From Clostridiales bacterium (lineage in GTDB: Bacteria > Bacillota > Clostridia > Christensenellales > Aristaeellaceae), in assembly GCA_017569285.1 (NCBI GenBank), contig CP069419.1:2108001-2172000 (forward strand): a stretch of 64,000 nucleotides of DNA, written 5' to 3'. Made by a program: the position numbers and the translations under genes. Positions within the stretch are counted from its first letter, which is position 1; each line of letters begins with the position of its first letter. Shown here in pieces: positions 1 through 64,000 of the stretch. The notes below the pieces were generated by a model. The model saw nothing but the letters and a program-made list of their open reading frames with translations. It did no database searches and was not told where the DNA came from.

Positions 1-262
1 CCGGGGAGATTTCCCCCATCATGGCGTCCGCCATGGTGATGCCCAGCGGCCCGACGATAACATCCGCCGTACGGCAGGCCACAATGACCGCGTTCTCCCC
101 GGTGGCATAATGATCGGCACAGTCCGCCTTCATCATGTTCCCGGTGGCGATACTGTTGGTCCCCACCGCGGTGATCTCCGCCCCGGGGCAGATCTTCCGG
201 ATCTCCTCGGTCAGCGTTTTTCCCATCCGGCCGCCCTGGCCGTCCAGCACCAGGATATTCAC
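1..262 (-). CDS. DUF3842 family protein (C-terminus beyond window)
   Basis: About 87 N-terminal residues are present. The protein opens with a hydrophobic strand and glycine loop (NILVLDGQGGRMGK), then VGTNSIATGNMMKA and ADVIVGPLGITMADAM, a pattern I recognise as DUF3842, a small family of unknown function with a Rossmann-like look. GTG at 262 is chosen as start because AGGAGG lies seven bases upstream; the in-frame ATG at 283 has no ribosome binding site. A structured RNA with its own promoter and terminator lies just upstream on the same strand and may be the leader of this gene. The gene diverges from udk. Confidence 0.8.
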   Translation of the reverse strand, partial: MNILVLDGQGGRMGKTLTEEIRKICPGAEITAVGTNSIATGNMMKADCADHYATGENAVIVACRTADVIVGPLGITMADAMMGEISP

Positions 263-330
263 ACGGATCCCTCCTGCCTTCATTTCATATCATATCAGCA
301 CAGGCGGAAGCGCGGACCCGCTGCCGGCCA

Positions 331-445
331 CAAAAAAAGCCGGCAGCTGTCTTCAGGCAGCTTCGGCATCTTCTGATACCGGCTATTGCAACGATTCTTC
401 GCGGATACAGGCTGCTTGTGCAGCTCCCGCCAGTTTGTACTGACA
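331..445 (-). ncRNA. putative structured leader RNA or small RNA ending in an intrinsic terminator
   Basis: Read on the minus strand, a good promoter (451-480) is followed by a roughly 115-base transcript with several hairpins: a nine-pair stem with an ACAA loop (about 422-444), GCTGC/GCAGC with an ACAA loop, GGTATC/GATGCC with an AGAA loop, and a terminator stem GCCGAAGCTG/CAGCTGCCGGC (339-367) followed by seven U (332-338). No open reading frame of note fits. It sits about 70 bases upstream of the DUF3842 start, so it may be a transcription attenuator or riboswitch-like leader, or an independent small RNA. It matches no riboswitch consensus I know. Confidence 0.55.
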
Positions 446-450
446 GGGGG

Positions 451-480
451 ATTTTACCATGAATTGTACAGGCGCGTCAA
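451..480 (-). promoter_or_regulatory. promoter for the structured RNA / DUF3842 gene
   Basis: The minus strand carries TTGACG (480-475), an 18-base spacer, and TAAAAT (456-451) preceded by TGG (an extended -10). Transcription would begin near 445. Confidence 0.6.
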
Positions 481-585
481 TGCATTTCCACCGCCACAGA
501 CTGACTATGGCGTATCATATATTTTTATGGTAGAATATCGAAAATGACAGGTGCAGACCGTACAACCTGGAAGGAGGGTTACCGG

Positions 586-1203
586 ATGATTTTTATCGGC
601 ATCTGCGGAGCCAGCGGAAGCGGAAAATCCACGCTGGCCCATGCCCTGGAGGAACGCCTGGGCAGCAATCGCTGCCTGGTGCTGCAGCAGGACGCGTATT
701 ACCGGGACCACCCGGATCTCACCTTTGAACAGCGTGTGAAGCTGAACTACGACGAGCCGGAGATCTTCGACCACGACCTGCTGCTGGAGGATATCTGCCA
801 GCTGGAACGGGGCGGCGGCATCTCCCGCAAGGTATACAACTTCAGCGAGCACCGGCGGGATGACCGGCCGGATGAGATCATCCTGCCCCGGGACGTCGTG
901 ATCCTCGAAGGCATCCACACCTTCCATGACCGGCGGCTGACGGAAAAGATGTTCCTCAAGCTCTACATGCAGGTGGAGCCGGATATCTGCCTCCTGCGCC
1001 GGATTGAGCGCGACATCGTGGAGCGCGGGCGGGACATCCAGGGCATCAGCACGCAGTACCTCAACAGCGTGAAGCCCATGTTTGACAAGTATATCCGCAA
1101 CTACATCAGCGACGCCGATGTGATCGTCGCCAACGGCGGGAAGAACGCCCGCATCGTGGATATCCTGGCCGGATATGTGCAGGATGCCCTGCGCGGCGAA
1201 TAA
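586..1203 (+). CDS. udk: uridine kinase family protein
   Basis: This 205-residue P-loop kinase would phosphorylate uridine or cytidine with ATP or GTP in the cytoplasmic pyrimidine salvage pathway. The Walker A motif GASGSGKST is at residues 8-16. QQDAYYRD follows the first strand, NYDEPEIFDHD matches the substrate region of uridine kinases, and VVILEGIHTF is the Walker B-like strand. Length agrees with the family. ATG at 586 is preceded by AAGGAGGG with seven bases spacing; an upstream in-frame ATG at 544 lacks a site. The gap to the following kinase gene is only 73 bases with no promoter or terminator, so the two may be co-transcribed. An extended -10 (TGGTAGAAT, 528-536) lies upstream but has no good -35. 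Confidence 0.85.
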   Translation: MIFIGICGASGSGKSTLAHALEERLGSNRCLVLQQDAYYRDHPDLTFEQRVKLNYDEPEIFDHDLLLEDICQLERGGGISRKVYNFSEHRRDDRPDEIILPRDVVILEGIHTFHDRRLTEKMFLKLYMQVEPDICLLRRIERDIVERGRDIQGISTQYLNSVKPMFDKYIRNYISDADVIVANGGKNARIVDILAGYVQDALRGE

Positions 1204-1276
1204 CCGCAGAATCCGGTAAAAACCCGTAACCGATATTCCGACGGCACGAAGCCGATACAGGAGGGGGAAACCCGCC

Positions 1277-4114
1277 ATGAAGAACCAGCCGGGCGACAGG
1301 AAAATATTCAATATTTTCAGGCTCTGTTTCCTCATGCTCCTGGCTGTCTCCGCAATCGGCGCCGCCGTCTACACCGTGACCAACCCGCAGATTGAAACCT
1401 GGGGCAGCGACGTCATCTACCTGGACGGGCTGCAGGCGCGGGACAAAGACGGGAATCCCATCGAAATCACCGCGAATCAGCGGTATGAATACGACGAAAA
1501 CAACATACTCGAAGTGAACGGAACGCTCCCGGACCGTGTCCGGGACGGGGACTATATCTGCTTCCTGACATGGTATGATACCGAAATCCTTGTCAACGGG
1601 GAAGAGATCAACCGCTTCAGCGCGTCCGCGGTGACGCTGCCCGGCGGGCTCCTCAAATCCGTGTACTTCTTTACGCCCCTGCAGGCGGAATACGCCGGGC
1701 AGCCGGTCACCATCCGCTACCACCGGGGCGAGGATTCCGACACCTGCCGGGTATTCGAGATGACGGTAGGCACCCGGGCGGACCTGTACCGGATGATCGT
1801 GGAGAAATACGGCACGACCTTCTCCCTGGGACTGATCATCCTGGCGATTGCCGGCCTGGTGCTGCTGATCGGCCTGTTCCTGCAGATCGGCCGGAAGAAC
1901 GTCCTCAGCATCATCGATATTTCCCTGGGCGTGGGCGTTACCGCGGCGTGGATCCTGCTGGACTCCTATTTCTATCCCTTCGTGTTCGGCAGCAACCATA
2001 TTGACGGCATCGCATCCTACCTGGTCTGCCTGCTGCTGCCGTTCCCGTACATCGCCTATATGTCCTCCCTGCAGAAGGGGCGCCACCGCCGGACCTACAT
2101 GGTGATGAACATCATCACCCTGGCGATGTTCATCCTGTGCACCCTGCTGCATTTCACCGGCCTGGTCAAATTCTACGATACCCTGCCGTTCATCGACTTC
2201 ATGCTGGCCGCGTTCATGCTGGCCGAGCTGTGGATCCTGGTGGGCGAATACCGGCAGGGCTACCTGAAAACCTACAGGTATACCGCCATCGGCTTTATCG
2301 GCATGATGCTCTTCGGCATGGGCGAGATCGTGATGATCCTCCGGCCCACCGCGTCCAACGACGGTTCTTTGATTCTCGTGGGCCTGCTGTTCCTGCTCAT
2401 ATTTGCAATCACCCAGCAGCTCCGGGATATGCGGAACACCGAGCTGGAAAAGCAGCGCGCAATGGAACTCTCCCGGACCAAGACGGACTTCCTGGCCAGC
2501 ATGTCCCACGAGATCCGCACCCCGATCAACTCCATCCTCGGCATGAATGAGATGATCCTGCGCGAGAACAAGGATCCGGAAATCGAAAACTACGCCAACA
2601 CCATCCAGCGCTCCGGGCGGATGCTCCTGGGCCTGGTGAACGACGTGCTGGACTTCTCCCGCATTGAGGCCGGCGTGCTGGAGATCACCCCGGCGGATTA
2701 CCGCCTGACCGAGCTGCTGACGGATATCGCCTTCATCACCCGGGAACAGACGGACCAGAAGGGCCTTGCCTTTGAAATCTCCGTAGCTCCCGGCGTTCCG
2801 GACGGCATGTACAGCGACGAATTCCGCATCAAGCAGATCCTGCTGAACCTCATCAGCAACGCCGTCAAGTACACCGACAAGGGCAAGGTAACCATCCTGG
2901 TCGGCGGGGAATATGAGACCCCGATCACAGAAAAGGAAAACGAAATCTACCGCCTGAAACTGACCGTGCAGGATACCGGCCGCGGCATCCGCGAGGAAGA
3001 CCGCGACCACCTGTTTGAGGCCTTCCGCCGCAGCGACCTGAAGGTCAACCGCAGTATCGAGGGAACCGGCCTCGGCCTGGCCATCGTCAAGAACATCGTG
3101 GACAGCATGCACGGCACTGTCAGCGTTGAATCCGAATACAATGAGGGCTCCAGCTTCACCGTGGAGCTGCCGCAGGAGGTCACCGACAAAACCCCGGTGC
3201 CTGCCAACCCGGAAGCTGTCCGGCAGCCCGTCCAGCCGGATGCCGTCCGCCGCACCGGCACCTTTACCGCGCCGGAGGCGCGGATCCTGGCTGTGGATGA
3301 CAACCGCCCGAACCTGAGTATTGTCTCCGCCCTCCTGAAGGAAACGGAAATCAAAATCGACCTGTGCTCCGACGGCCGCCAGGCGCTGATCCAGTGCCGC
3401 CGCAACCAGTATGACCTGATCCTTCTCGACCATATGATGCCCGAACCGGACGGCATCCAGACCCTGGAGATGATCCGCAAGGATCCCCACTCCAAAAACC
3501 GCAGCACCCCTGCCGTCGTCCTCACCGCCAACGCGGTGGCCGGCAGCCGGGAGATGTACATGAAGGCCGGCTTTGCCGACTACCTCACCAAGCCCCTGGA
3601 CTCCGCCCTCCTGGAGAAGACCGTCCGAAACTACATCCCAACAAACAAAATCCATGAAATTCCCAAAGAAACCAAGCAGGATCCCGGAGAAGAAAACGAG
3701 ATCTTCGAATTCGAGCCGGAAGGGGAACCCGAACCGGAAGAAGAAAAAATCCAGAACACAGTAAATCCCATCAGCACAATCGAAGGAATCGACTACCAAT
3801 CCGCCCTGGCCAACACCGGCGGAAGCGAGGAATTCCTCCGGCAGATCATGCTGGACATCGCCTCCGAAGCCCCGGACAAAGTGGGAGCCCTGCGCCGCTC
3901 CGCCAGGGAAGGCGATCTTAAGGCCTACCGCATTGCTGCCCACTCCATCAAGGGACTGATGGCCACCATCGGCGCCAGCCAGCTGAGCGATAAGGCAAAG
4001 ATGCACGAATATGCTGCCACAGAAGGCCGGAAGGACTACATCACCGCCCACGTGGAAGAGCTGATCCAGGAATATGAGCAGATGACCAGCTGCATCATCG
4101 ACGCACTAAAATAA
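1277..4114 (+). CDS. membrane hybrid histidine kinase (sensor, HisKA, HATPase, REC, HPt)
   Basis: This 945-residue phosphorelay sensor has one N-terminal membrane segment (about 13-33), an extracytoplasmic sensory region (about 34-170) and about seven membrane segments (178-380), an arrangement like 7TMR-DISM receptors. The HisKA domain carries SHEIRTPIN with the phospho-acceptor His411. The ATPase domain has the N-box NLISNAVKYT (about 524), DTGRGI (about 566) and GTGLGL (about 596). A receiver starts at ILAVDDN (about 670) with phospho-acceptor Asp718. After an acidic Glu/Pro linker (about 813-824) comes an HPt domain with AAHSIKG, His889. All phosphotransfer residues are present, so it should be a complete relay lacking only the output regulator, which is not adjacent. 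GGAGGGGG precedes ATG 1277. Confidence 0.92.
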   Translation: MKNQPGDRKIFNIFRLCFLMLLAVSAIGAAVYTVTNPQIETWGSDVIYLDGLQARDKDGNPIEITANQRYEYDENNILEVNGTLPDRVRDGDYICFLTWYDTEILVNGEEINRFSASAVTLPGGLLKSVYFFTPLQAEYAGQPVTIRYHRGEDSDTCRVFEMTVGTRADLYRMIVEKYGTTFSLGLIILAIAGLVLLIGLFLQIGRKNVLSIIDISLGVGVTAAWILLDSYFYPFVFGSNHIDGIASYLVCLLLPFPYIAYMSSLQKGRHRRTYMVMNIITLAMFILCTLLHFTGLVKFYDTLPFIDFMLAAFMLAELWILVGEYRQGYLKTYRYTAIGFIGMMLFGMGEIVMILRPTASNDGSLILVGLLFLLIFAITQQLRDMRNTELEKQRAMELSRTKTDFLASMSHEIRTPINSILGMNEMILRENKDPEIENYANTIQRSGRMLLGLVNDVLDFSRIEAGVLEITPADYRLTELLTDIAFITREQTDQKGLAFEISVAPGVPDGMYSDEFRIKQILLNLISNAVKYTDKGKVTILVGGEYETPITEKENEIYRLKLTVQDTGRGIREEDRDHLFEAFRRSDLKVNRSIEGTGLGLAIVKNIVDSMHGTVSVESEYNEGSSFTVELPQEVTDKTPVPANPEAVRQPVQPDAVRRTGTFTAPEARILAVDDNRPNLSIVSALLKETEIKIDLCSDGRQALIQCRRNQYDLILLDHMMPEPDGIQTLEMIRKDPHSKNRSTPAVVLTANAVAGSREMYMKAGFADYLTKPLDSALLEKTVRNYIPTNKIHEIPKETKQDPGEENEIFEFEPEGEPEPEEEKIQNTVNPISTIEGIDYQSALANTGGSEEFLRQIMLDIASEAPDKVGALRRSAREGDLKAYRIAAHSIKGLMATIGASQLSDKAKMHEYAATEGRKDYITAHVEELIQEYEQMTSCIIDALK

Positions 4115-4170
4115 CAGCCAACAAAAACAATAAAAGTACAAAAGAAAACACAAAAACAGACCACTCAAAG

Positions 4171-4216
4171 AACCGGCTTCCTGCAAACGGAACATAGCAG
4201 GATTGTCCGGTTTTTT
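4171..4216 (+). terminator. intrinsic terminator after the histidine kinase
   Basis: A two-part stem (AACCGG/CCGGTT outside, CCTGC/GCAGG inside) is followed by a T run at 4210-4216. It closes the udk-kinase unit. The rest of 4115-4450 is AT-rich and holds only the promoter and repeats listed next. Confidence 0.8.
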
Positions 4217-4337
4217 GGTATATGTGCCGATTTTTAGAACCATGTATACAATAATATGTAGGGTAAATTCAATATATTTTCATTTTCGGAACCCTGAAAG
4301 GCAATCAGCAAGCCGTTTACAGCCGAAAAAATACCTG

Positions 4338-4366
4338 TGGACGGAATGAACGAAAGATGATATGAT
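4338..4366 (+). promoter_or_regulatory. promoter of the exopolysaccharide front operon
   Basis: TGGACG (4338-4343), exactly 17 bases, then TATGAT (4361-4366). The predicted start near 4373 leaves an untranslated leader of about 78 bases before the Wzz/BY-kinase gene. Confidence 0.6.
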
Positions 4367-4374
4367 ATACAATG

Positions 4375-4428
4375 GTTACATGGAAGATGGAAAAGAGTTA
4401 CTTATAAACCTGCAAATGGTTACTTATA
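4375..4428 (+). repeat. three GTTAC motifs at 22-base spacing in the operon leader
   Basis: GTTAC occurs at 4375, 4397 and 4419, each 22 bases apart; the last two extend to GTTACTTATA. Direct repeats two helical turns apart resemble binding sites of LytTR-type or other response regulators, but they lie downstream of the predicted -10 box, so repression or an RNA-level role is also possible. Confidence 0.5.
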
Positions 4429-4450
4429 TGCCCTGAAGGAGTTGAAAGCC

Positions 4451-5860
4451 ATGGAGAACGGATCCCTGCGGATAGATTTTAAAAAACTGGCTGTTTACCT
4501 TCTGAAACGGTGCTGGCTGATTATCCTTTGTGCGGCCATCGGGTTTGCGGGAATGTACTGGTATTCGAATAATTATGAGCAGGATACTTATACTGCTTTT
4601 GCGACGGTATACGTCCTGAATGGTAATCCTAATCTGGTAAATTACCAGTATACAAATATGAATGACCTTAGCTCTGCGGTTGCGCTGCTGGATACCTATA
4701 CGGTGGTGATTAAGAGTACTAAGGTGATGTCTGTTGTTACAGAACGTTTGGCATCAGAATATCCTGGTATAAGTGCAGGGTATATTGCCAATACGCTGAC
4801 TATGGGGTCTGTTGCTGAAACTGGTGTGCTCAAAATCATCAGTACAACACCGGATGCAAAACTGTCCGCGGACATTTGTAATGCAGTGGTAGATGTAGCT
4901 CCGGCAGAAATAATTCGCGTGGTCAATGCCGGCAATATTGAAGTGATAGACTATGCGGAAACTCCAAGATATGCAGATGAACGATCTCCAATGAAGAAGG
5001 GAATCATTGGTGCATTGGCAGGAGGTATCTTGGCTGCCATGCTGCTGATACTGTTATTCCTGCTGAACCGAAAGGTGACGGATACAGAAGATCTGACGGA
5101 CAAATATACCCCGCCGGTTCTGGCTGAAATCCGGCGAAAGAATGTGAAAGGTTCAGAGCCTGCCCGGCTTCTGCTGGACAGCGGCAGTCTGGTAGAACAG
5201 ATTGAAAGTTATGCAAAACTGCGGATGAACCTGTTATATACATTAGCAGGCAAAGAGAAAAAAGCGATTGTTATTTCGAGTGCGATTTCCGGGGAAGGCA
5301 AATCTACCATTGCGGCGAACCTTGCGATTTCATGTGCGATGAGTGGAAAAAAGGTGTTGCTGGTGGATGCAGATATCCGCCGGGCTTGCCAGAAAGATCA
5401 TTTTAAATACGAGATAGAAACACCTGGCCTGTCTGAAGCACTGATCGGAGAAGGCAACTGGTGGGACATGGTGATTCCATCCGGACGGGAGAACCTGAGC
5501 ATTCTTCCGGCTGGTCATGCGGCACCGAATCCCGCGGAACTGCTTAGCTTACCGGCGTTGCCGGCCATGCTGTCAGAGATGGAAAAGGAGTTTGACCTGG
5601 TTCTGTTCGATACGCCGCCGATGAATGTGGTCTCTGATCCGCTGGCACTTTCGTCTTATGTGGCAGGCTGCATTCTGGTGATCCGGCAGAATTACTCGGA
5701 TCATCGGGAAATCCGTAAAGCTTTGGTATCTGCGGAAATGGCAGGCATGAGTGTTCTCGGCTTCGTGTTTTATGGAGAAAAACTGAAGCAGGGTCAATAT
5801 TATGGAAAAAAGTATTACAAGAAATATTATAGCCGGTACGAAAAACAAGCGGAGAAATAA
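4451..5860 (+). CDS. Wzz chain-length regulator fused to a BY-type tyrosine kinase
   Basis: This 469-residue inner-membrane protein would control polysaccharide polymerisation and export by cycling autophosphorylation. A Wzz-type region lies between two membrane segments (about 15-37 and 184-205). The kinase part has Walker A SGEGKST (about 279-286), Walker A' LLVDADIRR (about 302) and Walker B LVLFDTPP (about 382-390). The C-terminus is a tyrosine cluster (QYYGKKYYKKYYSRY), the autophosphorylation tail of the family. In many Firmicutes the two halves are separate proteins (CpsC/CpsD); here they are fused as in proteobacterial Wzc. ATG 4451 is preferred over TTG 4442 because AAGGAG ends nine bases before it. 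It opens an operon with the giant repeat protein and the LCP-like gene. Confidence 0.9.
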   Translation: MENGSLRIDFKKLAVYLLKRCWLIILCAAIGFAGMYWYSNNYEQDTYTAFATVYVLNGNPNLVNYQYTNMNDLSSAVALLDTYTVVIKSTKVMSVVTERLASEYPGISAGYIANTLTMGSVAETGVLKIISTTPDAKLSADICNAVVDVAPAEIIRVVNAGNIEVIDYAETPRYADERSPMKKGIIGALAGGILAAMLLILLFLLNRKVTDTEDLTDKYTPPVLAEIRRKNVKGSEPARLLLDSGSLVEQIESYAKLRMNLLYTLAGKEKKAIVISSAISGEGKSTIAANLAISCAMSGKKVLLVDADIRRACQKDHFKYEIETPGLSEALIGEGNWWDMVIPSGRENLSILPAGHAAPNPAELLSLPALPAMLSEMEKEFDLVLFDTPPMNVVSDPLALSSYVAGCILVIRQNYSDHREIRKALVSAEMAGMSVLGFVFYGEKLKQGQYYGKKYYKKYYSRYEKQAEK

Positions 5861-5908
5861 GAGAATTGTTATCTGCGAAAATGCTCTGACAGTGATGGAG
5901 GAAAACTG

Positions 5909-8900
5909 ATGGAGATGTTCAAGATGAAACAATGGAGAAGACTGATTCTGGTAGTTACCCTGCTGATGGCAATCTGCATTTCTGGTGCAATGGCAGACGA
6001 GGCAGGAAGCATTGCTTTCCCGGAACTGACGCAGGCAGATTGTGTCTGGGACAGTAATGGATGTCTGGTCAGCGAAACCGTTCATGATCTGGATGGGAAA
6101 CCAGCGTTGAACAGCCGGGGATTCTACCGGGCGGAATATACCTGGGATGAGCATGGAAATAAGCTTTCTGAGGCTTATTTTGGATTGAACTGGGAGCCGG
6201 TGAATAATACGGATGTCGGTTATGCTCGCGCATTATTTACGTATCTGTCATTCGGGGATGAATCTGTTGTTTTGACAGAAGACCGTTATGACGCATCCGG
6301 CAAACGGGCGGATATTCCAGGAAGCTACAGTTATCGCCGGGATACTTGGTCAGATAATCATTCTTTGATTTCAACAGAATATTTTGATGCGGATGGCAAT
6401 CTGACACGGCCGACTGGCGGATATGCACAGGTCTTAAACCAGTACGACATGGGTGAAGAATCATATACGATTACCGAACGCTATCTTGACGCCGATGGTT
6501 CGCCGTTGATTGGCGGAGAAGGCGGAGAAGTCGTCAAATATGTTTTTACGACAGCAGACTATCTGATTCATGGAATCCATATTGAGAATAATGCCCTGGA
6601 CATGATGGTTCCGGAAGCTGAGCAGCAGGGTGGAACAGAAAAAGGGCAGTTGATGCTCTCTGAAGAGATATTTGACGCAACAGGTAAAAAAACGTTGGGA
6701 TCTGACAGATGGCATAAACAGGTAAACACCTATGATGAACATGCCAATCTGATCCGGTCGGATTTCTTTGATACCAATGGTGACCCGATCCTGAACATGT
6801 CCGGATACGCTTCTGTGACTCATGCATATGATGAACGGAATCGGGTTATCGAGACAGCCTATTATGGCTCGGATGGGAACCTGGTAAAGGTGCTCACCGG
6901 TTACGCCAAGGTGACTTATGAATATTATCCGAATATGGACCGGATCCATTATGAAAGGTACTTTGGTGCGGACGATCAGCGGACGATGACCACTTATGGT
7001 TATTCAATGGCTGAATATGAATATGGTGGACCAGGATATAACTATCGTATTACGTATTATGATACAGTGGATGAATACACGATGAGTCTGTCTGGCCTTG
7101 CCAGGGTTGAGTATATTTTCAGCCTGAATAACAACCTCTCTTTGGATCATGAGATGTGGGATGTGTATAATAACAATGTGATCCAGGAGAAGTACTATGG
7201 TACAGATATGGAACTGATTCAGATCAAGGCAGGATATGCCGGACTGATCAATACACGCAATGGCTCCGGACAGGTACTTGATACCACGTACTACGATGCC
7301 AATTGGAAACCGGTGCGCAATGATGAAACCCAATACGCAACTATTAAATACCGGTATGCCAGCAACGATCCAGAAGCGGCTCCGGTTTATGAAGCATATT
7401 TTGATAAAAATGGAAAACCTGTCGAGAGTACAGATGGTTGTTATGCCCGGCGGATGATCTATGGCGGACCGCTGGATAATATGTTGCTGTCAGAAGAATT
7501 CCTGGATGAAAACGGAAGGCCGGATACATCTATTTCGACCGGCGCGCATCGGACTACATATAATTATGATGGCAACATGATGCAGACGGCGGTTCAGTAT
7601 TTTGACGAAAATGGCAATGCGATCAAAGGCAATACCGGATATGCGACACTGCTCAGGGAATATACTGCTGCCGGAAGTCTGCTGTGGGAAGTGACATTGG
7701 ATCCGGAAAAGAATCCGGTAACGGTTGGCGCCAAGTTTGCCGCACAGGCGCATACCTATGATTATTCCGGACATCATACTGCAGAGAAGTATTTTGCTGC
7801 GGACAAATCTGTTCTGACACAAGCGGGAGGTTATGCTTCCATACATTACAGTTATGACCTGGACGGTAATATTATTTCTGTGTCATATTACAATGCTGCG
7901 GATGAATTGGTACCGGTCAATGGCAGTGCCCGGATTGAAAGGGAATATGACCGGAAGCACCATATGACTTTAGAAGCGTATTTTGATACCAATCTGCAGC
8001 CGGTGCTGATTGGTGAGGGGTATGCCGCCCATCGGATGGAATACGATGAGTTGACAGGACTGATGAGTCGGACAACATATCTGGATACAAGCGGAGTACC
8101 CGTGTTGCTTTCCACAGGGTATGCCTCTTTTGAACAATGGTATGATGTAACAGGTACCCTGCTGGTACGTGCCTATTATGATGAGAAGGGGAATCCCATC
8201 GTACCCGCTTCTGCCGGATATGCCCGGTTTGAGCGCAAGGTGGATGTACTCGGCAATATACTCGAAGAAGCCAGTTATGATGCGGACGGAGTGCTGATCA
8301 TTAATCGGGATGGATATGCCGTGCTGGCACAGACATTTGATGACAGCGGGGACTTGACCTCTGTGACATATTTGGGTCAGGAACGTGAACCGGTAGTTAC
8401 ATCTCTTGGCTATGCCCGGACGGAGATTACCTATGATTATGCCGGAAACAAGACCGGGGAAGCATTCTTTGACGAGAAGCTACAGCCGACAAATGTCTAT
8501 GACGGATATCATCGGGCAGCCTATTCCTGGGATTCGGAAGGCCGCATGCTATCTGAGGAATACTTTGATGCTGAAGGCGGACGGACAGAGTGCCGTCAGG
8601 GATATGCTTCCTTTGTATGTGAATATGATGTAAAAGGAAATCTTATTCGTGAGGTTTACTACGATCATAACGGCAAGATTACAAACGTGCTGGCAGGTGC
8701 TGCGCGGATAGAGCGGGAATACGATCTGGAAAACCGGTTGCTCAGTGAGCAGTACCTGGATGAAACCGGTGCGCCGTATATGCTTCGTGGTGATTACGCT
8801 TCTGTAGTTTATACCTATGACTATATGGGCAATGTCCTGACGGAGTCGTATTACGGACTGGACGAAAAGCCGGTGGTTTCCTCCAAGGGATATGCTAAAC

Positions 8901-11845
8901 GTGTATGCACCTATGATGAATTGGGCAATATGCTGACCGAAGAGTTTTATGATGGTGATGATCACCTGCTGATGCAGACGCTCGGCTACGCCCGGAAAGT
9001 CCAGACATTCAATGAGCAGGGATATCTGACCAGTGAAGGATATTTTGATGCGGATGGACGATTTGCTTTGCAGGCGGGCAGGCGTCACAGCTATATTACT
9101 TATGAACGGGATATCAATGGTAACTGCACGGAGCAAGCGTGGTTCATCTTCGAAGGCCAGCCGACGATTATGCTGGAAGGCTATAATCGGATTACCCACG
9201 AGTATGATGATGCCAATAACTGCATTCTGTCCGTCTATTATAATGACGATGATATTGTGATGCTTGAGGATGGCTATGCAGCCATCAGTTATACTTATGA
9301 TGCTCGGCACAGGCTGACTCAGGAAAACTATCTGGATGAAAACCTGAAGCGGATTATGACGGGAAAAGGCTTCTCAGCAATTGGCTATACTTACGATAAT
9401 GCAGGCAACACATTGCAAGTTCGTTACCTGGATGAGAAGGACAACCTGGTGCGTGTTCCGGAAGGCTTCAGCGTCTGGCAGCGGGAATATGATAAATATA
9501 ACCATGTCATCCTGGAACAATACCTGGACGAGGAAGAACGGATTGCATCTCTTACAAACCGCCAGGTTTCTTTCCGTATTTCCTATGATACCCGGGGCAA
9601 TCGGACGCGGATTGAATATCTGTCGGCTGCAATGCAGCCGGTGGAGACCGCAATGGGTTATTCTTCCATCGTATATACTTATGATATCCAAGACCGGTGT
9701 ACCAGTGAGACCTATCTGGACGAAAATGGGAAACCGCATCTGATTTCCGCCGGATATGCCGGTATCAAGTATGAATACGGCAGCCAGGGTAAAGTCTGGC
9801 GGACTACATATGTGGACATATCCGGACAGCCGATCCTGTTCAAGGACGGCTATGCAGCATCTGAGTATCTGTATGATGAAAATCTATATATTACTCGCAT
9901 CAATTACCTGGATGAACAGTACAAACGGATTTATCTCAGTGCCGGATATTCCGCTGTGCTGCGTACTGTGGATAAAAATGGCAGCATACTGACGGAGACG
10001 TATCTTGACCTGAATGATTCACCTGTGAAGTGCTCTTCCGGCTATGCTACTCAGCGGAATACATGGGACACGCGGAAACGAATTGTAAAACAGGAATACC
10101 TGAATGAAGAAGGTTTGCCTATTGCGCTGCCAACTGAATACAGTGCGGTTGGTTATCAGTATGATAACAGCGATAATCTGATTCGTAAGTCATTCTACAA
10201 CACAAAAGGCAATCTGACCTGGTGCGAATATGGATACAGCGAGATAACTTATACTTATGATGACCGTAACCACTGCATTGAAGAACATCTCCTGACATCT
10301 GCAGGAAAGCCTGCGATTCATACAGGAACCAATTATTCCTGGCTGCGGCGTGAGGTGAACCGGGACGGACGAATTCTTTCCATAAAGTATTACGATGCAG
10401 CTGGGCAGCCGGTGTTCTATGCTGGACAGTATGCAGAGATCCGCTATACTTACGATCTGGCCGGTCGGGAAACATCCATCAGTTATTTTGATCGTTCCGG
10501 TAATCCATATATGAGCCTTCGCGGATATTCGAAAGCGGAGATGAAGTATAATACGCTGGGTAATCTAATCGAAGAAGCATATTATGATACGGAAGACAAT
10601 CTGGTGAATACAACAATGGGTTATGCCAGTGTGGTTTACACCTATGATGAACTGGGCAATCTGGAGTTGGAGCAGTATTATGATACTCAGGCACTGGGCG
10701 TTGTTCCGAAGGATGAGACATATGCGACTGTGTATGTAGATCATGACGAGCAGGGCCGTACCATCAGTGAGATGTACTTTGATGTTAATAATAATCTGGT
10801 CAAAAACCGGGATGGCTATGCGGAACGCACCATCAGTTATTCAGAAAGCGGATTGATTGCTGAAGAACAATATCTGGACGATATGGGAGCACCTGCGGCA
10901 GTGGATGGGGCGAATGATCGCTCTGATAAGATTTCAGGTATTCAGGATGAGGCAGAGGGCAATACTGCCCCGGTGTTCAAATACAGCCGCCGTACACTGA
11001 TCGCAGAAGATGCAGAAGCAGAAACTTATCAGATGCGGGTTGAGGACGAAACAGCCGGAACGGATGCGGCATATGCAGTAATTCTCCAGACATATGACCG
11101 CTATGACCGCCCGACTGAAAGCATCTACTGTAAAGCGGATGGCACACCGGCGATTGGTCCGGAGGGCTGCAATAAGGTGGTCCGGGAATATACCAGCCGC
11201 GGCCAGGTGTCTCTGATTCGCTACTATGACGAGAACGGCAATGCCACCCAAGTGGACGGAGTATACGGCATCGGCAGGGAATACAATGCATATGCCAACC
11301 TGGAAGTCAAAACCTGGCTGGATGCGGATGGAAATCCGATGAAGAATCAGGAAGGATACGCAAAAATCCGGTTTGACTATGATTTGAGTAATATCACTTC
11401 GGCAGAGAAGTACTTCCGGTATTATCTGGATGAGGAAGGTCATCCGACTCAGGCACTGAATGATGCCTGGGGTCAGACGACTGTCTATTATCCGGTGACT
11501 CAGCTTCACACCCTGACTTATGTCAACCAGAGTGGATATCCGATGATGACGAAGGACGGATACGCCACATTGGAATACAAAGAAGATGACTATGGTAACC
11601 GGATTCAGGAATGGTATTACGATGAGAGCCATGTCGCAGTGAATTGTGCGGATGGTTACGCTTCTGTGGAGCGTGGATTCGACAGCGAAGGACGGCTGAT
11701 CTCCGAGCGCTATTCGGATCGTTACAACAAGCGGACCAACAATGCAGAAGGTGTTGCCAGCTGGAATGGTTACTATGACAACGAAGGCAATCTGGTCATT
11801 ACCAACCGTTATGACCAGGATCTGAACCAGCTGCCCGTGGAATAA
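5909..11845 (+). CDS. giant secreted tandem-repeat protein in the EPS operon
   Basis: A 1978-residue protein with an N-terminal signal peptide (hydrophobic 10-25, probable cleavage after AMA near residue 28). The rest is about 56 degenerate units, mostly near 32 residues, with the pattern GYAxxxxxYDxxGN followed by a YYDxxGxPV-like segment. The YDxxGN core recalls RHS/YD repeats, but unit length and the GYA motif differ. One acidic, non-repeat insertion occurs around residues 1666-1715. I see no enzymatic domain, membrane anchor or sorting signal. GGAGG seven bases before ATG 5909 supports the start. Its place between the BY-kinase and the LCP-like gene suggests a role in binding, assembling or anchoring the polysaccharide. 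The same repeats recur in the VanZ fusion at 36929. Function unknown. Confidence 0.85.
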   Translation: MEMFKMKQWRRLILVVTLLMAICISGAMADEAGSIAFPELTQADCVWDSNGCLVSETVHDLDGKPALNSRGFYRAEYTWDEHGNKLSEAYFGLNWEPVNNTDVGYARALFTYLSFGDESVVLTEDRYDASGKRADIPGSYSYRRDTWSDNHSLISTEYFDADGNLTRPTGGYAQVLNQYDMGEESYTITERYLDADGSPLIGGEGGEVVKYVFTTADYLIHGIHIENNALDMMVPEAEQQGGTEKGQLMLSEEIFDATGKKTLGSDRWHKQVNTYDEHANLIRSDFFDTNGDPILNMSGYASVTHAYDERNRVIETAYYGSDGNLVKVLTGYAKVTYEYYPNMDRIHYERYFGADDQRTMTTYGYSMAEYEYGGPGYNYRITYYDTVDEYTMSLSGLARVEYIFSLNNNLSLDHEMWDVYNNNVIQEKYYGTDMELIQIKAGYAGLINTRNGSGQVLDTTYYDANWKPVRNDETQYATIKYRYASNDPEAAPVYEAYFDKNGKPVESTDGCYARRMIYGGPLDNMLLSEEFLDENGRPDTSISTGAHRTTYNYDGNMMQTAVQYFDENGNAIKGNTGYATLLREYTAAGSLLWEVTLDPEKNPVTVGAKFAAQAHTYDYSGHHTAEKYFAADKSVLTQAGGYASIHYSYDLDGNIISVSYYNAADELVPVNGSARIEREYDRKHHMTLEAYFDTNLQPVLIGEGYAAHRMEYDELTGLMSRTTYLDTSGVPVLLSTGYASFEQWYDVTGTLLVRAYYDEKGNPIVPASAGYARFERKVDVLGNILEEASYDADGVLIINRDGYAVLAQTFDDSGDLTSVTYLGQEREPVVTSLGYARTEITYDYAGNKTGEAFFDEKLQPTNVYDGYHRAAYSWDSEGRMLSEEYFDAEGGRTECRQGYASFVCEYDVKGNLIREVYYDHNGKITNVLAGAARIEREYDLENRLLSEQYLDETGAPYMLRGDYASVVYTYDYMGNVLTESYYGLDEKPVVSSKGYAKRVCTYDELGNMLTEEFYDGDDHLLMQTLGYARKVQTFNEQGYLTSEGYFDADGRFALQAGRRHSYITYERDINGNCTEQAWFIFEGQPTIMLEGYNRITHEYDDANNCILSVYYNDDDIVMLEDGYAAISYTYDARHRLTQENYLDENLKRIMTGKGFSAIGYTYDNAGNTLQVRYLDEKDNLVRVPEGFSVWQREYDKYNHVILEQYLDEEERIASLTNRQVSFRISYDTRGNRTRIEYLSAAMQPVETAMGYSSIVYTYDIQDRCTSETYLDENGKPHLISAGYAGIKYEYGSQGKVWRTTYVDISGQPILFKDGYAASEYLYDENLYITRINYLDEQYKRIYLSAGYSAVLRTVDKNGSILTETYLDLNDSPVKCSSGYATQRNTWDTRKRIVKQEYLNEEGLPIALPTEYSAVGYQYDNSDNLIRKSFYNTKGNLTWCEYGYSEITYTYDDRNHCIEEHLLTSAGKPAIHTGTNYSWLRREVNRDGRILSIKYYDAAGQPVFYAGQYAEIRYTYDLAGRETSISYFDRSGNPYMSLRGYSKAEMKYNTLGNLIEEAYYDTEDNLVNTTMGYASVVYTYDELGNLELEQYYDTQALGVVPKDETYATVYVDHDEQGRTISEMYFDVNNNLVKNRDGYAERTISYSESGLIAEEQYLDDMGAPAAVDGANDRSDKISGIQDEAEGNTAPVFKYSRRTLIAEDAEAETYQMRVEDETAGTDAAYAVILQTYDRYDRPTESIYCKADGTPAIGPEGCNKVVREYTSRGQVSLIRYYDENGNATQVDGVYGIGREYNAYANLEVKTWLDADGNPMKNQEGYAKIRFDYDLSNITSAEKYFRYYLDEEGHPTQALNDAWGQTTVYYPVTQLHTLTYVNQSGYPMMTKDGYATLEYKEDDYGNRIQEWYYDESHVAVNCADGYASVERGFDSEGRLISERYSDRYNKRTNNAEGVASWNGYYDNEGNLVITNRYDQDLNQLPVE

Positions 11846-11906
11846 CTGTTAATCATTTGAATATGGGTAATTATGGGACAGGACAGAAATCCGACAGAGG
11901 TGGATT

Positions 11907-12983
11907 ATGAGGAAAATGATGAAACTGATTGCGGTACTGCTGACAGTATGTCTTCTGATTCCTGCAACAGGTATGGCGGTTGAGGCACGGGAGGATGAAC
12001 GCGGATGGGTAGATTTCATCCTGGTGTGCAATGAGGGTATGAACAATTCCGGCGGAAATGCGGGGAACACAATGATGGTGGTGTCCATGAATCCGGATAC
12101 CGGCAAGATCCGCCTGCTGATGATGGCTTGGGATACGTTTATCGATTATCCCGGTTATGACCTGCCACAGAAGATTGATATGCCTTACCGGAATAATGGA
12201 CCGGAAGAAACCGTAAAGGTCTTCAATGCCAACTTTGGTATGGATATTCAACTATTCATGTCTCTGAATTACCTGAACCTGGCGTCCATGATTGATGAAT
12301 ACGGCGGCGTTACCGTTGATGTCTCCATGGCGGAGCGCAATGCGTTGAACGCAATGGTTGCCTCGAAGAAGGAAGCTATTCTGTCCCAGGTAGACCTTGG
12401 ATTGCTCAGCCAGATGTTTGTGGATAACCTGGCCCAGGAGAACTACTTGACCGAATATGGTCCCAATACCAAACTGAAAGGCCTGCAGGCAGTCGGATAC
12501 GGATGGCTGCAATATGACTCAGTATATAATTGCTGCCTTCGCGAAGTGGAAGTCATAGCTTCCCTGTTTGCGAGCGTTGGTAATACCATCCGGGAGAAGG
12601 CGGTTCTGTATACTGATGAATATGGTGCTCCGGAGAACCTGAATGGCCGCCGGGCCATCAACCTGGACAATTTGACAGACAGCGATTATTCTTTCTTCCG
12701 TGCACAGATGGATCCGATTTTCCAGATGGCGTACCATAATCTTTCTGAGGATGATATTCACAATATTTCTTTGGCGCTTGCCCGGGCTTCCTATACAGGT
12801 TCCAGGCAGGGATTCGATATTTTTGACCATCTGGAATACCGGATTTTCCCGTTGGAAGCCAAAGATCCGTATAACTCGGTTGCCGGTACCAAGGGGCATC
12901 TCGTGGATTATGCCGCCAATAAAAAAGCTATGGAGGATTTCCTGTTCTCAGAGGAAATGCTGACAACAGAGGAAAAAGAGTGA
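11907..12983 (+). CDS. LytR-CpsA-Psr (LCP)-like secreted protein with degenerate active site
   Basis: 358 residues with a signal peptide (about 1-27). LCP enzymes attach polysaccharide from a polyprenyl-pyrophosphate carrier to peptidoglycan. The fold signature is clear: VDFILVCNEG, TMMVVSMNPDTGKIRLL, DTFIDYPGYDLPQKID and YGGVTVDV. Residues usually conserved for pyrophosphate and metal binding are changed: the SDT motif is GNT (Asn54-Thr55), the PRDT motif is AWDT (Trp75-Asp76), and the downstream Arg-rich motif reads YGWLQYDSVYNCCLRE. I infer a weakened or non-catalytic LCP, perhaps an adaptor. It follows the giant repeat gene by 61 bases with RBS AGAGGTGG and is the last gene before the LoaP-like regulator. 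Confidence 0.75.
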   Translation: MRKMMKLIAVLLTVCLLIPATGMAVEAREDERGWVDFILVCNEGMNNSGGNAGNTMMVVSMNPDTGKIRLLMMAWDTFIDYPGYDLPQKIDMPYRNNGPEETVKVFNANFGMDIQLFMSLNYLNLASMIDEYGGVTVDVSMAERNALNAMVASKKEAILSQVDLGLLSQMFVDNLAQENYLTEYGPNTKLKGLQAVGYGWLQYDSVYNCCLREVEVIASLFASVGNTIREKAVLYTDEYGAPENLNGRRAINLDNLTDSDYSFFRAQMDPIFQMAYHNLSEDDIHNISLALARASYTGSRQGFDIFDHLEYRIFPLEAKDPYNSVAGTKGHLVDYAANKKAMEDFLFSEEMLTTEEKE

Positions 12984-13090
12984 CATTCCGGAAAGCCGCA
13001 GTACTGACCGGAATGGCAGGCTGCGACTCCGGGAAACAATAGCCGTTAGGTTTACATGAATCCTTCCCGTGAATCATGGAGAGATTCGTG
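12984..13090 (+). promoter_or_regulatory. two RNA hairpins upstream of the LoaP-like gene
   Basis: A perfect eight-base inverted repeat CATTCCGG/CCGGAATG (12984-12991 and 13008-13015) is followed by a second stem CGTGAATC/GATTCGTG (13068-13090) that needs two G-U pairs. Neither has a U tract, so they are not intrinsic terminators. They may be RNA recognition elements for the antiterminator encoded immediately downstream, but nothing in the sequence proves this. Confidence 0.4.
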
Positions 13091-13123
13091 TATAGCGGAG
13101 CTATGCGCAAAAGCACATGAAAT

Positions 13124-13654
13124 ATGGCTTTTGATCCGGCTATAATGGAGATGATGCAGGTGTATGCCTACTGTTTCTTCTGTGAAACACAACGCTGTAA
13201 GGTAATTGCGGAACTGATTCGAATGAATTATGGATACATCTGTTTTGCACCTCAGATCATCCAGAGGAAATGGATGAAAGGAATACCGACTGAAGAAGCC
13301 CATGATTGGCTTCCGGGTTATATATTTATTTATTCTGATGAGAAAATCAATCCGCGCTTTGCGATTGACGGAATTATTCGTTGTCTCGGGAATGAGGAAC
13401 TGCATGGTCGGGATCGCGAGTTTGCGGAAATGCTGTATCAGCAAAATGGAATAATTGGCAATGCCCCTCTTGTTCAGGAGGGGGATCTTTGTATTTTATC
13501 GGATCCATCCTGGCAAGGAATGCATGGAACAGTAATCAAGATGGATCGCGGCCGGAAAAGATGCTGTATAGAATTTGAGTTTGACGGGATTGCCAGAACG
13601 ATTTGGGTGGGGTATAATCTTTTGGAACCGGATAAATCAACAGAAAACTCATAA
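13124..13654 (+). CDS. LoaP/NusG-like processive antiterminator
   Basis: 176 residues with an N-terminal NGN-like domain (about 11-110: VYAYCFFCETQRCKVIAELI and LPGYIFIYSDE, the F-strand typical of NusG paralogues) and a C-terminal KOW domain (about 115-165: EGDLCILSDPSWQGMHGTVI). Specialised NusG paralogues such as LoaP and UpxY ride RNA polymerase through long polysaccharide or secondary-metabolite operons. Its location in front of about 26 kb of co-directional polysaccharide genes fits exactly. The start is uncertain: ATG 13124 has no clear ribosome binding site, and in-frame ATGs at 13145, 13151 and 13154 sit closer to the usual domain boundary. Confidence 0.8.
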   Translation: MAFDPAIMEMMQVYAYCFFCETQRCKVIAELIRMNYGYICFAPQIIQRKWMKGIPTEEAHDWLPGYIFIYSDEKINPRFAIDGIIRCLGNEELHGRDREFAEMLYQQNGIIGNAPLVQEGDLCILSDPSWQGMHGTVIKMDRGRKRCCIEFEFDGIARTIWVGYNLLEPDKSTENS

Positions 13655-13677
13655 TAACACAGAGTCGGGTGGTATTC

Positions 13678-15048
13678 ATGACAAAAAGAAAGACGCTTCC
13701 GCTTAGCATCATAAAGATTTTGAATACTCTTTTTGTGATGATTCCCTTTTTGCTCTGTTGGTTTCTGTATTATGAACCCATAACGAACACGGCTGAATCC
13801 AGGCAGGTTTCCGCCTTGGTTCTTCTTGTTTATTTCTTTATTTTTTATACACTGTGCCTAAAGCTGGATGGATTTCGTGCTTCAGTCATGCGGGTGTCAG
13901 AAATGATTTATTCCCAGATTATCGCAGCAGCACTGACAGATGTGTGTGCCGCGGTTGCAATCTGGATGCTGTCCGTTCATTTTCCCAACCTGTTTCCTGG
14001 ATTCCTTTGTTTTGTAATCCAGTGTGTAATTGTACCGATAGTATGTTTAATAAACCATTCAACATATTACAAAAATCACAGGCCGCAGAAAACACTTGTG
14101 GTATATGATGTACGTCAAGGCGCGGAAAACCTGATCAGTGCGTATGGGATGGAGCAGCGCTTTGAAGTAATCGGGGTTTCTCCCATTGAAGAAGTACTCG
14201 AGAACATCAGCATCCTTGATCAGGCAGAGGTTGTATTCCTCTGTGGCATTCACAGCAGCGATCGAAATCAGGTGTTGAAGGAATGTATGTATCGGGATCT
14301 GCAGGTATATATTATTCCCCGGATTGGTGATGCGCTGATGAGTGGAGCAGAGCAGATGCACATGTTCCATCTGCCTATGCTGCGCAGTAAGCGATACCAG
14401 CCCTATTCTGAATACAGGGCGGTAAAGCGTTTTCTGGATATCGTATTTTCTGGAATCGCGCTTGTGCTGTTTTCTCCGATCATGCTGATAACCGCAATTG
14501 CGATCAAAACTGACGGCGGTCCGGTATTCTACAAGCAGACCAGGCTGACGATAAATGGAAAGGAATTTAAAATATTGAAATTCCGCAGCATGTGTGTGGA
14601 TGCGGAGAAGAAGACAGGTGCTGTCCTGAGTTCCGGGAAGGATGATCCTCGGATCACCAAGGTTGGCAAGATTATCCGTGCGTGTCGTGTGGATGAAATG
14701 CCCCAGCTGATCAACATTTTTAAGGGGGATATGAGTATTGTGGGCCCCCGCCCGGAACGGCCGGAGATCGCAGCAATTTACGAAGAAGAACTTCCTGAAT
14801 TCAAACTGCGCCTGCAGGCAAAAGCTGGCCTGACAGGCTACGCTCAGGTATACGGAAAATACAATACAACGCCATATGACAAGCTGCTGATGGACCTGAT
14901 TTATATTTCATGCGCTTCTTTATTTGTGGATCTGAGAATCGGAATTGAAACACTGCGTATTCTGTTTGATAAGCGTAGTACAGAAGGCCTCGATGATGAA
15001 AGCGTAATGCTGATTTACAGCGAAAGAAGAAACAAAAAAAGTGAATAA
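13678..15048 (+). CDS. polyprenyl-phosphate sugar-1-phosphate transferase (WcaJ/CpsE-like)
   Basis: This 456-residue membrane enzyme starts repeat-unit assembly by moving a sugar-1-phosphate from a UDP-sugar to undecaprenyl phosphate. Four N-terminal membrane segments and a Rossmann-like middle region precede the bacterial sugar transferase domain (from about 250: KRFLDIVFSG, GGPVFYKQTR, FKILKFRSM, RACRVDEMPQLINIF, MSIVGPRPERPE, KAGLTGYAQV). The PRP and DE motifs are intact. ATG 13678 follows GGGTGG; a GTG at 13669 is possible but too close to it. First structural gene after the antiterminator. Which sugar is transferred cannot be read from sequence; in this locus glucose, galactose, FucNAc or GlcNAc are all candidates. 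Confidence 0.9.
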   Translation: MTKRKTLPLSIIKILNTLFVMIPFLLCWFLYYEPITNTAESRQVSALVLLVYFFIFYTLCLKLDGFRASVMRVSEMIYSQIIAAALTDVCAAVAIWMLSVHFPNLFPGFLCFVIQCVIVPIVCLINHSTYYKNHRPQKTLVVYDVRQGAENLISAYGMEQRFEVIGVSPIEEVLENISILDQAEVVFLCGIHSSDRNQVLKECMYRDLQVYIIPRIGDALMSGAEQMHMFHLPMLRSKRYQPYSEYRAVKRFLDIVFSGIALVLFSPIMLITAIAIKTDGGPVFYKQTRLTINGKEFKILKFRSMCVDAEKKTGAVLSSGKDDPRITKVGKIIRACRVDEMPQLINIFKGDMSIVGPRPERPEIAAIYEEELPEFKLRLQAKAGLTGYAQVYGKYNTTPYDKLLMDLIYISCASLFVDLRIGIETLRILFDKRSTEGLDDESVMLIYSERRNKKSE

Positions 15049-15151
15049 TGATAAGATAATTTCAATTCAAATGGATTTGTTTACAAAACAGTGGGATAAA
15101 TAATTCATTTCATCCTATAAGTGATAAATCAATTATGAAAGGCGATTCATT

Positions 15152-16117
15152 ATGCCCAAAGTAACAGTGATTATCCCGGCATACAATGCGGAACCTTATA
15201 TTGAACAGTGTGCAAATTCTATTTTGCATCAATCATTATCTGACATTGAAATCATCTTCATTGATGATGGCAGCACGGATCAAACGGGTTCTATTCTTAA
15301 CAGGCTAACAATGGGATATCCTAACGCCCGCGTTATTCACCAGGAAAACAAAGGACTGTACAAGACAAGAGAAACAGGCTTGTCATTAGCGACAGGTGAC
15401 TATATCGGCTGGGTTGATGCAGATGATTATGTAGAGAAAGAGATGTTTGAAATTCTTTACATGGCTGCAGTTGAAAATAACAGCGAGCTTGTCATTTGCG
15501 ATTATTCTTGGTTCCCGGAGAAGATAGCCACCAAAGAGAAATGGTTCAGACAATACAGGGGCAAAGCTGATACGACATTTGTTGAACGCAATTCCCAACC
15601 CTGGAATAAGATTGTAAAGCGTGAATTGATGGAGCGACTGGGGATTGGACAATATTTCACTACCTGTTTTGATGAGATTTACATTCGCATTCTGATGGAG
15701 GCGAAGAATCCTGTTACAATCGATCAACCGCTTTATAACTACAGAGTCGGTGGGGGGACAATGAGTTCCTCCTATAAGAATGTGGCTCACTATCGGCGTT
15801 TTGTGGTTGCTTCTGAAAACTTGCAAAAAGTGATGCGACCAATTGTCAAAGATAAGTATTGGCAAGATTACTTTGACTATCGTGTCGCTTATTATCTTCT
15901 TATGACAATGGTTGTTGCTGCAAATTCGGGAGATAAAGCAGCATATACGCAGAACAGAAGAGAATTGCTCGGGTTAAAACCTGCCTATAACAAGAACCAA
16001 CACTATTGGAGAATTCTTAAGGAAAACTACGGCTTCCTGAAAGCAACCGTCATCGGCGGTGTAATCCCAATGGGATACACAATTGCTCATTGGGCATGCC
16101 GGATTGGAATCAAATAA
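15152..16117 (+). CDS. GT2 family glycosyltransferase
   Basis: A 321-residue inverting, GT-A fold glycosyltransferase. VTVIIPAYNAEPYIEQC opens the nucleotide-binding fold, DDGSTD (about 37-42) and the DADD metal motif (about 88-91) are intact, and a hydrophobic C-terminal helix may touch the membrane. It would add one sugar to the lipid-linked repeat on the cytoplasmic face. The 103-base gap upstream is AT-rich without a convincing promoter. Confidence 0.88.
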   Translation: MPKVTVIIPAYNAEPYIEQCANSILHQSLSDIEIIFIDDGSTDQTGSILNRLTMGYPNARVIHQENKGLYKTRETGLSLATGDYIGWVDADDYVEKEMFEILYMAAVENNSELVICDYSWFPEKIATKEKWFRQYRGKADTTFVERNSQPWNKIVKRELMERLGIGQYFTTCFDEIYIRILMEAKNPVTIDQPLYNYRVGGGTMSSSYKNVAHYRRFVVASENLQKVMRPIVKDKYWQDYFDYRVAYYLLMTMVVAANSGDKAAYTQNRRELLGLKPAYNKNQHYWRILKENYGFLKATVIGGVIPMGYTIAHWACRIGIK

Positions 16118-16131
16118 ATCGGAGTGATCGG

Positions 16132-17361
16132 ATGCGTTTATTGTATTTTGTGCAGTATTTTCCACCTGAAAAAGCATCGGGATTACCGTTGGTCACAGAC
16201 ATGATTGAAGGCTTTGCGCAGCATGGCTGGGATGTTGATGTATATATACCAACTCCGACAAGAGGAGTGACGGATGAAGTCCGCAGGGAGTATGCCAGGA
16301 AGCGGAAGGAAATACTTTGTAACGGAAAACTGAAGATTCATCGTATGCATCTGTACCGGGAAGGGACAGATATGCTGCAAAGGACGATTCGTTATTGTCT
16401 GTTTAGCCTGCAATGCCTTGTGCGGGGTCTTTTCCTTCCGGCTGATGCCATTTTTACAGGGGGCGGACCACCCACACAGGGCCTGATTGGCGGATTGATT
16501 CATAAATGGACAAAAAAGAAATTTATCTTTAATCCACAGGATCTGTTTCCGGATTCATTGGTTGTTGCGGGGGAGGCAACAGAAGACTCCAGGATTGTAA
16601 AGCTTGGCCGGAAGATGGAACGCTTTGCCTATAAGAACGCGGACGTGATCATTACAATCACTGAAGATATGGCGGAGAATATCCGATCAAAGACGGAAGA
16701 CAAAAGCAAGGTACATGTTGTCAGGAACTGGATTGATACGGAGAAAGTCAGGCCAATCAGCCGGAATGACAATCCATTATTCGATGAACTTCAGCTGGAT
16801 CGGAACAAGTTCTATGTAGTCTATGCAGGAAATATTGGGAAAATGCAGGGCCTGGAAGTAGTTGTTGAAGCTGCGGAACTTCTCCAGGATAGAGAAACCG
16901 TTGAGTTTATAATCTTCGGTAACGGAAGTGAAGAAGAGAATATCAGGAAGATGGTGAAAGAAAAAGGATTACACAATCTGCAGATGTTTCCGCTGCAGCC
17001 CCTTGAACGCGTTTCTGAAGTATATAGCCTTGGCAATATATCGGTTATTACCTGCAAGGCTGGTACCGGCGGTGCCGGAATGCCGAGTAAGACATGGACG
17101 ATTATGGCTGCGGGGACAGCGGTTCTTGGATCTTTTGATACGGATGGTGAGATGGATAATACTTTGCGGGAAGCGAAGTGTGGATATTGTGTTGATGCCG
17201 GTGATGCCGGCAAACTGGCACAATCTGTTATGCAGCTCTGTGCCGAACCTCAAAAAGCTGTGATTATGGGAGAAAATGCACGTCAGTATGCTGAGAAGTA
17301 TGTTGGGAAAGAGAAAGCAGTGGCCCAATATATTGATATCATTGAGCAAACGGTTCGATGA
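16132..17361 (+). CDS. GT4 family glycosyltransferase (WbuB-like)
   Basis: A 409-residue GT-B fold retaining glycosyltransferase. N-terminal MRLLYFVQYFPPEKASG and PTPTRGVTDE are typical of WbuB/colanic-acid-type GT4 enzymes, which often transfer FucNAc-related sugars; the C-terminal half has FYVVYAGNIGKMQGLEVVVEA and the donor-site region GGAGMPSKTWTIMAAG. WbuB-like specificity fits the UDP-L-FucNAc genes downstream, but this is inference. ATG 16132 follows GGAG by several bases; an upstream in-frame ATG at 16090 lies inside the previous gene. Confidence 0.85.
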   Translation: MRLLYFVQYFPPEKASGLPLVTDMIEGFAQHGWDVDVYIPTPTRGVTDEVRREYARKRKEILCNGKLKIHRMHLYREGTDMLQRTIRYCLFSLQCLVRGLFLPADAIFTGGGPPTQGLIGGLIHKWTKKKFIFNPQDLFPDSLVVAGEATEDSRIVKLGRKMERFAYKNADVIITITEDMAENIRSKTEDKSKVHVVRNWIDTEKVRPISRNDNPLFDELQLDRNKFYVVYAGNIGKMQGLEVVVEAAELLQDRETVEFIIFGNGSEEENIRKMVKEKGLHNLQMFPLQPLERVSEVYSLGNISVITCKAGTGGAGMPSKTWTIMAAGTAVLGSFDTDGEMDNTLREAKCGYCVDAGDAGKLAQSVMQLCAEPQKAVIMGENARQYAEKYVGKEKAVAQYIDIIEQTVR

Positions 17362-17402
17362 GTCTGTTTTCTGATATTCATTACTCAAACGAGGTAGAGA
17401 AA

Positions 17403-18473
17403 ATGCGGGTATGTATAATAGCTGCGAATAATATCCGGTATTCACCTTACATTTTCTTTTATACCAAGATATTGGACAGCATAGGAGTCCAATATGAATT
17501 GATTGTTCCTGATCGAAACGGGATACAGGAAGAGTTTGAAAAACCTTTACATATATTACCGTGGGATCAGAATCGTGGAACACTTCAGAACTATATTACC
17601 TATACGAATAGGGTAAAGAAGAAACTGAATAAGAGAAACTTTGATATTATTATTGTTTTAACGGGTGTTATTGCTGCATTCCTTGGCTTATGGCTGAAGA
17701 GGAACTATTCCGGAAGGTACATCGTTGATATCAGGGATTATTCACATGAGAATATTTACCCCTATTTTCTTCTTGAGAAGAAAGCTGTTGAAAACTCACT
17801 GATGAATGTAATCTCATCACAGAGATTCACAGCTTTTTTACCGAAAGCGCAATATTATGTCTGCCATAATACCAACGTTGATACTTCCGTGGAGAAACAT
17901 TCTTTTCAGCGCGCAGAAGAGCCTATCAGGATTGGATATGTTGGCAGTCTTTTCTATGCTGAACAGTGTAAAAAACTCATGCGGTTGGTATCAAAAGACA
18001 ATCGATTCCGCTTTGACTTTTATGGAACAAGTGACCAGGAAAGCATCCTGAAAGAAGCAGCAAATGAGTTGCAGACTGACCGGATTGCGTTTTATGGCGC
18101 GTACGAACCGAGACAGAAGGGTGAGATTATCCGGAAGGTGGATATCCTGTTCAATGCATACGGTAACGGATGCCAGCTGCTGGACTGCGCCTTGTCAAAC
18201 AAACTGTATGACGCATTGATATACCGGAAGCCAATTCTTACGAGCCCCGATACATATATGACAGAGATGGCCGGGCCGCTGGCGTTTCCCATTGATCTGT
18301 CCGATGATAAGGCGCTGGATCAACTGTATAACTGGTATCAGAAGATCGATGGACAGGAAGCAGACAGTTATGCGGCCAGAATGATGGACAATATCGAAAA
18401 AGAAAATTGCGAAACAAAAAGAAAGATTGCGGACTGTATTTTGGGTATGGTCCGGAAAGACTCAGGCAAATAA
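17403..18473 (+). CDS. glycosyltransferase, GT4-like GT-B fold
   Basis: 356 residues. The N-terminus MRVCIIAANNIRYSPY and the internal IRIGYVGSLFYAEQC plus FYGAYEPRQKGEIIRKVDILFNAYG fit a GT-B glycosyltransferase, with the donor-binding half near the C-terminus (SNKLYDALIYRKPILTSPD). The usual EX7E pattern is not obvious, so the exact family is uncertain. GAGG eight bases before ATG 17403 decides the start; an earlier ATG at 17358 overlaps the previous stop codon and lacks a site. Confidence 0.75.
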   Translation: MRVCIIAANNIRYSPYIFFYTKILDSIGVQYELIVPDRNGIQEEFEKPLHILPWDQNRGTLQNYITYTNRVKKKLNKRNFDIIIVLTGVIAAFLGLWLKRNYSGRYIVDIRDYSHENIYPYFLLEKKAVENSLMNVISSQRFTAFLPKAQYYVCHNTNVDTSVEKHSFQRAEEPIRIGYVGSLFYAEQCKKLMRLVSKDNRFRFDFYGTSDQESILKEAANELQTDRIAFYGAYEPRQKGEIIRKVDILFNAYGNGCQLLDCALSNKLYDALIYRKPILTSPDTYMTEMAGPLAFPIDLSDDKALDQLYNWYQKIDGQEADSYAARMMDNIEKENCETKRKIADCILGMVRKDSGK

Positions 18474-18514
18474 CCAATTCATATATCTGAGAAGCATACC
18501 GGGTGGTGATTTGA

Positions 18515-19483
18515 ATGGCGGAACTGCAAAAGCAGAAGGTCCTGGTTTCAGTCGATACGGAAGGCCCTGACGGAGCATTGCCTGTAGAACGAATGATCTA
18601 CAGCAGAACTGCGGACGGTAAAGAATACGGCATTAATTTCCTGATGGATTATTTTGACAAAGAAGGAGTCAGAGCATTATTCTTTGTTGATATTCCGGAA
18701 ATCGTGGATCATGGGGAAGACAAAATCACCAAAGTGATGCTGGATATAGCATCGAGAGGACATGATGTCGGGGTGCATGTACATCCGGACCATATGTCGG
18801 ACATTAATCGGCGTTATTTGTGGCAGTACTCTTATGATGAGCAGTATGAGATTATTGCCAGGTCTACAGAATTCTATGAGAAAGTGCTGAAGAAATCCCC
18901 GCTGTCTTTCCGGGCTGGAAGATACGGAGCGAATAATGATACGATTGAGGTTCTGAAAAAGCTGGGTTATCTGTATGATATGAGTCATTTTTATGCCAGC
19001 CGGTATTGTCTGATTGATCCGCCTGTGACATGGAACAGGGTGGTCAGGTACGGGAACAGCCAACTGAAGGAAGTTCCCGTGACTACATTAAGAAGCTTCT
19101 CTACCCCCTTCTATCAAAGGAATGACCAGATAGATTCGGGGTTGATTCCGGGTGAATTCAGGCGATATATGAAAGAAATAATGAAGACAGGATCAGTTGA
19201 TGTTGTCTCCATGTTTTTTCATAGCTTCCAGTTTATTGATTGGAGAGTAAATCCGGACAATCCCAAGTTTTCGAAAGGAAAGTATAATCGGGTTATTGCC
19301 AACATGAAACATTTGAAAGAACTGGGAGTAGATTTTATTGCGGAAAAAGACCTCGCCGGTCTCGTGGAAAATTCTGATGATAAATTGGGCCCGGTTGACG
19401 TATCTAAAGGTCTGAGTGCGTATTATTATTTTGTTATCCGTGCTGCAGGTGTGCTTAAGTCCAAACTGATCCGAAATATCTGA
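18515..19483 (+). CDS. polysaccharide deacetylase-like (NodB/CE4) protein
   Basis: 322 residues. VSVDTEGPDGA supplies the first aspartates of a NodB domain, GHDVGVHVHPDH supplies the His-box, and FRAGRYGANNDT the third motif, as in CE4 deacetylases that remove acetyl groups from N-acetyl sugars using a metal ion. There is no signal peptide, so it would work in the cytoplasm on a nucleotide sugar or lipid-linked intermediate, which is less usual than secreted members. The C-terminal third is not recognisable. It sits directly before the FucNAc genes. Confidence 0.75.
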   Translation: MAELQKQKVLVSVDTEGPDGALPVERMIYSRTADGKEYGINFLMDYFDKEGVRALFFVDIPEIVDHGEDKITKVMLDIASRGHDVGVHVHPDHMSDINRRYLWQYSYDEQYEIIARSTEFYEKVLKKSPLSFRAGRYGANNDTIEVLKKLGYLYDMSHFYASRYCLIDPPVTWNRVVRYGNSQLKEVPVTTLRSFSTPFYQRNDQIDSGLIPGEFRRYMKEIMKTGSVDVVSMFFHSFQFIDWRVNPDNPKFSKGKYNRVIANMKHLKELGVDFIAEKDLAGLVENSDDKLGPVDVSKGLSAYYYFVIRAAGVLKSKLIRNI

Positions 19484-19532
19484 TTCGTACCTCAGGATGT
19501 ATTGACTACGAATGGTAAAAGGGAGAACAAAT

Positions 19533-20570
19533 ATGAGTTCATTTAACGGAGCCACACTAATGATCACCGGCGGTACCGGTTCTTTTGGACATACCGTCCT
19601 CAAACACTTTCTGACCTCCGACATCGGTCAGATCCGGATCTTCTCCCGGGATGAGAAAAAGCAGGATGACATGCGCCATGAACTGCAGGCCAGATTTCCG
19701 GAATATGCTTCCAAGGTGAAGTTCTATGTAGGAGATGTCCGGGATCCGCGCTCTGTTGCGGATGCCATGCCCGGCGTGGATTACATCTTCCATGCTGCGG
19801 CCCTGAAGCAGGTGCCGTCCTGTGAATTTTTCCCGATGCAGGCGGTGAAGACCAATGTGGAAGGAACGGACAACGTCCTGCATGCGGCGATTGATGCCGG
19901 TGTAAAACGGGTTGTTTGCCTTTCTACCGATAAAGCAGCATACCCGATTAATGCCATGGGCATTTCCAAAGCCATGATGGAACACGTGATTACCGCCAAT
20001 GCCCGTGTGGCCGCGGAACGCGGCGGCACGGTGATCTGCTGCACACGGTACGGAAACGTCATGTGCTCCCGCGGCTCTGTAATTCCGCTCTTTATTGACC
20101 AGATCAAGGCCGGCAATCCGATTACTATCACAAATCCTGCCATGACCCGGTTCCTGATGAACCTGGATGAAGCGGTGGAACTGGTGCGGTTTGCCTTTGA
20201 ACATGCGAATCCCGGAGACCTGTTCATCCAGAAGGCAGACGCTTCCACAATCGGAGACCTGGCCAAGGGCGTACAGCGGCTCTTCGGCGATACGGGCACC
20301 AACATCATCGGTACCCGCCATGGTGAGAAACTGTACGAGACGCTGATGACCCGTGAGGAACGGCTCCGCTCTGAAGATATGGGGAATTACTTCCGTGTCG
20401 CCGCAGATAACCGCGACCTGAACTATGACAAATACTTCGTCAAGGGCGAAGTGGTCACGGAAGCGGATGACAGCTATACCAGCCACAATACCAAGCTGCT
20501 GGATGTGGATGGTGTTGTTGAAAAGATCCTGACCACGGATTATGTGAAGGAAGCACTGGAAAACAAGTGA
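19533..20570 (+). CDS. capE: UDP-GlcNAc 4,6-dehydratase/5-epimerase (CapE/FnlA/WbjB-like)
   Basis: 345-residue extended SDR enzyme for the first step from UDP-GlcNAc toward UDP-N-acetyl-L-fucosamine. GGTGSFG (12-18) binds NAD(P); STDKAAYPINAMGISKAMME is the active-site region, in which the classic SDR tyrosine is replaced by Met before GISK, as described for CapE. GTRHGEKLYE and the YDKYFVKGE tail are further family signatures. Start ATG 19533 follows GGGAG. It heads a tight trio with the 2-epimerase and the CapF-like reductase; G+C is visibly higher than in the genes before it. Confidence 0.9.
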   Translation: MSSFNGATLMITGGTGSFGHTVLKHFLTSDIGQIRIFSRDEKKQDDMRHELQARFPEYASKVKFYVGDVRDPRSVADAMPGVDYIFHAAALKQVPSCEFFPMQAVKTNVEGTDNVLHAAIDAGVKRVVCLSTDKAAYPINAMGISKAMMEHVITANARVAAERGGTVICCTRYGNVMCSRGSVIPLFIDQIKAGNPITITNPAMTRFLMNLDEAVELVRFAFEHANPGDLFIQKADASTIGDLAKGVQRLFGDTGTNIIGTRHGEKLYETLMTREERLRSEDMGNYFRVAADNRDLNYDKYFVKGEVVTEADDSYTSHNTKLLDVDGVVEKILTTDYVKEALENK

Positions 20571-20580
20571 GGAAATGAAA

Positions 20581-21744
20581 ATGGCTGAATGGAAGAATAA
20601 CGGCAAGATCAAACTCCTGATTATCGTCGGGACCCGGCCGGAGATTATCCGGCTGGCTGCGACGATTAAGCGGTGCCGGGAGTACTTTGACTGTATTGTG
20701 GCGCATACCGGCCAGAACTATGACAGGACACTGAACGATGTGTTCTGGAGTGATTTTGACCTCGGCGGACCGGATATCTATATGGATGCGGTGGGAGAGA
20801 ACCTCGGCCAGACCTGCGGGAATATCATTGCGCGTTCCTATGAGCTGATGGTCGACATCAAGCCGGAAGCGCTGCTGATCCTGGGCGATACAAACTCCTG
20901 TTTGTCTGCCATTTCCGCCAAGCGCCTGCATATCCCGATCTTCCATATGGAAGCCGGGAACCGCTGCAAGGATGAGTGCCTGCCGGAAGAAACCAACCGC
21001 CGGATCGTGGATGTGATCTCGGACGTCAATCTTCCGTACAGCGAGCCGGCCCGGAAGTATCTGCATGAGATGGGGATGCCAAAGGAGCGGACCTATGTAA
21101 CAGGTTCTCCCATGGCGGAGGTGCTCCACGGGAACCTGGACAAGATCCTGGCCAGCGATGTGCTGGACAGGATGGGATTGGAACCCGGAAAATATATCCT
21201 GCTCTCGGCTCATCGGGAAGAGAATATCGATACGGACAAGAACTTTACTTCTCTTTTTATGGCAATCAACAAGCTGGCAGAGAAGTATGACGTGCCGATT
21301 CTGTATTCCTGCCATCCAAGGTCCAGGAAAAAACTGGAAGCGACAGGTTTCAAACTGGATCCCCGTGTGCGGGTGAATGAACCGCTGGGGTTCAATGATT
21401 ACAACAAACTCCAGATGAATGCCCTGGCTGTGGTTTCGGATTCCGGGACCCTGCCGGAGGAAAGCTCCTTCTATCTTTCCATCGGGCATCCGATCGCGGC
21501 GGTCTGCATCCGCACTTCCACTGAACGTCCGGAAGCACTGGAAGCTGGCGACTTCATTCTTGCCGGAATTTCCACGAAGGAACTGCTCCAGGCAACGGAT
21601 ATGGCCATTGAAATGAAACAGAAGAATGTGCTGGGACATCCCTGTATTGATTATACTGATGAATGCGTCAGCATGAAGGTGGTCCGGATTATCCAGGGAT
21701 ACGTCAATGTGGTCAACAGGATGGTTTGGAGGAAAGAACTGTGA
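20581..21744 (+). CDS. capG: UDP-N-acetylglucosamine 2-epimerase family (CapG/FnlC/WbjD-like)
   Basis: 387 residues with the non-hydrolysing 2-epimerase signatures: GTRPEIIRL, GDTNSCLSA, HMEAGNRCKDECLPEETNRR, LSAHREEN, YSCHPRSRKK and VVSDSGTLPEES. In the FucNAc pathway this enzyme makes the final C2 epimerisation to UDP-L-FucNAc. The start could be ATG 20575 or 20581; 20581 has the better distance to GAGG. It overlaps the next gene by four bases (GTGA), indicating translational coupling. Confidence 0.9.
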   Translation: MAEWKNNGKIKLLIIVGTRPEIIRLAATIKRCREYFDCIVAHTGQNYDRTLNDVFWSDFDLGGPDIYMDAVGENLGQTCGNIIARSYELMVDIKPEALLILGDTNSCLSAISAKRLHIPIFHMEAGNRCKDECLPEETNRRIVDVISDVNLPYSEPARKYLHEMGMPKERTYVTGSPMAEVLHGNLDKILASDVLDRMGLEPGKYILLSAHREENIDTDKNFTSLFMAINKLAEKYDVPILYSCHPRSRKKLEATGFKLDPRVRVNEPLGFNDYNKLQMNALAVVSDSGTLPEESSFYLSIGHPIAAVCIRTSTERPEALEAGDFILAGISTKELLQATDMAIEMKQKNVLGHPCIDYTDECVSMKVVRIIQGYVNVVNRMVWRKEL

Positions 21745-22937
21745 ATATTTTAGTCACAGGCGCCAAAGGAATGGTTGGCACAGCGCTTGTCAATAACTTG
21801 AAGAATATCCGGGACGGGAAGAACCGCACCCGTCCGGGAATTCAGATTGATGAGATCTATGCCTATGATATCGACAATACTCCGGAGGAACTGAATGAGT
21901 ACTGTTCCAAAGCAGATTTCGTATTCAATCTGGCCGGCGTGAACCGTCCAAAGGACCAGAGTGAATTCATGGCCGGGAACTTTGGCTTCGCGTCCACCTT
22001 GCTGGATACCCTGAAGAAGCATAACAACAAGGCTTCGGTGATGCTCTCTTCTTCCATCCAGGCAACGTTGATTGGGCGCTACGGGCAAAGCGATTACGGA
22101 AAGAGCAAATTGGCAGGGGAGGAACTGTTCTTCCAGTACGGGAAAGAACAGAAAGTTAAGATTGCGGTTTACCGTTTCCCGAACCTGATGGGACACAGCA
22201 GGCCAAACTACAACTCTGCCGTGTCAACTTTCTGTAATGCAATCGCTAATGACCTGCCGTATACCGTATCGGACCAGAGCAATGAAGTGGAACTGCTTTA
22301 TATTAATGACCTGGTGGAAGGCATGTTGGATTTGCTGGAAGGCAAGGAACAGCATTGTGAGTACGACGGACTGAAACCTGTGGCGGATCCGAACGGGAAA
22401 TACTGTTATGTTCCGGTAACCCATAAGGTAACACTGGGTGAGATCATCGATCTCCTGCAGGAATTCAAGCAGCAGCCGGTGTCCCTGCTGATGCCGAAGA
22501 TGCCGGAGGGCTCGTTCGCGAAGAAACTCTTTTCTCTGTATCTGACCTACCTGCCGAAGGAAGCGTTCAGGTACCAGCTGAAGATGAACTGTGACAACCG
22601 CGGCAGCTTCACGGAACTGGTTCATACAGAAGACTGCGGGCAGGTATCGATCAATATTAGCAAGCCGGGAATCACCAAGGGCCAGCACTGGCACAACAGC
22701 AAGTGGGAACAGTTTATCGTGGTCCACGGCCATGGCCTGATCCAGGAACGGAACATCAACACGAACGAGATGGTGGAGTTTGAGGTCTCTGGGGACAAGA
22801 TTGAAGCCATTTACATGATCCCGGGGTGGACGCACAACATCATCAATCTGTCGGAAACCGAGGACCTGGTTACTGTGATGACCTGCAATGAAGTATTCAA
22901 TCCAGGGAAACCGGATACGTTTGGAGAACCGGTATAA
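21741..22937 (+). CDS. capF: CapF/FnlB-like bifunctional SDR-cupin reductase/epimerase
   Basis: 398 residues. An N-terminal SDR domain (VTGAKGMVGTALV, then FNLAGVNRPKDQ and YGKSKLAGE with the YxxxK-type pair) reduces the 4-keto sugar, and a C-terminal cupin domain (from about 275: GQHWHNSKWEQFIVVHGHG) performs epimerisation, the architecture known from Staphylococcus CapF. GTG 21741 overlaps the upstream stop and has GGAGG eight bases before it. With CapE and CapG it completes UDP-GlcNAc to UDP-L-FucNAc. Confidence 0.9.
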   Translation: MNILVTGAKGMVGTALVNNLKNIRDGKNRTRPGIQIDEIYAYDIDNTPEELNEYCSKADFVFNLAGVNRPKDQSEFMAGNFGFASTLLDTLKKHNNKASVMLSSSIQATLIGRYGQSDYGKSKLAGEELFFQYGKEQKVKIAVYRFPNLMGHSRPNYNSAVSTFCNAIANDLPYTVSDQSNEVELLYINDLVEGMLDLLEGKEQHCEYDGLKPVADPNGKYCYVPVTHKVTLGEIIDLLQEFKQQPVSLLMPKMPEGSFAKKLFSLYLTYLPKEAFRYQLKMNCDNRGSFTELVHTEDCGQVSINISKPGITKGQHWHNSKWEQFIVVHGHGLIQERNINTNEMVEFEVSGDKIEAIYMIPGWTHNIINLSETEDLVTVMTCNEVFNPGKPDTFGEPV

Positions 22938-22965
22938 ATCCAATACTTAGAATCAGGAGAGAAGC

Positions 22966-23919
22966 ATGCTGTTCTCAGTTATTATTCCTGTGTACAACGT
23001 GGAAAAATATCTGGATGCCTGTGTCCAGTCGGTATTGGATCAGGATTGTTCCGATTATGAACTGATTCTTGTGGACGATGGCAGCACAGATCGTTCCGGA
23101 GAAATCTGCGACGAATATGAAAAGAAGGATAACAGAGTGAAGGTTATCCATCAGGAAAATGGCGGATTATCCTGTGCAAGAAATACAGGGATCAGGGCAG
23201 CAAAAGGCGATTACCTGGTTTTTATTGACAGCGATGACTGGATTGACAATAATTCTCTGGATGCATTTGAGAAGATTATCGCGAAATCACGCCCTGAAAT
23301 CATTGAAACGAAACTTGTCGAAGAATATGAAGGTAGGACGGTTATTAAGGATCAGCACTATTCAGCCTACCTGAAACAGCCGTTTACCCGGGAACGGGCA
23401 TTGAACTGGATCTTATATGAAACAGAGGATACCTGGCCGGCACCCAAACGGATCTGCAATCGTGAGTTTATCATGAACAATGATCTATTCTTTGCTGAAG
23501 GTCGCTTACAGGAAGATATTGACTGGACGACCAGACTATGCTGCTGCGCAGGATCCTTTGAGGGATATGACGCGTCCTGGTATCATTACAGGATGAAGCG
23601 GGAAGGATCTATCACCAATAATATCCACGCCAAATATATCACAGATGTGATTGAGATGGCGGCGGCAGACAGGGAACTGTGCGATTCGGGCGATGAATTC
23701 TCGATCAAAGCATTTATTGAAATGATCGGTTCGGTGTATATTGCCATTAATCTGTATAAATACTGCAGTAAGGGAGACAAGAAAAAAGTCAGTTCATGCA
23801 TTAAGCAGAATAAATGGATCTTTGACTATACGCCTGCATTGAAGTATAAGATTTTTGCTGTAGTTGCCAGGTGCCTGGGAGTAGATATTTCATTGGCATT
23901 GTTGTCTATTGCGAAATAA
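22966..23919 (+). CDS. GT2 family glycosyltransferase
   Basis: 317 residues of the CpsI/EpsJ-type GT2 family. FSVIIPVYNVEKYLDACVQS, DDGSTD and DSDDWID carry nucleotide and metal binding; GLSCARNTGI is the conserved loop. C-terminal hydrophobic segments suggest membrane association. It begins 28 bases after capF with GGAGAG before ATG 22966. Confidence 0.88.
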   Translation: MLFSVIIPVYNVEKYLDACVQSVLDQDCSDYELILVDDGSTDRSGEICDEYEKKDNRVKVIHQENGGLSCARNTGIRAAKGDYLVFIDSDDWIDNNSLDAFEKIIAKSRPEIIETKLVEEYEGRTVIKDQHYSAYLKQPFTRERALNWILYETEDTWPAPKRICNREFIMNNDLFFAEGRLQEDIDWTTRLCCCAGSFEGYDASWYHYRMKREGSITNNIHAKYITDVIEMAAADRELCDSGDEFSIKAFIEMIGSVYIAINLYKYCSKGDKKKVSSCIKQNKWIFDYTPALKYKIFAVVARCLGVDISLALLSIAK

Positions 23920-23949
23920 CAACCGGGAGACAGGAAAAAGAGATATCAC

Positions 23950-25236
23950 ATGAGCAGATACATTAAAGAGAAAGCAGATATACAGAGCAGCTTTTTCTGG
24001 AAAACGGGCATTGCGGTTATATTTTTGTATCTGGCAGCTGCTTTTCCGGGAACAACGCTATTCGGATCGTTTCCGATGCAAAGAGTTAGCCTGTTATTGC
24101 TGCTGGGGCACGGGGCCATTACAATTGCGTTTACTATCAGGCAGGGTTTTAAACTGTCGAAGCATATGATATGGTATGGTGCTTTTGCCGCGCTCTGTTT
24201 TCTTTCCCTTGCAATCTCAGGTGGAAAGCTTGATAATAGTGACATCTATTCCGTTGCGATTTGTTTTACCCTTACGGTTATTCACTCCTTTTATATCAAG
24301 AGCAAAGCGGCGTTCAACAGTGTATGCTGGTGTTATGTGATTGTTTGCATAATCAATACGATTCTCCTTTTGGCAAGCAACTCGCTGGTTCTAAGGACAG
24401 GCGAACGTCTTGGAGATAATTTGTCGATTAATGCCAATGTTTTAGCTTTGTATTTTATGTATGGAACGGTCTATGCGATCTGGCTGTTCTTCTGTGAGAA
24501 TAACCGACGCATGAGACTGGTTTTGTTATGCATTATTGTTTTTATTTCATATCCGCTGATCCTGACAGGCGGAAGGAAATTCTTTATTTGCCCTATTCTG
24601 TTCATAATCATTGTGCTTTTAATGAATTCTGATGCAGGCAAAAAAAACCACAGGATGAGGAATGTCTGTATAATCGGCGTAATATTGCTGGTTTCATGGA
24701 TCTTGGTTATGAATGTTCCGGCTTTATACAGTGCGTTGGGGAAACGGATGGAGGGACTGTTTAATTCATTTACAGGCAAGGGAGAAGTGGAAGAATCCGC
24801 CCAGGCACGTGAACAACTGAGGAAACTGGCTGTTTGGGGATGGTTGGATAGTCCGATTTGGGGAAACGGATTTGATACATTCAAATATTACAGCTATAAA
24901 AATGGTATGCCTCTGTTTTATTCTCATTGCAACTATACAGAATTATTATTCAGTGGAGGTGTTATCCTTTTTGCAGCCTACTATTGGTTCTTTGGGATGA
25001 TACTATGGAAATGCTTTACGGATAAACGTATCCCGATTAAGCAAAGATCATTATGTGCTGCGGGAATTTTAATGCAACTGATGTATGATTATGGCGGTGT
25101 GTCATATAATGAGTATCATAACCAATTGTTTATGTATATGTTATTCTGCACCCTGAGTGTAATAAAGAATAAAGACAGTCACATGGCGGAGGAAAGCTTG
25201 TTGAATCACAGTGATTCACATTATCTAATCAAATAA
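23950..25236 (+). CDS. O-antigen/EPS polymerase-like membrane protein (Wzy-type)
   Basis: 428 residues with about eleven hydrophobic segments and a large extracytoplasmic loop between about 260 and 330 (GLFNSFTGKGEVEESAQAR, then WGWLDSPIWGNGFDTFKYY), the hallmark of the Wzy/O-antigen ligase fold. The GNGFDTF motif matches the family's periplasmic loop. It is the only polymerase-like gene in the cluster and pairs with the flippase at 29451. Assignment rests on topology and context. Confidence 0.75.
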   Translation: MSRYIKEKADIQSSFFWKTGIAVIFLYLAAAFPGTTLFGSFPMQRVSLLLLLGHGAITIAFTIRQGFKLSKHMIWYGAFAALCFLSLAISGGKLDNSDIYSVAICFTLTVIHSFYIKSKAAFNSVCWCYVIVCIINTILLLASNSLVLRTGERLGDNLSINANVLALYFMYGTVYAIWLFFCENNRRMRLVLLCIIVFISYPLILTGGRKFFICPILFIIIVLLMNSDAGKKNHRMRNVCIIGVILLVSWILVMNVPALYSALGKRMEGLFNSFTGKGEVEESAQAREQLRKLAVWGWLDSPIWGNGFDTFKYYSYKNGMPLFYSHCNYTELLFSGGVILFAAYYWFFGMILWKCFTDKRIPIKQRSLCAAGILMQLMYDYGGVSYNEYHNQLFMYMLFCTLSVIKNKDSHMAEESLLNHSDSHYLIK

Positions 25237-25272
25237 ACTATAATATTTGACTGCCTCTGAAAGGATTGCTTT

Positions 25273-26373
25273 ATGAAAGTAATGTTTGCTGCATCTTCAC
25301 TTTCGTATGGTGGAGCCGAGAAAATGCTCGCATTTGTGGCTAACGGTTTGAGCAAGAGGAATCATGCTGTCAGCATTGCCAATCTTCTTGAAGAAAAAGA
25401 AGAAGTACAGTCGCTGGATCCGAACATAAAGGTGGGACATATTCAGACCCGAGATGTACGTTATGTAGAAAAGATAGACAAGATTCTCAAACTGAGGGAA
25501 TTCATCCAGTCCGATAAGCCGGATGTTATTGTCGCGTTTAAAAGCACACCGGCATGGATTGCCTGTCTCGCTGCAAAACATTTGCGCATACCGGTGGTTT
25601 TTTCCGAACGTGGTGATCCGTATGTGGAAAACTTAAAGAGATGGCGTACATATCCATACTGGAAACTGATCAATCATGCCGCAGGTGCCGTTTTTCAGAC
25701 CTATGGAGCAAAAGAATACTTTGAGAAGGGGCTTCAGGAACGTTCAACTGTAATTCCAAATCCGGTCACTCTGGTATCTTGTGATGATCAGAAAGACGAT
25801 TTGGAAGACAAAGCGGTTGTTTCCTTCGGCAGATTTGAAAACTTTCAAAAACGATATGATGTGATGATAGATGCCTTCAGCCTGTTTCATAAAACTCATC
25901 CGGAGTATATATTAAAACTGTACGGGACAGGGGAAGATGAACAGGCAGTCAGGCAGTGGGTAAATGATAAAGATCTCCAGGATACTGTTCAGTTCCTTGG
26001 GTATGCGGGTAAACCATACAAGGAAATGAAACCGGGGAATATCTTTTTGATCACTTCCGATTTTGAAGGAATATCCAATGCCATGCTGGAAGCGATGGCA
26101 GCTGGATTCCCGGTGGTTTCCACAGACAGTTCTCCCGGTGGGGCAAGGATGGTAATCCAGAACAGGGAGAACGGCCTTCTGGCACCGGTCGGTGACAGTA
26201 AAAAGGTAGCGGAAGCCATGAGTGAGTTTGCCGATGATAAACAGCTTCGCGATAAGTGTGCGATGAATGCCAAAGATGTTGTCATCAGATTTGCTCCGGA
26301 AAAGATCATGGATCAGTGGGAGAATTATCTGTTGCGTGTTTGTGATAAACACAATGTACCCGGCAGCAATTGA
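25273..26373 (+). CDS. GT4 family glycosyltransferase
   Basis: 366 residues, GT-B fold. SLSYGGAEKMLAFVANGLSK is the acceptor-side signature of GT4 enzymes such as PglH/PglJ; VVSFGRFENFQKRYDVMIDAF begins the donor half, and SDFEGISNAMLEAMAAG supplies the EX7E motif. Cytoplasmic addition of one sugar to the repeat is the likely task. It ends 18 bases before the TupA-like gene. Confidence 0.88.
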   Translation: MKVMFAASSLSYGGAEKMLAFVANGLSKRNHAVSIANLLEEKEEVQSLDPNIKVGHIQTRDVRYVEKIDKILKLREFIQSDKPDVIVAFKSTPAWIACLAAKHLRIPVVFSERGDPYVENLKRWRTYPYWKLINHAAGAVFQTYGAKEYFEKGLQERSTVIPNPVTLVSCDDQKDDLEDKAVVSFGRFENFQKRYDVMIDAFSLFHKTHPEYILKLYGTGEDEQAVRQWVNDKDLQDTVQFLGYAGKPYKEMKPGNIFLITSDFEGISNAMLEAMAAGFPVVSTDSSPGGARMVIQNRENGLLAPVGDSKKVAEAMSEFADDKQLRDKCAMNAKDVVIRFAPEKIMDQWENYLLRVCDKHNVPGSN

Positions 26374-26391
26374 ACAAAGGATGGAAAGCCT

Positions 26392-27315
26392 ATGATTCCT
26401 AAGAAATTGAAGACATTCACGAAACTTGCCACCAATCCAAGGCAGTTGGTTGTTTTTTTAGCCAGCAACAGATGTCTGGATTGGATTCCCGATAAACCAT
26501 ATTTAAAGATGTTTTATTGGGGAATGGTAGGGAAGAGACTTGATCTTAAGAATCCCAAAGGGTTCAATGAGAAACTGCAATGGATGAAGCTGTATTATCA
26601 CAATCCGGACTATGTACAGATGGTTGATAAATATGCTGTGAAGACCTATATCGCGGAGAAATATCCGGATATTAAACTGATCCGCACGCTTGGCGTTTGG
26701 AATAATGCGGATGAAATTGATTTTGATGGCCTTCCGGATCAGTTTGTTCTAAAATGTACTCACGATAGCGGTAGTGTGATTATTTGCAAGGACAAATCCG
26801 GATTCGATTTTGAAACGGCAAAGAAAGATCTGCAGCGTGCACTGAATGCGAATATGTATCATTATGGGCGTGAGTGGGTCTATAAAGAAGTTCAGCCAAG
26901 AATCATTGCTGAAGAGTATGTTCAGGATGATGATTCTGATGAACTGAAAGATTACAAATTCATGTGTTTTGACGGTGAAGTCAAGTGCATTTTTGCCTGT
27001 ACTGACCGTTTTTCTTCGCAAGGGCTGCATATAACTTTTTTTGACCGGGATTGGAATATGTTGCCGTTTACGCGTCATTATCCCAGGAAAGAGGAGGGGG
27101 TACCTAAGCCGGCGACACTCAGCAAAATGATTGAATATGCAGAGCGGATGTCAAAGGGTATGCCGTTTGTCAGAATTGATTTTTACTCAATAAAAAGCGA
27201 GATTTTCTTTGGAGAATATACCTTTTTCCCGGGCTGCGGATTTGAAGAGTTCACTCCGGATGAATGGGATTATAAACTGGGCGACTGGATTAAACTGCCG
27301 GAAAGGGACGTGTAA
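26392..27315 (+). CDS. TupA-like ATP-grasp protein
   Basis: 307 residues. The order NPKGFNEKLQWMKLY, DKYAVKTYIAEKY, FVLKCTHDSGSVIICKD, EEYVQDDDSDELKDYKFMCF and RIDFYSIKSEIFFGEYTFFPG is the TupA-like ATP-grasp pattern. The name comes from teichuronopeptide synthesis, where TupA links glutamate to glucuronate chains. In capsule loci such proteins are thought to attach amino acids or other groups, but activity is rarely shown. It is two bases from the CapA-like gene. Confidence 0.82.
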   Translation: MIPKKLKTFTKLATNPRQLVVFLASNRCLDWIPDKPYLKMFYWGMVGKRLDLKNPKGFNEKLQWMKLYYHNPDYVQMVDKYAVKTYIAEKYPDIKLIRTLGVWNNADEIDFDGLPDQFVLKCTHDSGSVIICKDKSGFDFETAKKDLQRALNANMYHYGREWVYKEVQPRIIAEEYVQDDDSDELKDYKFMCFDGEVKCIFACTDRFSSQGLHITFFDRDWNMLPFTRHYPRKEEGVPKPATLSKMIEYAERMSKGMPFVRIDFYSIKSEIFFGEYTFFPGCGFEEFTPDEWDYKLGDWIKLPERDV

Positions 27316-27317
27316 TA

Positions 27318-28451
27318 ATGATCATTATCGGCGCGGATATTGTTCCAACTGCATCAAATATTCATCATTTTGAAAATGGTGCAATAAATGAATTGATTGA
27401 TGACCAGATACAAACTCTTATAAATAATGCAGATTACAGGATTCTGAATCTTGAGGTCCCGCTGACAGACAAAAAAGATCCAATTACCAAATGCGGTCCG
27501 AATTTGATTGCTTCTACCCGTAGTGTGGAAGCAATCAGGAACATGAAGATAGATTTGCTAACCCTTGCTAACAATCATATTATGGACCAGGGAATTCAGG
27601 GCCTGTCATCTACGAAAGAGACATTGAATAAAGCCAATATTTCATATGTGGGTGTTGGCAATAATGTGGAAGAAGCTTCAAAGCCTTTCTTCTTTACTGT
27701 AAATGGGATAAAATATGGTGTGTATGCGTGTGCGGAACATGAGTTTTCCATCGCTAGGGAAGATTATCCCGGCGCAAATCCTTTTGATCCGCTGGAATCG
27801 CCAGATCATATTGAGCAATTAAAAAACGAATGTGATTATGTAATCGTTTTATACCATGGAGGCAAGGAGCACTACAGATATCCGTCTCCCGAATTGCAGA
27901 AGACATGCAGAAAACTGATTGAGAAAGGCGCGAATCTCGTTGTTTGCCAGCATAGCCACTGCATAGGTTGCAAGGAAGAATATCTGAATGGAACGATTGT
28001 TTACGGCCAGGGTAATTTCCTGTTTGACAGTCAGGATAATGAATACTGGAATAGTGGTTTGCTTGTTTGTATTGAAAACAATGGAGAAATAGATTATAAA
28101 CCCATTGTAAAGAATGACCATAAAGCAAGATGTGCTTCTGATGATGAAGTTGAATCAATATTGAATAGTTTCCATTCCCGGAGTGATGAAATAAAAGACG
28201 ATACTGTTATTGCAGCTAAATACCGGAATTTTGCTGAAGACAATCTGGCGAATTATGTAATGCATTTTAGCGGGCTGGAAGATAACATTGCGTTTAAGGC
28301 ATTTAACAAACTATCGGGTCAAAGACTAAAAAAGATGTTTATTAAGAAATATACTGATCATTATGGCACTGTTATCAGGAATTTTATCGAATGTGAAGCT
28401 CATAGGGAATTGGTGTTGCAGGCATTGAATAATAAAGTGGACAATGAATGA
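27318..28451 (+). CDS. CapA-like metallophosphoesterase-fold protein
   Basis: 377 residues resembling the poly-gamma-glutamate capsule protein CapA. Metal-binding motifs of the calcineurin-like fold are visible: GADIVPT, LNLEVPL, LANNHIMDQG, LYHGGKEHYRYP and CQHSHCIG, followed by GQGNFLFD. No membrane anchor or signal peptide is seen, so unlike classical CapA it may be cytoplasmic. Its immediate coupling to the TupA-like gene suggests the two handle an amino-acid or phosphate decoration together. Confidence 0.8.
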   Translation: MIIIGADIVPTASNIHHFENGAINELIDDQIQTLINNADYRILNLEVPLTDKKDPITKCGPNLIASTRSVEAIRNMKIDLLTLANNHIMDQGIQGLSSTKETLNKANISYVGVGNNVEEASKPFFFTVNGIKYGVYACAEHEFSIAREDYPGANPFDPLESPDHIEQLKNECDYVIVLYHGGKEHYRYPSPELQKTCRKLIEKGANLVVCQHSHCIGCKEEYLNGTIVYGQGNFLFDSQDNEYWNSGLLVCIENNGEIDYKPIVKNDHKARCASDDEVESILNSFHSRSDEIKDDTVIAAKYRNFAEDNLANYVMHFSGLEDNIAFKAFNKLSGQRLKKMFIKKYTDHYGTVIRNFIECEAHRELVLQALNNKVDNE

Positions 28452-28479
28452 TTTCACAACAGAAAAGGAAGAGAATGAT

Positions 28480-29451
28480 ATGAACGACAAAAAACCGGAA
28501 GTATCAGTGACGATTATCACTTATGGTCATGAAAAATATATAAGGCAGTGTCTTGACAGCGTGTTGACTCAAGAGACATCTTTCCCGTTTGAAGTTATAG
28601 TGGCGGAAGATGCATCGCCAGATAATACACGGCAGATTCTATTGGAGTATAAAGAAAAATATGGCGATCAGTTAATTCTCATATTGCATGATGAAAATTT
28701 AGGCCCAAGTGCTAACAGTGCAAGTATACGGCCGTTCATAAAAGGGAAATATGTAGCAATAGTTGAAGGTGATGATTACTGGACGGACAAGCATAAACTG
28801 CAAAAACAATATGATTTACTTGAAAAGCATCCTGAATATAGTGCAGTATGCAGTGATAATATGACGGTTGATCCATCTGGTAACATTATTGCAAATACAA
28901 ATCTGGATTTACAGGAAGATATAATTAAAACAATGAAAGATTGGCAGAATGAGCCTTATTCTGTCCATACATGTACAATCTTCAGGAGAAATATCTTTCC
29001 GAATAATGATCCAAGATATATTGAACTAAGGCGAAAAACTCCAACCATGGGTGATATTATATCATTTTCTGTTTTATATGATTATGGACCAATTTATGTG
29101 ATGAAAGATGTAATGGCTGCGCATAGAATAGCTGGGAAAAGTGACAGCTCAAGTTTTACAATTCGAAATAAAAAAGACCCTTTAAAATACACAAAACTCT
29201 TTATTCAAATCTTTACAAATGTCGAAGATTATTTTGATAACAAATATGATTTTTCAAAAAGAAAATGTATAAAAGTAGCGTTGGTAAAAATCGGGAAGAT
29301 AACAGGATATTACCAATATGCAGCAGATGAAATGAGAACGATAACAAATACTTTTTCATTTGGGCAAAGAATATACATTGACTTCTTGGTATTAAAAGAG
29401 TTGGTGAATATGGTGACAAGGAAAATTAAGAAGATTTGGAGAAAAGCCTAA
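28480..29451 (+). CDS. GT2 family glycosyltransferase
   Basis: 323 residues. VSVTIITYGHEKYIRQCLDS, EDASPDNT and the EGDDYWTD motif (a GDD variant of DxD) mark a GT2 enzyme. AAGGAAGAG before ATG 28480 sets the start; an ATG at 28444 inside the CapA stop region is less likely. The gene is distinctly AT-richer than those before 27300, and this continues to about 34,650. Confidence 0.85.
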   Translation: MNDKKPEVSVTIITYGHEKYIRQCLDSVLTQETSFPFEVIVAEDASPDNTRQILLEYKEKYGDQLILILHDENLGPSANSASIRPFIKGKYVAIVEGDDYWTDKHKLQKQYDLLEKHPEYSAVCSDNMTVDPSGNIIANTNLDLQEDIIKTMKDWQNEPYSVHTCTIFRRNIFPNNDPRYIELRRKTPTMGDIISFSVLYDYGPIYVMKDVMAAHRIAGKSDSSSFTIRNKKDPLKYTKLFIQIFTNVEDYFDNKYDFSKRKCIKVALVKIGKITGYYQYAADEMRTITNTFSFGQRIYIDFLVLKELVNMVTRKIKKIWRKA

Positions 29452-30935
29452 TGGAGAAGAATGGAGATACCAAATCGAAGGTAGTCAGTGGGTTAGTATG
29501 GCGGTTTGCAGAACGAATAGGTGCTCAGGGGGTTTCTCTGATTGTATCTATCGTTTTAGCCAGGCTCCTTGAACCTAATGTATATGGAACAATTGCATTG
29601 GTAACGGTCTTTACGACTCTTCTCAATGTGTTTATTGATAGCGGCCTGGGAAGCGCATTGATTCAGAAAAAGGAAGCAGATGATCTGGATTTTTCCAGTG
29701 TTTTCTATTTTAATGTGGTGATCTGTTTAGTACTATATCTTATTATGTTTTTGGCATCGCCGGCTATTGCGCAATTTTATAACAATTTATCACTGGTTCC
29801 CATTATTCGGGTATTATGTTTGACTGTGGTGGTTTCTGGAATAAAGAATATTCAACAAGCTTATGTTGCTCGTACGATGCAATTCAAAAGGTTCTTTTTT
29901 GCCACATTGGGTGGAACCATTGGAGCTGCAATCATTGGTATTTATATGGCCTATAAAGGTTATGGTGTATGGGCATTAGTGGCGCAGCAACTCTTCAATA
30001 TCACTATGGATACTATAATTCTGTGGATTACAGTCAAGTGGAGACCTAAAAAAATGTTCTCTTTTGACAGACTGAAGGGTTTGCTGTCGTACGGATGGAA
30101 ATTATTAGCTTCAGCTTTAATCGATACAGGATACAAAGAACTAAGACAGTTAATAATCGGGAAAATGTACACATCTGAAGATTTGGCTTTCTACAATCGA
30201 GGACGACAGTTCCCTAGCTTAATCATGGACAATGTTAACACATCCATAAACAGTGTATTGTTTCCAACCATGTCTCAAGTACAAGACAATAAAGGAAGAG
30301 TAAAAGATATTACTAGAATTGCCATCAAAAATGGTATGTATATTATGGCACCACTTATGATAGGAATGGCTGTTTGCGCAGAACCAATTGTTCGGTTGGT
30401 ATTAACTGATAAATGGCTTGATTGTGTGCCGTATATGCGCATTTTCTGTATTACCTTTATGCTATATCCCATACATACAGCTAATTTAAATGCAATAAAA
30501 GCGATGGGACGAAGTGATATTTTTTTAAAGCTTGAAAATATAAAAAAAGCAATAGGTTTATTGCTACTGTTTTCAACAATGTGGTTTGGAGTTATGGCAA
30601 TGGCTTATAGTTTATTAGTTAGTGCATTTTTGGGACTTGTAATTAATTCATGGCCAAATCGAAAACTTCAAAACTATACACTAAAAGAACAGGTAAAGGA
30701 TGTTCTTCCTAATATAAGTTTGGCAACAGTAATGGGACTATGTGTTTATTTGTTAACATTTCTTGGGTTAAGTGACTTCTTAACGCTTCTTATTCAAGTT
30801 CTGCTTGGTATAATAATTTATATTGCAGGTTCAAAAATCCTAAAAATTCAATCTTATGATTATTTGATGGAGATGATCAAACATAACTTTCATAAAAAGA
30901 AAGAACTTGCGATAGATCAGGATCAAACAGAGTAA
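29451..30935 (+). CDS. polysaccharide flippase (Wzx/MOP superfamily)
   Basis: 494 residues, about 12-14 membrane segments, with SGLVWRFAERIGAQGVSLIVSIVLARLLEP at the N-terminus, typical of lipopolysaccharide flippases such as WzxC/TuaB. It would move the finished lipid-linked repeat to the outer face for Wzy. ATG 29451 overlaps the upstream TAA (TAATG), indicating coupling. AT-rich. The 101 bases that follow are AT-rich without a clear terminator. Confidence 0.88.
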   Translation: MEKNGDTKSKVVSGLVWRFAERIGAQGVSLIVSIVLARLLEPNVYGTIALVTVFTTLLNVFIDSGLGSALIQKKEADDLDFSSVFYFNVVICLVLYLIMFLASPAIAQFYNNLSLVPIIRVLCLTVVVSGIKNIQQAYVARTMQFKRFFFATLGGTIGAAIIGIYMAYKGYGVWALVAQQLFNITMDTIILWITVKWRPKKMFSFDRLKGLLSYGWKLLASALIDTGYKELRQLIIGKMYTSEDLAFYNRGRQFPSLIMDNVNTSINSVLFPTMSQVQDNKGRVKDITRIAIKNGMYIMAPLMIGMAVCAEPIVRLVLTDKWLDCVPYMRIFCITFMLYPIHTANLNAIKAMGRSDIFLKLENIKKAIGLLLLFSTMWFGVMAMAYSLLVSAFLGLVINSWPNRKLQNYTLKEQVKDVLPNISLATVMGLCVYLLTFLGLSDFLTLLIQVLLGIIIYIAGSKILKIQSYDYLMEMIKHNFHKKKELAIDQDQTE

Positions 30936-31036
30936 AAGACAAAATTTCATTATGCCATCATGCTTATCTAAAAGGATATATAGTTCACCCAATGAAATAT
31001 TAGCATAAAGGAGAAAAGCATATAAAGGATCAATAT

Positions 31037-32251
31037 ATGCGAACGTGTATGGATAAAATATTGTTGCTAGGAGGTTCTTCTCAGCAGGTAATTGCTATTG
31101 AAACAGCTAAGCGCCTGGGATTATATACGATACTGTGCGATTATCTTCCGGATAATCCCGGGCAACATTATTCTGATAAGTTTTATCAGGAGAGTACAAC
31201 CGATAAAGAAGCAATTTTGAGGATCGCCCAGCAGGAAAAAATAGATTATATTATTGCCTACGCATCAGATCCAGCAGCTCCTACCGCTGCATATGTAGCG
31301 GAAAAAATGGGTTTACCAACGAATCCTTATAGCGCTGTGAATACGTTGTGCAATAAGGACATGTTTCGGATATTTTTGAAGAAAAATGGTTTTTGTACTC
31401 CTAGAGCTGTTGGATACAATGATAAAAAGAAAGCGTATGCTGATATTATTAATTTCTCATTTCCAATAATAATAAAACCAGTGGACTCCTCAGGGTCAAA
31501 AGGAGTAACAGTTTTAAAGGCTTTGGATTCGTTTGAAGAAGCAATTGATACAGCATTTTCATTTTCGCGTTCGCATTGTATCATTATTGAAGAATATATT
31601 GAGAAAAAGCATCCATATTTAATTGGTGGAGATATTTTTGTATCCAAAGGACAAATAATTCAATGGGGGTTAATGAATTGCCATAGGGATGCCAGTGTGA
31701 ATCCGCTTGTCCCTGTCGGGAAAAGTTATCCTCCAATTATATCGGAATCTGATATGGAGAATGTGAAGTGTACGCTTCAAAAATTGGTTTCGTTATTGAA
31801 AATTAAATTTGGGCCAATGAACGTCGAGTTGGTGATTGATAAAGACGATAGGGCCTTTTTGATAGATGTAGGTCCACGAAGTGGTGGCAATATGATTCCG
31901 GATTTGTTGGGATTAATATTTGGATGTGATATGGTAGAAATGAGTATTCGTGCAGCCATGGGTCAAACTATACGTCCTATTATGAAGGTGGGAGAACCAT
32001 ATTATGCCACACTGAATATCCACTGTGATCGATTTGGCTTACTTAAACGTATTGAGTTTAGTAAAGAAATAGAACAATATATTGTTTTCAAAAAAATATA
32101 TAAAAAGCAGGGAGATGAAATACACTATTTTTCAAATGCTTCAGAAACTTTAGGAATTGTGTTCTTTAAATTCCCCAGTATGCAATGTATGATTGAGATG
32201 GAAAAAAACATGAATGAACACGTCAAAATTGTACTTCAGGGAGAAAATTAG
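31037..32251 (+). CDS. ATP-grasp ligase
   Basis: 404 residues. ILLLGGSSQQVIAIETAKRL is the pre-ATP-grasp Rossmann part; FPIIIKPVDSSGSKGVTVL holds the ATP-binding loop, IIEEYIEKKHP the hinge, and NVELVIDKDDRAFLIDVGPRSGGNMIPDLL the metal-binding Glu/Asp/Asn set. This superfamily forms carboxylate-amine bonds through acyl-phosphates. The substrates cannot be read from sequence. AAAGGA six bases before ATG 31037 supports the start. With the next three genes it forms an AT-rich set that looks built for an amino-acid-like decoration. Confidence 0.82.
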   Translation: MRTCMDKILLLGGSSQQVIAIETAKRLGLYTILCDYLPDNPGQHYSDKFYQESTTDKEAILRIAQQEKIDYIIAYASDPAAPTAAYVAEKMGLPTNPYSAVNTLCNKDMFRIFLKKNGFCTPRAVGYNDKKKAYADIINFSFPIIIKPVDSSGSKGVTVLKALDSFEEAIDTAFSFSRSHCIIIEEYIEKKHPYLIGGDIFVSKGQIIQWGLMNCHRDASVNPLVPVGKSYPPIISESDMENVKCTLQKLVSLLKIKFGPMNVELVIDKDDRAFLIDVGPRSGGNMIPDLLGLIFGCDMVEMSIRAAMGQTIRPIMKVGEPYYATLNIHCDRFGLLKRIEFSKEIEQYIVFKKIYKKQGDEIHYFSNASETLGIVFFKFPSMQCMIEMEKNMNEHVKIVLQGEN

Positions 32252-32332
32252 ATATGCAATTACAAGTAGGGGAAAAAATTATCTAAGAAAATAAAAAGAA
32301 CAAATCTATATAGGGGAATGGGGGAATAATAC

Positions 32333-33604
32333 ATGAATAAATATGATGGTAAAAAATTGCTGATACTTGGGGGAAAACCAATTGGCTCGTGTGAACTTGT
32401 CAAAAGAGCAAAGCAAATGGGCATTTATACTATTGTAACAGACTATTTGAAAGAATCAGAATCTCCTGCCAAGATGATAGCAGATGAGACTTGGGATATA
32501 AGCACATCTGAAATAGATCAATTGGAAGAGAAGGCTAGATATGCAAAGGTTGATGGAGTATACACAGGTGTTCATGAGTTCAATATAAGAAAAATGATAC
32601 AACTGTGTCCGAAGTTGGGATTGCCTTGCTATTGTACTGAAAAGCAATGGAATCAGCTGGAAAATAAACAGGAATTCAAAAGAGCTTGTATAGAACATGG
32701 GATTCCTGTTAGCAAAGAGTACAAAGAAAAGGATATACAGAGCAACAATATAGGAGAAAAGGAATTTCCTGTTATAGTTAAACCTGCTGATGGCAGTGGA
32801 AGCAGGGGCTTTTCAATATGCAGCAATGCTCATGAATTAGAAGAGGCCTATCAAAAGGCTAAGCAATTCACACCAACAGGAAGCGTTTTGGTAGAGCAAT
32901 TAATGGATTACAGATATAGCGTAATTATCAATTACACTGTGATTGATGGTTTAGTATTATATAGTGGAATGTCAGATAAACGATCAAAAAAGGTGTTTGA
33001 TGATGGCGCTCCAATAATGTCATTTCAATGCTATCCTTCTGAACATGAAAATCAATATCTAAGCACTATAAATGATTCTGTTAAGCGCATGTTGACTGAT
33101 CTAAAAATCAAAAATGGAGTGGTGTGGATTGAAGCTTTTTACAATAATGGAACATTTACTTTTAATGAGATGGGGTATAGGTTTGGTGGATCTTTAACAT
33201 ATTATCCTGTTGAGTATTTTTATGGCATAAATCAATTAGACATCCAAATTGAGTATGCTTTGACAGGTCAAAATGCGACATATGAGGAAAGAAAAATCGA
33301 CAGAGATCATCTGTATTGTATTCTTCCTATTCATGTGAAGCCAGGGGTCATTACTCGAATCGAAGGTGTAGAAAAACTAAAGCAAAAATCCTATTTGCGC
33401 AATATTGTTTCAGTGCATTATTTGGGAGACACAATTAAAAACTGGGGGTCTGCACAACAAGTTTTTGCGTATATTCATTTTGTTGCGAAAGATAAAGAAT
33501 CTATAATAAATATTGAATCAGACATAATGCGAACTATCCATGTATATGATGAAATGGAGAATGAGCAATTATTTAATTTGTTTGATAATAATTGTATAAA
33601 CTGA
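32333..33604 (+). CDS. ATP-grasp ligase (second)
   Basis: 423 residues. LLILGGKPIGSCELVKRAKQ begins the Rossmann part; FPVIVKPADGSGSRGFSIC, VLVEQLMDYRYSVIINY and GVVWIEAFYNNGTFTFNEMGYRFGGS carry the ATP and metal sites. Same superfamily as the preceding gene but only distantly similar, so they probably act on different substrates or in sequence. The 81 bases between them are purine-rich with no terminator. Confidence 0.82.
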   Translation: MNKYDGKKLLILGGKPIGSCELVKRAKQMGIYTIVTDYLKESESPAKMIADETWDISTSEIDQLEEKARYAKVDGVYTGVHEFNIRKMIQLCPKLGLPCYCTEKQWNQLENKQEFKRACIEHGIPVSKEYKEKDIQSNNIGEKEFPVIVKPADGSGSRGFSICSNAHELEEAYQKAKQFTPTGSVLVEQLMDYRYSVIINYTVIDGLVLYSGMSDKRSKKVFDDGAPIMSFQCYPSEHENQYLSTINDSVKRMLTDLKIKNGVVWIEAFYNNGTFTFNEMGYRFGGSLTYYPVEYFYGINQLDIQIEYALTGQNATYEERKIDRDHLYCILPIHVKPGVITRIEGVEKLKQKSYLRNIVSVHYLGDTIKNWGSAQQVFAYIHFVAKDKESIINIESDIMRTIHVYDEMENEQLFNLFDNNCIN

Positions 33605-33638
33605 CTATTTTGTTGAAGAAATAGGAGATAATCTTAAG

Positions 33639-34649
33639 ATGGAAAATAATATGGAAATACACCTGATATCGCAAAAAGATCAAATATCTGCTGGATGTGT
33701 GAATTATAAAGACATTTTTGCTGTTATTGAAGAGGCTTTTAGGCAATATCACAGAGGTAATATCATACTTCCTGAAAAGATATCTCAAATATTTAATAAC
33801 GAAACTCAAGACAGAATCAACTGCATGCCTTCGACATTATTAGAGAACAATATATGTGGTGTAAAATGGGTGTCCGTTTTTCCTAACAATCCTAAACGAT
33901 ATGCAATATCTAATGTTTCTGGGATAATAGTGCTTTCTGAAATTAAAAGAGGTTATCCTTTTGCTGTAATGGACGGGACATTAATTACAGCATTAAGAAC
34001 AGCTTGTATGGGGGCAATAGGGGCAAAATATTTGGCACGAAAGAATAGTACCATCTATGGATCAATTGGTGCTGGAGTACAAGCCCGAGCGCATTTTAAA
34101 GCGATAAAATATGCCATTCCTAACATAACAACATGTTATGTTGCTTCTCGTACAGAAGAGAGCGAAAAAGACTTTATTAGTGAGTTATCCACTGATTATT
34201 GTGATGTTGAGTTTATTCCATGCCATTCGGATTACTTTATGGCAACGAACAAAGCAGATATAATCGTTACAGCTGTTAGTTGTCAAAAGCCATTGCTGAA
34301 ATCAGAAGCAATAAAACCGGGGGCATTTTATTGCCATGTTGGGGGATGGGAAGATGATTATTCGGTACCTTTGAAAGCAAAAAAGATAATTTGTGATAAT
34401 TGGGATGCCTTGAAGCATAGAGGTTCACCAACAATAGCAAGGTTATTCAAAAAAGGGGAGCTAAAAGATGATGATATATATGCTAATCTTGATGAAATAA
34501 TCTGTGGTGATAAACCAGGGAGAGAATCAGATGAAGAATTTATTTATTTTAATTCTATAGGCCTTTCATTTGTTGATATCGCAGTTGCATATTCATTTTA
34601 TAAAAAGGCAATAAGTAAAGGATATGAACAATTATGGGAAATGATTTAA
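33639..34649 (+). CDS. ornithine cyclodeaminase / mu-crystallin family NAD(P)-dependent enzyme
   Basis: 336 residues. ALRTACMGAIGAKYLARKNS and YGSIGAGVQARAHFKAI are the substrate Arg region and NAD-binding loop of this family, which includes ornithine cyclodeaminase, opine-type dehydrogenases and SbnB. VTAVSCQKPLLKSEAIKPGAFYCHVGG is the conserved late motif. A role in making an unusual amino acid or opine-like group for the polysaccharide fits the two ATP-grasp neighbours but is inference. It overlaps the aminotransferase gene by 16 bases. Confidence 0.8.
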   Translation: MENNMEIHLISQKDQISAGCVNYKDIFAVIEEAFRQYHRGNIILPEKISQIFNNETQDRINCMPSTLLENNICGVKWVSVFPNNPKRYAISNVSGIIVLSEIKRGYPFAVMDGTLITALRTACMGAIGAKYLARKNSTIYGSIGAGVQARAHFKAIKYAIPNITTCYVASRTEESEKDFISELSTDYCDVEFIPCHSDYFMATNKADIIVTAVSCQKPLLKSEAIKPGAFYCHVGGWEDDYSVPLKAKKIICDNWDALKHRGSPTIARLFKKGELKDDDIYANLDEIICGDKPGRESDEEFIYFNSIGLSFVDIAVAYSFYKKAISKGYEQLWEMI

Positions 34650-35755
34650 AAGGGAAAATACTTGTTACCCGTTCTTCCATGCCGTCCTTTGAAGAGTATT
34701 GCGAGGAAATTCGAAAGCTCTGGGACAGTCATTGGCTTACTAACATGGGTGTGGAACACAAGGAATTACAAAGACAGCTTGAGGAATACCTGGAGTGCCC
34801 TCATGTAATTCTGTATACCAATGGGCATCTGGCACTGGAAAATGTAATAGCTGCCATGAAGTTTCCTCTGAGATCTGAAGTGATTACCACTCCATTCACA
34901 TTTGCATCGACAACGCATGCAATTGTGCGGAATAATCTTGTTCCGGTGTTCTGTGATGTACGGCCGGATGACTATACATTGGATGCAGATAAAATTGAGG
35001 GACTTATCACAGAAAGAACAGTGGCGATTGTTCCCGTTCATGTGTATGGCAACATGTGCGATGTTGAAAAGATCAAAGCAATAGCAGATAAGTATCATCT
35101 GAAAGTGATCTATGATGCAGCACATGCTTTCGCTGTGAAATATAAAGGTATCTCTGCTGCAAATTTCGGAGATGCCTCCATGTTCAGCTTTCATGCTACG
35201 AAAGTCTTTAACACAATAGAGGGTGGCGCTGTCTGCTTTGCGGATGATGATCTGGTTCGTACCATGAATGACATGAAAAACTTTGGTATCCGCGGTCCGG
35301 AAAGTGTTATGTTTGTTGGCGGAAACGCCAAGATGAATGAGTTCCAGGCGGCCATGGGTATTTGCAACCTGCGGCATATTGACGAAGAGATTGAAAAACG
35401 CCGAAAAGTTGTGGAACGTTACAGGGAAAGGTTGGAAGGCATTCCTGGTATTCGTTTATGTAAACCTCAGGATGACGTCGAACCAAACTATGCATATTTT
35501 CCTGTTGTATTTGATGGCTATGCGTATAGCAGAGATGAAATATATCAAAAACTGAGAGAACAGGATATCACTGCAAGAAAGTATTTTTATCCGATTACGA
35601 ACGCCTTTGAATGTTATCAGAATTATCCAACTGCAGGAGCGGAAAGGACGCCAATAGCTGCATACCTGGCAGACAGGGTGCTGACATTGCCGCTTTATGC
35701 GGATTTGTCTTCTGAAAATGTAGACAGGATTTGCGATATAATACTGAAGGGGTAA
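34634..35755 (+). CDS. DegT/DnrJ/EryC1 family PLP aminotransferase
   Basis: 373 residues. FTFASTTHAIVRNNLVPVFCD, VHVYGNMCDVEKI, IYDAAHAFAV and the PLP lysine Lys190 in FHATKVFNTIEGGAV place it in the sugar aminotransferase family. These usually transfer an amino group from glutamate to a keto-sugar nucleotide; the family also contains amino-acid-using members. The acceptor could be a 4-keto sugar made by the CapE-like enzyme, or a product of the ATP-grasp/OCD genes. Codon use returns here to that of the main operon. Confidence 0.88.
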   Translation: MGNDLKGKILVTRSSMPSFEEYCEEIRKLWDSHWLTNMGVEHKELQRQLEEYLECPHVILYTNGHLALENVIAAMKFPLRSEVITTPFTFASTTHAIVRNNLVPVFCDVRPDDYTLDADKIEGLITERTVAIVPVHVYGNMCDVEKIKAIADKYHLKVIYDAAHAFAVKYKGISAANFGDASMFSFHATKVFNTIEGGAVCFADDDLVRTMNDMKNFGIRGPESVMFVGGNAKMNEFQAAMGICNLRHIDEEIEKRRKVVERYRERLEGIPGIRLCKPQDDVEPNYAYFPVVFDGYAYSRDEIYQKLREQDITARKYFYPITNAFECYQNYPTAGAERTPIAAYLADRVLTLPLYADLSSENVDRICDIILKG

Positions 35756-35759
35756 AGGA

Positions 35760-36908
35760 ATGTCTTCTGTATTTGATGTAATAAAACTGATATTCTGGAA
35801 CAGTGAGAAAGTAACTGTGGACCGGGATACATATGATGTGCTGGCATATCATATGATTGATGCCCTGGCAGCATCTGCACTTTCACGGATTGAAATGCCT
35901 GACGATTTGCGGATGGAATGGAAGACCAGCATAATGCGGCAGGTTGTGTATAATGCACAGGTTAATTATGTGCAGAATCATCTACCCATTACTGTGCCTT
36001 ATGTAGTCTTAAAAGGATCATCTGCCGCTCAGTATTATCCCTATCCGGAATACCGGATAATTGGCGATATCGATATTATTACACGAAGAGAGGATTTTGA
36101 TCAGGCATATCAGGAATTGCTGCAAGGTGGATTTGTTATTTCCAAAGAACTGGACCGGGAAGTGGGCTTTCTTAAAAACGATGTGTTGGCTGAGCTGCAC
36201 CGGTTTTTCGCGTCACTGAATGATCCGAAACAGGCGAAGTATATGGATGATCTGATTATAGAGAACATTGGTTCATCTCATATGCTTCCTGATGATATCA
36301 ACGGACTTGTTTTGTTGGAACATATCAATCAACATTTGGAACGTGGTCTTGGGCTTCGCCAGATTATCGACTGGATGATGTTTGTTGATAAATGTTTGCC
36401 GGATGAAAAATGGCTGTCGTTTCAGAATTATGCGAAAGCAATAGGGCTTGATTCGCTGGCAATTGTTGCGACCAGGATGTGCGAATTGTATCTGGGGCTT
36501 CCGCACAGGGAATGGTGCAGCCGGGCAGATGAAAAACTGTGTAAGCAGTTGATGGATTATATCCTGGCTTGCGGAAATTTCGGGAATGTGCGTTCTGAGA
36601 ATATTGGTACAGGAGAAAATGTCTTTTACTTTGGCAGTACTCCCAAATCCATGCTTGGTCTTCTGACAGATCGGGGCATGGCGAACTGGAAAGCGGCTCA
36701 GAAGCATGCAATTTTACGGCCGTTTGCATGGATATATCAGACGGTCAGATACATCAAGAGAGGCCTGAGCAGGGCGGATGCAACGGCAGAAATAAAGAAG
36801 GAGCATAAAGCAGCAAAACAAAGAATCAAGATGTTTAAAGCATTAGGTGTAAGGCAATCCACCAAAGGACTTGCTGTGTACAAAAACGGGAAATATATTA
36901 AAGAATAG
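35760..36908 (+). CDS. nucleotidyltransferase family protein (NTP_transf_5-like)
   Basis: 382 residues. VVLKGSSAAQYYPYPEYRIIGDIDI contains the GD-x-D catalytic pair (Asp103, Asp105) of the uncharacterised nucleotidyltransferase family; GLVLLEHINQHLERGLGLRQIIDWMMF is its conserved helical part. Relatives occur beside HprK-like kinases and PqqD domains, and in some lasso-peptide clusters they modify a phosphorylated peptide tail. The HprK-like/PqqD fusion lies 8 kb downstream (45073). Whether this protein serves the polysaccharide or the peptide pathway is open. AAAGG precedes ATG 35760, four bases after the aminotransferase stop. Confidence 0.75.
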   Translation: MSSVFDVIKLIFWNSEKVTVDRDTYDVLAYHMIDALAASALSRIEMPDDLRMEWKTSIMRQVVYNAQVNYVQNHLPITVPYVVLKGSSAAQYYPYPEYRIIGDIDIITRREDFDQAYQELLQGGFVISKELDREVGFLKNDVLAELHRFFASLNDPKQAKYMDDLIIENIGSSHMLPDDINGLVLLEHINQHLERGLGLRQIIDWMMFVDKCLPDEKWLSFQNYAKAIGLDSLAIVATRMCELYLGLPHREWCSRADEKLCKQLMDYILACGNFGNVRSENIGTGENVFYFGSTPKSMLGLLTDRGMANWKAAQKHAILRPFAWIYQTVRYIKRGLSRADATAEIKKEHKAAKQRIKMFKALGVRQSTKGLAVYKNGKYIKE

Positions 36909-36928
36909 TTTCTTTGAGGCGGATTCTT

Positions 36929-38380
36929 ATGAAGAATTGCATAGAGATAAAGAAGCTGTTATTGCCGGCAATAATGATTCTTTTTGTAATTGTTTCAATC
37001 ATGATATTGATGCTACAGGCAGCTCCGGGGAAATCGCAGGACAGAGCAGTTACTCTGAAACAAAGAATAACCAGGGAAGATAATACAGAAAGAATAGATT
37101 ATCTAGATGAGAACGGTAATTTAACAGTAGCGGCTGATCTTGGGTATGCGACAATAATCAAATTCAAAGGCGAAAAATACAGAGTTGAACATTTCTACGA
37201 TGATCAAGGCAAGCCGGTCAGTTTATATCCGGGTTATTATGCACTGCGTAAGGAAATCAATGAGGCAGGGTATATCTATCATATAACATATCTCGATCAA
37301 AATGATATGCCTGTAATAACAAAAGAAGAGTATTCTGATAAGTATCTAACATTCTATGATACGGGGAAGATTAAGACTGAAAAGTATTATGACACATCAG
37401 GGAATCCTGTATTTACTTCTACATTTGGCTGCGGATACCTGAATGAATATGATGAAAATGGGAGAAACTATAAAACCACTTATCTGGATGAAGAAGATCG
37501 TCCGGCTGTTGTGGGTTTGGGGTATGCGATGATTCTCAGAAATTTCTACGAAACTGAAAGTCCGTACTATGGAAAACCAGAGAGTGAGTTCTATTTTGAT
37601 GAGAATGGGAAACCGAAAGCACTCTCCCTGGGACAGTATGGAGTGCATAAAGAATACGATGAAAACGGCCAGATGGCTGTTCTGACATATTTGGATGAAG
37701 AAGGGAAACCAATTATTACCAGAAAAGGATATACGACAATTGTCAGAAGCTACCACGCTGATAACAGAGTGGCTACCGAGCAATATTATGATATTGATGG
37801 CAATCCATTTTCGCTTAGTGAAGGACAGTATGGAATAAAGCAGGAAGACAATCAGTTGTCATATCTGGATCAGAATGGAAATGAGGCATTCAACCTCAAA
37901 AGATTTCTGTATAACAAAGCGTGGATTATTATCCCCGGTGCATTGGTTATAGTGATTCTTTCTGCAATGATGAACCGTAAACTGAACGCTGTTTTACTCC
38001 TGCTGTATATTACTGTTATCATCTATATGACGCTGGTTTATCGGGAGAATGCAAGAGGACAGACAGGCGGTTTGCTATGGCAGTATAGAAGATTGTTGAC
38101 GGATCATGATGCCAGAACAGGAATTATTCGAAATATCTGGCTGTTTATTCCTCTCGGGGCAATACTGTATCGGATTAAACCAAAGGGCTGGATGTTATTG
38201 GTTCCGATTGTGTTCAGTATTCTGATTGAAGTGATACAAAGTTTGTTAGGAATTGGATTTTGTGAACTGGATGATATTTTCAGCAATTCCCTTGGCGGGC
38301 TTATTGGGTTTGGAATGGAAAAACTGTTATTCGAACAAAAAGACATTTTGTTCAATAAAAGTTTAAAATTTGGAAAATGA
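36929..38380 (+). CDS. repeat-domain protein fused to a VanZ-like membrane domain
   Basis: 483 residues: an N-terminal membrane segment (about 8-30), an outward-facing region (about 45-325) of roughly eight repeats of the same YDxxGN / YLDxxGxPV / GYA type seen in the giant protein at 5909, then four membrane segments forming a VanZ-like domain (WLFIPLGAIL, then GFCELDDIFSNSLGGLIGF). VanZ confers low-level teicoplanin resistance by an unknown route; VanZ-like domains occur in many cell-envelope proteins. The shared repeats suggest physical contact with the giant protein or the same ligand, with VanZ as anchor. GAGG before ATG 36929 sets the start. Confidence 0.82.
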   Translation: MKNCIEIKKLLLPAIMILFVIVSIMILMLQAAPGKSQDRAVTLKQRITREDNTERIDYLDENGNLTVAADLGYATIIKFKGEKYRVEHFYDDQGKPVSLYPGYYALRKEINEAGYIYHITYLDQNDMPVITKEEYSDKYLTFYDTGKIKTEKYYDTSGNPVFTSTFGCGYLNEYDENGRNYKTTYLDEEDRPAVVGLGYAMILRNFYETESPYYGKPESEFYFDENGKPKALSLGQYGVHKEYDENGQMAVLTYLDEEGKPIITRKGYTTIVRSYHADNRVATEQYYDIDGNPFSLSEGQYGIKQEDNQLSYLDQNGNEAFNLKRFLYNKAWIIIPGALVIVILSAMMNRKLNAVLLLLYITVIIYMTLVYRENARGQTGGLLWQYRRLLTDHDARTGIIRNIWLFIPLGAILYRIKPKGWMLLVPIVFSILIEVIQSLLGIGFCELDDIFSNSLGGLIGFGMEKLLFEQKDILFNKSLKFGK

Positions 38381-38405
38381 AATAACAGGGATGGTTTGAT
38401 AAGAA

Positions 38406-39482
38406 ATGAAGACACCGATTGATCTGAATGGCAAAACGATTCTGGTAACCGGAAGTCCCGGATTTATTGGGGCGAATCTGGTGCTTCGCCTTTTGCGGGA
38501 AATGACAGGCGGAATGATCATCAGTTTTGACAACATGAATGATTATTATGATCCGCAGTTGAAAGAATATCGGCTTGGTCTGATTGAGAAAGCCGCAAAG
38601 AGTTCACGGGTCCAGCATGCTTTTGTCAAAGGGTCGATTGCGGATAAGGAACTGGTTGATCATGTTTTCGAAACCTATCATCCGGCGGTTGTGGTCAATC
38701 TGGCGGCCCAGGCGGGTGTGCGCTATTCTATTGATCATCCGGATGTATATATCGAAAGCAACCTGATCGGATTCTTTAACATTCTGGAAGCCTGTAGGCA
38801 TTATCCTGTGGAACACCTGGTATATGCTTCTTCCTCTTCTGTTTACGGTGGAAACAAGAAGGTACCGTTCAGCACAGATGACAAGGTAGACAATCCGGTA
38901 TCACTGTATGCAGCGACTAAAAAGAGCAATGAATTGTTGGCACACAGCTACTCGAAGCTATATAACATTCCTTCTACCGGCTTGAGATTCTTTACGGTAT
39001 ATGGACCTGCCGGTCGTCCGGATATGTTCTATTTCTCTGCGACGCAGAAGCTGGTTGCGGGAAAAACAATCCAGATATTCAACTACGGTAACTGCAAGCG
39101 GGACTTTACATTCGTGGATGATATTGTCGAGGGAGTATACCGCGTAATGCAGGGCGCTCCGGAAAAGACGACAGGGGAGGACGGACTGCCCATTCCGCCT
39201 TATGCCGTGTATAACATTGGCGGAGGGACACCGGAAAACCTGTTGGATTATATTTCCACACTCCAGGAAGAACTGGTCCGGGCGAAAGTTTTGCCGGAAG
39301 ATTATGATTTTGAAGGGCATCGGGAATTGGTTCCCATGCAGCCGGGGGATGTGCCGGTGACTTATGCAGACTCCACAGGCTTGGAAAAAGACTATGGCTT
39401 TAAGCCGACAATCGGAATCCGGGAAGGCCTGAGGGCGTTCGCAGAGTGGTACAAGGAGTATTACGGTAAAGAAAAAGCATGA
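38406..39482 (+). CDS. UDP-glucuronate 4-epimerase
   Basis: 358-residue extended SDR enzyme converting UDP-glucuronate to UDP-galacturonate. GSPGFIG is the NAD loop, FDNMNDYYDPQLKEYRL and AAQAGVRYSIDHPDVY are specific to this epimerase group, and SLYAATKKSNELLAHSYS carries the YxxxK pair. Its substrate would come from the convergent UDP-glucose dehydrogenase immediately downstream. Last gene of the long operon; a bidirectional terminator follows. Confidence 0.9.
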   Translation: MKTPIDLNGKTILVTGSPGFIGANLVLRLLREMTGGMIISFDNMNDYYDPQLKEYRLGLIEKAAKSSRVQHAFVKGSIADKELVDHVFETYHPAVVVNLAAQAGVRYSIDHPDVYIESNLIGFFNILEACRHYPVEHLVYASSSSVYGGNKKVPFSTDDKVDNPVSLYAATKKSNELLAHSYSKLYNIPSTGLRFFTVYGPAGRPDMFYFSATQKLVAGKTIQIFNYGNCKRDFTFVDDIVEGVYRVMQGAPEKTTGEDGLPIPPYAVYNIGGGTPENLLDYISTLQEELVRAKVLPEDYDFEGHRELVPMQPGDVPVTYADSTGLEKDYGFKPTIGIREGLRAFAEWYKEYYGKEKA

Positions 39483-39500
39483 AGAGATAATCTTCATGCT
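39476..39500. terminator. bidirectional terminator between convergent genes
   Basis: AGCATGAAG (39476-39484) pairs with CTTCATGCT (39492-39500), overlapping the end of the epimerase gene. The minus strand has a GCTTTTTC tail, so it ends the dehydrogenase transcript well; the plus strand has only TTT. Confidence 0.65.
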
Positions 39501-39522
39501 TTGAGATAACGTTGGGATTGCT

Positions 39523-40989
39523 TTAGTCACGGCGGAACAGATCACGGGTGTAGACCTTGCTGACAACATCGTCCAGGCAGGTGTCATAGCGGTTGGCGAT
39601 AATGGCATCGCTCTGCCGCTTGAACTTCCGGATATCATTAACTACCTTGCTTCCGAAAAATGTAGTACCGTCTTCCAGGGGTGGTTCGTAGATGATGACC
39701 GTGGCGCCTTTTGCCTTGATCCGTTTCATGACACCCTGGATGGAGCTCTGGCGGAAGTTGTCGGAATTGCTCTTCATAGTGAGGCGGAATACACCGATGA
39801 CCACTTTCTTTTCCTTGGATTCATCCCAGGAGTCATTGGCTTCATAGGCGCCGGCCAGTTCCAGCACACGGTCCGCAATGAAGTCCTTCCGGGTGCGGTT
39901 GCTTTCCACAATGGCAGTCATCATGTTCTGCGGAACGTTTTCGAAGTTGGCCAGCAACTGTTTGGTATCCTTAGGCAGGCAGTAACCGCCGTAGCCGAAG
40001 GATGGATTGTTGTAATGAGTCCCAATCCGGGGATCGAGGCAGACCCCCTGGATGATATCCCGGGTATTCAGACCCTTGGTTTCAGCATAGGTGTCCAGCT
40101 CATTGAAGTAGGAAACACGCAGGGCCAGGTAGGTATTGGCGAAGAGTTTGACAGCTTCTGCTTCCGTAAGGCCCATGAGCAGGACTTCGACTTCACGCTT
40201 CAGGGCAGCGGCCCGTAGCAACCCAGCGAAGATTTCTGCCTTTTCACGGGTGGCTTCGTCGCATCCGACAATGATCCGGCTGGGATACAGGTTATCGTAC
40301 AGGGCTTTGGATTCCCGCAGGAATTCCGGAGAGAACAGGATGTTCTGTGTATCGAACTTTTCACGTACGTGGGCCGTGTACCCAACCGGAATAGTACTTT
40401 TGATGACCATCATGGCATTGGGATTGGCTTTGAGAACGGTTTCAATGACATTCTCTACAGCGGAGGTATCGAAGAAATTCTTCTTCGGGTCGTAGTTGGT
40501 CGGTGCGGCGATCACCACAAACTCTGCGTTCCGGCAGGCGGATTCTCCGTCTAGTGTGGCGGTCAGATCCAGATCGGCCTTGGCAAAATGTTTTTCAATG
40601 TATTCATCCTGGATCGGACTGATGCGGCGGTTGACCATGTCTACTTTCTCCGAAACGATATCCACCAGTTTCACGTGGTGATGCCGGGCCAGCAGGGTGG
40701 CGATGGATAAACCGACGTATCCCGCACCGAAAACCGTGATGTTCCTTGGAACAACATGATTGAACACGGGGGGATTATATTCGATAAAAACATCGGTCAC
40801 ATCAAACTGAAGGGTGTTGGCCAGACGGGTGAGCTGGTCCAGGGAGGGAACATAATCCTGGTTTTCCAGGCGGCAAAGCATGGAACGGTTGATGCCTGCT
40901 TTGTCCGCAAGCTCTTGCTGCGTAAGGTTCAGCGCCTTTCGCTGAGCAAGAATGATCTCCGCCAGTTTAGAGATGGAGAAGTTTCTCAT
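39523..40989 (-). CDS. UDP-glucose/nucleotide-sugar 6-dehydrogenase with N-terminal XRE DNA-binding domain
   Basis: 488 residues. Residues about 6-62 form an XRE helix-turn-helix ([20 protein letters not shown], then [13 protein letters not shown]). After a short linker, [18 protein letters not shown] (about 83) starts a full UDP-glucose dehydrogenase: [48 protein letters not shown] and the catalytic Cys337 in [14 protein letters not shown]. It oxidises UDP-glucose to UDP-glucuronate, feeding the epimerase next door. Enzyme motifs look intact, so this may be a metabolic enzyme that also binds DNA. The start has GGAGGTG before ATG 40989, and a candidate operator lies at its promoter. Divergent from radical SAM gene 1. 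Confidence 0.9.
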
Positions 40990-41005
40990 ATTGCACCTCC
41001 ATAAA

Positions 41006-41022
41006 TGTTGCGAATAACAACA
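41006..41022. promoter_or_regulatory. candidate operator for the XRE-dehydrogenase
   Basis: TGTTG and CAACA arms flank a seven-base centre (41006-41022). The site overlaps the predicted transcription start of the minus-strand gene, a position suited to autorepression by its XRE domain. Confidence 0.4.
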
Positions 41023-41027
41023 AAAAA

Positions 41028-41056
41028 AGGATAAAACATTATTTACTTTTTGTCAA
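41028..41056 (-). promoter_or_regulatory. promoter of the XRE-dehydrogenase gene
   Basis: Minus-strand TTGACA (41056-41051), 17 bases, TATCCT (41033-41028). It overlaps the divergent promoter of the radical SAM gene. Confidence 0.5.
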
Positions 41057-41070
41057 TAGGACCGTATAAT
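41042..41070 (+). promoter_or_regulatory. promoter of radical SAM operon 1
   Basis: TTTACT (41042-41047), 17 bases, TATAAT (41065-41070). Its -35 and spacer contain the -35 box of the divergent promoter, so occupancy of one should affect the other. The promoter of radical SAM gene 2 (49197) has the same TTTACTTTT start and spacing. Confidence 0.65.
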
Positions 41071-41105
41071 GTTTTTGTCCGGAACATAAGGGAAGGAACG
41101 GGCTG

Positions 41106-42257
41106 ATGAAAGAACCGGTTAACGCATTTGAACTTCTGGATATTCTTCGGGAGCAGAATGGGAAAGAAATACAGCGCTTTGATAATGTTACTCGTTATCT
41201 GAGCATTAAAGCCCGCGAAAAAGGCGTTCCGATCAGTGGCCAGTTTGAGCTGACACCGCTGTGCAATTTCAGTTGCAAGATGTGTTATGTGCACCTGAAC
41301 GTTGATCAGTTGAATGATCGGAAGATTCTTTCTGTAGATACCTGGAAGGATCTGATGCATCAGGCCTGGGAAGCCGGAATGATGAATGCATCCTTGACTG
41401 GCGGAGAATGTCTGGCTTATCCGGGTTTTGATGAGCTGTTCCTGTATCTGCACAGTCTGGGATGTCAGGTTCTTGTTCTGACAAACGGATTCTTGCTGGA
41501 TGACAGAAGAATTCAGTTTTTCAGGGAGCATTGTCCAGCTGAGATTCATGTCACGCTGTATGGGTGGAATGACGATGTTTATGAACGTGTGACCGGAAAG
41601 CGCGCTTTCAGCAGGGTGATGGAGAATATCCGCAAGGCTATCGATGCCGGACTGCCAGTATCCATCAGTGTGACCCCCTGCAGTTTTCTTGGAGAGGATG
41701 TACTGGAAACAATTCGGGTTGCCAAGAGTCTGAAAAGAGCTGTAGCGGTCAACAATTCCATTTTTTCTCCACGGGCGGATACTGGGCGGGCTGAACAGAA
41801 GGATGATCCGGAAACGGATATGTACATCCGGATTTACCGGTTGATGAATGAAATGAACGGCAGGGAAATCCGGGAGATTGCAGCGGAGATGCTTCCCCCT
41901 GAATGTGGAAAGGACGTTGATGGAGAGAAACGAGGCCTTCAATGCGGCGGCGGACGATCCGGATTCGTCATTAACTGGGAAGGCACAATGATGCCATGTA
42001 ACCAGTTAGATATGATACAGGCATTCCCGTTGCAGGTAGGGATAAAGAAGGCGTGGGAAAAGGTAAACTTTGAAGCAAATAATTGGCCACGGTATTCCGG
42101 CTGCGATGGTTGTGCTTATGCCGAAGTATGTAACAAATGTGCAGGGAATCAGCTACGATTCGCAGAACCCGGGAAAAAGCCGGAGCAACTATGCGAACAG
42201 ACAAAGCGATTTGTTTGTAACGGTGTACGATATCTTCCGGACTTGGAATGCGATTAA
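41106..42257 (+). CDS. radical SAM/SPASM peptide maturase 1
   Basis: 383 residues. The [4Fe-4S]/SAM motif CNFSCKMC puts cysteines at 53, 57 and 60; SLTGGECLAYPGF is the GGE motif. The C-terminal SPASM/twitch region has QCGGG, MPCNQ and the cluster CDGCAYAEVCNKC (C-x2-C-x5-C-x2-C). Such enzymes install thioether, C-C or epimerised residues in ribosomal peptides. Two small peptide genes follow at once, the usual arrangement for a RiPP maturase and its precursors. No PqqD-like recognition domain is evident in the first 45 residues; a PqqD domain is supplied by the gene at 45073. It is highly similar to the enzyme at 49261 throughout. Confidence 0.9.
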   Translation: MKEPVNAFELLDILREQNGKEIQRFDNVTRYLSIKAREKGVPISGQFELTPLCNFSCKMCYVHLNVDQLNDRKILSVDTWKDLMHQAWEAGMMNASLTGGECLAYPGFDELFLYLHSLGCQVLVLTNGFLLDDRRIQFFREHCPAEIHVTLYGWNDDVYERVTGKRAFSRVMENIRKAIDAGLPVSISVTPCSFLGEDVLETIRVAKSLKRAVAVNNSIFSPRADTGRAEQKDDPETDMYIRIYRLMNEMNGREIREIAAEMLPPECGKDVDGEKRGLQCGGGRSGFVINWEGTMMPCNQLDMIQAFPLQVGIKKAWEKVNFEANNWPRYSGCDGCAYAEVCNKCAGNQLRFAEPGKKPEQLCEQTKRFVCNGVRYLPDLECD

Positions 42258-42347
42258 AGGTTTTGAATTGGCAGTTAACAAATTGTGATTCATCAGACTG
42301 GATTTCCAGGCTTGTGAATATATAAAAAATTATCGGAGGACAAAAAC

Positions 42348-42530
42348 ATGAAAAAAACGTATGAAGCTCCCAAGGTTGAAAAAGTGGTGTTTGACTACTC
42401 TGATGCTGTAGTAGCATCTAATACCAGCCTTTGCCACGATTTGGTTACCAGGACGGATGTAGCCAGGATTGGTGAGCCCAAATGTGAATCTACTCCTGTT
42501 TATTCTACCACTAATAATCTTGCGACCTAA
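42348..42530 (+). CDS. putative RiPP precursor peptide 1
   Basis: 60 residues with CGGAGGA before ATG 42348. The N-terminal 23 residues (MKKTYEAPKVEK, then FDYSDAVVAS) match the leaders of the peptides at 42569 and 50504, while the C-terminal part is unrelated in sequence and contains two cysteines (in SLCHD and PKCES) plus many Ser, Thr and Asp. A conserved leader with a variable core next to a radical SAM gene is what a modified-peptide precursor looks like. No peptide family name is known to me. Confidence 0.75.
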   Translation: MKKTYEAPKVEKVVFDYSDAVVASNTSLCHDLVTRTDVARIGEPKCESTPVYSTTNNLAT

Positions 42531-42568
42531 TAATCTATTTAATGTTAAGCGAAAGCGAAGAATCGAGA

Positions 42569-42784
42569 ATGAAGAAGCAGTACGAAGTGCCAAAGGCCGA
42601 GAAACTGGTATTTGACTATTCGGAATCGGTTGTGGCTTGTTATTCTCCCAAGCATTATTGCAATCAAGATCAGAACAATAATGTTAATCCCACGAATCCA
42701 CCGACAGAAGGATCATTAAAATACAACAATGATCCGAATGGACAATATTTTAAATGCCTGGCAACGTATTATTATAATTGCTGA
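42569..42784 (+). CDS. putative RiPP precursor peptide 2
   Basis: 71 residues. The leader MKKQYEVPKAEK then FDYSESVVAC is nearly that of peptide 1; the core is rich in Asn, Pro and Tyr and has four cysteines, the last at the C-terminus (YYYNC). ATG 42569 is chosen by alignment with the other peptides; its ribosome binding site is weak, so it may be translated by coupling to peptide 1, 38 bases upstream. A longer in-frame start at 42542 would add nine residues. Confidence 0.72.
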   Translation: MKKQYEVPKAEKLVFDYSESVVACYSPKHYCNQDQNNNVNPTNPPTEGSLKYNNDPNGQYFKCLATYYYNC

Positions 42785-42840
42785 CATTAAGAGACTGATG
42801 GATGAGTCAGGGAATCTGATGTATTAATTTGGATTGCAAA

Positions 42841-42869
42841 AAGGCATCTCTTTACGGGGATGTCTTTTT
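42841..42869 (+). terminator. terminator after the precursor genes
   Basis: AAGGCATCTC (42841-42850) pairs with GGGATGTCTT (42857-42866), with T at 42865-42869. It separates the precursor unit from the peptidase-exporter unit. A promoter for the next gene overlaps it. Confidence 0.65.
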
Positions 42870-42878
42870 GTGTATAAT
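42851..42878 (+). promoter_or_regulatory. candidate promoter of the peptidase-exporter operon
   Basis: TTTACG (42851-42856), 16 bases, TATAAT (42873-42878). The -35 lies in the loop of the preceding terminator. Confidence 0.45.
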
Positions 42879-42900
42879 AATATAATTAGGTGATTATGAA

Positions 42901-43353
42901 ATGAACAAGTCTTTGCCCATTCCGGAGTGGCATCAGATGGCGATGGAGGGAAATGCACCTCCGGTTCGGATTCCATTGAACGGATACAGTATGTTTCCGC
43001 TGATTCGTAAGGGTATTGATTACGTAACAATTGTTCCAGTGGACCGGCAATTGGTATTAGGAGATATTGTACTGTTTGCTGAGCCGGATAAGGGACGATA
43101 TGTCATGCATCGTGTATGGGAAATCCGGGATGGGCAGGTGCTGACCTGGGGAGATCATTGTGAAAAACCGGACAGATGGTGTAACACAGAGATGATCTGG
43201 GGCCGGGCAATATTGATTGAAAGAGATGGTAAGGAAATCCATCCAAATCCGAAATGGGGACTGAGATGGGCAAAATTCTGGCATAAGGCCAGAAAAGTAT
43301 ATGAGCGGTATGAAAAATTCAGGGGCGGAATGAATCGTTTGTTTAAAAAGTAA
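42901..43353 (+). CDS. soluble S26 (SipW-like) signal-peptidase-family protein
   Basis: 150 residues without membrane segments. PLNGYSMFPLIRKG places the nucleophile at Ser30; YVMHRVWEI puts His70 where most bacterial signal peptidases have Lys, the Ser-His pattern of SipW and eukaryotic SEC11; GQVLTWGDHCEKPD is the later conserved loop. Soluble relatives occur in peptide-modification and HprK-like/PqqD gene clusters. A role in cutting the leader from the small peptides is plausible but inferred. AGGTGAT precedes ATG 42901; the next gene follows within about 20 bases. Confidence 0.78.
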   Translation: MNKSLPIPEWHQMAMEGNAPPVRIPLNGYSMFPLIRKGIDYVTIVPVDRQLVLGDIVLFAEPDKGRYVMHRVWEIRDGQVLTWGDHCEKPDRWCNTEMIWGRAILIERDGKEIHPNPKWGLRWAKFWHKARKVYERYEKFRGGMNRLFKK

Positions 43354-43369
43354 TCAGGTGAGGTTTCAG

Positions 43370-45100
43370 GTGAAGATCAATCTTGAAGATTTCCAAAAAC
43401 TGAAAAAGATTTTCAAGAGCCCTGCCATGGTTCAGGTGTTCCGGTGGTCGAAATGTGTCCACAGCAAGGTCGTCTGGATCTGTATTTTGCAGGTGACAAT
43501 GGTTTTATGTTCACTTGCTTTAACCCTTGTAACAAAAGAACTGATAGATGCGGCAGTTTCCTCCAGACCGGATGGGTTGTGGAAGTTTGGAATTGCGTTG
43601 CTGTTGCTGATGCTGGCTGAAATTGCAATCAGCTATATTTCTTCATTGGTACGGGTGCATGCTTCTGCCAACCTGCAGCGCAGTTTGCAGGGAACGTTGA
43701 TCCGGGACATCCTGACCAAAGAATATGCTTCGCTGAAAACCTATCACAGCGGAGAATTGGTAAACCGGGTATTCTCCGATGCGGGAACGGTTCGCGGCGG
43801 GGTACTTGGAATTCTGCCAAGTATTCTCAGTATAATGGTCAGTTTTATCGGTGCGGCGGCGATTCTGATTGCACTGGATTGGCGCTTTGTGTTGCTGCTG
43901 GCAGTGGCTGGCGTGATTGGTATCATTATCGTGCTGCTGTTCCGGAGACCCATGAAGGATCGATATAAGCGGATGCATGAAGCGGAAGATAAGCTGCATG
44001 CCGTGATCCAGGAATCTTTCGGAAATATCCGACTGATCAAAGCAAGCCTGTCGGAAGGACGTATCATGCGCCAGATTGACAGCCGGCAGGAAACGATGGA
44101 AAAAGAACAGATCCGGCAAGGGAAGTTCTCCGCCATCATGAATAACAGCATGGGTGTGATGTTCGATTTTTCCTGGTTGTTTTGTATGCTGTGGGGCTGC
44201 GCGGCAATCTTCCGGGGAGAATTGACATATGGATCCCTGGCAGCTATGATCCAGCTGATTGGCCGGGTTCAGGGCCCGATTGCCAGTGCGGTTGGGATTG
44301 CAACTGAAGTCTATGGAGTAACGGCTGCAGCGGAGAGACTGATGGCATTAACCGATCTTCCGTCGGAAACAACCGGTGAGACGCTGAAAGATTTTGATGA
44401 AATCAATGTGGATCATGTGACATTCCGGTATGATGATGGAATGGATGATGTGCTGCGGGATATCAGCTGCAAGATTCAGAAAGGTGAATTTGTTGCATTA
44501 ACCGGAACCTCCGGCGGTGGGAAATCCTCCCTGTTCCAGCTTTTACTGGGAATTTATAATCCAACTTCCGGTAAAGTGGCTTACCGGACCGGAAGTATGG
44601 AGACACCAGCCTGTAGGGAAACTCGTTCCTTGTTTGCATATGTACCTCAGGGGAATACATTGTTCTCAGGCACACTTCGTGAGAACCTGACCATGTTTAC
44701 AGATGATGCCACAGATGCCGAGATTGATCAGGCACTCCGCACCGCCTGTATTGATGATATGGCGGCGGAAATTGGACTTGACGTGGAACTTGGCGAACGT
44801 GGTGTTGGAATTTCCGAAGGTCAGGCACAACGTGTGGCTGTTGCCAGGGCTTTATTGACCCGGGCACCGATTCTGTTGTTGGATGAATCTACCAGCGCCC
44901 TGGATGAAGACACGGAAGCACGGATGCTGCAGAATATCTCCGCAATGCGGGAAAAGACTTGCTTGATCGTCACACATCGCCGGGCGGCACTTTCCATCTG
45001 TGATTATCAACTGCACCTGAAAGAGGGTAGAATGGAGAAAAGGGCAGCGCTGGCATCGGATAAGGAGGAACTATGTATTACTACAGAATTGCAGAAGTAA
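43370..45100 (+). CDS. ABC exporter (membrane and ATPase fused)
   Basis: 576 residues: six membrane segments (about 30-310) then a nucleotide-binding domain with Walker A GTSGGGKSS, Q-loop YVPQGNT, Walker B ILLLDESTSALDE and switch THRR. The signature motif reads ISEGQAQRV instead of LSGGQ, an unusual change in a catalytic loop. No C39 peptidase domain is present, so leader cleavage must come from elsewhere, perhaps the S26-type protein upstream. Probable export of the modified peptide. GTG 43370 is preferred over GTG 43358 because GAGG lies six bases upstream. The 3' end overlaps the kinase gene by 28 bases. Confidence 0.85.
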   Translation: MKINLEDFQKLKKIFKSPAMVQVFRWSKCVHSKVVWICILQVTMVLCSLALTLVTKELIDAAVSSRPDGLWKFGIALLLLMLAEIAISYISSLVRVHASANLQRSLQGTLIRDILTKEYASLKTYHSGELVNRVFSDAGTVRGGVLGILPSILSIMVSFIGAAAILIALDWRFVLLLAVAGVIGIIIVLLFRRPMKDRYKRMHEAEDKLHAVIQESFGNIRLIKASLSEGRIMRQIDSRQETMEKEQIRQGKFSAIMNNSMGVMFDFSWLFCMLWGCAAIFRGELTYGSLAAMIQLIGRVQGPIASAVGIATEVYGVTAAAERLMALTDLPSETTGETLKDFDEINVDHVTFRYDDGMDDVLRDISCKIQKGEFVALTGTSGGGKSSLFQLLLGIYNPTSGKVAYRTGSMETPACRETRSLFAYVPQGNTLFSGTLRENLTMFTDDATDAEIDQALRTACIDDMAAEIGLDVELGERGVGISEGQAQRVAVARALLTRAPILLLDESTSALDEDTEARMLQNISAMREKTCLIVTHRRAALSICDYQLHLKEGRMEKRAALASDKEELCITTELQK

Positions 45101-46164
45101 CGCTTCAGTCTGCTTACCAGTTGAAATGTTTTGAAGCGTTTGCCTGTGAACCGGCAGAGGCTGACATATTCCTGGAAGGAACAGATGAACTGCCGGCACA
45201 AGGCAAGGAACTGCGTTCGGGGGCTGTTGTACATCGGAAATTGCCAGAAGGATGGTATTTCTTTCCCCCGAATTATGAACAGTCTGGGTTGTTTATCAGC
45301 AACGATTATTCGCATCTGAGGATACGGAAAATTCCAAAGGATGAAATTGTTGCAGGGATGGCAGAATGGTTCGTTCGTATTGCAGTGGAATGTATGCTGG
45401 CTCGCAGGGGATATGTATCATTGCATTCTGCATCTGTGGAAGTAGATGGGATAGCTTATGCTTTTACTGCACCTTCCGGTACCGGCAAGTCTACCCGGGC
45501 GGAGGCCTGGATTGACGCATTGGGAGCGAAATTGATAAGCGGCGACCGTCCGCTGATTGATGTGCGAAATATGGAACTATATGGTGTTCCGTGGGACGGC
45601 AAAGAGCAATGCTTCAGGAACGTTCATTATCCGCTGAAAGCAATCTGTGAGGTGCGTCGTGCCGGATCAGTGTATATTCGTGAAATGAGTTATGCTCAGC
45701 GACGCAAAGTGCTTATGCAGCAGTGCTTTATCCCGATGTGGGATACAGAAACCGCAGCGCTCCAAATTGCCAATATAAACAAATTGGCAATGAAGGCCAA
45801 TATGGTTCGCATATTCTGCGGACCAACAACAGAGGATGCTCAGGCACTGTATAGTGACCTTCAAAAGCATGAATACCTGAAGGAGGAAAAGGACATGAAA
45901 GCAAATCCTGGATTTATTCTCAGAAATGTGGTGGACGAGTATATCCTGATGCCCACAGGGGACAACATCGGTAAGTTCAATGGCACCGTCCTGCTGAACG
46001 AAGTTTCTGCCCTGGTATGGGAGAAACTGCAGAATCCCATTTCCCGGGAAGACCTGCTGAAGGCGATCCTGGATGAGTTTGAAGTGGAGAAAGCAGTTGC
46101 CGCGGCAGACCTGGATGCGCTGCTTGCGAAACTGAAGGAGTACGGCGTAATCTCGGAAGACTGA
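45073..46164 (+). CDS. HprK-like kinase fused to a PqqD domain
   Basis: 363 residues. Residues 1 to about 265 resemble HprK-related kinases of the HPr-rel-A type: YVSLHSASVEVDGIAYAF leads into the P-loop APSGTGKST (about 133-141), then KLISGDRPLIDV and the late VRRAGSVYIREMS. From about 275 a PqqD domain follows (FILRNVVDEYILMPTG, LNEVSALVWEKL). PqqD domains bind peptide leaders and present them to radical SAM enzymes. The fusion could phosphorylate the bound peptide or another partner. AAGGAGGA before ATG 45073 gives a strong start inside the exporter gene. An internal strong start gives a free PqqD (next entry). Confidence 0.82.
   Translation: MYYYRIAEVTLQSAYQLKCFEAFACEPAEADIFLEGTDELPAQGKELRSGAVVHRKLPEGWYFFPPNYEQSGLFISNDYSHLRIRKIPKDEIVAGMAEWFVRIAVECMLARRGYVSLHSASVEVDGIAYAFTAPSGTGKSTRAEAWIDALGAKLISGDRPLIDVRNMELYGVPWDGKEQCFRNVHYPLKAICEVRRAGSVYIREMSYAQRRKVLMQQCFIPMWDTETAALQIANINKLAMKANMVRIFCGPTTEDAQALYSDLQKHEYLKEEKDMKANPGFILRNVVDEYILMPTGDNIGKFNGTVLLNEVSALVWEKLQNPISREDLLKAILDEFEVEKAVAAADLDALLAKLKEYGVISED
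45895..46164 (+). CDS. possible internally started free PqqD-domain protein
   Basis: Inside the kinase-PqqD gene, AAGGAGG (45880-45886) stands eight bases before an in-frame ATG at 45895, exactly at the domain border. Translation from there gives an 89-residue stand-alone PqqD of the usual family size. It may be a real second product, or the trace of a recent gene fusion. Confidence 0.5.
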   Translation: MKANPGFILRNVVDEYILMPTGDNIGKFNGTVLLNEVSALVWEKLQNPISREDLLKAILDEFEVEKAVAAADLDALLAKLKEYGVISED

Positions 46165-46198
46165 CCGGATGCGTCTGCTCTGGCAACAGAGTTAAGGC

Positions 46199-46900
46199 AT
46201 GAGAACAATTATCATTGGTGATATACATGGGTGCCATTCGGCACTTCTACAGCTGCTCGAACGGGTAAAACCGGAAGTGGGGCAGGACTGTTTGGTTTTG
46301 CTGGGAGACCTGTTTGATCGCGGACCGGATTCCCGGGAAGTGTTCCGGGATGTACAGCAACTGGCGTCTGCCTTCGAGGATAACTTTGTCCTGCTGCTGG
46401 GCAACCATGAGGATTATTTGCTGCAGTCGCACCTGACACTGCGGCAGAGAAAGATCTGGGAGGCTGTAGGACGGCAGGCAACGGTACGTTCTTTTGATGA
46501 AGCCGGGGAAAGAATGGAAGACGCGGCTCCCTGGCTGAAGGAACATTGTCAGCTTTTCTGGAAAGCCGACAGGTTTCAGTGCATCCATGCCGGAATCCTG
46601 GTGGATCCTCCGGAAGTGAATGATCTGCAGACACTGGTGCATGACCATGGAATTGTACTGGAGAATCGATATACCGGCCCGCTGACGATTACAGGGCATA
46701 TTGCCTTGGAGAAGGCAACATGGTTTGCCGGGGATGGAGAAACCGTTGTGGAACTGGAAGACGATCTGGTATATCGTTTGCCGGATACCGGGGTGATCTG
46801 CATTGATACCGGGTGCGGAAAAGGCGGACGGCTGACTGCCATGGTCATTGATGGTGAAGAATATACATTGATGAGTGTAGATGAACAAGGTATGCACTGA
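46199..46900 (+). CDS. PPP-family serine/threonine phosphatase-like protein
   Basis: 233 residues with the metallophosphatase motifs IIGDIHGC (GDxHG), LLGDLFDRGPDS (GDxxDRG), LLLGNHEDYLL (GNHE) and ITGHIAL. Close to bacterial PrpA/PrpE and lambda phosphatase, which remove phosphate from proteins or cleave dinucleoside polyphosphates. It lies 34 bases after the HprK-like kinase gene, which suggests it reverses that kinase's action; this is inference. The ribosome binding site is weak (TTAAGG right at the start). Confidence 0.8.
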   Translation: MRTIIIGDIHGCHSALLQLLERVKPEVGQDCLVLLGDLFDRGPDSREVFRDVQQLASAFEDNFVLLLGNHEDYLLQSHLTLRQRKIWEAVGRQATVRSFDEAGERMEDAAPWLKEHCQLFWKADRFQCIHAGILVDPPEVNDLQTLVHDHGIVLENRYTGPLTITGHIALEKATWFAGDGETVVELEDDLVYRLPDTGVICIDTGCGKGGRLTAMVIDGEEYTLMSVDEQGMH

Positions 46901-46917
46901 TTGAACAGCTGCATATC

Positions 46918-46952
46918 AAAAAGCTATGGAACAGTAGTTCCATAGCTTTTTT
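46918..46952. terminator. bidirectional intrinsic terminator
   Basis: A 12-base perfect stem (46921-46932 with 46937-46948), loop AGTA, preceded by A residues and followed by six T. It serves the phosphatase operon and the convergent GGDEF gene. Confidence 0.9.
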
Positions 46953-46967
46953 GTTGCCATTTTCGTT

Positions 46968-48746
46968 TTATTCTTCTTCTTTCGTTTTATTGGCCAGTGC
47001 TTCAGTAAGGTTCTTCTGCAGCCGTGCAAGCTCGAGAACGTGCTGGACACGGAGGACCAGAATCTCGGGGGAGAAGGGCTTCTGGATGAAGTCCACGGCG
47101 CCCATTCGCAGGCACTGGGATTCGGCTTCCGGCCGGGATACGGCGGTCAGGATGATGACCGGGGGAACCTTGCCGGCCATTTCACGCTTTAGCTTGCGGA
47201 AGGTTTCAATACCGTCCATATCCGGCATGATCAGATCCAGCAGGATCAGGTTCGGAGTACGTTCCTTGACCAGTTCCAACAGTTTCTCGCCGGAGTCGAG
47301 AGTGACAACGTCCAGGTCCTGTTCGGTCAGGAAATGCTCCGCCAGCTTCAGGCTGGCTGGGTTGTCATCCACAACAACCACCAATTCATTGCCATCTTTG
47401 CCGTCGGGAGATTTGGTAGTGGGATGAACCGGGGCGTATTCGGTAGTGACGGTTACCTCAGCTGCCAGTTCGGATTTGTTCCATTTATCCATCAAGCGGT
47501 TGATGACCTTCTCGATGTTATATTCAGTCACTTCCGGCAGGAGAAGGAACAGCTGGTGTTCTCCGCATTCCATCATGACGTCGCTGTTGCGCAGGGAATT
47601 CCGAATCGTGGACTTGAATGCCACGATGATTTCCGCCCGCCTGGCGTCATCCAGTTCCGGACCGGCCTTGACGGTCAGCAGTGCCCGGTAGGCACAGTTG
47701 TGATACCGGTTGATATAGCGGACCATGTACTTGTAGATGCTGCCGAATACTTCACGGCCCATCCACATGGCACTGGGAGCTTCAATCCGTTCCTCCAGGA
47801 TAGCGGTGATCGTCTCCAGGTCCATTTCCTTGTTGTTCTGGTTCTGCTGGCCTTCCGAAGTGGAATACAGCCGGCATCCATGTTTCCCATTCCGCTTGAC
47901 GATATACAGGGACTGGTCAGCCAGGTGGAACAGTTCGGCGTAGTCCCGGCCGTATGTGGGAACAAATACCGCACCAATGGATACGCCAATGGAGAAATTC
48001 AGGCGGTCACCGAGAATGAGTTTCGCACCGGCAATATATTCCTCATTGATTTTCTGGGAGAACCGGGAAAGGTCTTCGCTTCGTTTCTGGTTACGCAGGA
48101 AGACAATGAATTCATCTCCGCCGATCCGGCCGCTTTCGGACGGGTATTCCAGGTTATTGGCAATGATCTTGGCAAACATGACCAGGATCCGGTCGCCCAC
48201 ATCATGGCCGAACACGTCATTGACAGACTTGAATCCGTCCAGGTCCAGCACGCACAGGAAACCGGTTTCCTGCAGGCAGAGACGGGTCATGGTGGCTTCG
48301 GCGGCAGCCTTGTTCAGGCAGCCGGTCAGCGGGTCGGTTTCTGCTGTTTTGACGATCTTGTTCATCTGGGACTGGACGTCCAGGATTTTCTTCACACGGC
48401 TGACAAGGACTTCCGGGCTGAAGGGTTTCCGGATATAGTCCATGGCACCGGATTCCAGTCCCCGGGCTTCCTGGTCATTCCGTTCTTCTGCAGTGAGGAA
48501 AGCAACCGGGACTTCCTTGCCGGGTTCCATTTCCTTCTTCAGCAGGTCCAGGGTATGGAAACCGTCCAGATCCGGCATATTGATATCCAGCAGGAACAGA
48601 TCGGGAACACCATGCTCCTTCACATAGTCCAGTGCCAGACGGCCGGACTGGAGCGCAGTCACCCGGAAACCTGCTTTGCTCAGGAAATGTCCCGCCAGCT
48701 TCAGGGTGCTGACGTCATCATCCACAACGATAATCCAGTTTGCCAT
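46968..48746 (-). CDS. response regulator with REC, GGDEF, degenerate GGDEF-like and REC domains
   Basis: 592 residues. REC1 (about 1-120) has VVDDD, LFLLDINMPD and YIRKPFSP. A diguanylate cyclase domain (about 140-300) has an intact RIGGDEF signature (about 206-212). A third region (about 330-440: VAFKSTIRNSLRNSD, ECGEHQLFLLLPE) looks like a GGDEF fold that lost its motif. A second full receiver follows (about 460-575: VVVDDN, LILLDLIMPDMDG, FIQKPFSPE). It should make cyclic di-GMP under double phosphorylation control, relevant to surface polysaccharide. No kinase gene is adjacent; the hybrid kinases at both window ends are candidates. Own promoter at 48824-48853. Confidence 0.88.
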   Translation of the reverse strand: MANWIIVVDDDVSTLKLAGHFLSKAGFRVTALQSGRLALDYVKEHGVPDLFLLDINMPDLDGFHTLDLLKKEMEPGKEVPVAFLTAEERNDQEARGLESGAMDYIRKPFSPEVLVSRVKKILDVQSQMNKIVKTAETDPLTGCLNKAAAEATMTRLCLQETGFLCVLDLDGFKSVNDVFGHDVGDRILVMFAKIIANNLEYPSESGRIGGDEFIVFLRNQKRSEDLSRFSQKINEEYIAGAKLILGDRLNFSIGVSIGAVFVPTYGRDYAELFHLADQSLYIVKRNGKHGCRLYSTSEGQQNQNNKEMDLETITAILEERIEAPSAMWMGREVFGSIYKYMVRYINRYHNCAYRALLTVKAGPELDDARRAEIIVAFKSTIRNSLRNSDVMMECGEHQLFLLLPEVTEYNIEKVINRLMDKWNKSELAAEVTVTTEYAPVHPTTKSPDGKDGNELVVVVDDNPASLKLAEHFLTEQDLDVVTLDSGEKLLELVKERTPNLILLDLIMPDMDGIETFRKLKREMAGKVPPVIILTAVSRPEAESQCLRMGAVDFIQKPFSPEILVLRVQHVLELARLQKNLTEALANKTKEEE

Positions 48747-48823
48747 TTGTTATGATCCTCTCTGTATTGCAAGTCGTGTCTGGGAAGAATCATGGAAAAG
48801 GCTGAAAGCCTTAATCTGTCTGA

Positions 48824-48853
48824 ATTATATCATACATAATGAAAAACAGGCAA
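48824..48853 (-). promoter_or_regulatory. promoter of the GGDEF response regulator
   Basis: Minus-strand TTGCCT (48853-48848), 18 bases, TATAAT (48829-48824) preceded by TGA. Confidence 0.6.
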
Positions 48854-49196
48854 TACAAGGCCAGATGGTTTTCGTGGATACAATCCAGTGTTATTCGAAT
48901 GAGGATGAAGATGATACTCTGAGCAACAAAATGAGAGATAGAACGTCTATGTGTATAAAAATCAGAATTTTATTAAATAAATGGATAGTAGAACACCAAA
49001 AAACAATCTAAATACAAAACGAGAAAAATCGAAGGGCTAGTGTTTGATGAAAATGATTGCATTTATTGTAGTTGCGGCACAAAGACCTTTTGGTATTGTT
49101 GGAACAATAATGAAAATTGCGATAGCGAAAGATGAAATTGTCATATAAACAATCACATAATGTGCTTAATAGCAACAAATTAGAGCTAAGTAACCG
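48854..49196. other. AT-rich intergenic stretch with no recognised gene
   Basis: Only short frames are present, including a 33-codon frame at 49047-49148 with a poor ribosome binding site. Composition is AT-richer than the surroundings. Nothing else is supportable here apart from the promoters at either side. Confidence 0.5.
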
Positions 49197-49225
49197 TTTA
49201 CTTTTGGCGAAATAACCTATACAAT
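49197..49225 (+). promoter_or_regulatory. promoter of radical SAM operon 2
   Basis: TTTACT (49197-49202), 17 bases, TACAAT (49220-49225). Same -35, same extension (TTTACTTTT) and spacing as the promoter at 41042. Confidence 0.65.
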
Positions 49226-49260
49226 GTCATCATGGAGAACAAAACGGGAAGGAAATATAG

Positions 49261-50406
49261 ATGGGGCAGCCGGCAAACGGTCTCGAATATCTGGCTCAAT
49301 TACGAGAAGAATATGGTATACAAACGCCAAATTATCAGGATGTTTCCAGTTTTCTTGAAGCGAAGGCCCAGAAAAAGGGAGTTCCGTTTTCGGGAATATT
49401 TGAACTGACTCCCCTTTGCAACCTGAACTGTAAGATGTGCTATGTTCACATGATGCCGGAGCAGTTCAAAGGACATTCTGTTCTTCCTGTTTCAGTCTGG
49501 AAGGATCTGATGCATCAGGCTTGGGAAGCGGGCATGTTTAGGGCAACTCTGAGTGGGGGAGAATGCCTGGCTTATCCGGGCTTTGAGGAACTGTATCTTT
49601 ATCTTCACAGCCTCGGGTGCGAGGTGAAAATCCTGACGAACGGACTCCTGCTGGACGACAAACAGATTCAATTTTTCAAGGAGCATAGGGTTGCAGATAT
49701 TCAGGTTACGATATACGGATGGAACGATGAAGTATATGAGCGGGTAACGGGCAAGAGAGCCTTTGAGAGTGTTTCCCGGAATATCAGGAAGGCTGTCGAA
49801 GCTGGACTTCCGGTGAGAGTCAGTACAACTCCCAGCATATATCTTGGTGAAGATCTTCTGGAAACGATTCGGGTTGGAAAAACACTTTGCAGGAACATGG
49901 AGTTTAATAGTGGATTGCTTGTACCAAGAGAAGAGACGGGTCGGTCAGAACAGCAGGATGATGTTGACCTGGATCTTTATATCCGGGCTTATCGTCTGAT
50001 TAATGAACTGAACGGGAAAGAGAACCGGGAGATTTCTCCTGATCTTCTTCCGGTTCCGGGAGGACCTTCTCATGACTGTTCGGAATGCGGCCTGAATTGC
50101 TCGGCCGGTCGTTCGTTTTTCGCTATTGACTGGAAAGGAACCATGCGGGCCTGTGTACGGCTTGATATGGTTCTGGGGTATCCCCTGGAAGAAGGCTTTA
50201 CTGCCGCATGGAAGCGAATGAACCAATGGGCAACCGGTTTTCCGAAAGTACCAGAATGTGATGGGTGCGCATATGAAGAAGTCTGCGGGAACTGCGTTGG
50301 AGATATGCTTCTATATGCTGAGCCCGGAAAACAGCCCAAGGGCCTTTGTGAACGGACCAAACGGATGGTTCAGAACGGGATATGGCGTATTCCGGAGTGC
50401 GAGTGA
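49261..50406 (+). CDS. radical SAM/SPASM peptide maturase 2
   Basis: 381 residues, a clear paralogue of the enzyme at 41106. CNLNCKMC gives cysteines 53, 57 and 60, at the same positions; TLSGGECLAYPGF is the GGE motif; CDGCAYEEVCGNC repeats the C-x2-C-x5-C-x2-C pattern, with extra cysteines in HDCSECGLNCSAGR. The active-site half is almost identical to the first enzyme (DLMHQAWEAGM, VYERVTGKRAF), while the substrate-facing middle differs more. Followed by one precursor-like gene, so each enzyme seems to have its own peptide or peptides. RBS GGAAGG before ATG 49261. Confidence 0.9.
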   Translation: MGQPANGLEYLAQLREEYGIQTPNYQDVSSFLEAKAQKKGVPFSGIFELTPLCNLNCKMCYVHMMPEQFKGHSVLPVSVWKDLMHQAWEAGMFRATLSGGECLAYPGFEELYLYLHSLGCEVKILTNGLLLDDKQIQFFKEHRVADIQVTIYGWNDEVYERVTGKRAFESVSRNIRKAVEAGLPVRVSTTPSIYLGEDLLETIRVGKTLCRNMEFNSGLLVPREETGRSEQQDDVDLDLYIRAYRLINELNGKENREISPDLLPVPGGPSHDCSECGLNCSAGRSFFAIDWKGTMRACVRLDMVLGYPLEEGFTAAWKRMNQWATGFPKVPECDGCAYEEVCGNCVGDMLLYAEPGKQPKGLCERTKRMVQNGIWRIPECE

Positions 50407-50503
50407 AGTGATTTGTGCCGGATGGCATAAGAAAAGAGGACACTCTTCGGTGTGATCTGAGGATCTCCCGATTTGTGAATAAAAAAATAGGAGGAAAAGC
50501 CAA

Positions 50504-50674
50504 ATGAAAAAACAGTATGCTGCCCCTGAAGCTGAAAAGGTTATGTTCAGCTACGAAACGAATGTGGTCGCTTCCGGTTACGTGAAATGTCCCGGTGTTA
50601 CCAAGTACAATGGCATTCCGAATCCGCCCGTCCTGGAAGAAGCTTGCCCCAAAGACAAGAAGTATAAGGGATAA
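50504..50674 (+). CDS. putative RiPP precursor peptide 3
   Basis: 56 residues read directly from the sequence. AGGAGG lies nine bases before ATG 50504. The leader MKKQYAAPEAEK then FSYETNVVAS matches peptides 1 and 2; the core has two cysteines (YVKCPG and EEACPK), a GIPNPP turn and a lysine-rich end (KDKKYKG). A terminator follows at once, so it is the last gene of radical SAM operon 2. Confidence 0.75.
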   Translation: MKKQYAAPEAEKVMFSYETNVVASGYVKCPGVTKYNGIPNPPVLEEACPKDKKYKG

Positions 50675-50689
50675 TCAAGCATTAATGTA

Positions 50690-50748
50690 AAAGCCCCCTG
50701 GAATCTGAACTGAAAATGTATTTAGTTCTGATTTCATGGGGGCTTTTT
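50690..50748 (+). terminator. intrinsic terminator after precursor 3
   Basis: AAAGCCCCC pairs with GGGGGCTTT, followed by T (50743-50747). The long interior is AT-rich and may form a smaller inner stem. Confidence 0.8.
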
Positions 50749-50784
50749 AGCGCCTTGGATAAATGAGTTTACTATTGGGTTTTC

Positions 50785-50813
50785 TTTACAAAATCCCGGA
50801 AACAATGTACATT
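50785..50813 (+). promoter_or_regulatory. candidate promoter of the methionine sulfoxide reductase gene
   Basis: TTTACA (50785-50790), 17 bases, TACATT (50808-50813). Confidence 0.45.
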
Positions 50814-50851
50814 GAAGTGGTTCCTGTGGAATATGGAGGATATGGAAAGAT

Positions 50852-51319
50852 ATGGATAGAGAATTGATGCATAATGGCATGATACTGCAGCAGGGAGAAG
50901 GTATCATTGATGCTGAGCCGTGGTACGTGGCAGCAATGAGCAACCTGTCCGCGCTGATCATGGAATCCTTTGATAATCTCAACTGGGCAGGGTTTTATCT
51001 GTTCCGGGATGGGAAACTGGTGGTGGGTCCGTTCCAGGGAAAACCTGCCTGCATTCATATTCCAGTTGGACGGGGTGTATGTGGGACTGCTGTGGCGGAG
51101 GACCGGATGCAGGTGGTACCGGATGTACATCTGTTCCCCGGGCATATTGCCTGCGACTGTGCTTCGGAATCGGAGATTGTGATTCCGATTCACCGGGATG
51201 GGAAGATCATGGCGGTACTGGATATTGACAGCCCGGTGAAGAACCGGTTCTCTGATGGAGATGCTGCCATACTTTCGAACCTGGTACGGCTGATGGAACA
51301 GAAGCTTTGCTGGGAATGA
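50852..51319 (+). CDS. msrC: free methionine-(R)-sulfoxide reductase (GAF-domain, fRMsr)
   Basis: 155 residues, a single GAF domain. It reduces free methionine-R-sulfoxide in the cytoplasm. LNWAGFYLFRDGKLVVGPFQGKPAC, GRGVCGTA and HIACDCASESEIVIP hold the conserved redox cysteines, and VLDIDSP ends the fold. Length fits the family (YebR/MsrC). It is an oxidative-stress repair enzyme unrelated to the peptide genes upstream, which are closed by a terminator. Confidence 0.9.
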   Translation: MDRELMHNGMILQQGEGIIDAEPWYVAAMSNLSALIMESFDNLNWAGFYLFRDGKLVVGPFQGKPACIHIPVGRGVCGTAVAEDRMQVVPDVHLFPGHIACDCASESEIVIPIHRDGKIMAVLDIDSPVKNRFSDGDAAILSNLVRLMEQKLCWE

Positions 51320-51357
51320 TTGGTGGATAAATCTATTGTTGGTTATGGAGTTGTTAT

Positions 51358-52176
51358 ATGATTCAGAAACTGAAGTCCTTGGATCCCTGTATGGATTTTA
51401 TCAGGGATGTAAATCAGGATCCGGAGTTTTCGGATCCGATGCTGGTGACGGATGAACAGTGGAGACTCAATCTGTTAAGATCTGTGGAAAGAACAGACGA
51501 AGATGTGCTGGGTGTATATCGGGATGGAATACTGATTGGTTTCTTTGTATTCATGGTTTCTGTGGAAGACCGGAATCTTGAAATGACCGTTGGCCTGTCC
51601 CGTTGTAAAGAGGCATATGAGGAGATCCTGAATTACCTGCAGGAGAACTATCCGGGTTACCAGGCGGACTTCGTGTTTAATCCCGGGAATTACCTGCTCA
51701 GGGAACTGCTGGAGCAGAAAGGTGCTGAGTTTGATCCGGAACAACAGAAGATGGTGTTTTCCGGGAGAGCACCTGAAGTGAATATGGAGGGAATTGTTCC
51801 GCTGTCAGATCAGTATATGGAGCAGTATGCTGCTATGCATAATACAGATATGTTCTGGACGGCGGATAAGGTGGCAAAGAGGCCGGACCGTTTCAATGTT
51901 TTCCTTGCAGTGGATCAGGGCAATGTAGTCGGCTATATTGATGTGACAAACTGTTATGAAGAAAACGAGCCGTATGACATTTTGGTCAAAGAGGAATACC
52001 GCAGGAGAGGCTGGGGCCGGAAACTGCTGGGAAAGGCACTGAAAGAGAATGAGCCCAGCTCCATGATGCTGTTGGTCGATATTGACAATGAACCCGCGTT
52101 GACACTGTATGAATCCATGGAATTTGTGAAACGCCAGGGAGAAAATAATATCACGGCATTCTGGAAAATGCCGTGA
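51358..52176 (+). CDS. GNAT family N-acetyltransferase
   Basis: 272 residues. The C-terminal half has the acetyl-CoA loop EEYRRRGWGRKLLGKAL (RxxGxG/A pattern) and NEPALTLYESMEFVKRQ; the N-terminal half looks like a weaker second GNAT-like fold (VYRDGILIGFFVFM, DFVFNPGNYLLRELLEQKGA). Substrate unknown. It starts 38 bases after msrC and is probably co-transcribed. The final codons form a nine-base hairpin (CACGGCATT/AATGCCGTG). Confidence 0.82.
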   Translation: MIQKLKSLDPCMDFIRDVNQDPEFSDPMLVTDEQWRLNLLRSVERTDEDVLGVYRDGILIGFFVFMVSVEDRNLEMTVGLSRCKEAYEEILNYLQENYPGYQADFVFNPGNYLLRELLEQKGAEFDPEQQKMVFSGRAPEVNMEGIVPLSDQYMEQYAAMHNTDMFWTADKVAKRPDRFNVFLAVDQGNVVGYIDVTNCYEENEPYDILVKEEYRRRGWGRKLLGKALKENEPSSMMLLVDIDNEPALTLYESMEFVKRQGENNITAFWKMP

Positions 52177-52179
52177 GAG

Positions 52180-52208
52180 AACCCGCCGGTTATTCCGGCA
52201 GGTTTTTG
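52180..52208 (+). terminator. intrinsic terminator after the GNAT gene
   Basis: AACC-C-GCCGG pairs with CCGGC-A-GGTT around loop TTATT, followed by TTTTTG and a further T run. Confidence 0.8.
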
Positions 52209-52244
52209 TTTTTGGGGTCAGAAGGTGAAAAAGTTGGGAAAAGA

Positions 52245-52275
52245 TTGACTTAGAGTTCACTTGAGGGTTTAGGAT
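52245..52275 (+). promoter_or_regulatory. MerR-type promoter with 19-base spacer
   Basis: TTGACT (52245-52250) and TAGGAT (52270-52275) are separated by 19 bases. The spacer carries an imperfect palindrome, CTTAGAGT then ACTTGAGG. Long spacers with a dyad are the mark of promoters activated by MerR-family regulators. No merR gene is in the window. Confidence 0.5.
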
Positions 52276-52318
52276 AGGAGCATATTCAGAGAGTAAAGCA
52301 ATGGGAGGTTATTTCCCT

Positions 52319-54064
52319 ATGAAAATGCTGTGGAGACTGAGCCGTGAGGCTATTCGGTATAAAAAGCTCTATGTGATTGCAATTCTGTCCACACTGGGAC
52401 TGACTGCAGTGAATCTGGCGGCACCCAAGGCGCTTTCCGCTATGACAGGGATTGTGGAACGCGGTGTGGATGAAGCAGGCCTGCACCGGATTGTGATCCT
52501 GACTGCGGTACTGGTAGGGTTGTATTTGCTGCGGATCCTGTTCCGCTTCCTGAGCAATTATCTGGCCCATAAGGCAGCATGGTACCTGGTAGGGGATCTG
52601 CGTACCCGGACATATGACAAGCTGGAACGGATGCACCTGGGATATTTCCATGATAAGCAGACAGGTGACTTGATGAGCCGGGTGGTGAATGATACCCGGG
52701 ACTTTGAACTGCTGTATGCCCATATGATTCCGGAGACGATTACCAACCTGGTGACATTCCTGGGTGTACTTATTGTGCTGCTGACCATTAATGTGAAACT
52801 GGCACTGATTACCTGCGCGCCGATTCCGCTGATTCTCATTTCCGGGGTCATTTTCTCCAAGAAAGTGCGCCCGTATTTTCGCATTTCCCAGAAGAAGATG
52901 GGTGAACTGAACGGCAAACTGCAGGACAACCTTTCCGGGATTCATGAGATCCAGTCTTTCGGGCGGGAAGAGTATGAAACTGAAAAAGTGGATGAGAAGA
53001 ATTTCGAGCATATCCGCGCCATGCTGCAGGCACTGAAAAACAGCGCAATCTTCCATCCTTCGGTGGAGTTTATCTCTTCCCTGGGGACGATCCTGGTGGT
53101 TGGATTTGGCGGCTACCTGGCCTATCTGGATGGCCTGCGGGTAGAAGATATTGTAGCCTTCCTGTTGTATTTGGGCTTGTTCTACGGGCCGGTAACGGGC
53201 CTGGCGAATCTGCTGGAGAATATGCAGCAGTCCATGGCCGGGGCAGAGCGTGTACTGGCCATCCTGGATACTCCGTGTGAAATCCAGGATAAGGAGAATG
53301 CTGTTCCGCTGAAGGATGTCCGTGGAGGGATCTCCTTTGACCATGTGAGTTTTTCCTATGACAACAATATCCCGGTACTCAAAGACGTATCCTTTGACTG
53401 TACGCCCGGCAAGATGCTGGCACTGGTGGGACCAACGGGTGTTGGCAAGACGACGCTGACCCAATTGATTTCCCGGTTCTATGAGCCCACGGAAGGGCAT
53501 ATCCGGATTGACGGGCAGGACATCAGTGATGTGACGATGGAGAGCCTGCGGCGGTGTATATCCCCGGTGCTGCAGGATACATTCCTGTTCAATGGATCCA
53601 TTGCGGAAAATATCGGATATGCAGTGCCGGATGCCACCATGGAGGAAATCCAGGAAGCAGTGAAAGCGGCGAATATCCATGAGGATATCCTGGCGATGCC
53701 GGATGGGTATGAAACCCAGGTAGGAGAACGCGGACTCCGGCTGTCCGGCGGACAAAAACAGCGCGTGGCCATTGCACGCGCGATTCTGCGGAAGACTCCG
53801 ATTATTATCCTGGATGAAGCGACTGCCTCAGTGGACGTGGAAACAGAACAGCAGATCCAGAAAGCCATTGCCGGGATTGCGGGAACCAGGACGATTATTG
53901 CCATTGCACACCGGTTATCTACCATCCGGAATGCGGATAAGATCCTGGTGATTGAGGAAGGCAGGGTTACTGAAGAGGGGACCCATGCGGAATTGGTGGA
54001 ACTGGGCGGCAGCTATGCAAGGATGAACAAGATCCAGAGTGCTGCGACAGGTGGGATTGCGTGA
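52319..54064 (+). CDS. ABC exporter (multidrug/lipid type)
   Basis: 581 residues: six membrane segments (about 15-300), then an ATPase domain with Walker A GPTGVGKTT, Q-loop VLQDTFLFNGSI, canonical signature LSGGQKQR, Walker B IIILDEATASVD and H-loop AHRLS. It belongs to the homodimeric BmrA/MsbA-like exporters. GGGAGG ten bases before ATG 52319 sets the start. Alone in its transcription unit behind a MerR-type promoter, which suggests drug- or stress-induced efflux. All catalytic motifs are intact, unlike the exporter at 43370. Confidence 0.9.
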   Translation: MKMLWRLSREAIRYKKLYVIAILSTLGLTAVNLAAPKALSAMTGIVERGVDEAGLHRIVILTAVLVGLYLLRILFRFLSNYLAHKAAWYLVGDLRTRTYDKLERMHLGYFHDKQTGDLMSRVVNDTRDFELLYAHMIPETITNLVTFLGVLIVLLTINVKLALITCAPIPLILISGVIFSKKVRPYFRISQKKMGELNGKLQDNLSGIHEIQSFGREEYETEKVDEKNFEHIRAMLQALKNSAIFHPSVEFISSLGTILVVGFGGYLAYLDGLRVEDIVAFLLYLGLFYGPVTGLANLLENMQQSMAGAERVLAILDTPCEIQDKENAVPLKDVRGGISFDHVSFSYDNNIPVLKDVSFDCTPGKMLALVGPTGVGKTTLTQLISRFYEPTEGHIRIDGQDISDVTMESLRRCISPVLQDTFLFNGSIAENIGYAVPDATMEEIQEAVKAANIHEDILAMPDGYETQVGERGLRLSGGQKQRVAIARAILRKTPIIILDEATASVDVETEQQIQKAIAGIAGTRTIIAIAHRLSTIRNADKILVIEEGRVTEEGTHAELVELGGSYARMNKIQSAATGGIA

Positions 54065-54085
54065 GAGGATGACAGTAGTTTTTGA

Positions 54086-55435
54086 TTAGTCTATTTTTAC
54101 GGTAAAATCTTTTGACTTCGAGCCATACCACATATCCAGGGTTGCAATTCCCTTTTCCAAGGCTCTATTATATGAATCCTGACCTGATTGAGAGACATAA
54201 ACATTTGTCAGCCAAGATGTATATTTGAACATCTGACTCAATCCTTCAAAGCCTTCTCGGCTATTGCCGGTTTCATAATAGATTCCACGGCCTGCACCAT
54301 CCCATAGATCATTAGTAATAGAGTCAAAAGTCCATCCGGAAAGATCAATAATGCGCACATGTGTGCTTGAAAACATCTCTCCGGCTGCTTTCAAGTTACT
54401 GGTATCCCATCCGGAAAGATCCAGGGTACCAGTATTATCACCTACGAATGCATGACATTCATTGAGCCAGCCACCTGCATCAATGAGATTGGATGTATTC
54501 CAATTAGAGACATCTCCAATTGTTGTGAGTTCATAATTATCATCAAACATATTGCATATAGTCTTTAAGCTTGAAACATCCCAATTGGAAAGATCGAGGG
54601 ATCTTAGACTGCGATTGTCACAGAACATATGATTCATGGACTCGACCTTGGAGACGTTCCATCGGGAGACATCATAGTATGTCATTTGCGCGGACCCATA
54701 AAACATACACGTCATATCCCGGACATTTGAAACGTCCAGATCTCCAAGCCCGAGGATTTCTGTCAATTGGCCGTTGGCTGACCAACTGTCTCCAACCTGG
54801 AACATACATGTCATGTCTGTAACTCTGCTTGTATTCCAATTGGAAACATCTACAAACATCAAAGATGTGGCACTGGAAAACATATAGCTCATGTCTGTTA
54901 CATTGGAAGTATCCCAATTTCTCAAGGCTAAAGCATCCGGCAGACTTTTTGCACCGCAGAACAACCCGCTCATGTTTGTCACATTGGATGAATCCCAATT
55001 AGCAATGCCGGAAATATCGGTCAAGGCCTTAAAGTCAGAAAACATATACCCAGAATACGGATTCATGGCAATCGTATTGGCCGTTGTGTAAAAATATATA
55101 ATAGCGGCATCATTATCGTTATCGAAAAAGATATATACAGGATATTTGGAACCAGAGGAAGAAACAGTATTAGCATCAGACGGGATGAAACCATCCGGAA
55201 GCGAATCGGCCATGTGAATTGCCTTGATTTCAACTACTTCTTCTGTATGATCCGGGTCTGTATTTATTGCAAGGGATTTCATTTTATATTGTACCATTGG
55301 TCCGATATCCAACATGGCTTCGACAGAATCAGAATGATTTGCTGCACAGGCGAGAGGGATTGAGAGAAGAGCGCCAAAAATGAAGGTAAGGGCGAGAATC
55401 AAACCCATTGTCCTAATTCTTGATCTATGTGCCAT
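54086..55435 (-). CDS. secreted BspA-like (DUF285 repeat) surface protein
   Basis: 449 residues with a signal peptide (hydrophobic about 9-30, cleavage near ACA). About nine leucine-rich-like DUF285 repeats follow, each built on WDTSNVTDMSYMF. Such proteins are secreted or surface-attached and bind host or plant material or other bacteria; I see no sorting motif or C-terminal anchor here. The last 70 residues are not repeat-like. GGGAG precedes ATG 55435. It converges with the ABC exporter gene without a clear terminator in the 21-base gap. Confidence 0.82.
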   Translation of the reverse strand: MAHRSRIRTMGLILALTFIFGALLSIPLACAANHSDSVEAMLDIGPMVQYKMKSLAINTDPDHTEEVVEIKAIHMADSLPDGFIPSDANTVSSSGSKYPVYIFFDNDNDAAIIYFYTTANTIAMNPYSGYMFSDFKALTDISGIANWDSSNVTNMSGLFCGAKSLPDALALRNWDTSNVTDMSYMFSSATSLMFVDVSNWNTSRVTDMTCMFQVGDSWSANGQLTEILGLGDLDVSNVRDMTCMFYGSAQMTYYDVSRWNVSKVESMNHMFCDNRSLRSLDLSNWDVSSLKTICNMFDDNYELTTIGDVSNWNTSNLIDAGGWLNECHAFVGDNTGTLDLSGWDTSNLKAAGEMFSSTHVRIIDLSGWTFDSITNDLWDGAGRGIYYETGNSREGFEGLSQMFKYTSWLTNVYVSQSGQDSYNRALEKGIATLDMWYGSKSKDFTVKID

Positions 55436-55529
55436 ATTCTTCTTCTCCCTTCTTATTTTATCTGGCAGTTTATGAGTAGTTCGTTTCTTATTACATTATC
55501 ACAATCAGTACTTTTTCTCAATATGTAAG

Positions 55530-55560
55530 CACCCGGTAGGTTTTATACTCCTGCCGGGTG
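55530..55560. terminator. hairpin between minus-strand genes
   Basis: CACCCGGTAGG pairs with CCTGCCGGGTG with one mismatch. It sits just after the DUF4173-like gene on the minus strand. There is no T run, so termination strength is doubtful. Confidence 0.45.
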
Positions 55561-55589
55561 TACTATGAGAAAAGAAGTGAGCATTGTTC

Positions 55590-57167
55590 TTATGGCACTT
55601 GCAGATAGGACAGGTTCCAGTCATAGAGCTGGGGAGTCTTATACGGTACTGTTTCGTTGCGCTCTTTTGCGTTTCCACGGGTTTTCAGGAGATTCAGGGC
55701 TTTGGCTTTGGCGTTGAGGTTTTCGATCTTTTCAAAGGCGGGGTAGTAGTCCGGGCTCCAGTACTGGTCGGAGGCCAGGGATGAGATGCGTTCTGTCCAG
55801 TAGTCTTTGTCTTCTTTCATGGAGTTCCATGTTGTATTTCGGGTTTCTTCGTTGAAACGGGCGACCTGGTTTTCCGCTACGATGCGGTCAATGTTAGTGA
55901 AGTTCAGCCCGATCCAGGTGGTAAGAACGACTGCCGCCAGGAGGGGGCAGATTTTTGTCTGTGGCCGGATGGATTTGACTGCTGCGGCCAGCAGGGCCAG
56001 GAGGATAATTCCGATGCCCCACAGGGTCACAATGCGCAGGGTGGTCAGGCCATAGGCACTGATGTACAGGTGCATCCGGTAGAAGGCGGAGATATCGATG
56101 ATGATGGTGAGAGCAGCAACCAATGTACACAGGATGCGTACGGGTTTGTCTTCCCGGCAGAGAATCAGGGAGGGGAGAATCAGGCAGAGGGTCAGCAGGG
56201 CAACCAGTACCAGCTGGAAGAAGCCGCTGCGGGCATAAGCTGCGTATCCGCCGCTCATCTGGATGCTTTCTGTTCCGGCAAACAGGTAACGGACCTGGAC
56301 CCAGGCGAAGAGAGCGTAAACGAGGGCCAGGGCAGCCAGGACCATGCGGACGACTGTGGGATTCTGGGATCTGGCAGTTACCGGGCGGACTTCCATGGGA
56401 GCCTGGAGCAGGCTGGTCCGGTGAGAGAAGAGCAGCAATGCCAGCGGGAAGGCGAGGAACAGTTTGGCGATAAAGATACCGTCGATTTTCTGCAGTTCCC
56501 GGATGGCATGGTCCATCATGCCGGCGAACATCTCATCCGCACTGGAGAGAATGACCAGGGCCAGGATGGCGGCGCCGAGAGCGGCAAAGATACCGAAGAA
56601 GATATGCTCTGTATTGTTTTTTTTGCTTTCCCGGTTTTTCGGGGAAAGGGCACGGAATGGAATTGGCCAGCAGTGGAAAAGACTCATGAAATAGCGGCGG
56701 AAGCCTTCCCACAGCCCCTGGCCGGACAGGGGAGAGAATTCGTTGTGGCCGGTCAGGATAAAGAGCGCCTGGGCGCTGAGGAGCAGGAGCACCGGCAGGT
56801 TCAGCAGTTTCATGACAGTGTTGGCGTAGATTCCGTAGACTGCGCTGAGAAGCAGGGACAGGGCCAGCAGGAAGATGCCGGCTGGGCTGAGCTTGAGGGT
56901 GTTACGTACCTTGGCCAGGATGAGTGCGGCAGCAGTCAGTACCCAGTGGGAGACGGTCAGTCCGATGCCCATGCCGTGGTAGGCAACCGTACCGGAGAAG
57001 TCCGCATGGCCGAACCAGTACCAGAGGGAGGCCAGGAAGGCCAGTGCCAGGAGGATTGCGGCTTCCCAGGTAATGGGCTTCTTTCCGGTTTGGGTTGTTT
57101 CTTCCGGGATGGTTTCCTTTTCTGCTTCTGTGGGTTGTGAAAGGGATTGTTCATTGGCTTCAGTCAT
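55590..57167 (-). CDS. DUF4173/DUF4153-like multi-pass membrane protein
   Basis: 525 residues with about twelve membrane segments and a soluble C-terminal tail of about 90 residues (FNEETRNTTWNSMKEDKDYW, then YDWNLSYLQVP). The order of hydrophobic blocks and the DEMFAGMMDHA and YISAYGLTTLRI segments match DUF4173, a family of unknown function in Firmicutes. ATG 57167 is chosen because AAGGAGG lies eight bases upstream. Often such genes sit near DUF2975/XRE pairs, as here. Confidence 0.75.
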   Translation of the reverse strand: MTEANEQSLSQPTEAEKETIPEETTQTGKKPITWEAAILLALAFLASLWYWFGHADFSGTVAYHGMGIGLTVSHWVLTAAALILAKVRNTLKLSPAGIFLLALSLLLSAVYGIYANTVMKLLNLPVLLLLSAQALFILTGHNEFSPLSGQGLWEGFRRYFMSLFHCWPIPFRALSPKNRESKKNNTEHIFFGIFAALGAAILALVILSSADEMFAGMMDHAIRELQKIDGIFIAKLFLAFPLALLLFSHRTSLLQAPMEVRPVTARSQNPTVVRMVLAALALVYALFAWVQVRYLFAGTESIQMSGGYAAYARSGFFQLVLVALLTLCLILPSLILCREDKPVRILCTLVAALTIIIDISAFYRMHLYISAYGLTTLRIVTLWGIGIILLALLAAAVKSIRPQTKICPLLAAVVLTTWIGLNFTNIDRIVAENQVARFNEETRNTTWNSMKEDKDYWTERISSLASDQYWSPDYYPAFEKIENLNAKAKALNLLKTRGNAKERNETVPYKTPQLYDWNLSYLQVP

Positions 57168-57279
57168 GGGGGCGGCCTCCTTTTTGGCATCAGCAAACAC
57201 AGGGTATAGTGCAGGACTTGGGGGCTGGGACTATGGCTTGTTTTTTGATTGTGTCCTTTGGCTTGGTGTTTTCCGGTTG

Positions 57280-58017
57280 TCAGTCGTTTGCGGCTGGAGT
57301 TGTGTCTTCGCGAATGAAAGACCAGACGAGGGTTGTTCCGTCATTGCGTTTGTAGTTCCAGATGAGCAGATCTCCGGCCTGCTCCCATTCACGGGCGGGG
57401 AATATCTCGGTATCGGTATTGATGGTCAGCAGGATAAAACCGCTTTTGCGGACTTCTGCGGTTGGAACGGGGATGCTGTATTTCTCGGATAAACTTTCCG
57501 CCGTCATGATTGTGGACGGGGAGGAAGAATCGGAATCGGTTCGGAATTCCAGGTCTTTCATTACCCATGGACCGACGTTGGCCGGATCCACTTCGGATGT
57601 GCCTTCCCGGCCGGGAAGGCTGCTCCGGACATAGTGCATGGTGGTGCCGGGAGCATCTGCAACAGCGAGGTATATTTCGTCTCCTTCCAGGTGGCTGCCG
57701 TCTGGTAGGACATTGTCCGCAAGATGGTTGACGTCATAGACTTCAACCTGTGCAGCACCATCCAGGATCCAGAGGCCGTCCGTGGTGAATTCCATGGTCA
57801 TGGGTTTTCCGCTGGCCCGGAGGATATCTTCTGCAGAGAATACGGTTTCTCCGTTGAAGTATACCCCTTCCAGTTCCCATACACCGAGGACGGCTTCCAG
57901 GGGAACGGGGATGACGGATTCCGCTGCGGCACCGGTGAGAATAGTGAGGTAGAAAACGGATACGAGCAGGATAGCCAGGGCGGGCATACGGCCCCGGGAT
58001 GCGGCGGGATGTTTCAT
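57280..58017 (-). CDS. secreted protein of unknown function
   Basis: 245 residues with a signal peptide (hydrophobic about 13-31, cleavage near GAAA). The mature part starts VLGVWELEGVYFNGE and has TMEFTTDGLWILDG, a pattern common in lipocalin-like or META-like extracellular domains; a second half (about 150-240) appears related to the first. No catalytic motif is visible. AAGGAG precedes ATG 58017. Function not recognised. Confidence 0.65.
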   Translation of the reverse strand: MKHPAASRGRMPALAILLVSVFYLTILTGAAAESVIPVPLEAVLGVWELEGVYFNGETVFSAEDILRASGKPMTMEFTTDGLWILDGAAQVEVYDVNHLADNVLPDGSHLEGDEIYLAVADAPGTTMHYVRSSLPGREGTSEVDPANVGPWVMKDLEFRTDSDSSSPSTIMTAESLSEKYSIPVPTAEVRKSGFILLTINTDTEIFPAREWEQAGDLLIWNYKRNDGTTLVWSFIREDTTPAAND

Positions 58018-58099
58018 TGTCGTGGACTCCTTATTGCTTATGTTTGAGGATGGTTTGAATATCTATCTGTTATTGTTTATGCGGTTGGAATAATAACAC

Positions 58100-58318
58100 T
58101 CAGCTGCCTGTTTTCCGGTATTCCAGAAGGTCGCCGGGCTGGCAGTCCAGGGCCTTGCAGAGGGCGGCCAGGGTGGAGATTTTGACGGCTTTGGCCTTGC
58201 CGGTTTTCAGGATGGACATGTTGGCCAGGGTAATGCCGACTTTGTCAGCCAGTTCGGTGACGCTCATTTTGCGTTTGGCCAGCATGACGTCAATGTTGAA
58301 GATGATTTCGCCTTCCAT
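58100..58318 (-). CDS. small XRE (YozG-like) transcriptional regulator
   Basis: 72 residues, nearly all a helix-turn-helix: MSVTELADKVGITLANMSIL then KISTLAALCKALDCQPGDLL. This is the YozG type that is usually encoded beside a DUF2975 membrane protein, as here with a 12-base gap and AAGGAGG overlapping the upstream stop. A palindrome at the operon promoter is a likely autoregulatory site. Confidence 0.88.
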   Translation of the reverse strand: MEGEIIFNIDVMLAKRKMSVTELADKVGITLANMSILKTGKAKAVKISTLAALCKALDCQPGDLLEYRKTGS

Positions 58319-58330
58319 GTTCTTCCCTCC

Positions 58331-58810
58331 TTACACCGTAAGGTCGCTCTGCTCCTGCAGGTCGGCTGCCTTGCGGACCAGGTGGGACAGGCAGGCTGCG
58401 GCGATGGCAATAGCGATGCCGATCACGCAGATGAGCAGGGAAACCAGCAGGATGCCGGGGTGGTTCATGCTGAGGAAGAAGAATACCGCGTTCCCCAGGA
58501 AGAAGAACAGGATATCGCCGGCAATCAGCCAGGCAATGTACTGCAGGAGGTTGGCGTTATCCGCCGAGAAGGAACGGTCCTCCCCGATGTTGGTGGCAAT
58601 CTTCCAGGCCAATACGAGGATAGTGTAGCAGGGGATGGCGGTGATCCACAGGAAGATCAGCCAGGGCCAGTGCCAGGAAGCGAATTCGGGGTACTGGGTG
58701 TGCATGGCATCTCCGAAATTGGGCAGGATGCCGAAGTAAATAATCAGTCCGCAGATGCCGACTCCGATGATAATGGCCTTCAGCCAGAGAGAAAGCTTTT
58801 TCTGGTTCAT
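58331..58810 (-). CDS. DUF2975 membrane protein
   Basis: 159 residues with four membrane segments (about 10-28, 46-68, 90-112, 118-142). IGEDRSFSADNANLLQYIAWLIAGD is the conserved cytoplasmic loop of DUF2975. Function unknown; it is nearly always paired with a small XRE regulator, perhaps as a membrane sensor that controls it. GGGAGGT precedes ATG 58810. Confidence 0.85.
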   Translation of the reverse strand: MNQKKLSLWLKAIIIGVGICGLIIYFGILPNFGDAMHTQYPEFASWHWPWLIFLWITAIPCYTILVLAWKIATNIGEDRSFSADNANLLQYIAWLIAGDILFFFLGNAVFFFLSMNHPGILLVSLLICVIGIAIAIAAACLSHLVRKAADLQEQSDLTV

Positions 58811-58842
58811 GGATGATACCTCCCAGGTTCGTTTTCGGGGAT

Positions 58843-58884
58843 ATCATACAACGGAATTTTGCGAAAGTCAATAATAAATTATTG
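58843..58884 (-). promoter_or_regulatory. promoter and palindromic operator of the DUF2975/XRE operon
   Basis: Minus-strand TTGACT (58871-58866), 17 bases, TATGAT (58848-58843). CAATAAT and ATTATTG (58869-58884, AA centre) form a perfect dyad that overlaps the -35 box, a natural binding place for the operon's own XRE regulator. Confidence 0.65.
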
Positions 58885-58952
58885 TAAAACGATAAAAAAT
58901 TTTCGAAAGACGGGATGAAATAAAGAATGGAGCCCGAACTTCGGGCCCCATG

Positions 58953-59119
58953 GCTTAATTGCAAGCTTAATTGCAATTCGAGAAGCATTTTTGTAAAGCG
59001 AGGTGCATGTTTGTAATCCGAGAAGTAGTTTTTTGTAAACGAAACGCCAGTTTTGTACACGAGAATCCGGATTTGTACACGAGATGCCAGTTTTGTAAAC
59101 GAAACGCAGCCTTTTCAAA
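58953..59119. repeat. tandem repeat region: two 12-base units then seven units of 20 bases
   Basis: GCTTAATTGCAA occurs twice in tandem (58953-58976). Then units start at 58979, 58999, 59019, 59040, 59060, 59080 and 59100, so the period is 20 bases (once 21). Each begins CGAGA or CGAAA and ends TTTGTAAA or TTTGTACA; the middle six to eight bases vary. Read on the minus strand the frame stays open, but the peptide is not protein-like. There are no spacers, so it is not a CRISPR array. The flank also holds a hairpin (GCCCGA/TCGGGC, about 58932-58947). The rest of 58885-59182 holds nothing else I recognise. Confidence 0.8.
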
Positions 59120-59182
59120 AGGGTTTTTGTCGTGTATGATGTAAAAGACGGCACAACAAAGAGGAGGTTAACTCTCTCTCGA

Positions 59183-60771
59183 CTGAATTGTAATCGGAGA
59201 ATCAACCCCTGAACATTCAGTTGAAAATGTTGGCGGCTCAGTCGAATTACATTACTTTTTCAGGAGAGCAGGTTTAAGCAGGATCTGATCAGCTGGCACT
59301 GATTCATATCCCAAAATGTAAAGGACTTCCTCTCCGAAGTGAAAGCTGAACGTTTCGTAAGGACTGCGATTGTTCAGCTTTTTCCTTTTGTAAGAATTAA
59401 TGTGGTTCATCATCCGGATGATATCTTCCTGAGTCAAAGAGTCAAAGCTTGATCCTTTAGGCAATACCCGGCGAATCAATTCATGGTTGACTTCAATGGC
59501 TCCTTTCTGGTGCGGAGAGCCGGCATCGCAGTAGAAGACATGCGTTCGATGAATGCTGTATTCGTCAGTGGTATGTTCCCGATCCTCGATCTTTTTCGGG
59601 TTGGAGAATTCACTTCCGTTGTTGGTCAGGATCACCGGGAATAAACGACTGAAAACTTTCGGTCCGAGCTGTATATCCAGAGTGTTGAAGATATCAATCA
59701 CTGACTGGGAAGTATTGGCATCTCTGAGGAAAGCCAACATGAAGCTGGACTGTACAAAGTGAATGGTCAGCAGACATTTTCCACCAACAGAGCCAATGAC
59801 AGAATCCATCTGGACAACCGCAGTATCCGGATTTTTCCCAATGAAAGCCTCAAAATCGTTGTAAGTGCGCCCAATGCGGCATGCTTTATCCACTTTGAAC
59901 TCCGGCTTATGCCGGCGAACCCTGAACCTTACCTTGCGGGGAAGGTCGATGTTGCGGACATCCAGAAGGCAGTCGTCAATATAGTTGTAGATCGTCTTTT
60001 CGCTGCACATGAGTTCATCCCGGTGGGTAATGTAAATCTCATGGATAGAGTGTCCCTGCTTTACCAATGGAGAGATAATCCGATTCAGTCTGGCAATTTC
60101 TTTCTCATTGATTGAAAGGCCGCTGCGCGAGTGTGAAATAGTCTGATGTGCTTTCAGGTGGGCTTTTTCCGCATCGTAGAACGTTTTCAGCAGAGTGCAT
60201 TTGCCGATGGAAGGACATGCGTTACAAACATATGGGGCGTGCATCCGGGCAGTGCAGATTTCCTCTATGAAATTGAGGCAATGTTCATTGCAACGGCAGT
60301 TCCTGCAATGCAGAACCTGGGAGTGCTTCCGGGAACATTCTTTCCCACACAGTGAAGGGGCCTGTATCATGCAGCTCATCCGATTCTTGCAGGCATTGAA
60401 TGAGAAACCGGATTTCCCAGTAGCGATTTCTACTGAGTATTTTCGAACTTCACGGGAAATTGTAGATGGATCCTTTTGCAGCATGGCAGCGATTTTCTTA
60501 AAGGAAAGACCTTCCTTTAAGTGCTTCTGCAGCAAAAGGCGCTCTTCGTAAGTGAAGAAACCTGACATTTCGTCCTCCGTTTCTGCCGCCAACAGGATGA
60601 GAATAGCAGAATTGGAAACACATGCCAAACAAAAGGTGTCCCTTATTATTCAAGTGGGGAAGAAGAGATATGTATTGTACTCCGAGATGCAGCCACCTGC
60701 GGAGTACTCAAAATCCATTGTTTAATTCCGAATTGTTACCGTTTAGTGTTGCATTTTATTTTTCAATTCAG
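59183..60771. mobile_element. IS30-family insertion sequence (ends approximate)
   Basis: A minus-strand IS30-type transposase gene is flanked by CTGAATTG (59183-59190) and its reverse complement CAATTCAG (60764-60771), with weak similarity extending a few more bases. Alternative left ends around 59221 (TTGAAAA) are possible. The left flank can fold (CGACTGA/TCAGTCG), and the right flank has a strong hairpin GTACTCC/GGAGTAC (60676-60706). No target duplication can be proven by eye. Confidence 0.5.
59252..60568 (-). CDS. IS30-family transposase, probably catalytically inactive
   Basis: 438 residues. The N-terminal helix-turn-helix (FTYEERLLLQKHLKEGLSFK, then STISREVRKYS) is followed by a cysteine-rich zinc-like segment (HCRNCRCNEHC, CNACPSIGKC) and the DDE integrase core: VVQMDSVIGS supplies the first Asp, GAIEVNHELIRRVLPKG the Glu. 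The second Asp, normally in TDNGSEF, is Asn here (ILTNNGSEFS; codons AAC AAC). The frame is otherwise intact. GGAGG five bases before ATG 60568 favours this start over one 20 codons earlier. Confidence 0.88.
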   Translation of the reverse strand: MSGFFTYEERLLLQKHLKEGLSFKKIAAMLQKDPSTISREVRKYSVEIATGKSGFSFNACKNRMSCMIQAPSLCGKECSRKHSQVLHCRNCRCNEHCLNFIEEICTARMHAPYVCNACPSIGKCTLLKTFYDAEKAHLKAHQTISHSRSGLSINEKEIARLNRIISPLVKQGHSIHEIYITHRDELMCSEKTIYNYIDDCLLDVRNIDLPRKVRFRVRRHKPEFKVDKACRIGRTYNDFEAFIGKNPDTAVVQMDSVIGSVGGKCLLTIHFVQSSFMLAFLRDANTSQSVIDIFNTLDIQLGPKVFSRLFPVILTNNGSEFSNPKKIEDREHTTDEYSIHRTHVFYCDAGSPHQKGAIEVNHELIRRVLPKGSSFDSLTQEDIIRMMNHINSYKRKKLNNRSPYETFSFHFGEEVLYILGYESVPADQILLKPALLKK

Positions 60772-60790
60772 ATGCGTGAATTGAGGATGA

Positions 60791-61930
60791 TCAATTCTTG
60801 ATCAGATATACATATTTCCGGAACAGTTTGATTTTGGATGTAATAAGGATGATCAGCACTGATAAAGAAAATGATACGGTTTCCAGCACAAGGAATCTTG
60901 GAAAATGGTAAAAGTTCGGTGCTGTTTTGTTAAACCATTCGTTCATGCCGTACATGATGCAAATATGGAGAAAATAGATACCGAAAGCAATCTTTGCCAG
61001 TCCGGTAATCGGCTTGGACAAAACCGAAGAAGGATTTGCCTTTCTGCGAATGATCTCAAACATGGGGACAACGATCATTATAATTCCGAAGTCAGCAACA
61101 TTGAGGAAATAATCACTGGGTGTTGAATAAATCCAGAATTGGAAGAAGGTGGTTATAAATATTGAAACAGCAAGAACAATCCATAACCAGCAGCTTTTTA
61201 CATTCTGCAGTTTTCCGGTGCTGATCCAGTAACCCGCAAGGATGAACAAGAAATAAATAGAAAAAATGTTTGTATAATTGACTTCCCATGAAATGAAAGA
61301 CGATAAACCGCAAGCATACAGGATTTCATTCAGGTTCGGTACGATTACACCGCCAATCAGCAGAATGGCGGAAAGCGCCAGGATATATTTATCGCCAAGC
61401 TTTCTGAGGGCGATTGCAATAACGGGAATCATGAGGTATATACAAAGAATCATTGGCATATACCACATATTGGGTAGGGTTACCTGATTAAAAAACAATG
61501 TTGTGCTGACCAGGTATATAAGCGCTTTAAAAACCCCATGAGCTTTCAACATGGAATCATCAAATATCTGAAGGAAGCAGAACATAATGACCAGCCAAAT
61601 CAGTGTGGTGCGCAAAAGCCCCCACCAGTTATGCTTAATAAATCGTTTGGTGACGTCTTTGTTTTCATAATCGCGGGGGATCAGCAATGTACCTGAAATC
61701 ATGAGAAACAAAGGAACACCAATTCGGCTGAAAACATAGAGCAGGGCTTTGATGAAAGATGCCGCTGTGGGCATGAGAAAAAACTCTTCCAATGTTTCAC
61801 TTCGTGTATGGAAACTCCTGCTCAGCGCATGATTGAATGTAATGGAGATAATGGCAATAGCCCTGGCAAAATCCAGCCAATACACGCGCGGTGCAGTGTT
61901 CCGTGCGGAAGACTCCTTGATGTCTGTCAT
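60791..61930 (-). CDS. acyltransferase 3 family membrane protein
   Basis: 379 residues with about ten membrane segments. VYWLDFARAIAIISITFNHA carries the family's catalytic-type Asp/His region, FSRIGVPLFLMISGTLLIP the conserved second helix, and WYMPMILCIYLMIPVI the middle motif. Family members O-acetylate surface sugars, making this a candidate decorator of the polysaccharide. ATG 61930 with AAGGTGA upstream is preferred over an earlier ATG at 61984. Confidence 0.85.
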   Translation of the reverse strand: MTDIKESSARNTAPRVYWLDFARAIAIISITFNHALSRSFHTRSETLEEFFLMPTAASFIKALLYVFSRIGVPLFLMISGTLLIPRDYENKDVTKRFIKHNWWGLLRTTLIWLVIMFCFLQIFDDSMLKAHGVFKALIYLVSTTLFFNQVTLPNMWYMPMILCIYLMIPVIAIALRKLGDKYILALSAILLIGGVIVPNLNEILYACGLSSFISWEVNYTNIFSIYFLFILAGYWISTGKLQNVKSCWLWIVLAVSIFITTFFQFWIYSTPSDYFLNVADFGIIMIVVPMFEIIRRKANPSSVLSKPITGLAKIAFGIYFLHICIMYGMNEWFNKTAPNFYHFPRFLVLETVSFSLSVLIILITSKIKLFRKYVYLIKN

Positions 61931-61987
61931 GTGTAAGTCACCTTCTGTCTGATGGGTCAATTTGGACTGAGAATAATATATCATTCC

Positions 61988-63082
61988 TTAATGACCAGAG
62001 TTATTTGATTTTTCTGAATTTAGCATTTTTTGAGGACGTTTTATCCCAACTCTTATGTCAAATAGAAACGGAAGGAAATGCGTTATAATCGAAACTACAA
62101 TACATGCCAGAATGAAAGAAGCAAAGAAACCTAACAACATGTATGGAAGATTCGCTTTGGGAAGGAATTTGGGCATGATTATTGTCAGGGCTTTAGGTAT
62201 TGCACCGCAGACAAAATAGAATCCAATCGTGTTCTGGCCAATAGAATTAAGAAGATTTGTTGCTTTATTGCTTTTTCTTATATATTTGCACAAGAATACA
62301 AGAATAATAATCCCTATTGTACTGATGATAACACCCAATATGTTTACTCTATTCATTGAGACTAAAACTTTTATGTTGTGATCAAATAAGAATAACGCCA
62401 ATAAATATACGAATAATCCACATATGATGATGATTGGTTTAGACAAATATCGGTCTATTTCTTTTTCATATTTCCAATAAATTCCCCCGATTACAAGGAA
62501 CAAAATGGAAACTAATCCTGCATCAAAATGCCACGGATTTGATTCAAAAATGTTGACTAAGATAAAATTGTTGTTAAAACAGATCAAACCAATAGAAAAT
62601 AATCCTATACCTGAAAAGAAATAGAACCAAATATTCTTAATTTTTGTTAAGAATAAAAGAAATAGTATTATTTCTGCAACTACTAAGGCAGAAATGAACC
62701 AATACGTATGTCCCCAAATTGTTTTCTCAACAAACCATTGAATTGTTATATCCCTGGATTGAAATATACTATTTGGAATAAATTCGATGACGGAAAAAAT
62801 GAGTGTTGGAATTATAAGCCTAAAAAGGATGTTTTTAAAAAATTGTTTTCCGTGCTCATGAAAATTTGTGCTTCCAATGAGCGGAAGAAACTTTTTGAAT
62901 AATAAATAACCGGAAACAAAAAAGAATGCATTAACATAGACGGGAGCGATATATTTTGCTAAGCCGGGAACATAGAATTCAAAGTACTCTTCAGCATGCA
63001 TGTAATAAATCAATATAATGCAGATAGCTCTTGCATAATTAATCCAACGAATATCCTTTTTTGTTGCTTTTGCTTCTTGCAT
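61988..63082 (-). CDS. acyltransferase 3 family membrane protein (second)
   Basis: 364 residues, about ten membrane segments: IRWINYARAICIILIYYMHA, YVNAFFFVSGYLLF and WFISALVVAEIILFLL. Only the general family plan is shared with its neighbour, and the gene is strikingly AT-rich between GC-rich flanks, suggesting separate acquisition. GGAGGAG five bases before ATG 63082 fixes the start; the frame stays open far upstream into the kinase gene, but that part is not coding. Likely O-acylation of a cell-surface sugar. Confidence 0.82.
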   Translation of the reverse strand: MQEAKATKKDIRWINYARAICIILIYYMHAEEYFEFYVPGLAKYIAPVYVNAFFFVSGYLLFKKFLPLIGSTNFHEHGKQFFKNILFRLIIPTLIFSVIEFIPNSIFQSRDITIQWFVEKTIWGHTYWFISALVVAEIILFLLFLTKIKNIWFYFFSGIGLFSIGLICFNNNFILVNIFESNPWHFDAGLVSILFLVIGGIYWKYEKEIDRYLSKPIIIICGLFVYLLALFLFDHNIKVLVSMNRVNILGVIISTIGIIILVFLCKYIRKSNKATNLLNSIGQNTIGFYFVCGAIPKALTIIMPKFLPKANLPYMLLGFFASFILACIVVSIITHFLPFLFDIRVGIKRPQKMLNSEKSNNSGH

Positions 63083-63104
63083 GATATCTCCTCCAGATGT
63101 CTGC

Positions 63105-64000
63105 TTATTCCTCCGGGTCGAATTCGATGATTCCGTCGTTGACTTCCGGGAGGATGTTGTCCCCGGTGCAGAAGGAGCGGACGGCGCCGGTGGTGCGGCG
63201 GTAGAGGGAGAGGAGCTTCTGGTGGTCCTGTTGGATGCGGGCTTCGTCTTCGCTGTGGGCGGCGGCTTCCAGGACGGCGGCGGTTTCGGAGAGGGCCGTG
63301 GCGCCGATGGTGCCGGCAGTGCTCTTAAGGGAGTGGGCCAGGAGGGCGTAGTCCTTCCAGTTTTCTTCTTTGAAACTGGTCTGGAGGCGCTCTTCCTTTT
63401 CTTCTGCGTTGGCTGCGAACTCAGCCAGGAGGGAACGGTACAGGGTCTCATCCTGCTGGCAGTAATACAGGCCGCGGGCGGGGTGGATACCTGCCTTCTC
63501 AAGCGGGACAAAGGGGTTTTCGGCCTTTGCCTCTTCGGCAGTATTGGCACTTTGCGGGGCGTTCTGCGACGCGGTCTGTTCGTCTTCCTTCAGGAGGACG
63601 ACCTTGTCCTTCGGCAGGTGGCGGAGCAGGGTGCGCTTCAGGGCCAGGCTGTCGATGGGTTTGCTGAGGTAGTCGGTGAAGCCTTCCTCCAGGTATTTCT
63701 CCCTGACGCCGGCGATGGCGTCGGCGGTGAGGCAGACGATGGGCGTTTCATGGTTGATGCCGTCTTCCTGCTCCCGGATGCGGTGCATGGCTTCGGTGCC
63801 GTCCATGCCATACATCCGCTGGTCCATGAGGATGACGTCATAGGGAATCTGCAGGGTGAGGGCCAGGGCTTCCTCGCCGCTGAGGGCGGTGTCGATCTTC
63901 AGTTCGGTTTTTTTGAGGAGGCCTTCGACCACGGTCAGGTTCATGCGGGTGTCATCCACGACAAGGATTTTTGCATTGGGGGCACGGAAGAGCTCCCGCG
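63105..64000 (-). CDS. C-terminal part of a hybrid histidine kinase (REC-HPt), continues beyond window
   Basis: The last 298 residues are visible. A receiver domain (AKILVVDDTRMN, VILMDQRMYGMDG with the phospho-Asp, DYLSKPID) is followed by an Ala/Glu-rich linker and an HPt domain with LLAHSLKSTAGTIGA, whose His is the transfer residue. Domain order and sequence resemble the tail of the kinase at 1277 (TEIKID / TELKID, ADYLTKPLD / TDYLSKPID), so the two are paralogues. The sensor and kinase core lie to the right of the window. High G+C, unlike the gene downstream. Confidence 0.9.
   Translation of the reverse strand, partial: RELFRAPNAKILVVDDTRMNLTVVEGLLKKTELKIDTALSGEEALALTLQIPYDVILMDQRMYGMDGTEAMHRIREQEDGINHETPIVCLTADAIAGVREKYLEEGFTDYLSKPIDSLALKRTLLRHLPKDKVVLLKEDEQTASQNAPQSANTAEEAKAENPFVPLEKAGIHPARGLYYCQQDETLYRSLLAEFAANAEEKEERLQTSFKEENWKDYALLAHSLKSTAGTIGATALSETAAVLEAAAHSEDEARIQQDHQKLLSLYRRTTGAVRSFCTGDNILPEVNDGIIEFDPEE

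Follow-up and report, generated by a model that had tools for sequence, protein, structure and literature searches.

A probable radical SAM relative of the linear polyphosphorylated peptide systems: a candidate RiPP hub with satellite precursors in a Clostridiales genome

Introduction

Two radical SAM/SPASM enzymes (rSAM1 and rSAM2) and several small genes occur in one Clostridiales locus together with a peptidase, an exporter, a kinase and a phosphatase (Table 1). Do these genes form a peptide-modifying system of a described class, and do both maturases depend on the same accessory genes? We addressed these questions by computational analysis of the window (the whole 64,000-nucleotide stretch of DNA that was analysed), of its genome and of related loci.

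Results

Organization of the locus

All the genes named in the initial annotation were found at their coordinates, with the accessory genes (the hub) lying between both rSAM genes as it proposed, except that a REC-GGDEF-REC gene on the opposite strand separates rSAM2 from the hub. The start codon of precursor 2 was chosen by leader homology. A nucleotidyltransferase gene located 4.2 kb upstream of rSAM1 is a possible further member of uncertain membership; elsewhere than in the window, 21 of 22 matches to its family have a related rSAM gene no more than 5 kb away, as found with a model that was seeded from such neighbours. An exopolysaccharide locus adjoins the system. Terminator-like sites numbered 10, with 9.3 expected, and promoter-like sites 19, with 13.9 expected; we therefore make no claim on operon boundaries.

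Table 1. Features of the locus, in window coordinates.
Feature	Position	Strand	Length (aa)	Remarks
NTP_transf_5 nucleotidyltransferase (PF14907)	35760..36905	+		possible further member
Radical SAM/SPASM maturase 1 (rSAM1)	41106..42257	+	383	
Precursor 1	42348..42530	+	60	leader ~42348-42416; predicted cut VVA/SNTSLC; 2 core Cys
Precursor 2	42569..42784	+	71	predicted cut VVA/CYSPKHYC
Soluble S26/Sec11-SipW-type leader peptidase	42901..43353	+	150	Ser30, His70, Asp85, Asp91
MsbA-type ABC exporter	43358..45100	+	580	no peptidase domain matched
HprK-like kinase with C-terminal PqqD/RRE domain	45073..46164	+	363	
PPP-family metallophosphatase	46199..46900	+	233	motifs GDIHG, GDLFDRG, GNHE
REC-GGDEF-REC gene	46968-48746	opposite		
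Radical SAM/SPASM maturase 2 (rSAM2)	49261..50406	+	381	
Precursor 3	50504..50674	+	56	predicted cut VVA/SGYVKC; 2 core Cys

A conserved leader accompanies the radical SAM genes

The two rSAM enzymes, both matching Pfam Radical_SAM, show 57% identity across 383 aligned columns with zero internal gaps, and the identical cysteine spacing previously noticed is borne out, with C53, C57, C60, C280, C298, C333, C336, C342, C345 and C363 each aligned in both enzymes. Precursors 1 to 3 likewise have a common leader, MKKxYxxPxxEKxxFxYxxxVVA, and neither these precursors nor four others tested matched any Pfam or NCBIfam family.

Relatives, taken as the best 80 of 173 (79 distinct loci), are found in records labelled Clostridia, Bacteroidales, Coriobacteriia and Synergistaceae; locus counts omit nine short loci from the same genome as the window (L001-L006, L088-L090), which are copies already in the set plus two weak rSAM matches. 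A leader HMM gave 88 matches in 82 loci, 85 of them on the same strand as a related rSAM gene and no more than 1.5 kb from it, compared with 3276 of 23013 small ORFs, counts in which related loci are not independent. This linkage is far beyond chance, and the leader is real. It was found within 5 kb in 66 of the 82 loci, so the absence beside homologous rSAM genes that would have spoken against the initial proposal was not the rule; it was not found within 5 kb in the other 16, many of the 82 loci being on short contigs, and it was also not found at L132.

Precursor statistics refer to 94 anchored sequences; one further precursor resisted anchoring, and leader matches farther than 1.5 kb from any rSAM gene, of which two are distinct (in L058 and L017), were set aside. 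One of the residues V, I, L, M, A or T occupies position 17 in all 94, position 19 is small in 81, and Ser occurs within positions 19-22 in 90. In a comparison of precursor tails from which two identical ones were dropped, some Prevotella-type leaders (MAHSG, MAYSG) deviate from V-x-A at the cut. Mean identity in sampled pairs is 0.24 for cores versus 0.45 for leaders; the NNDPNGQY[YF]KC motif in the core of precursor 2 recurs in L007 and L008. When core types, assigned by eye, were mapped on the rSAM tree, they clustered, with 13 changes versus a shuffled mean of 24.9 and none of 200 shuffles as low, a result to which near-copies contribute. A conserved leader, variable cores, an adjacent modifying enzyme and an RRE are thus all present, in agreement with the RiPP-type system originally proposed, whose product is a prediction.

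Enzymes of the hub

The S26 protein scored below the cut-off of the signal peptidase I model TIGR02228 (42.4 versus 51.85 bits) and had no useful sequence match to solved structures. Its predicted fold is closest to a Sec11-type signal peptidase (E 1.6e-3, with no match reaching E 1e-3), and it has no clear membrane segment (best 19-residue hydropathy 1.49). Among relatives, Ser30 is kept in 52 of 53, His70 and Asp85 in 53 of 53, and Asp91 in at least 90% of 20 sequences. The exporter comprises Pfam ABC_membrane and ABC_tran, with the C39 peptidase domain absent, and matches MsbA (TIGR02203) with E 1.5e-70; its 238 bits fall short of the equivalog cut-off (602).

In the kinase fusion, Pfam PqqD covers residues 289-360, and the HprK assignment is based on a weak NCBIfam match (E 7.4e-6), a conserved P-loop and Asp, and a PEPCK/HprK fold in the predicted model; the P-loop Lys and the Asp are each kept in 67 of 67 sequences. 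The predicted fold of the RRE resembles that of TbiB1, a lasso RRE whose structure was determined together with its leader (target TM 0.79), and discrete RREs, not fused to the kinase, occur in other members, among them L007, L012 and L016. The phosphatase matches Pfam Metallophos and is optional, being present in 4 of 82 loci plus L124; WD-40 repeat chains that matched its C-terminus were discounted, with no passing stretch.

The hub genes are linked to the radical SAM genes

Among the 29 loci flanked by 5 kb of sequence on either side, 26 contained the leader, 23 PqqD, 22 HprK, 22 S26, 17 ABC and 3 PPP genes. Outside this genome, matches within 5 kb versus beyond numbered 68:1 for HprK, 75:4 for PqqD and 54:0 for S26, with approximate binomial p values, which ignore relatedness, of 3e-13, 1e-11 and 9e-12, respectively. 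In a set of 100 genomes, rSAM was detected in 16, HprK-PqqD in 9 and both in 8 (Fisher p 5.7e-7); the fused HprK-PqqD was missing at 1e-40 in 8 of the 16 rSAM genomes, where split versions could score lower.

These data bear on the possibility that the locus encodes classical sactipeptide or ranthipeptide biosynthesis, with the kinase and phosphatase incidental or regulatory. The maturases of such systems are likewise rSAM/SPASM enzymes encoded beside a Cys-containing precursor, the rSAM/SPASM enzyme here has SkfB as its best solved match (E 3.4e-14), and the cores contain 6.8% Cys, with at least two Cys in 82 of 94 (fewer in 12), which is compatible with Cys thioethers. Nevertheless, rSAM1 scores far under the cut-offs of the corresponding models (SkfB, 57 of 300 bits; AlbA, 53.2 of 850; PapB, 35.7 of 340), there is here a separate RRE-kinase and an S26 peptidase, and the proximity of HprK in 22 of the 29 fully flanked loci, with its P-loop kept, argues against an incidental kinase, so that we consider this explanation unlikely. 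Anti-phage defence was also rejected, because the PADLOC matches of rSAM1 were confined to the radical SAM portion of prokaryotic viperins (E 6.7e-14 and 9.8e-9).

A proposed hub with two satellite pairs in the genome

The genome, 97% complete, contains four strong rSAM relatives of the family, which extends the two paralogues initially described, both confirmed; two more rSAM matches (E 3e-4 and 7e-4) fall outside the family by score. Five leader peptides are all beside the four rSAM genes, and an extra leader match in the genome-wide search (E 0.05) sits inside a 551-residue frame. Two of the rSAM-leader pairs are 100 and 666 kb away from the kinase gene. In the tree, rSAM1 clusters with the hub rSAM of a genome of the same genus (L124; support 99/88), and rSAM2 is sister to a distant satellite rSAM of its own genome (L086; 100/99). 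The genome has one HprK-PqqD, one S26 of this type and one PqqD domain as detected with PF05402, which may miss other RRE types. The finding of single copies for four rSAM genes supports the earlier suggestion that the maturases share accessory genes.

Three related genomes (G003, G007 and G017) also show a hub with satellites, only G007 being without a second kinase/PqqD set. In G007 (also G052; 62% complete), a single HprK-PqqD goes together with three satellites and a hub whose gene order is the same. The hub of G017 is accompanied by three satellites and that of G003 by one, located at a contig end; both genomes contain additional, weaker matches to HprK and PqqD outside the hub, and their satellites could therefore use those. 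It is improbable, in our opinion, that there is no shared hub at all and that satellites use an unrecognised RRE of their own or another kinase/PqqD set, or are remnants. Apart from the extra matches in G003 and G017, this would fit G004 (also G058, 89% complete), where two rSAM-leader loci occur and the HprK-PqqD search at 1e-10 found nothing, and the satellite of G017 (L134) whose rSAM is split over two frames; against it, both satellite rSAM frames in the genome of the window are open and keep the leader, with no second PqqD or HprK-PqqD there.

Relationship to linear polyphosphorylated peptides

The initial annotation knew of no described class with this combination, which holds for the leader and the rSAM enzymes, whereas a set of a peptidase, an RRE, an HprK-like kinase and an MsbA exporter is described for the linear polyphosphorylated peptides (LPP; Popov et al. 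2026, PMC13381572). The LPP peptidase, an archaeal-type SpI enzyme with Ser/His/Asp, as is also the case for S26 here, depends on the RRE; the kinase phosphorylates core Ser3, and without it cleavage is inefficient. The LPP genes lie adjacent to an exopolysaccharide locus (PMC13381572). Both systems have a SipW/Sec11-type peptidase, an RRE, an HprK-like kinase, an MsbA-like exporter, a YxxP leader with variable cores, neighbouring polysaccharide genes and, possibly, an NTP transferase. By the same source, they differ in that the LPP RRE is discrete, whereas in the window it is fused to the kinase, and in that only YxxP is common to the leaders (YExPxxEKxxFxY...VVAS here; YxxPxVLxHQxIxFETxxS in LPP). 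Also set apart from what is described for LPP are the rSAM/SPASM maturases (four in the genome), Cys-rich cores, dispersed satellites, an occasional PPP phosphatase and relatives in records labelled outside Bacillota. No paper among the matches listed from full-text, open-licence literature joined rSAM, an HprK-like kinase and this peptidase.

We read the system as a radical SAM sister of LPP, its closest described system. The gene set in common, the nearby NTP_transf_5 gene and the adjacent exopolysaccharide locus could also mean that this is simply LPP, phosphorylation being the main modification and rSAM secondary or acting on another substrate. This appears quite improbable, because the leader differs past YxxP from that given for LPP and tracks rSAM genes (satellites without a nearby kinase included), core types cluster on the rSAM tree, and a kinase domain is fused to rSAM in L019, as it also is in L020.

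Paeninodin-type phosphorylated lasso peptide systems (described in PMC13381572) share an HprK-like kinase, an RRE, an ABC exporter and, possibly, an NTP transferase; lasso membership was rejected, since the ten locus proteins scanned gave no Pfam match to the lasso cyclase or B2 peptidase.

Membership in the PQQ and mycofactocin pathways was rejected for missing components and scores under cut-offs. The SynChlorMet cassette (NCBIfam TIGR04248-TIGR04251) contains two rSAM/SPASM proteins, a PqqD-like protein and the HprK-like ScmC, as in our locus; an S26 peptidase, an exporter and a phosphatase are not known to belong to it. We regard a non-exported pathway of these kinds, whether for a cofactor or another product, as very unlikely: although rSAM1 has PqqE as its top NCBIfam match, and the kinase and the rSAM of Prevotella hit ScmC (E 7.7e-13) and ScmF (E 6.8e-19), respectively, the scores are far beneath the cut-offs (ScmC, 19.4 of 125 bits, and ScmD, 14.4 of 100, for the kinase fusion; ScmF, 52.8 of 400, and ScmE, 41 of 400, for rSAM1), the hub has an ABC exporter, and the cores are diverse, unlike an invariant cofactor precursor.

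Discussion

We propose, with a probability of roughly 70%, a RiPP hub with satellites, in which a kinase-RRE, a peptidase and an exporter are shared and the rSAM enzyme beside each precursor modifies its core; we infer the chemistry, the target of the kinase and the role of the phosphatase. The YxxP segment of the leader, of some 23 residues, would be bound by the single RRE, the PqqD domain of the kinase fusion, while the adjoining rSAM/SPASM enzyme would modify the variable core, most likely through a thioether cross-link, because the cores are rich in paired Cys. By analogy with LPP, the RRE-attached kinase would phosphorylate the conserved Ser just past the leader. The soluble S26 peptidase would then cleave at VVA/S, and the peptidase-less ABC pump would export the product; the PPP phosphatase might, speculatively, take the phosphate off. 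The two distant rSAM-precursor pairs probably depend on the same hub, because no other hub copy was found in the genome.

A more far-reaching and only tentative version of this hub-with-satellites reading is a modular RiPP network, where one hub serves scattered plug-in cassettes, each made up of an rSAM enzyme and a core of its own. After the radical step, the kinase on the RRE would label the Ser at the cut site and thereby permit cleavage; in loci with a phosphatase, that enzyme would remove the label. If this were true, new products would be gained by acquiring a cassette, not a whole cluster.

The locus would unite radical SAM modification with HprK-type phosphopeptides, two branches of peptide chemistry, in a single system that is widespread in gut and rumen, and it suggests that self-containment is not a requirement for RiPP clusters. 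Mining based on clusters would overlook satellite pairs of rSAM and precursor whose RRE, kinase, peptidase and exporter are borrowed from a distant site. The conserved leader offers a simple handle for detecting peptides of this kind, and with only one hub a clean genetic test becomes feasible.

Genomic organization

The two radical SAM/SPASM enzymes in the window (rSAM1 and rSAM2) are 57% identical and align with their conserved cysteines in register, which bears out the identical spacing that the initial annotation had reported for these paralogues. The source genome comprises 3.27 Mb in two contigs and is 97% complete, with the window at C1:2108001-2172000. Between rSAM2 and the hub of accessory genes (S26 peptidase, ABC exporter, HprK-PqqD kinase fusion and PPP phosphatase) lies a gene for a protein combining a GGDEF domain with a pair of receiver domains. 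An exopolysaccharide/capsule locus ends just upstream of the hub, and contains glycosyltransferases, a flippase, PGA_cap, a weak O-antigen-ligase-like match, and DegT aminotransferase, ATP-grasp and ornithine cyclodeaminase-like genes.

Features of the window (nucleotide positions)
Feature	Position	Remarks
Exopolysaccharide/capsule locus	22966-39479	
NTP_transf_5 gene	35760-36905	
VanZ-like domain protein	36914-38377	weak MORN-repeat match
Helix-turn-helix (N-terminal) + UDP-glucose/GDP-mannose dehydrogenase	39526-40989 (-)	single protein
rSAM1	41106-42257	
Precursor 1	42348-42530	
Precursor 2	42569-42784	
S26 peptidase	42901-43353	
ABC exporter	43358-45100	
HprK-PqqD fusion	45073-46164	
PPP phosphatase	46199-46900	
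REC-GGDEF-REC gene	46968-48746 (-)	opposite to hub
rSAM2	49261-50406	
Precursor 3	50504-50674	

A probable hub shared by dispersed maturases

The source genome contains four strong rSAM relatives (at 2149106, 2157261, 2254523 and 2819691) and five leaders, every one adjoining an rSAM relative; we do not regard a sixth leader match (E 0.05), located within a 551-residue frame, as credible. By comparison, there is a single HprK-PqqD, a single PqqD domain and a single S26 of this type genome-wide, which supports the earlier proposal that both window maturases use a common PqqD, peptidase and exporter. The two satellites, separated from the kinase gene by 100 and 666 kb, consist of an rSAM and a precursor, which are the only system genes in the 19 kb around each.

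Likewise, a genome of the same genus (G007, identical in coordinates to G052) contains a hub with rSAM, precursor, S26, ABC and HprK-PqqD genes in the order of the window, with a PPP gene 3 kb on, plus three satellites; we found no match to a second HprK-PqqD in this 62% complete assembly. G017 combines a hub with three satellites, in one of which the rSAM is split between two frames; G003 combines a hub with a single satellite, situated at the end of a contig. Elsewhere both genomes have additional HprK and PqqD matches that are weaker, so that cassettes are shown to be dispersed in them but a single hub is not. Two cases count against the model: G004 (= G058, 89% complete), in which two rSAM-leader loci are present but HprK-PqqD has no match at 1e-10, and L132, an rSAM without a leader match on a 6.1 kb contig. 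The rSAM-leader pairs of G004 are L010 and L131, and its lack of HprK-PqqD reflects either incompleteness or a real exception. Across 100 genomes of the same genus, family or order, including the source genome, rSAM (1e-60) occurs in 16, HprK-PqqD (1e-40) in nine and both in eight (Fisher p 5.7e-7).

A conserved leader precedes variable cores

Scanning named genome contigs retrieved 173 relatives, of which the best 80, representing 79 distinct loci, were retained. A leader HMM, seeded with the five leaders of the source genome and refined on its own matches irrespective of position, was searched against 23013 small ORFs from 82 loci (E <= 1e-4). Of its 88 matches, 85 had a related rSAM gene on the same strand no more than 1.5 kb away, compared with 3276 of the 23013 small ORFs overall. 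The leader shared by the precursors is thus genuine and accompanies homologous rSAM genes elsewhere, contrary to the refuting outcome that the initial annotation had named.

Numbering from the Tyr as position 1 in 94 anchored precursors, which are related, so that counts are not independent, we found Y (91/94) or F (3/94) at position 1, P at position 4 (93/94), F at position 11 (90/94), an aliphatic residue or Thr at position 17 (94/94) and a small residue at position 19 (81/94), with Ser somewhere in positions 19-22 in 90/94. Identity between sampled pairs is 45% for the leader and 24% for the core. The part from position 20 onward has a median length of 32 residues, and the core has exactly two Cys in 61 of the 94 precursors and at least two in 82.

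Certain core types recur between species: DVGRGRGRGGGCDGVPYHRN variants (own satellite L087, L017-L019, L021 and L022), NNDPNGQY[YF]KC (window precursor 2, L007 and L008), WWKCETR (L008, L010 and L121) and DASHC (L122 and L131). Cores of the DVGRGRGRGGGCDGVPYHRNxRTFSSGRNSGC type are closely alike between species (three precursors in L017, and L018, L019, L021, L022 and L087:8617-8838), differing slightly in L017, L018 and L021. On the rSAM tree, core labels, which were given by eye and include near-copies that contribute to the score, required 13 changes versus 24.9 in shuffles (0/200 as low). The DVGRGRGRGGGC cores do not form a single rSAM clade, the own-genome copy being placed elsewhere at an unresolved fork. 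rSAM1 groups with the G007 hub rSAM (99/88) and rSAM2 with the own satellite L086 (100/99); therefore, the window enzymes are not each other's closest kin.

Conservation of the accessory genes

Among 29 loci with 5 kb on either side, counting the window and its two satellites, we found the leader peptide in 26, PqqD in 23, HprK and S26 in 22 each, the ABC exporter in 17 and PPP in three. The corresponding values for the full set of 82 loci, many of which come from short contigs, are 66 for leader and PqqD, 58 for HprK, 53 for S26, 25 for the exporter and four for PPP, which is also found at L124. Outside the source genome, matches lie mostly within 5 kb (HprK, 68 versus one farther; PqqD, 75 versus four; S26, 54 versus none). 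Relatives are labelled as Clostridia, Prevotella and other Bacteroidales, Coriobacteriia and Synergistaceae, and are mostly metagenome-assembled. L059, from the named strain Prevotella ruminicola KHT3, a Bacteroidales form of the system, is compact (rSAM, precursor, PqqD, S26 and HprK) and would make a useful experimental model.

Catalytic residues are retained in S26 (Ser30, 52/53; His70, 53/53) and in the kinase (His104, P-loop Lys125 and Asp144, 67/67; numbering of the aligned stretch). The HprK-PqqD model (pLDDT 92.9) matches PEPCK in fold (E 3.8e-6), as well as HPr kinase (E 1.4e-3), and it also matches TbiB1, a lasso RRE whose structure was solved together with its leader. The S26 model (pLDDT 93.6) is nearest to a human Sec11-type signal peptidase (E 1.6e-3), and no clear membrane segment was found in this peptidase. 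In L019 (L019:9266-11128) a P-loop-bearing kinase domain is joined directly to the N-terminus of the rSAM/SPASM enzyme, an arrangement repeated in L020.

Proposed pathway and relationship to known systems

Gene content, conservation, copy number and predicted folds are established by these observations. In the pathway that we propose, the YxxP motif would be bound by the RRE (the PqqD domain of the kinase fusion) and each rSAM would act on its adjoining core, most likely producing Cys thioethers, a chemistry favoured because the cores are rich in Cys and rSAM1 has the sactisynthase SkfB as its nearest relative of solved structure. The kinase would phosphorylate the boundary Ser, S26 would cut the VVA|S junction and the ABC pump would export the product; speculatively, the PPP enzyme might erase the phosphate.

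The nearest described system is that of the linear polyphosphorylated peptides (LPP; Popov et al. 2026, PMC13381572), a precedent that bears on three of these steps. There, kinase LppK phosphorylates Ser3 of the core, and the peptidase LppS requires the RRE, loses activity on changing Ser29, His68 or Asp93 and cleaves unphosphorylated precursor poorly (PMC13381572). Radical SAM is not mentioned in the main text of that paper, which confines LPP to Bacillota and presents a leader unlike ours except for YxxP; the paper also reports an exopolysaccharide setting, as at 23-41 kb here (PMC13381572). The NTP_transf_5 gene near the hub, of a kind that also belongs to LPP and paeninodin clusters, is a possible additional member of the system; by a family model seeded from neighbours of rSAM genes, 21 of the 22 matches outside the window have an rSAM gene no more than 5 kb away. 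SynChlorMet has rSAM, PqqD and HprK-like parts in common with this system, which falls below the SynChlorMet cut-offs. Among the papers listed by searches of the open-licence literature, none describes the window system. From the comparison with LPP and SynChlorMet, we therefore call it a variant related to LPP, whose surprising feature is the proposed shared hub.
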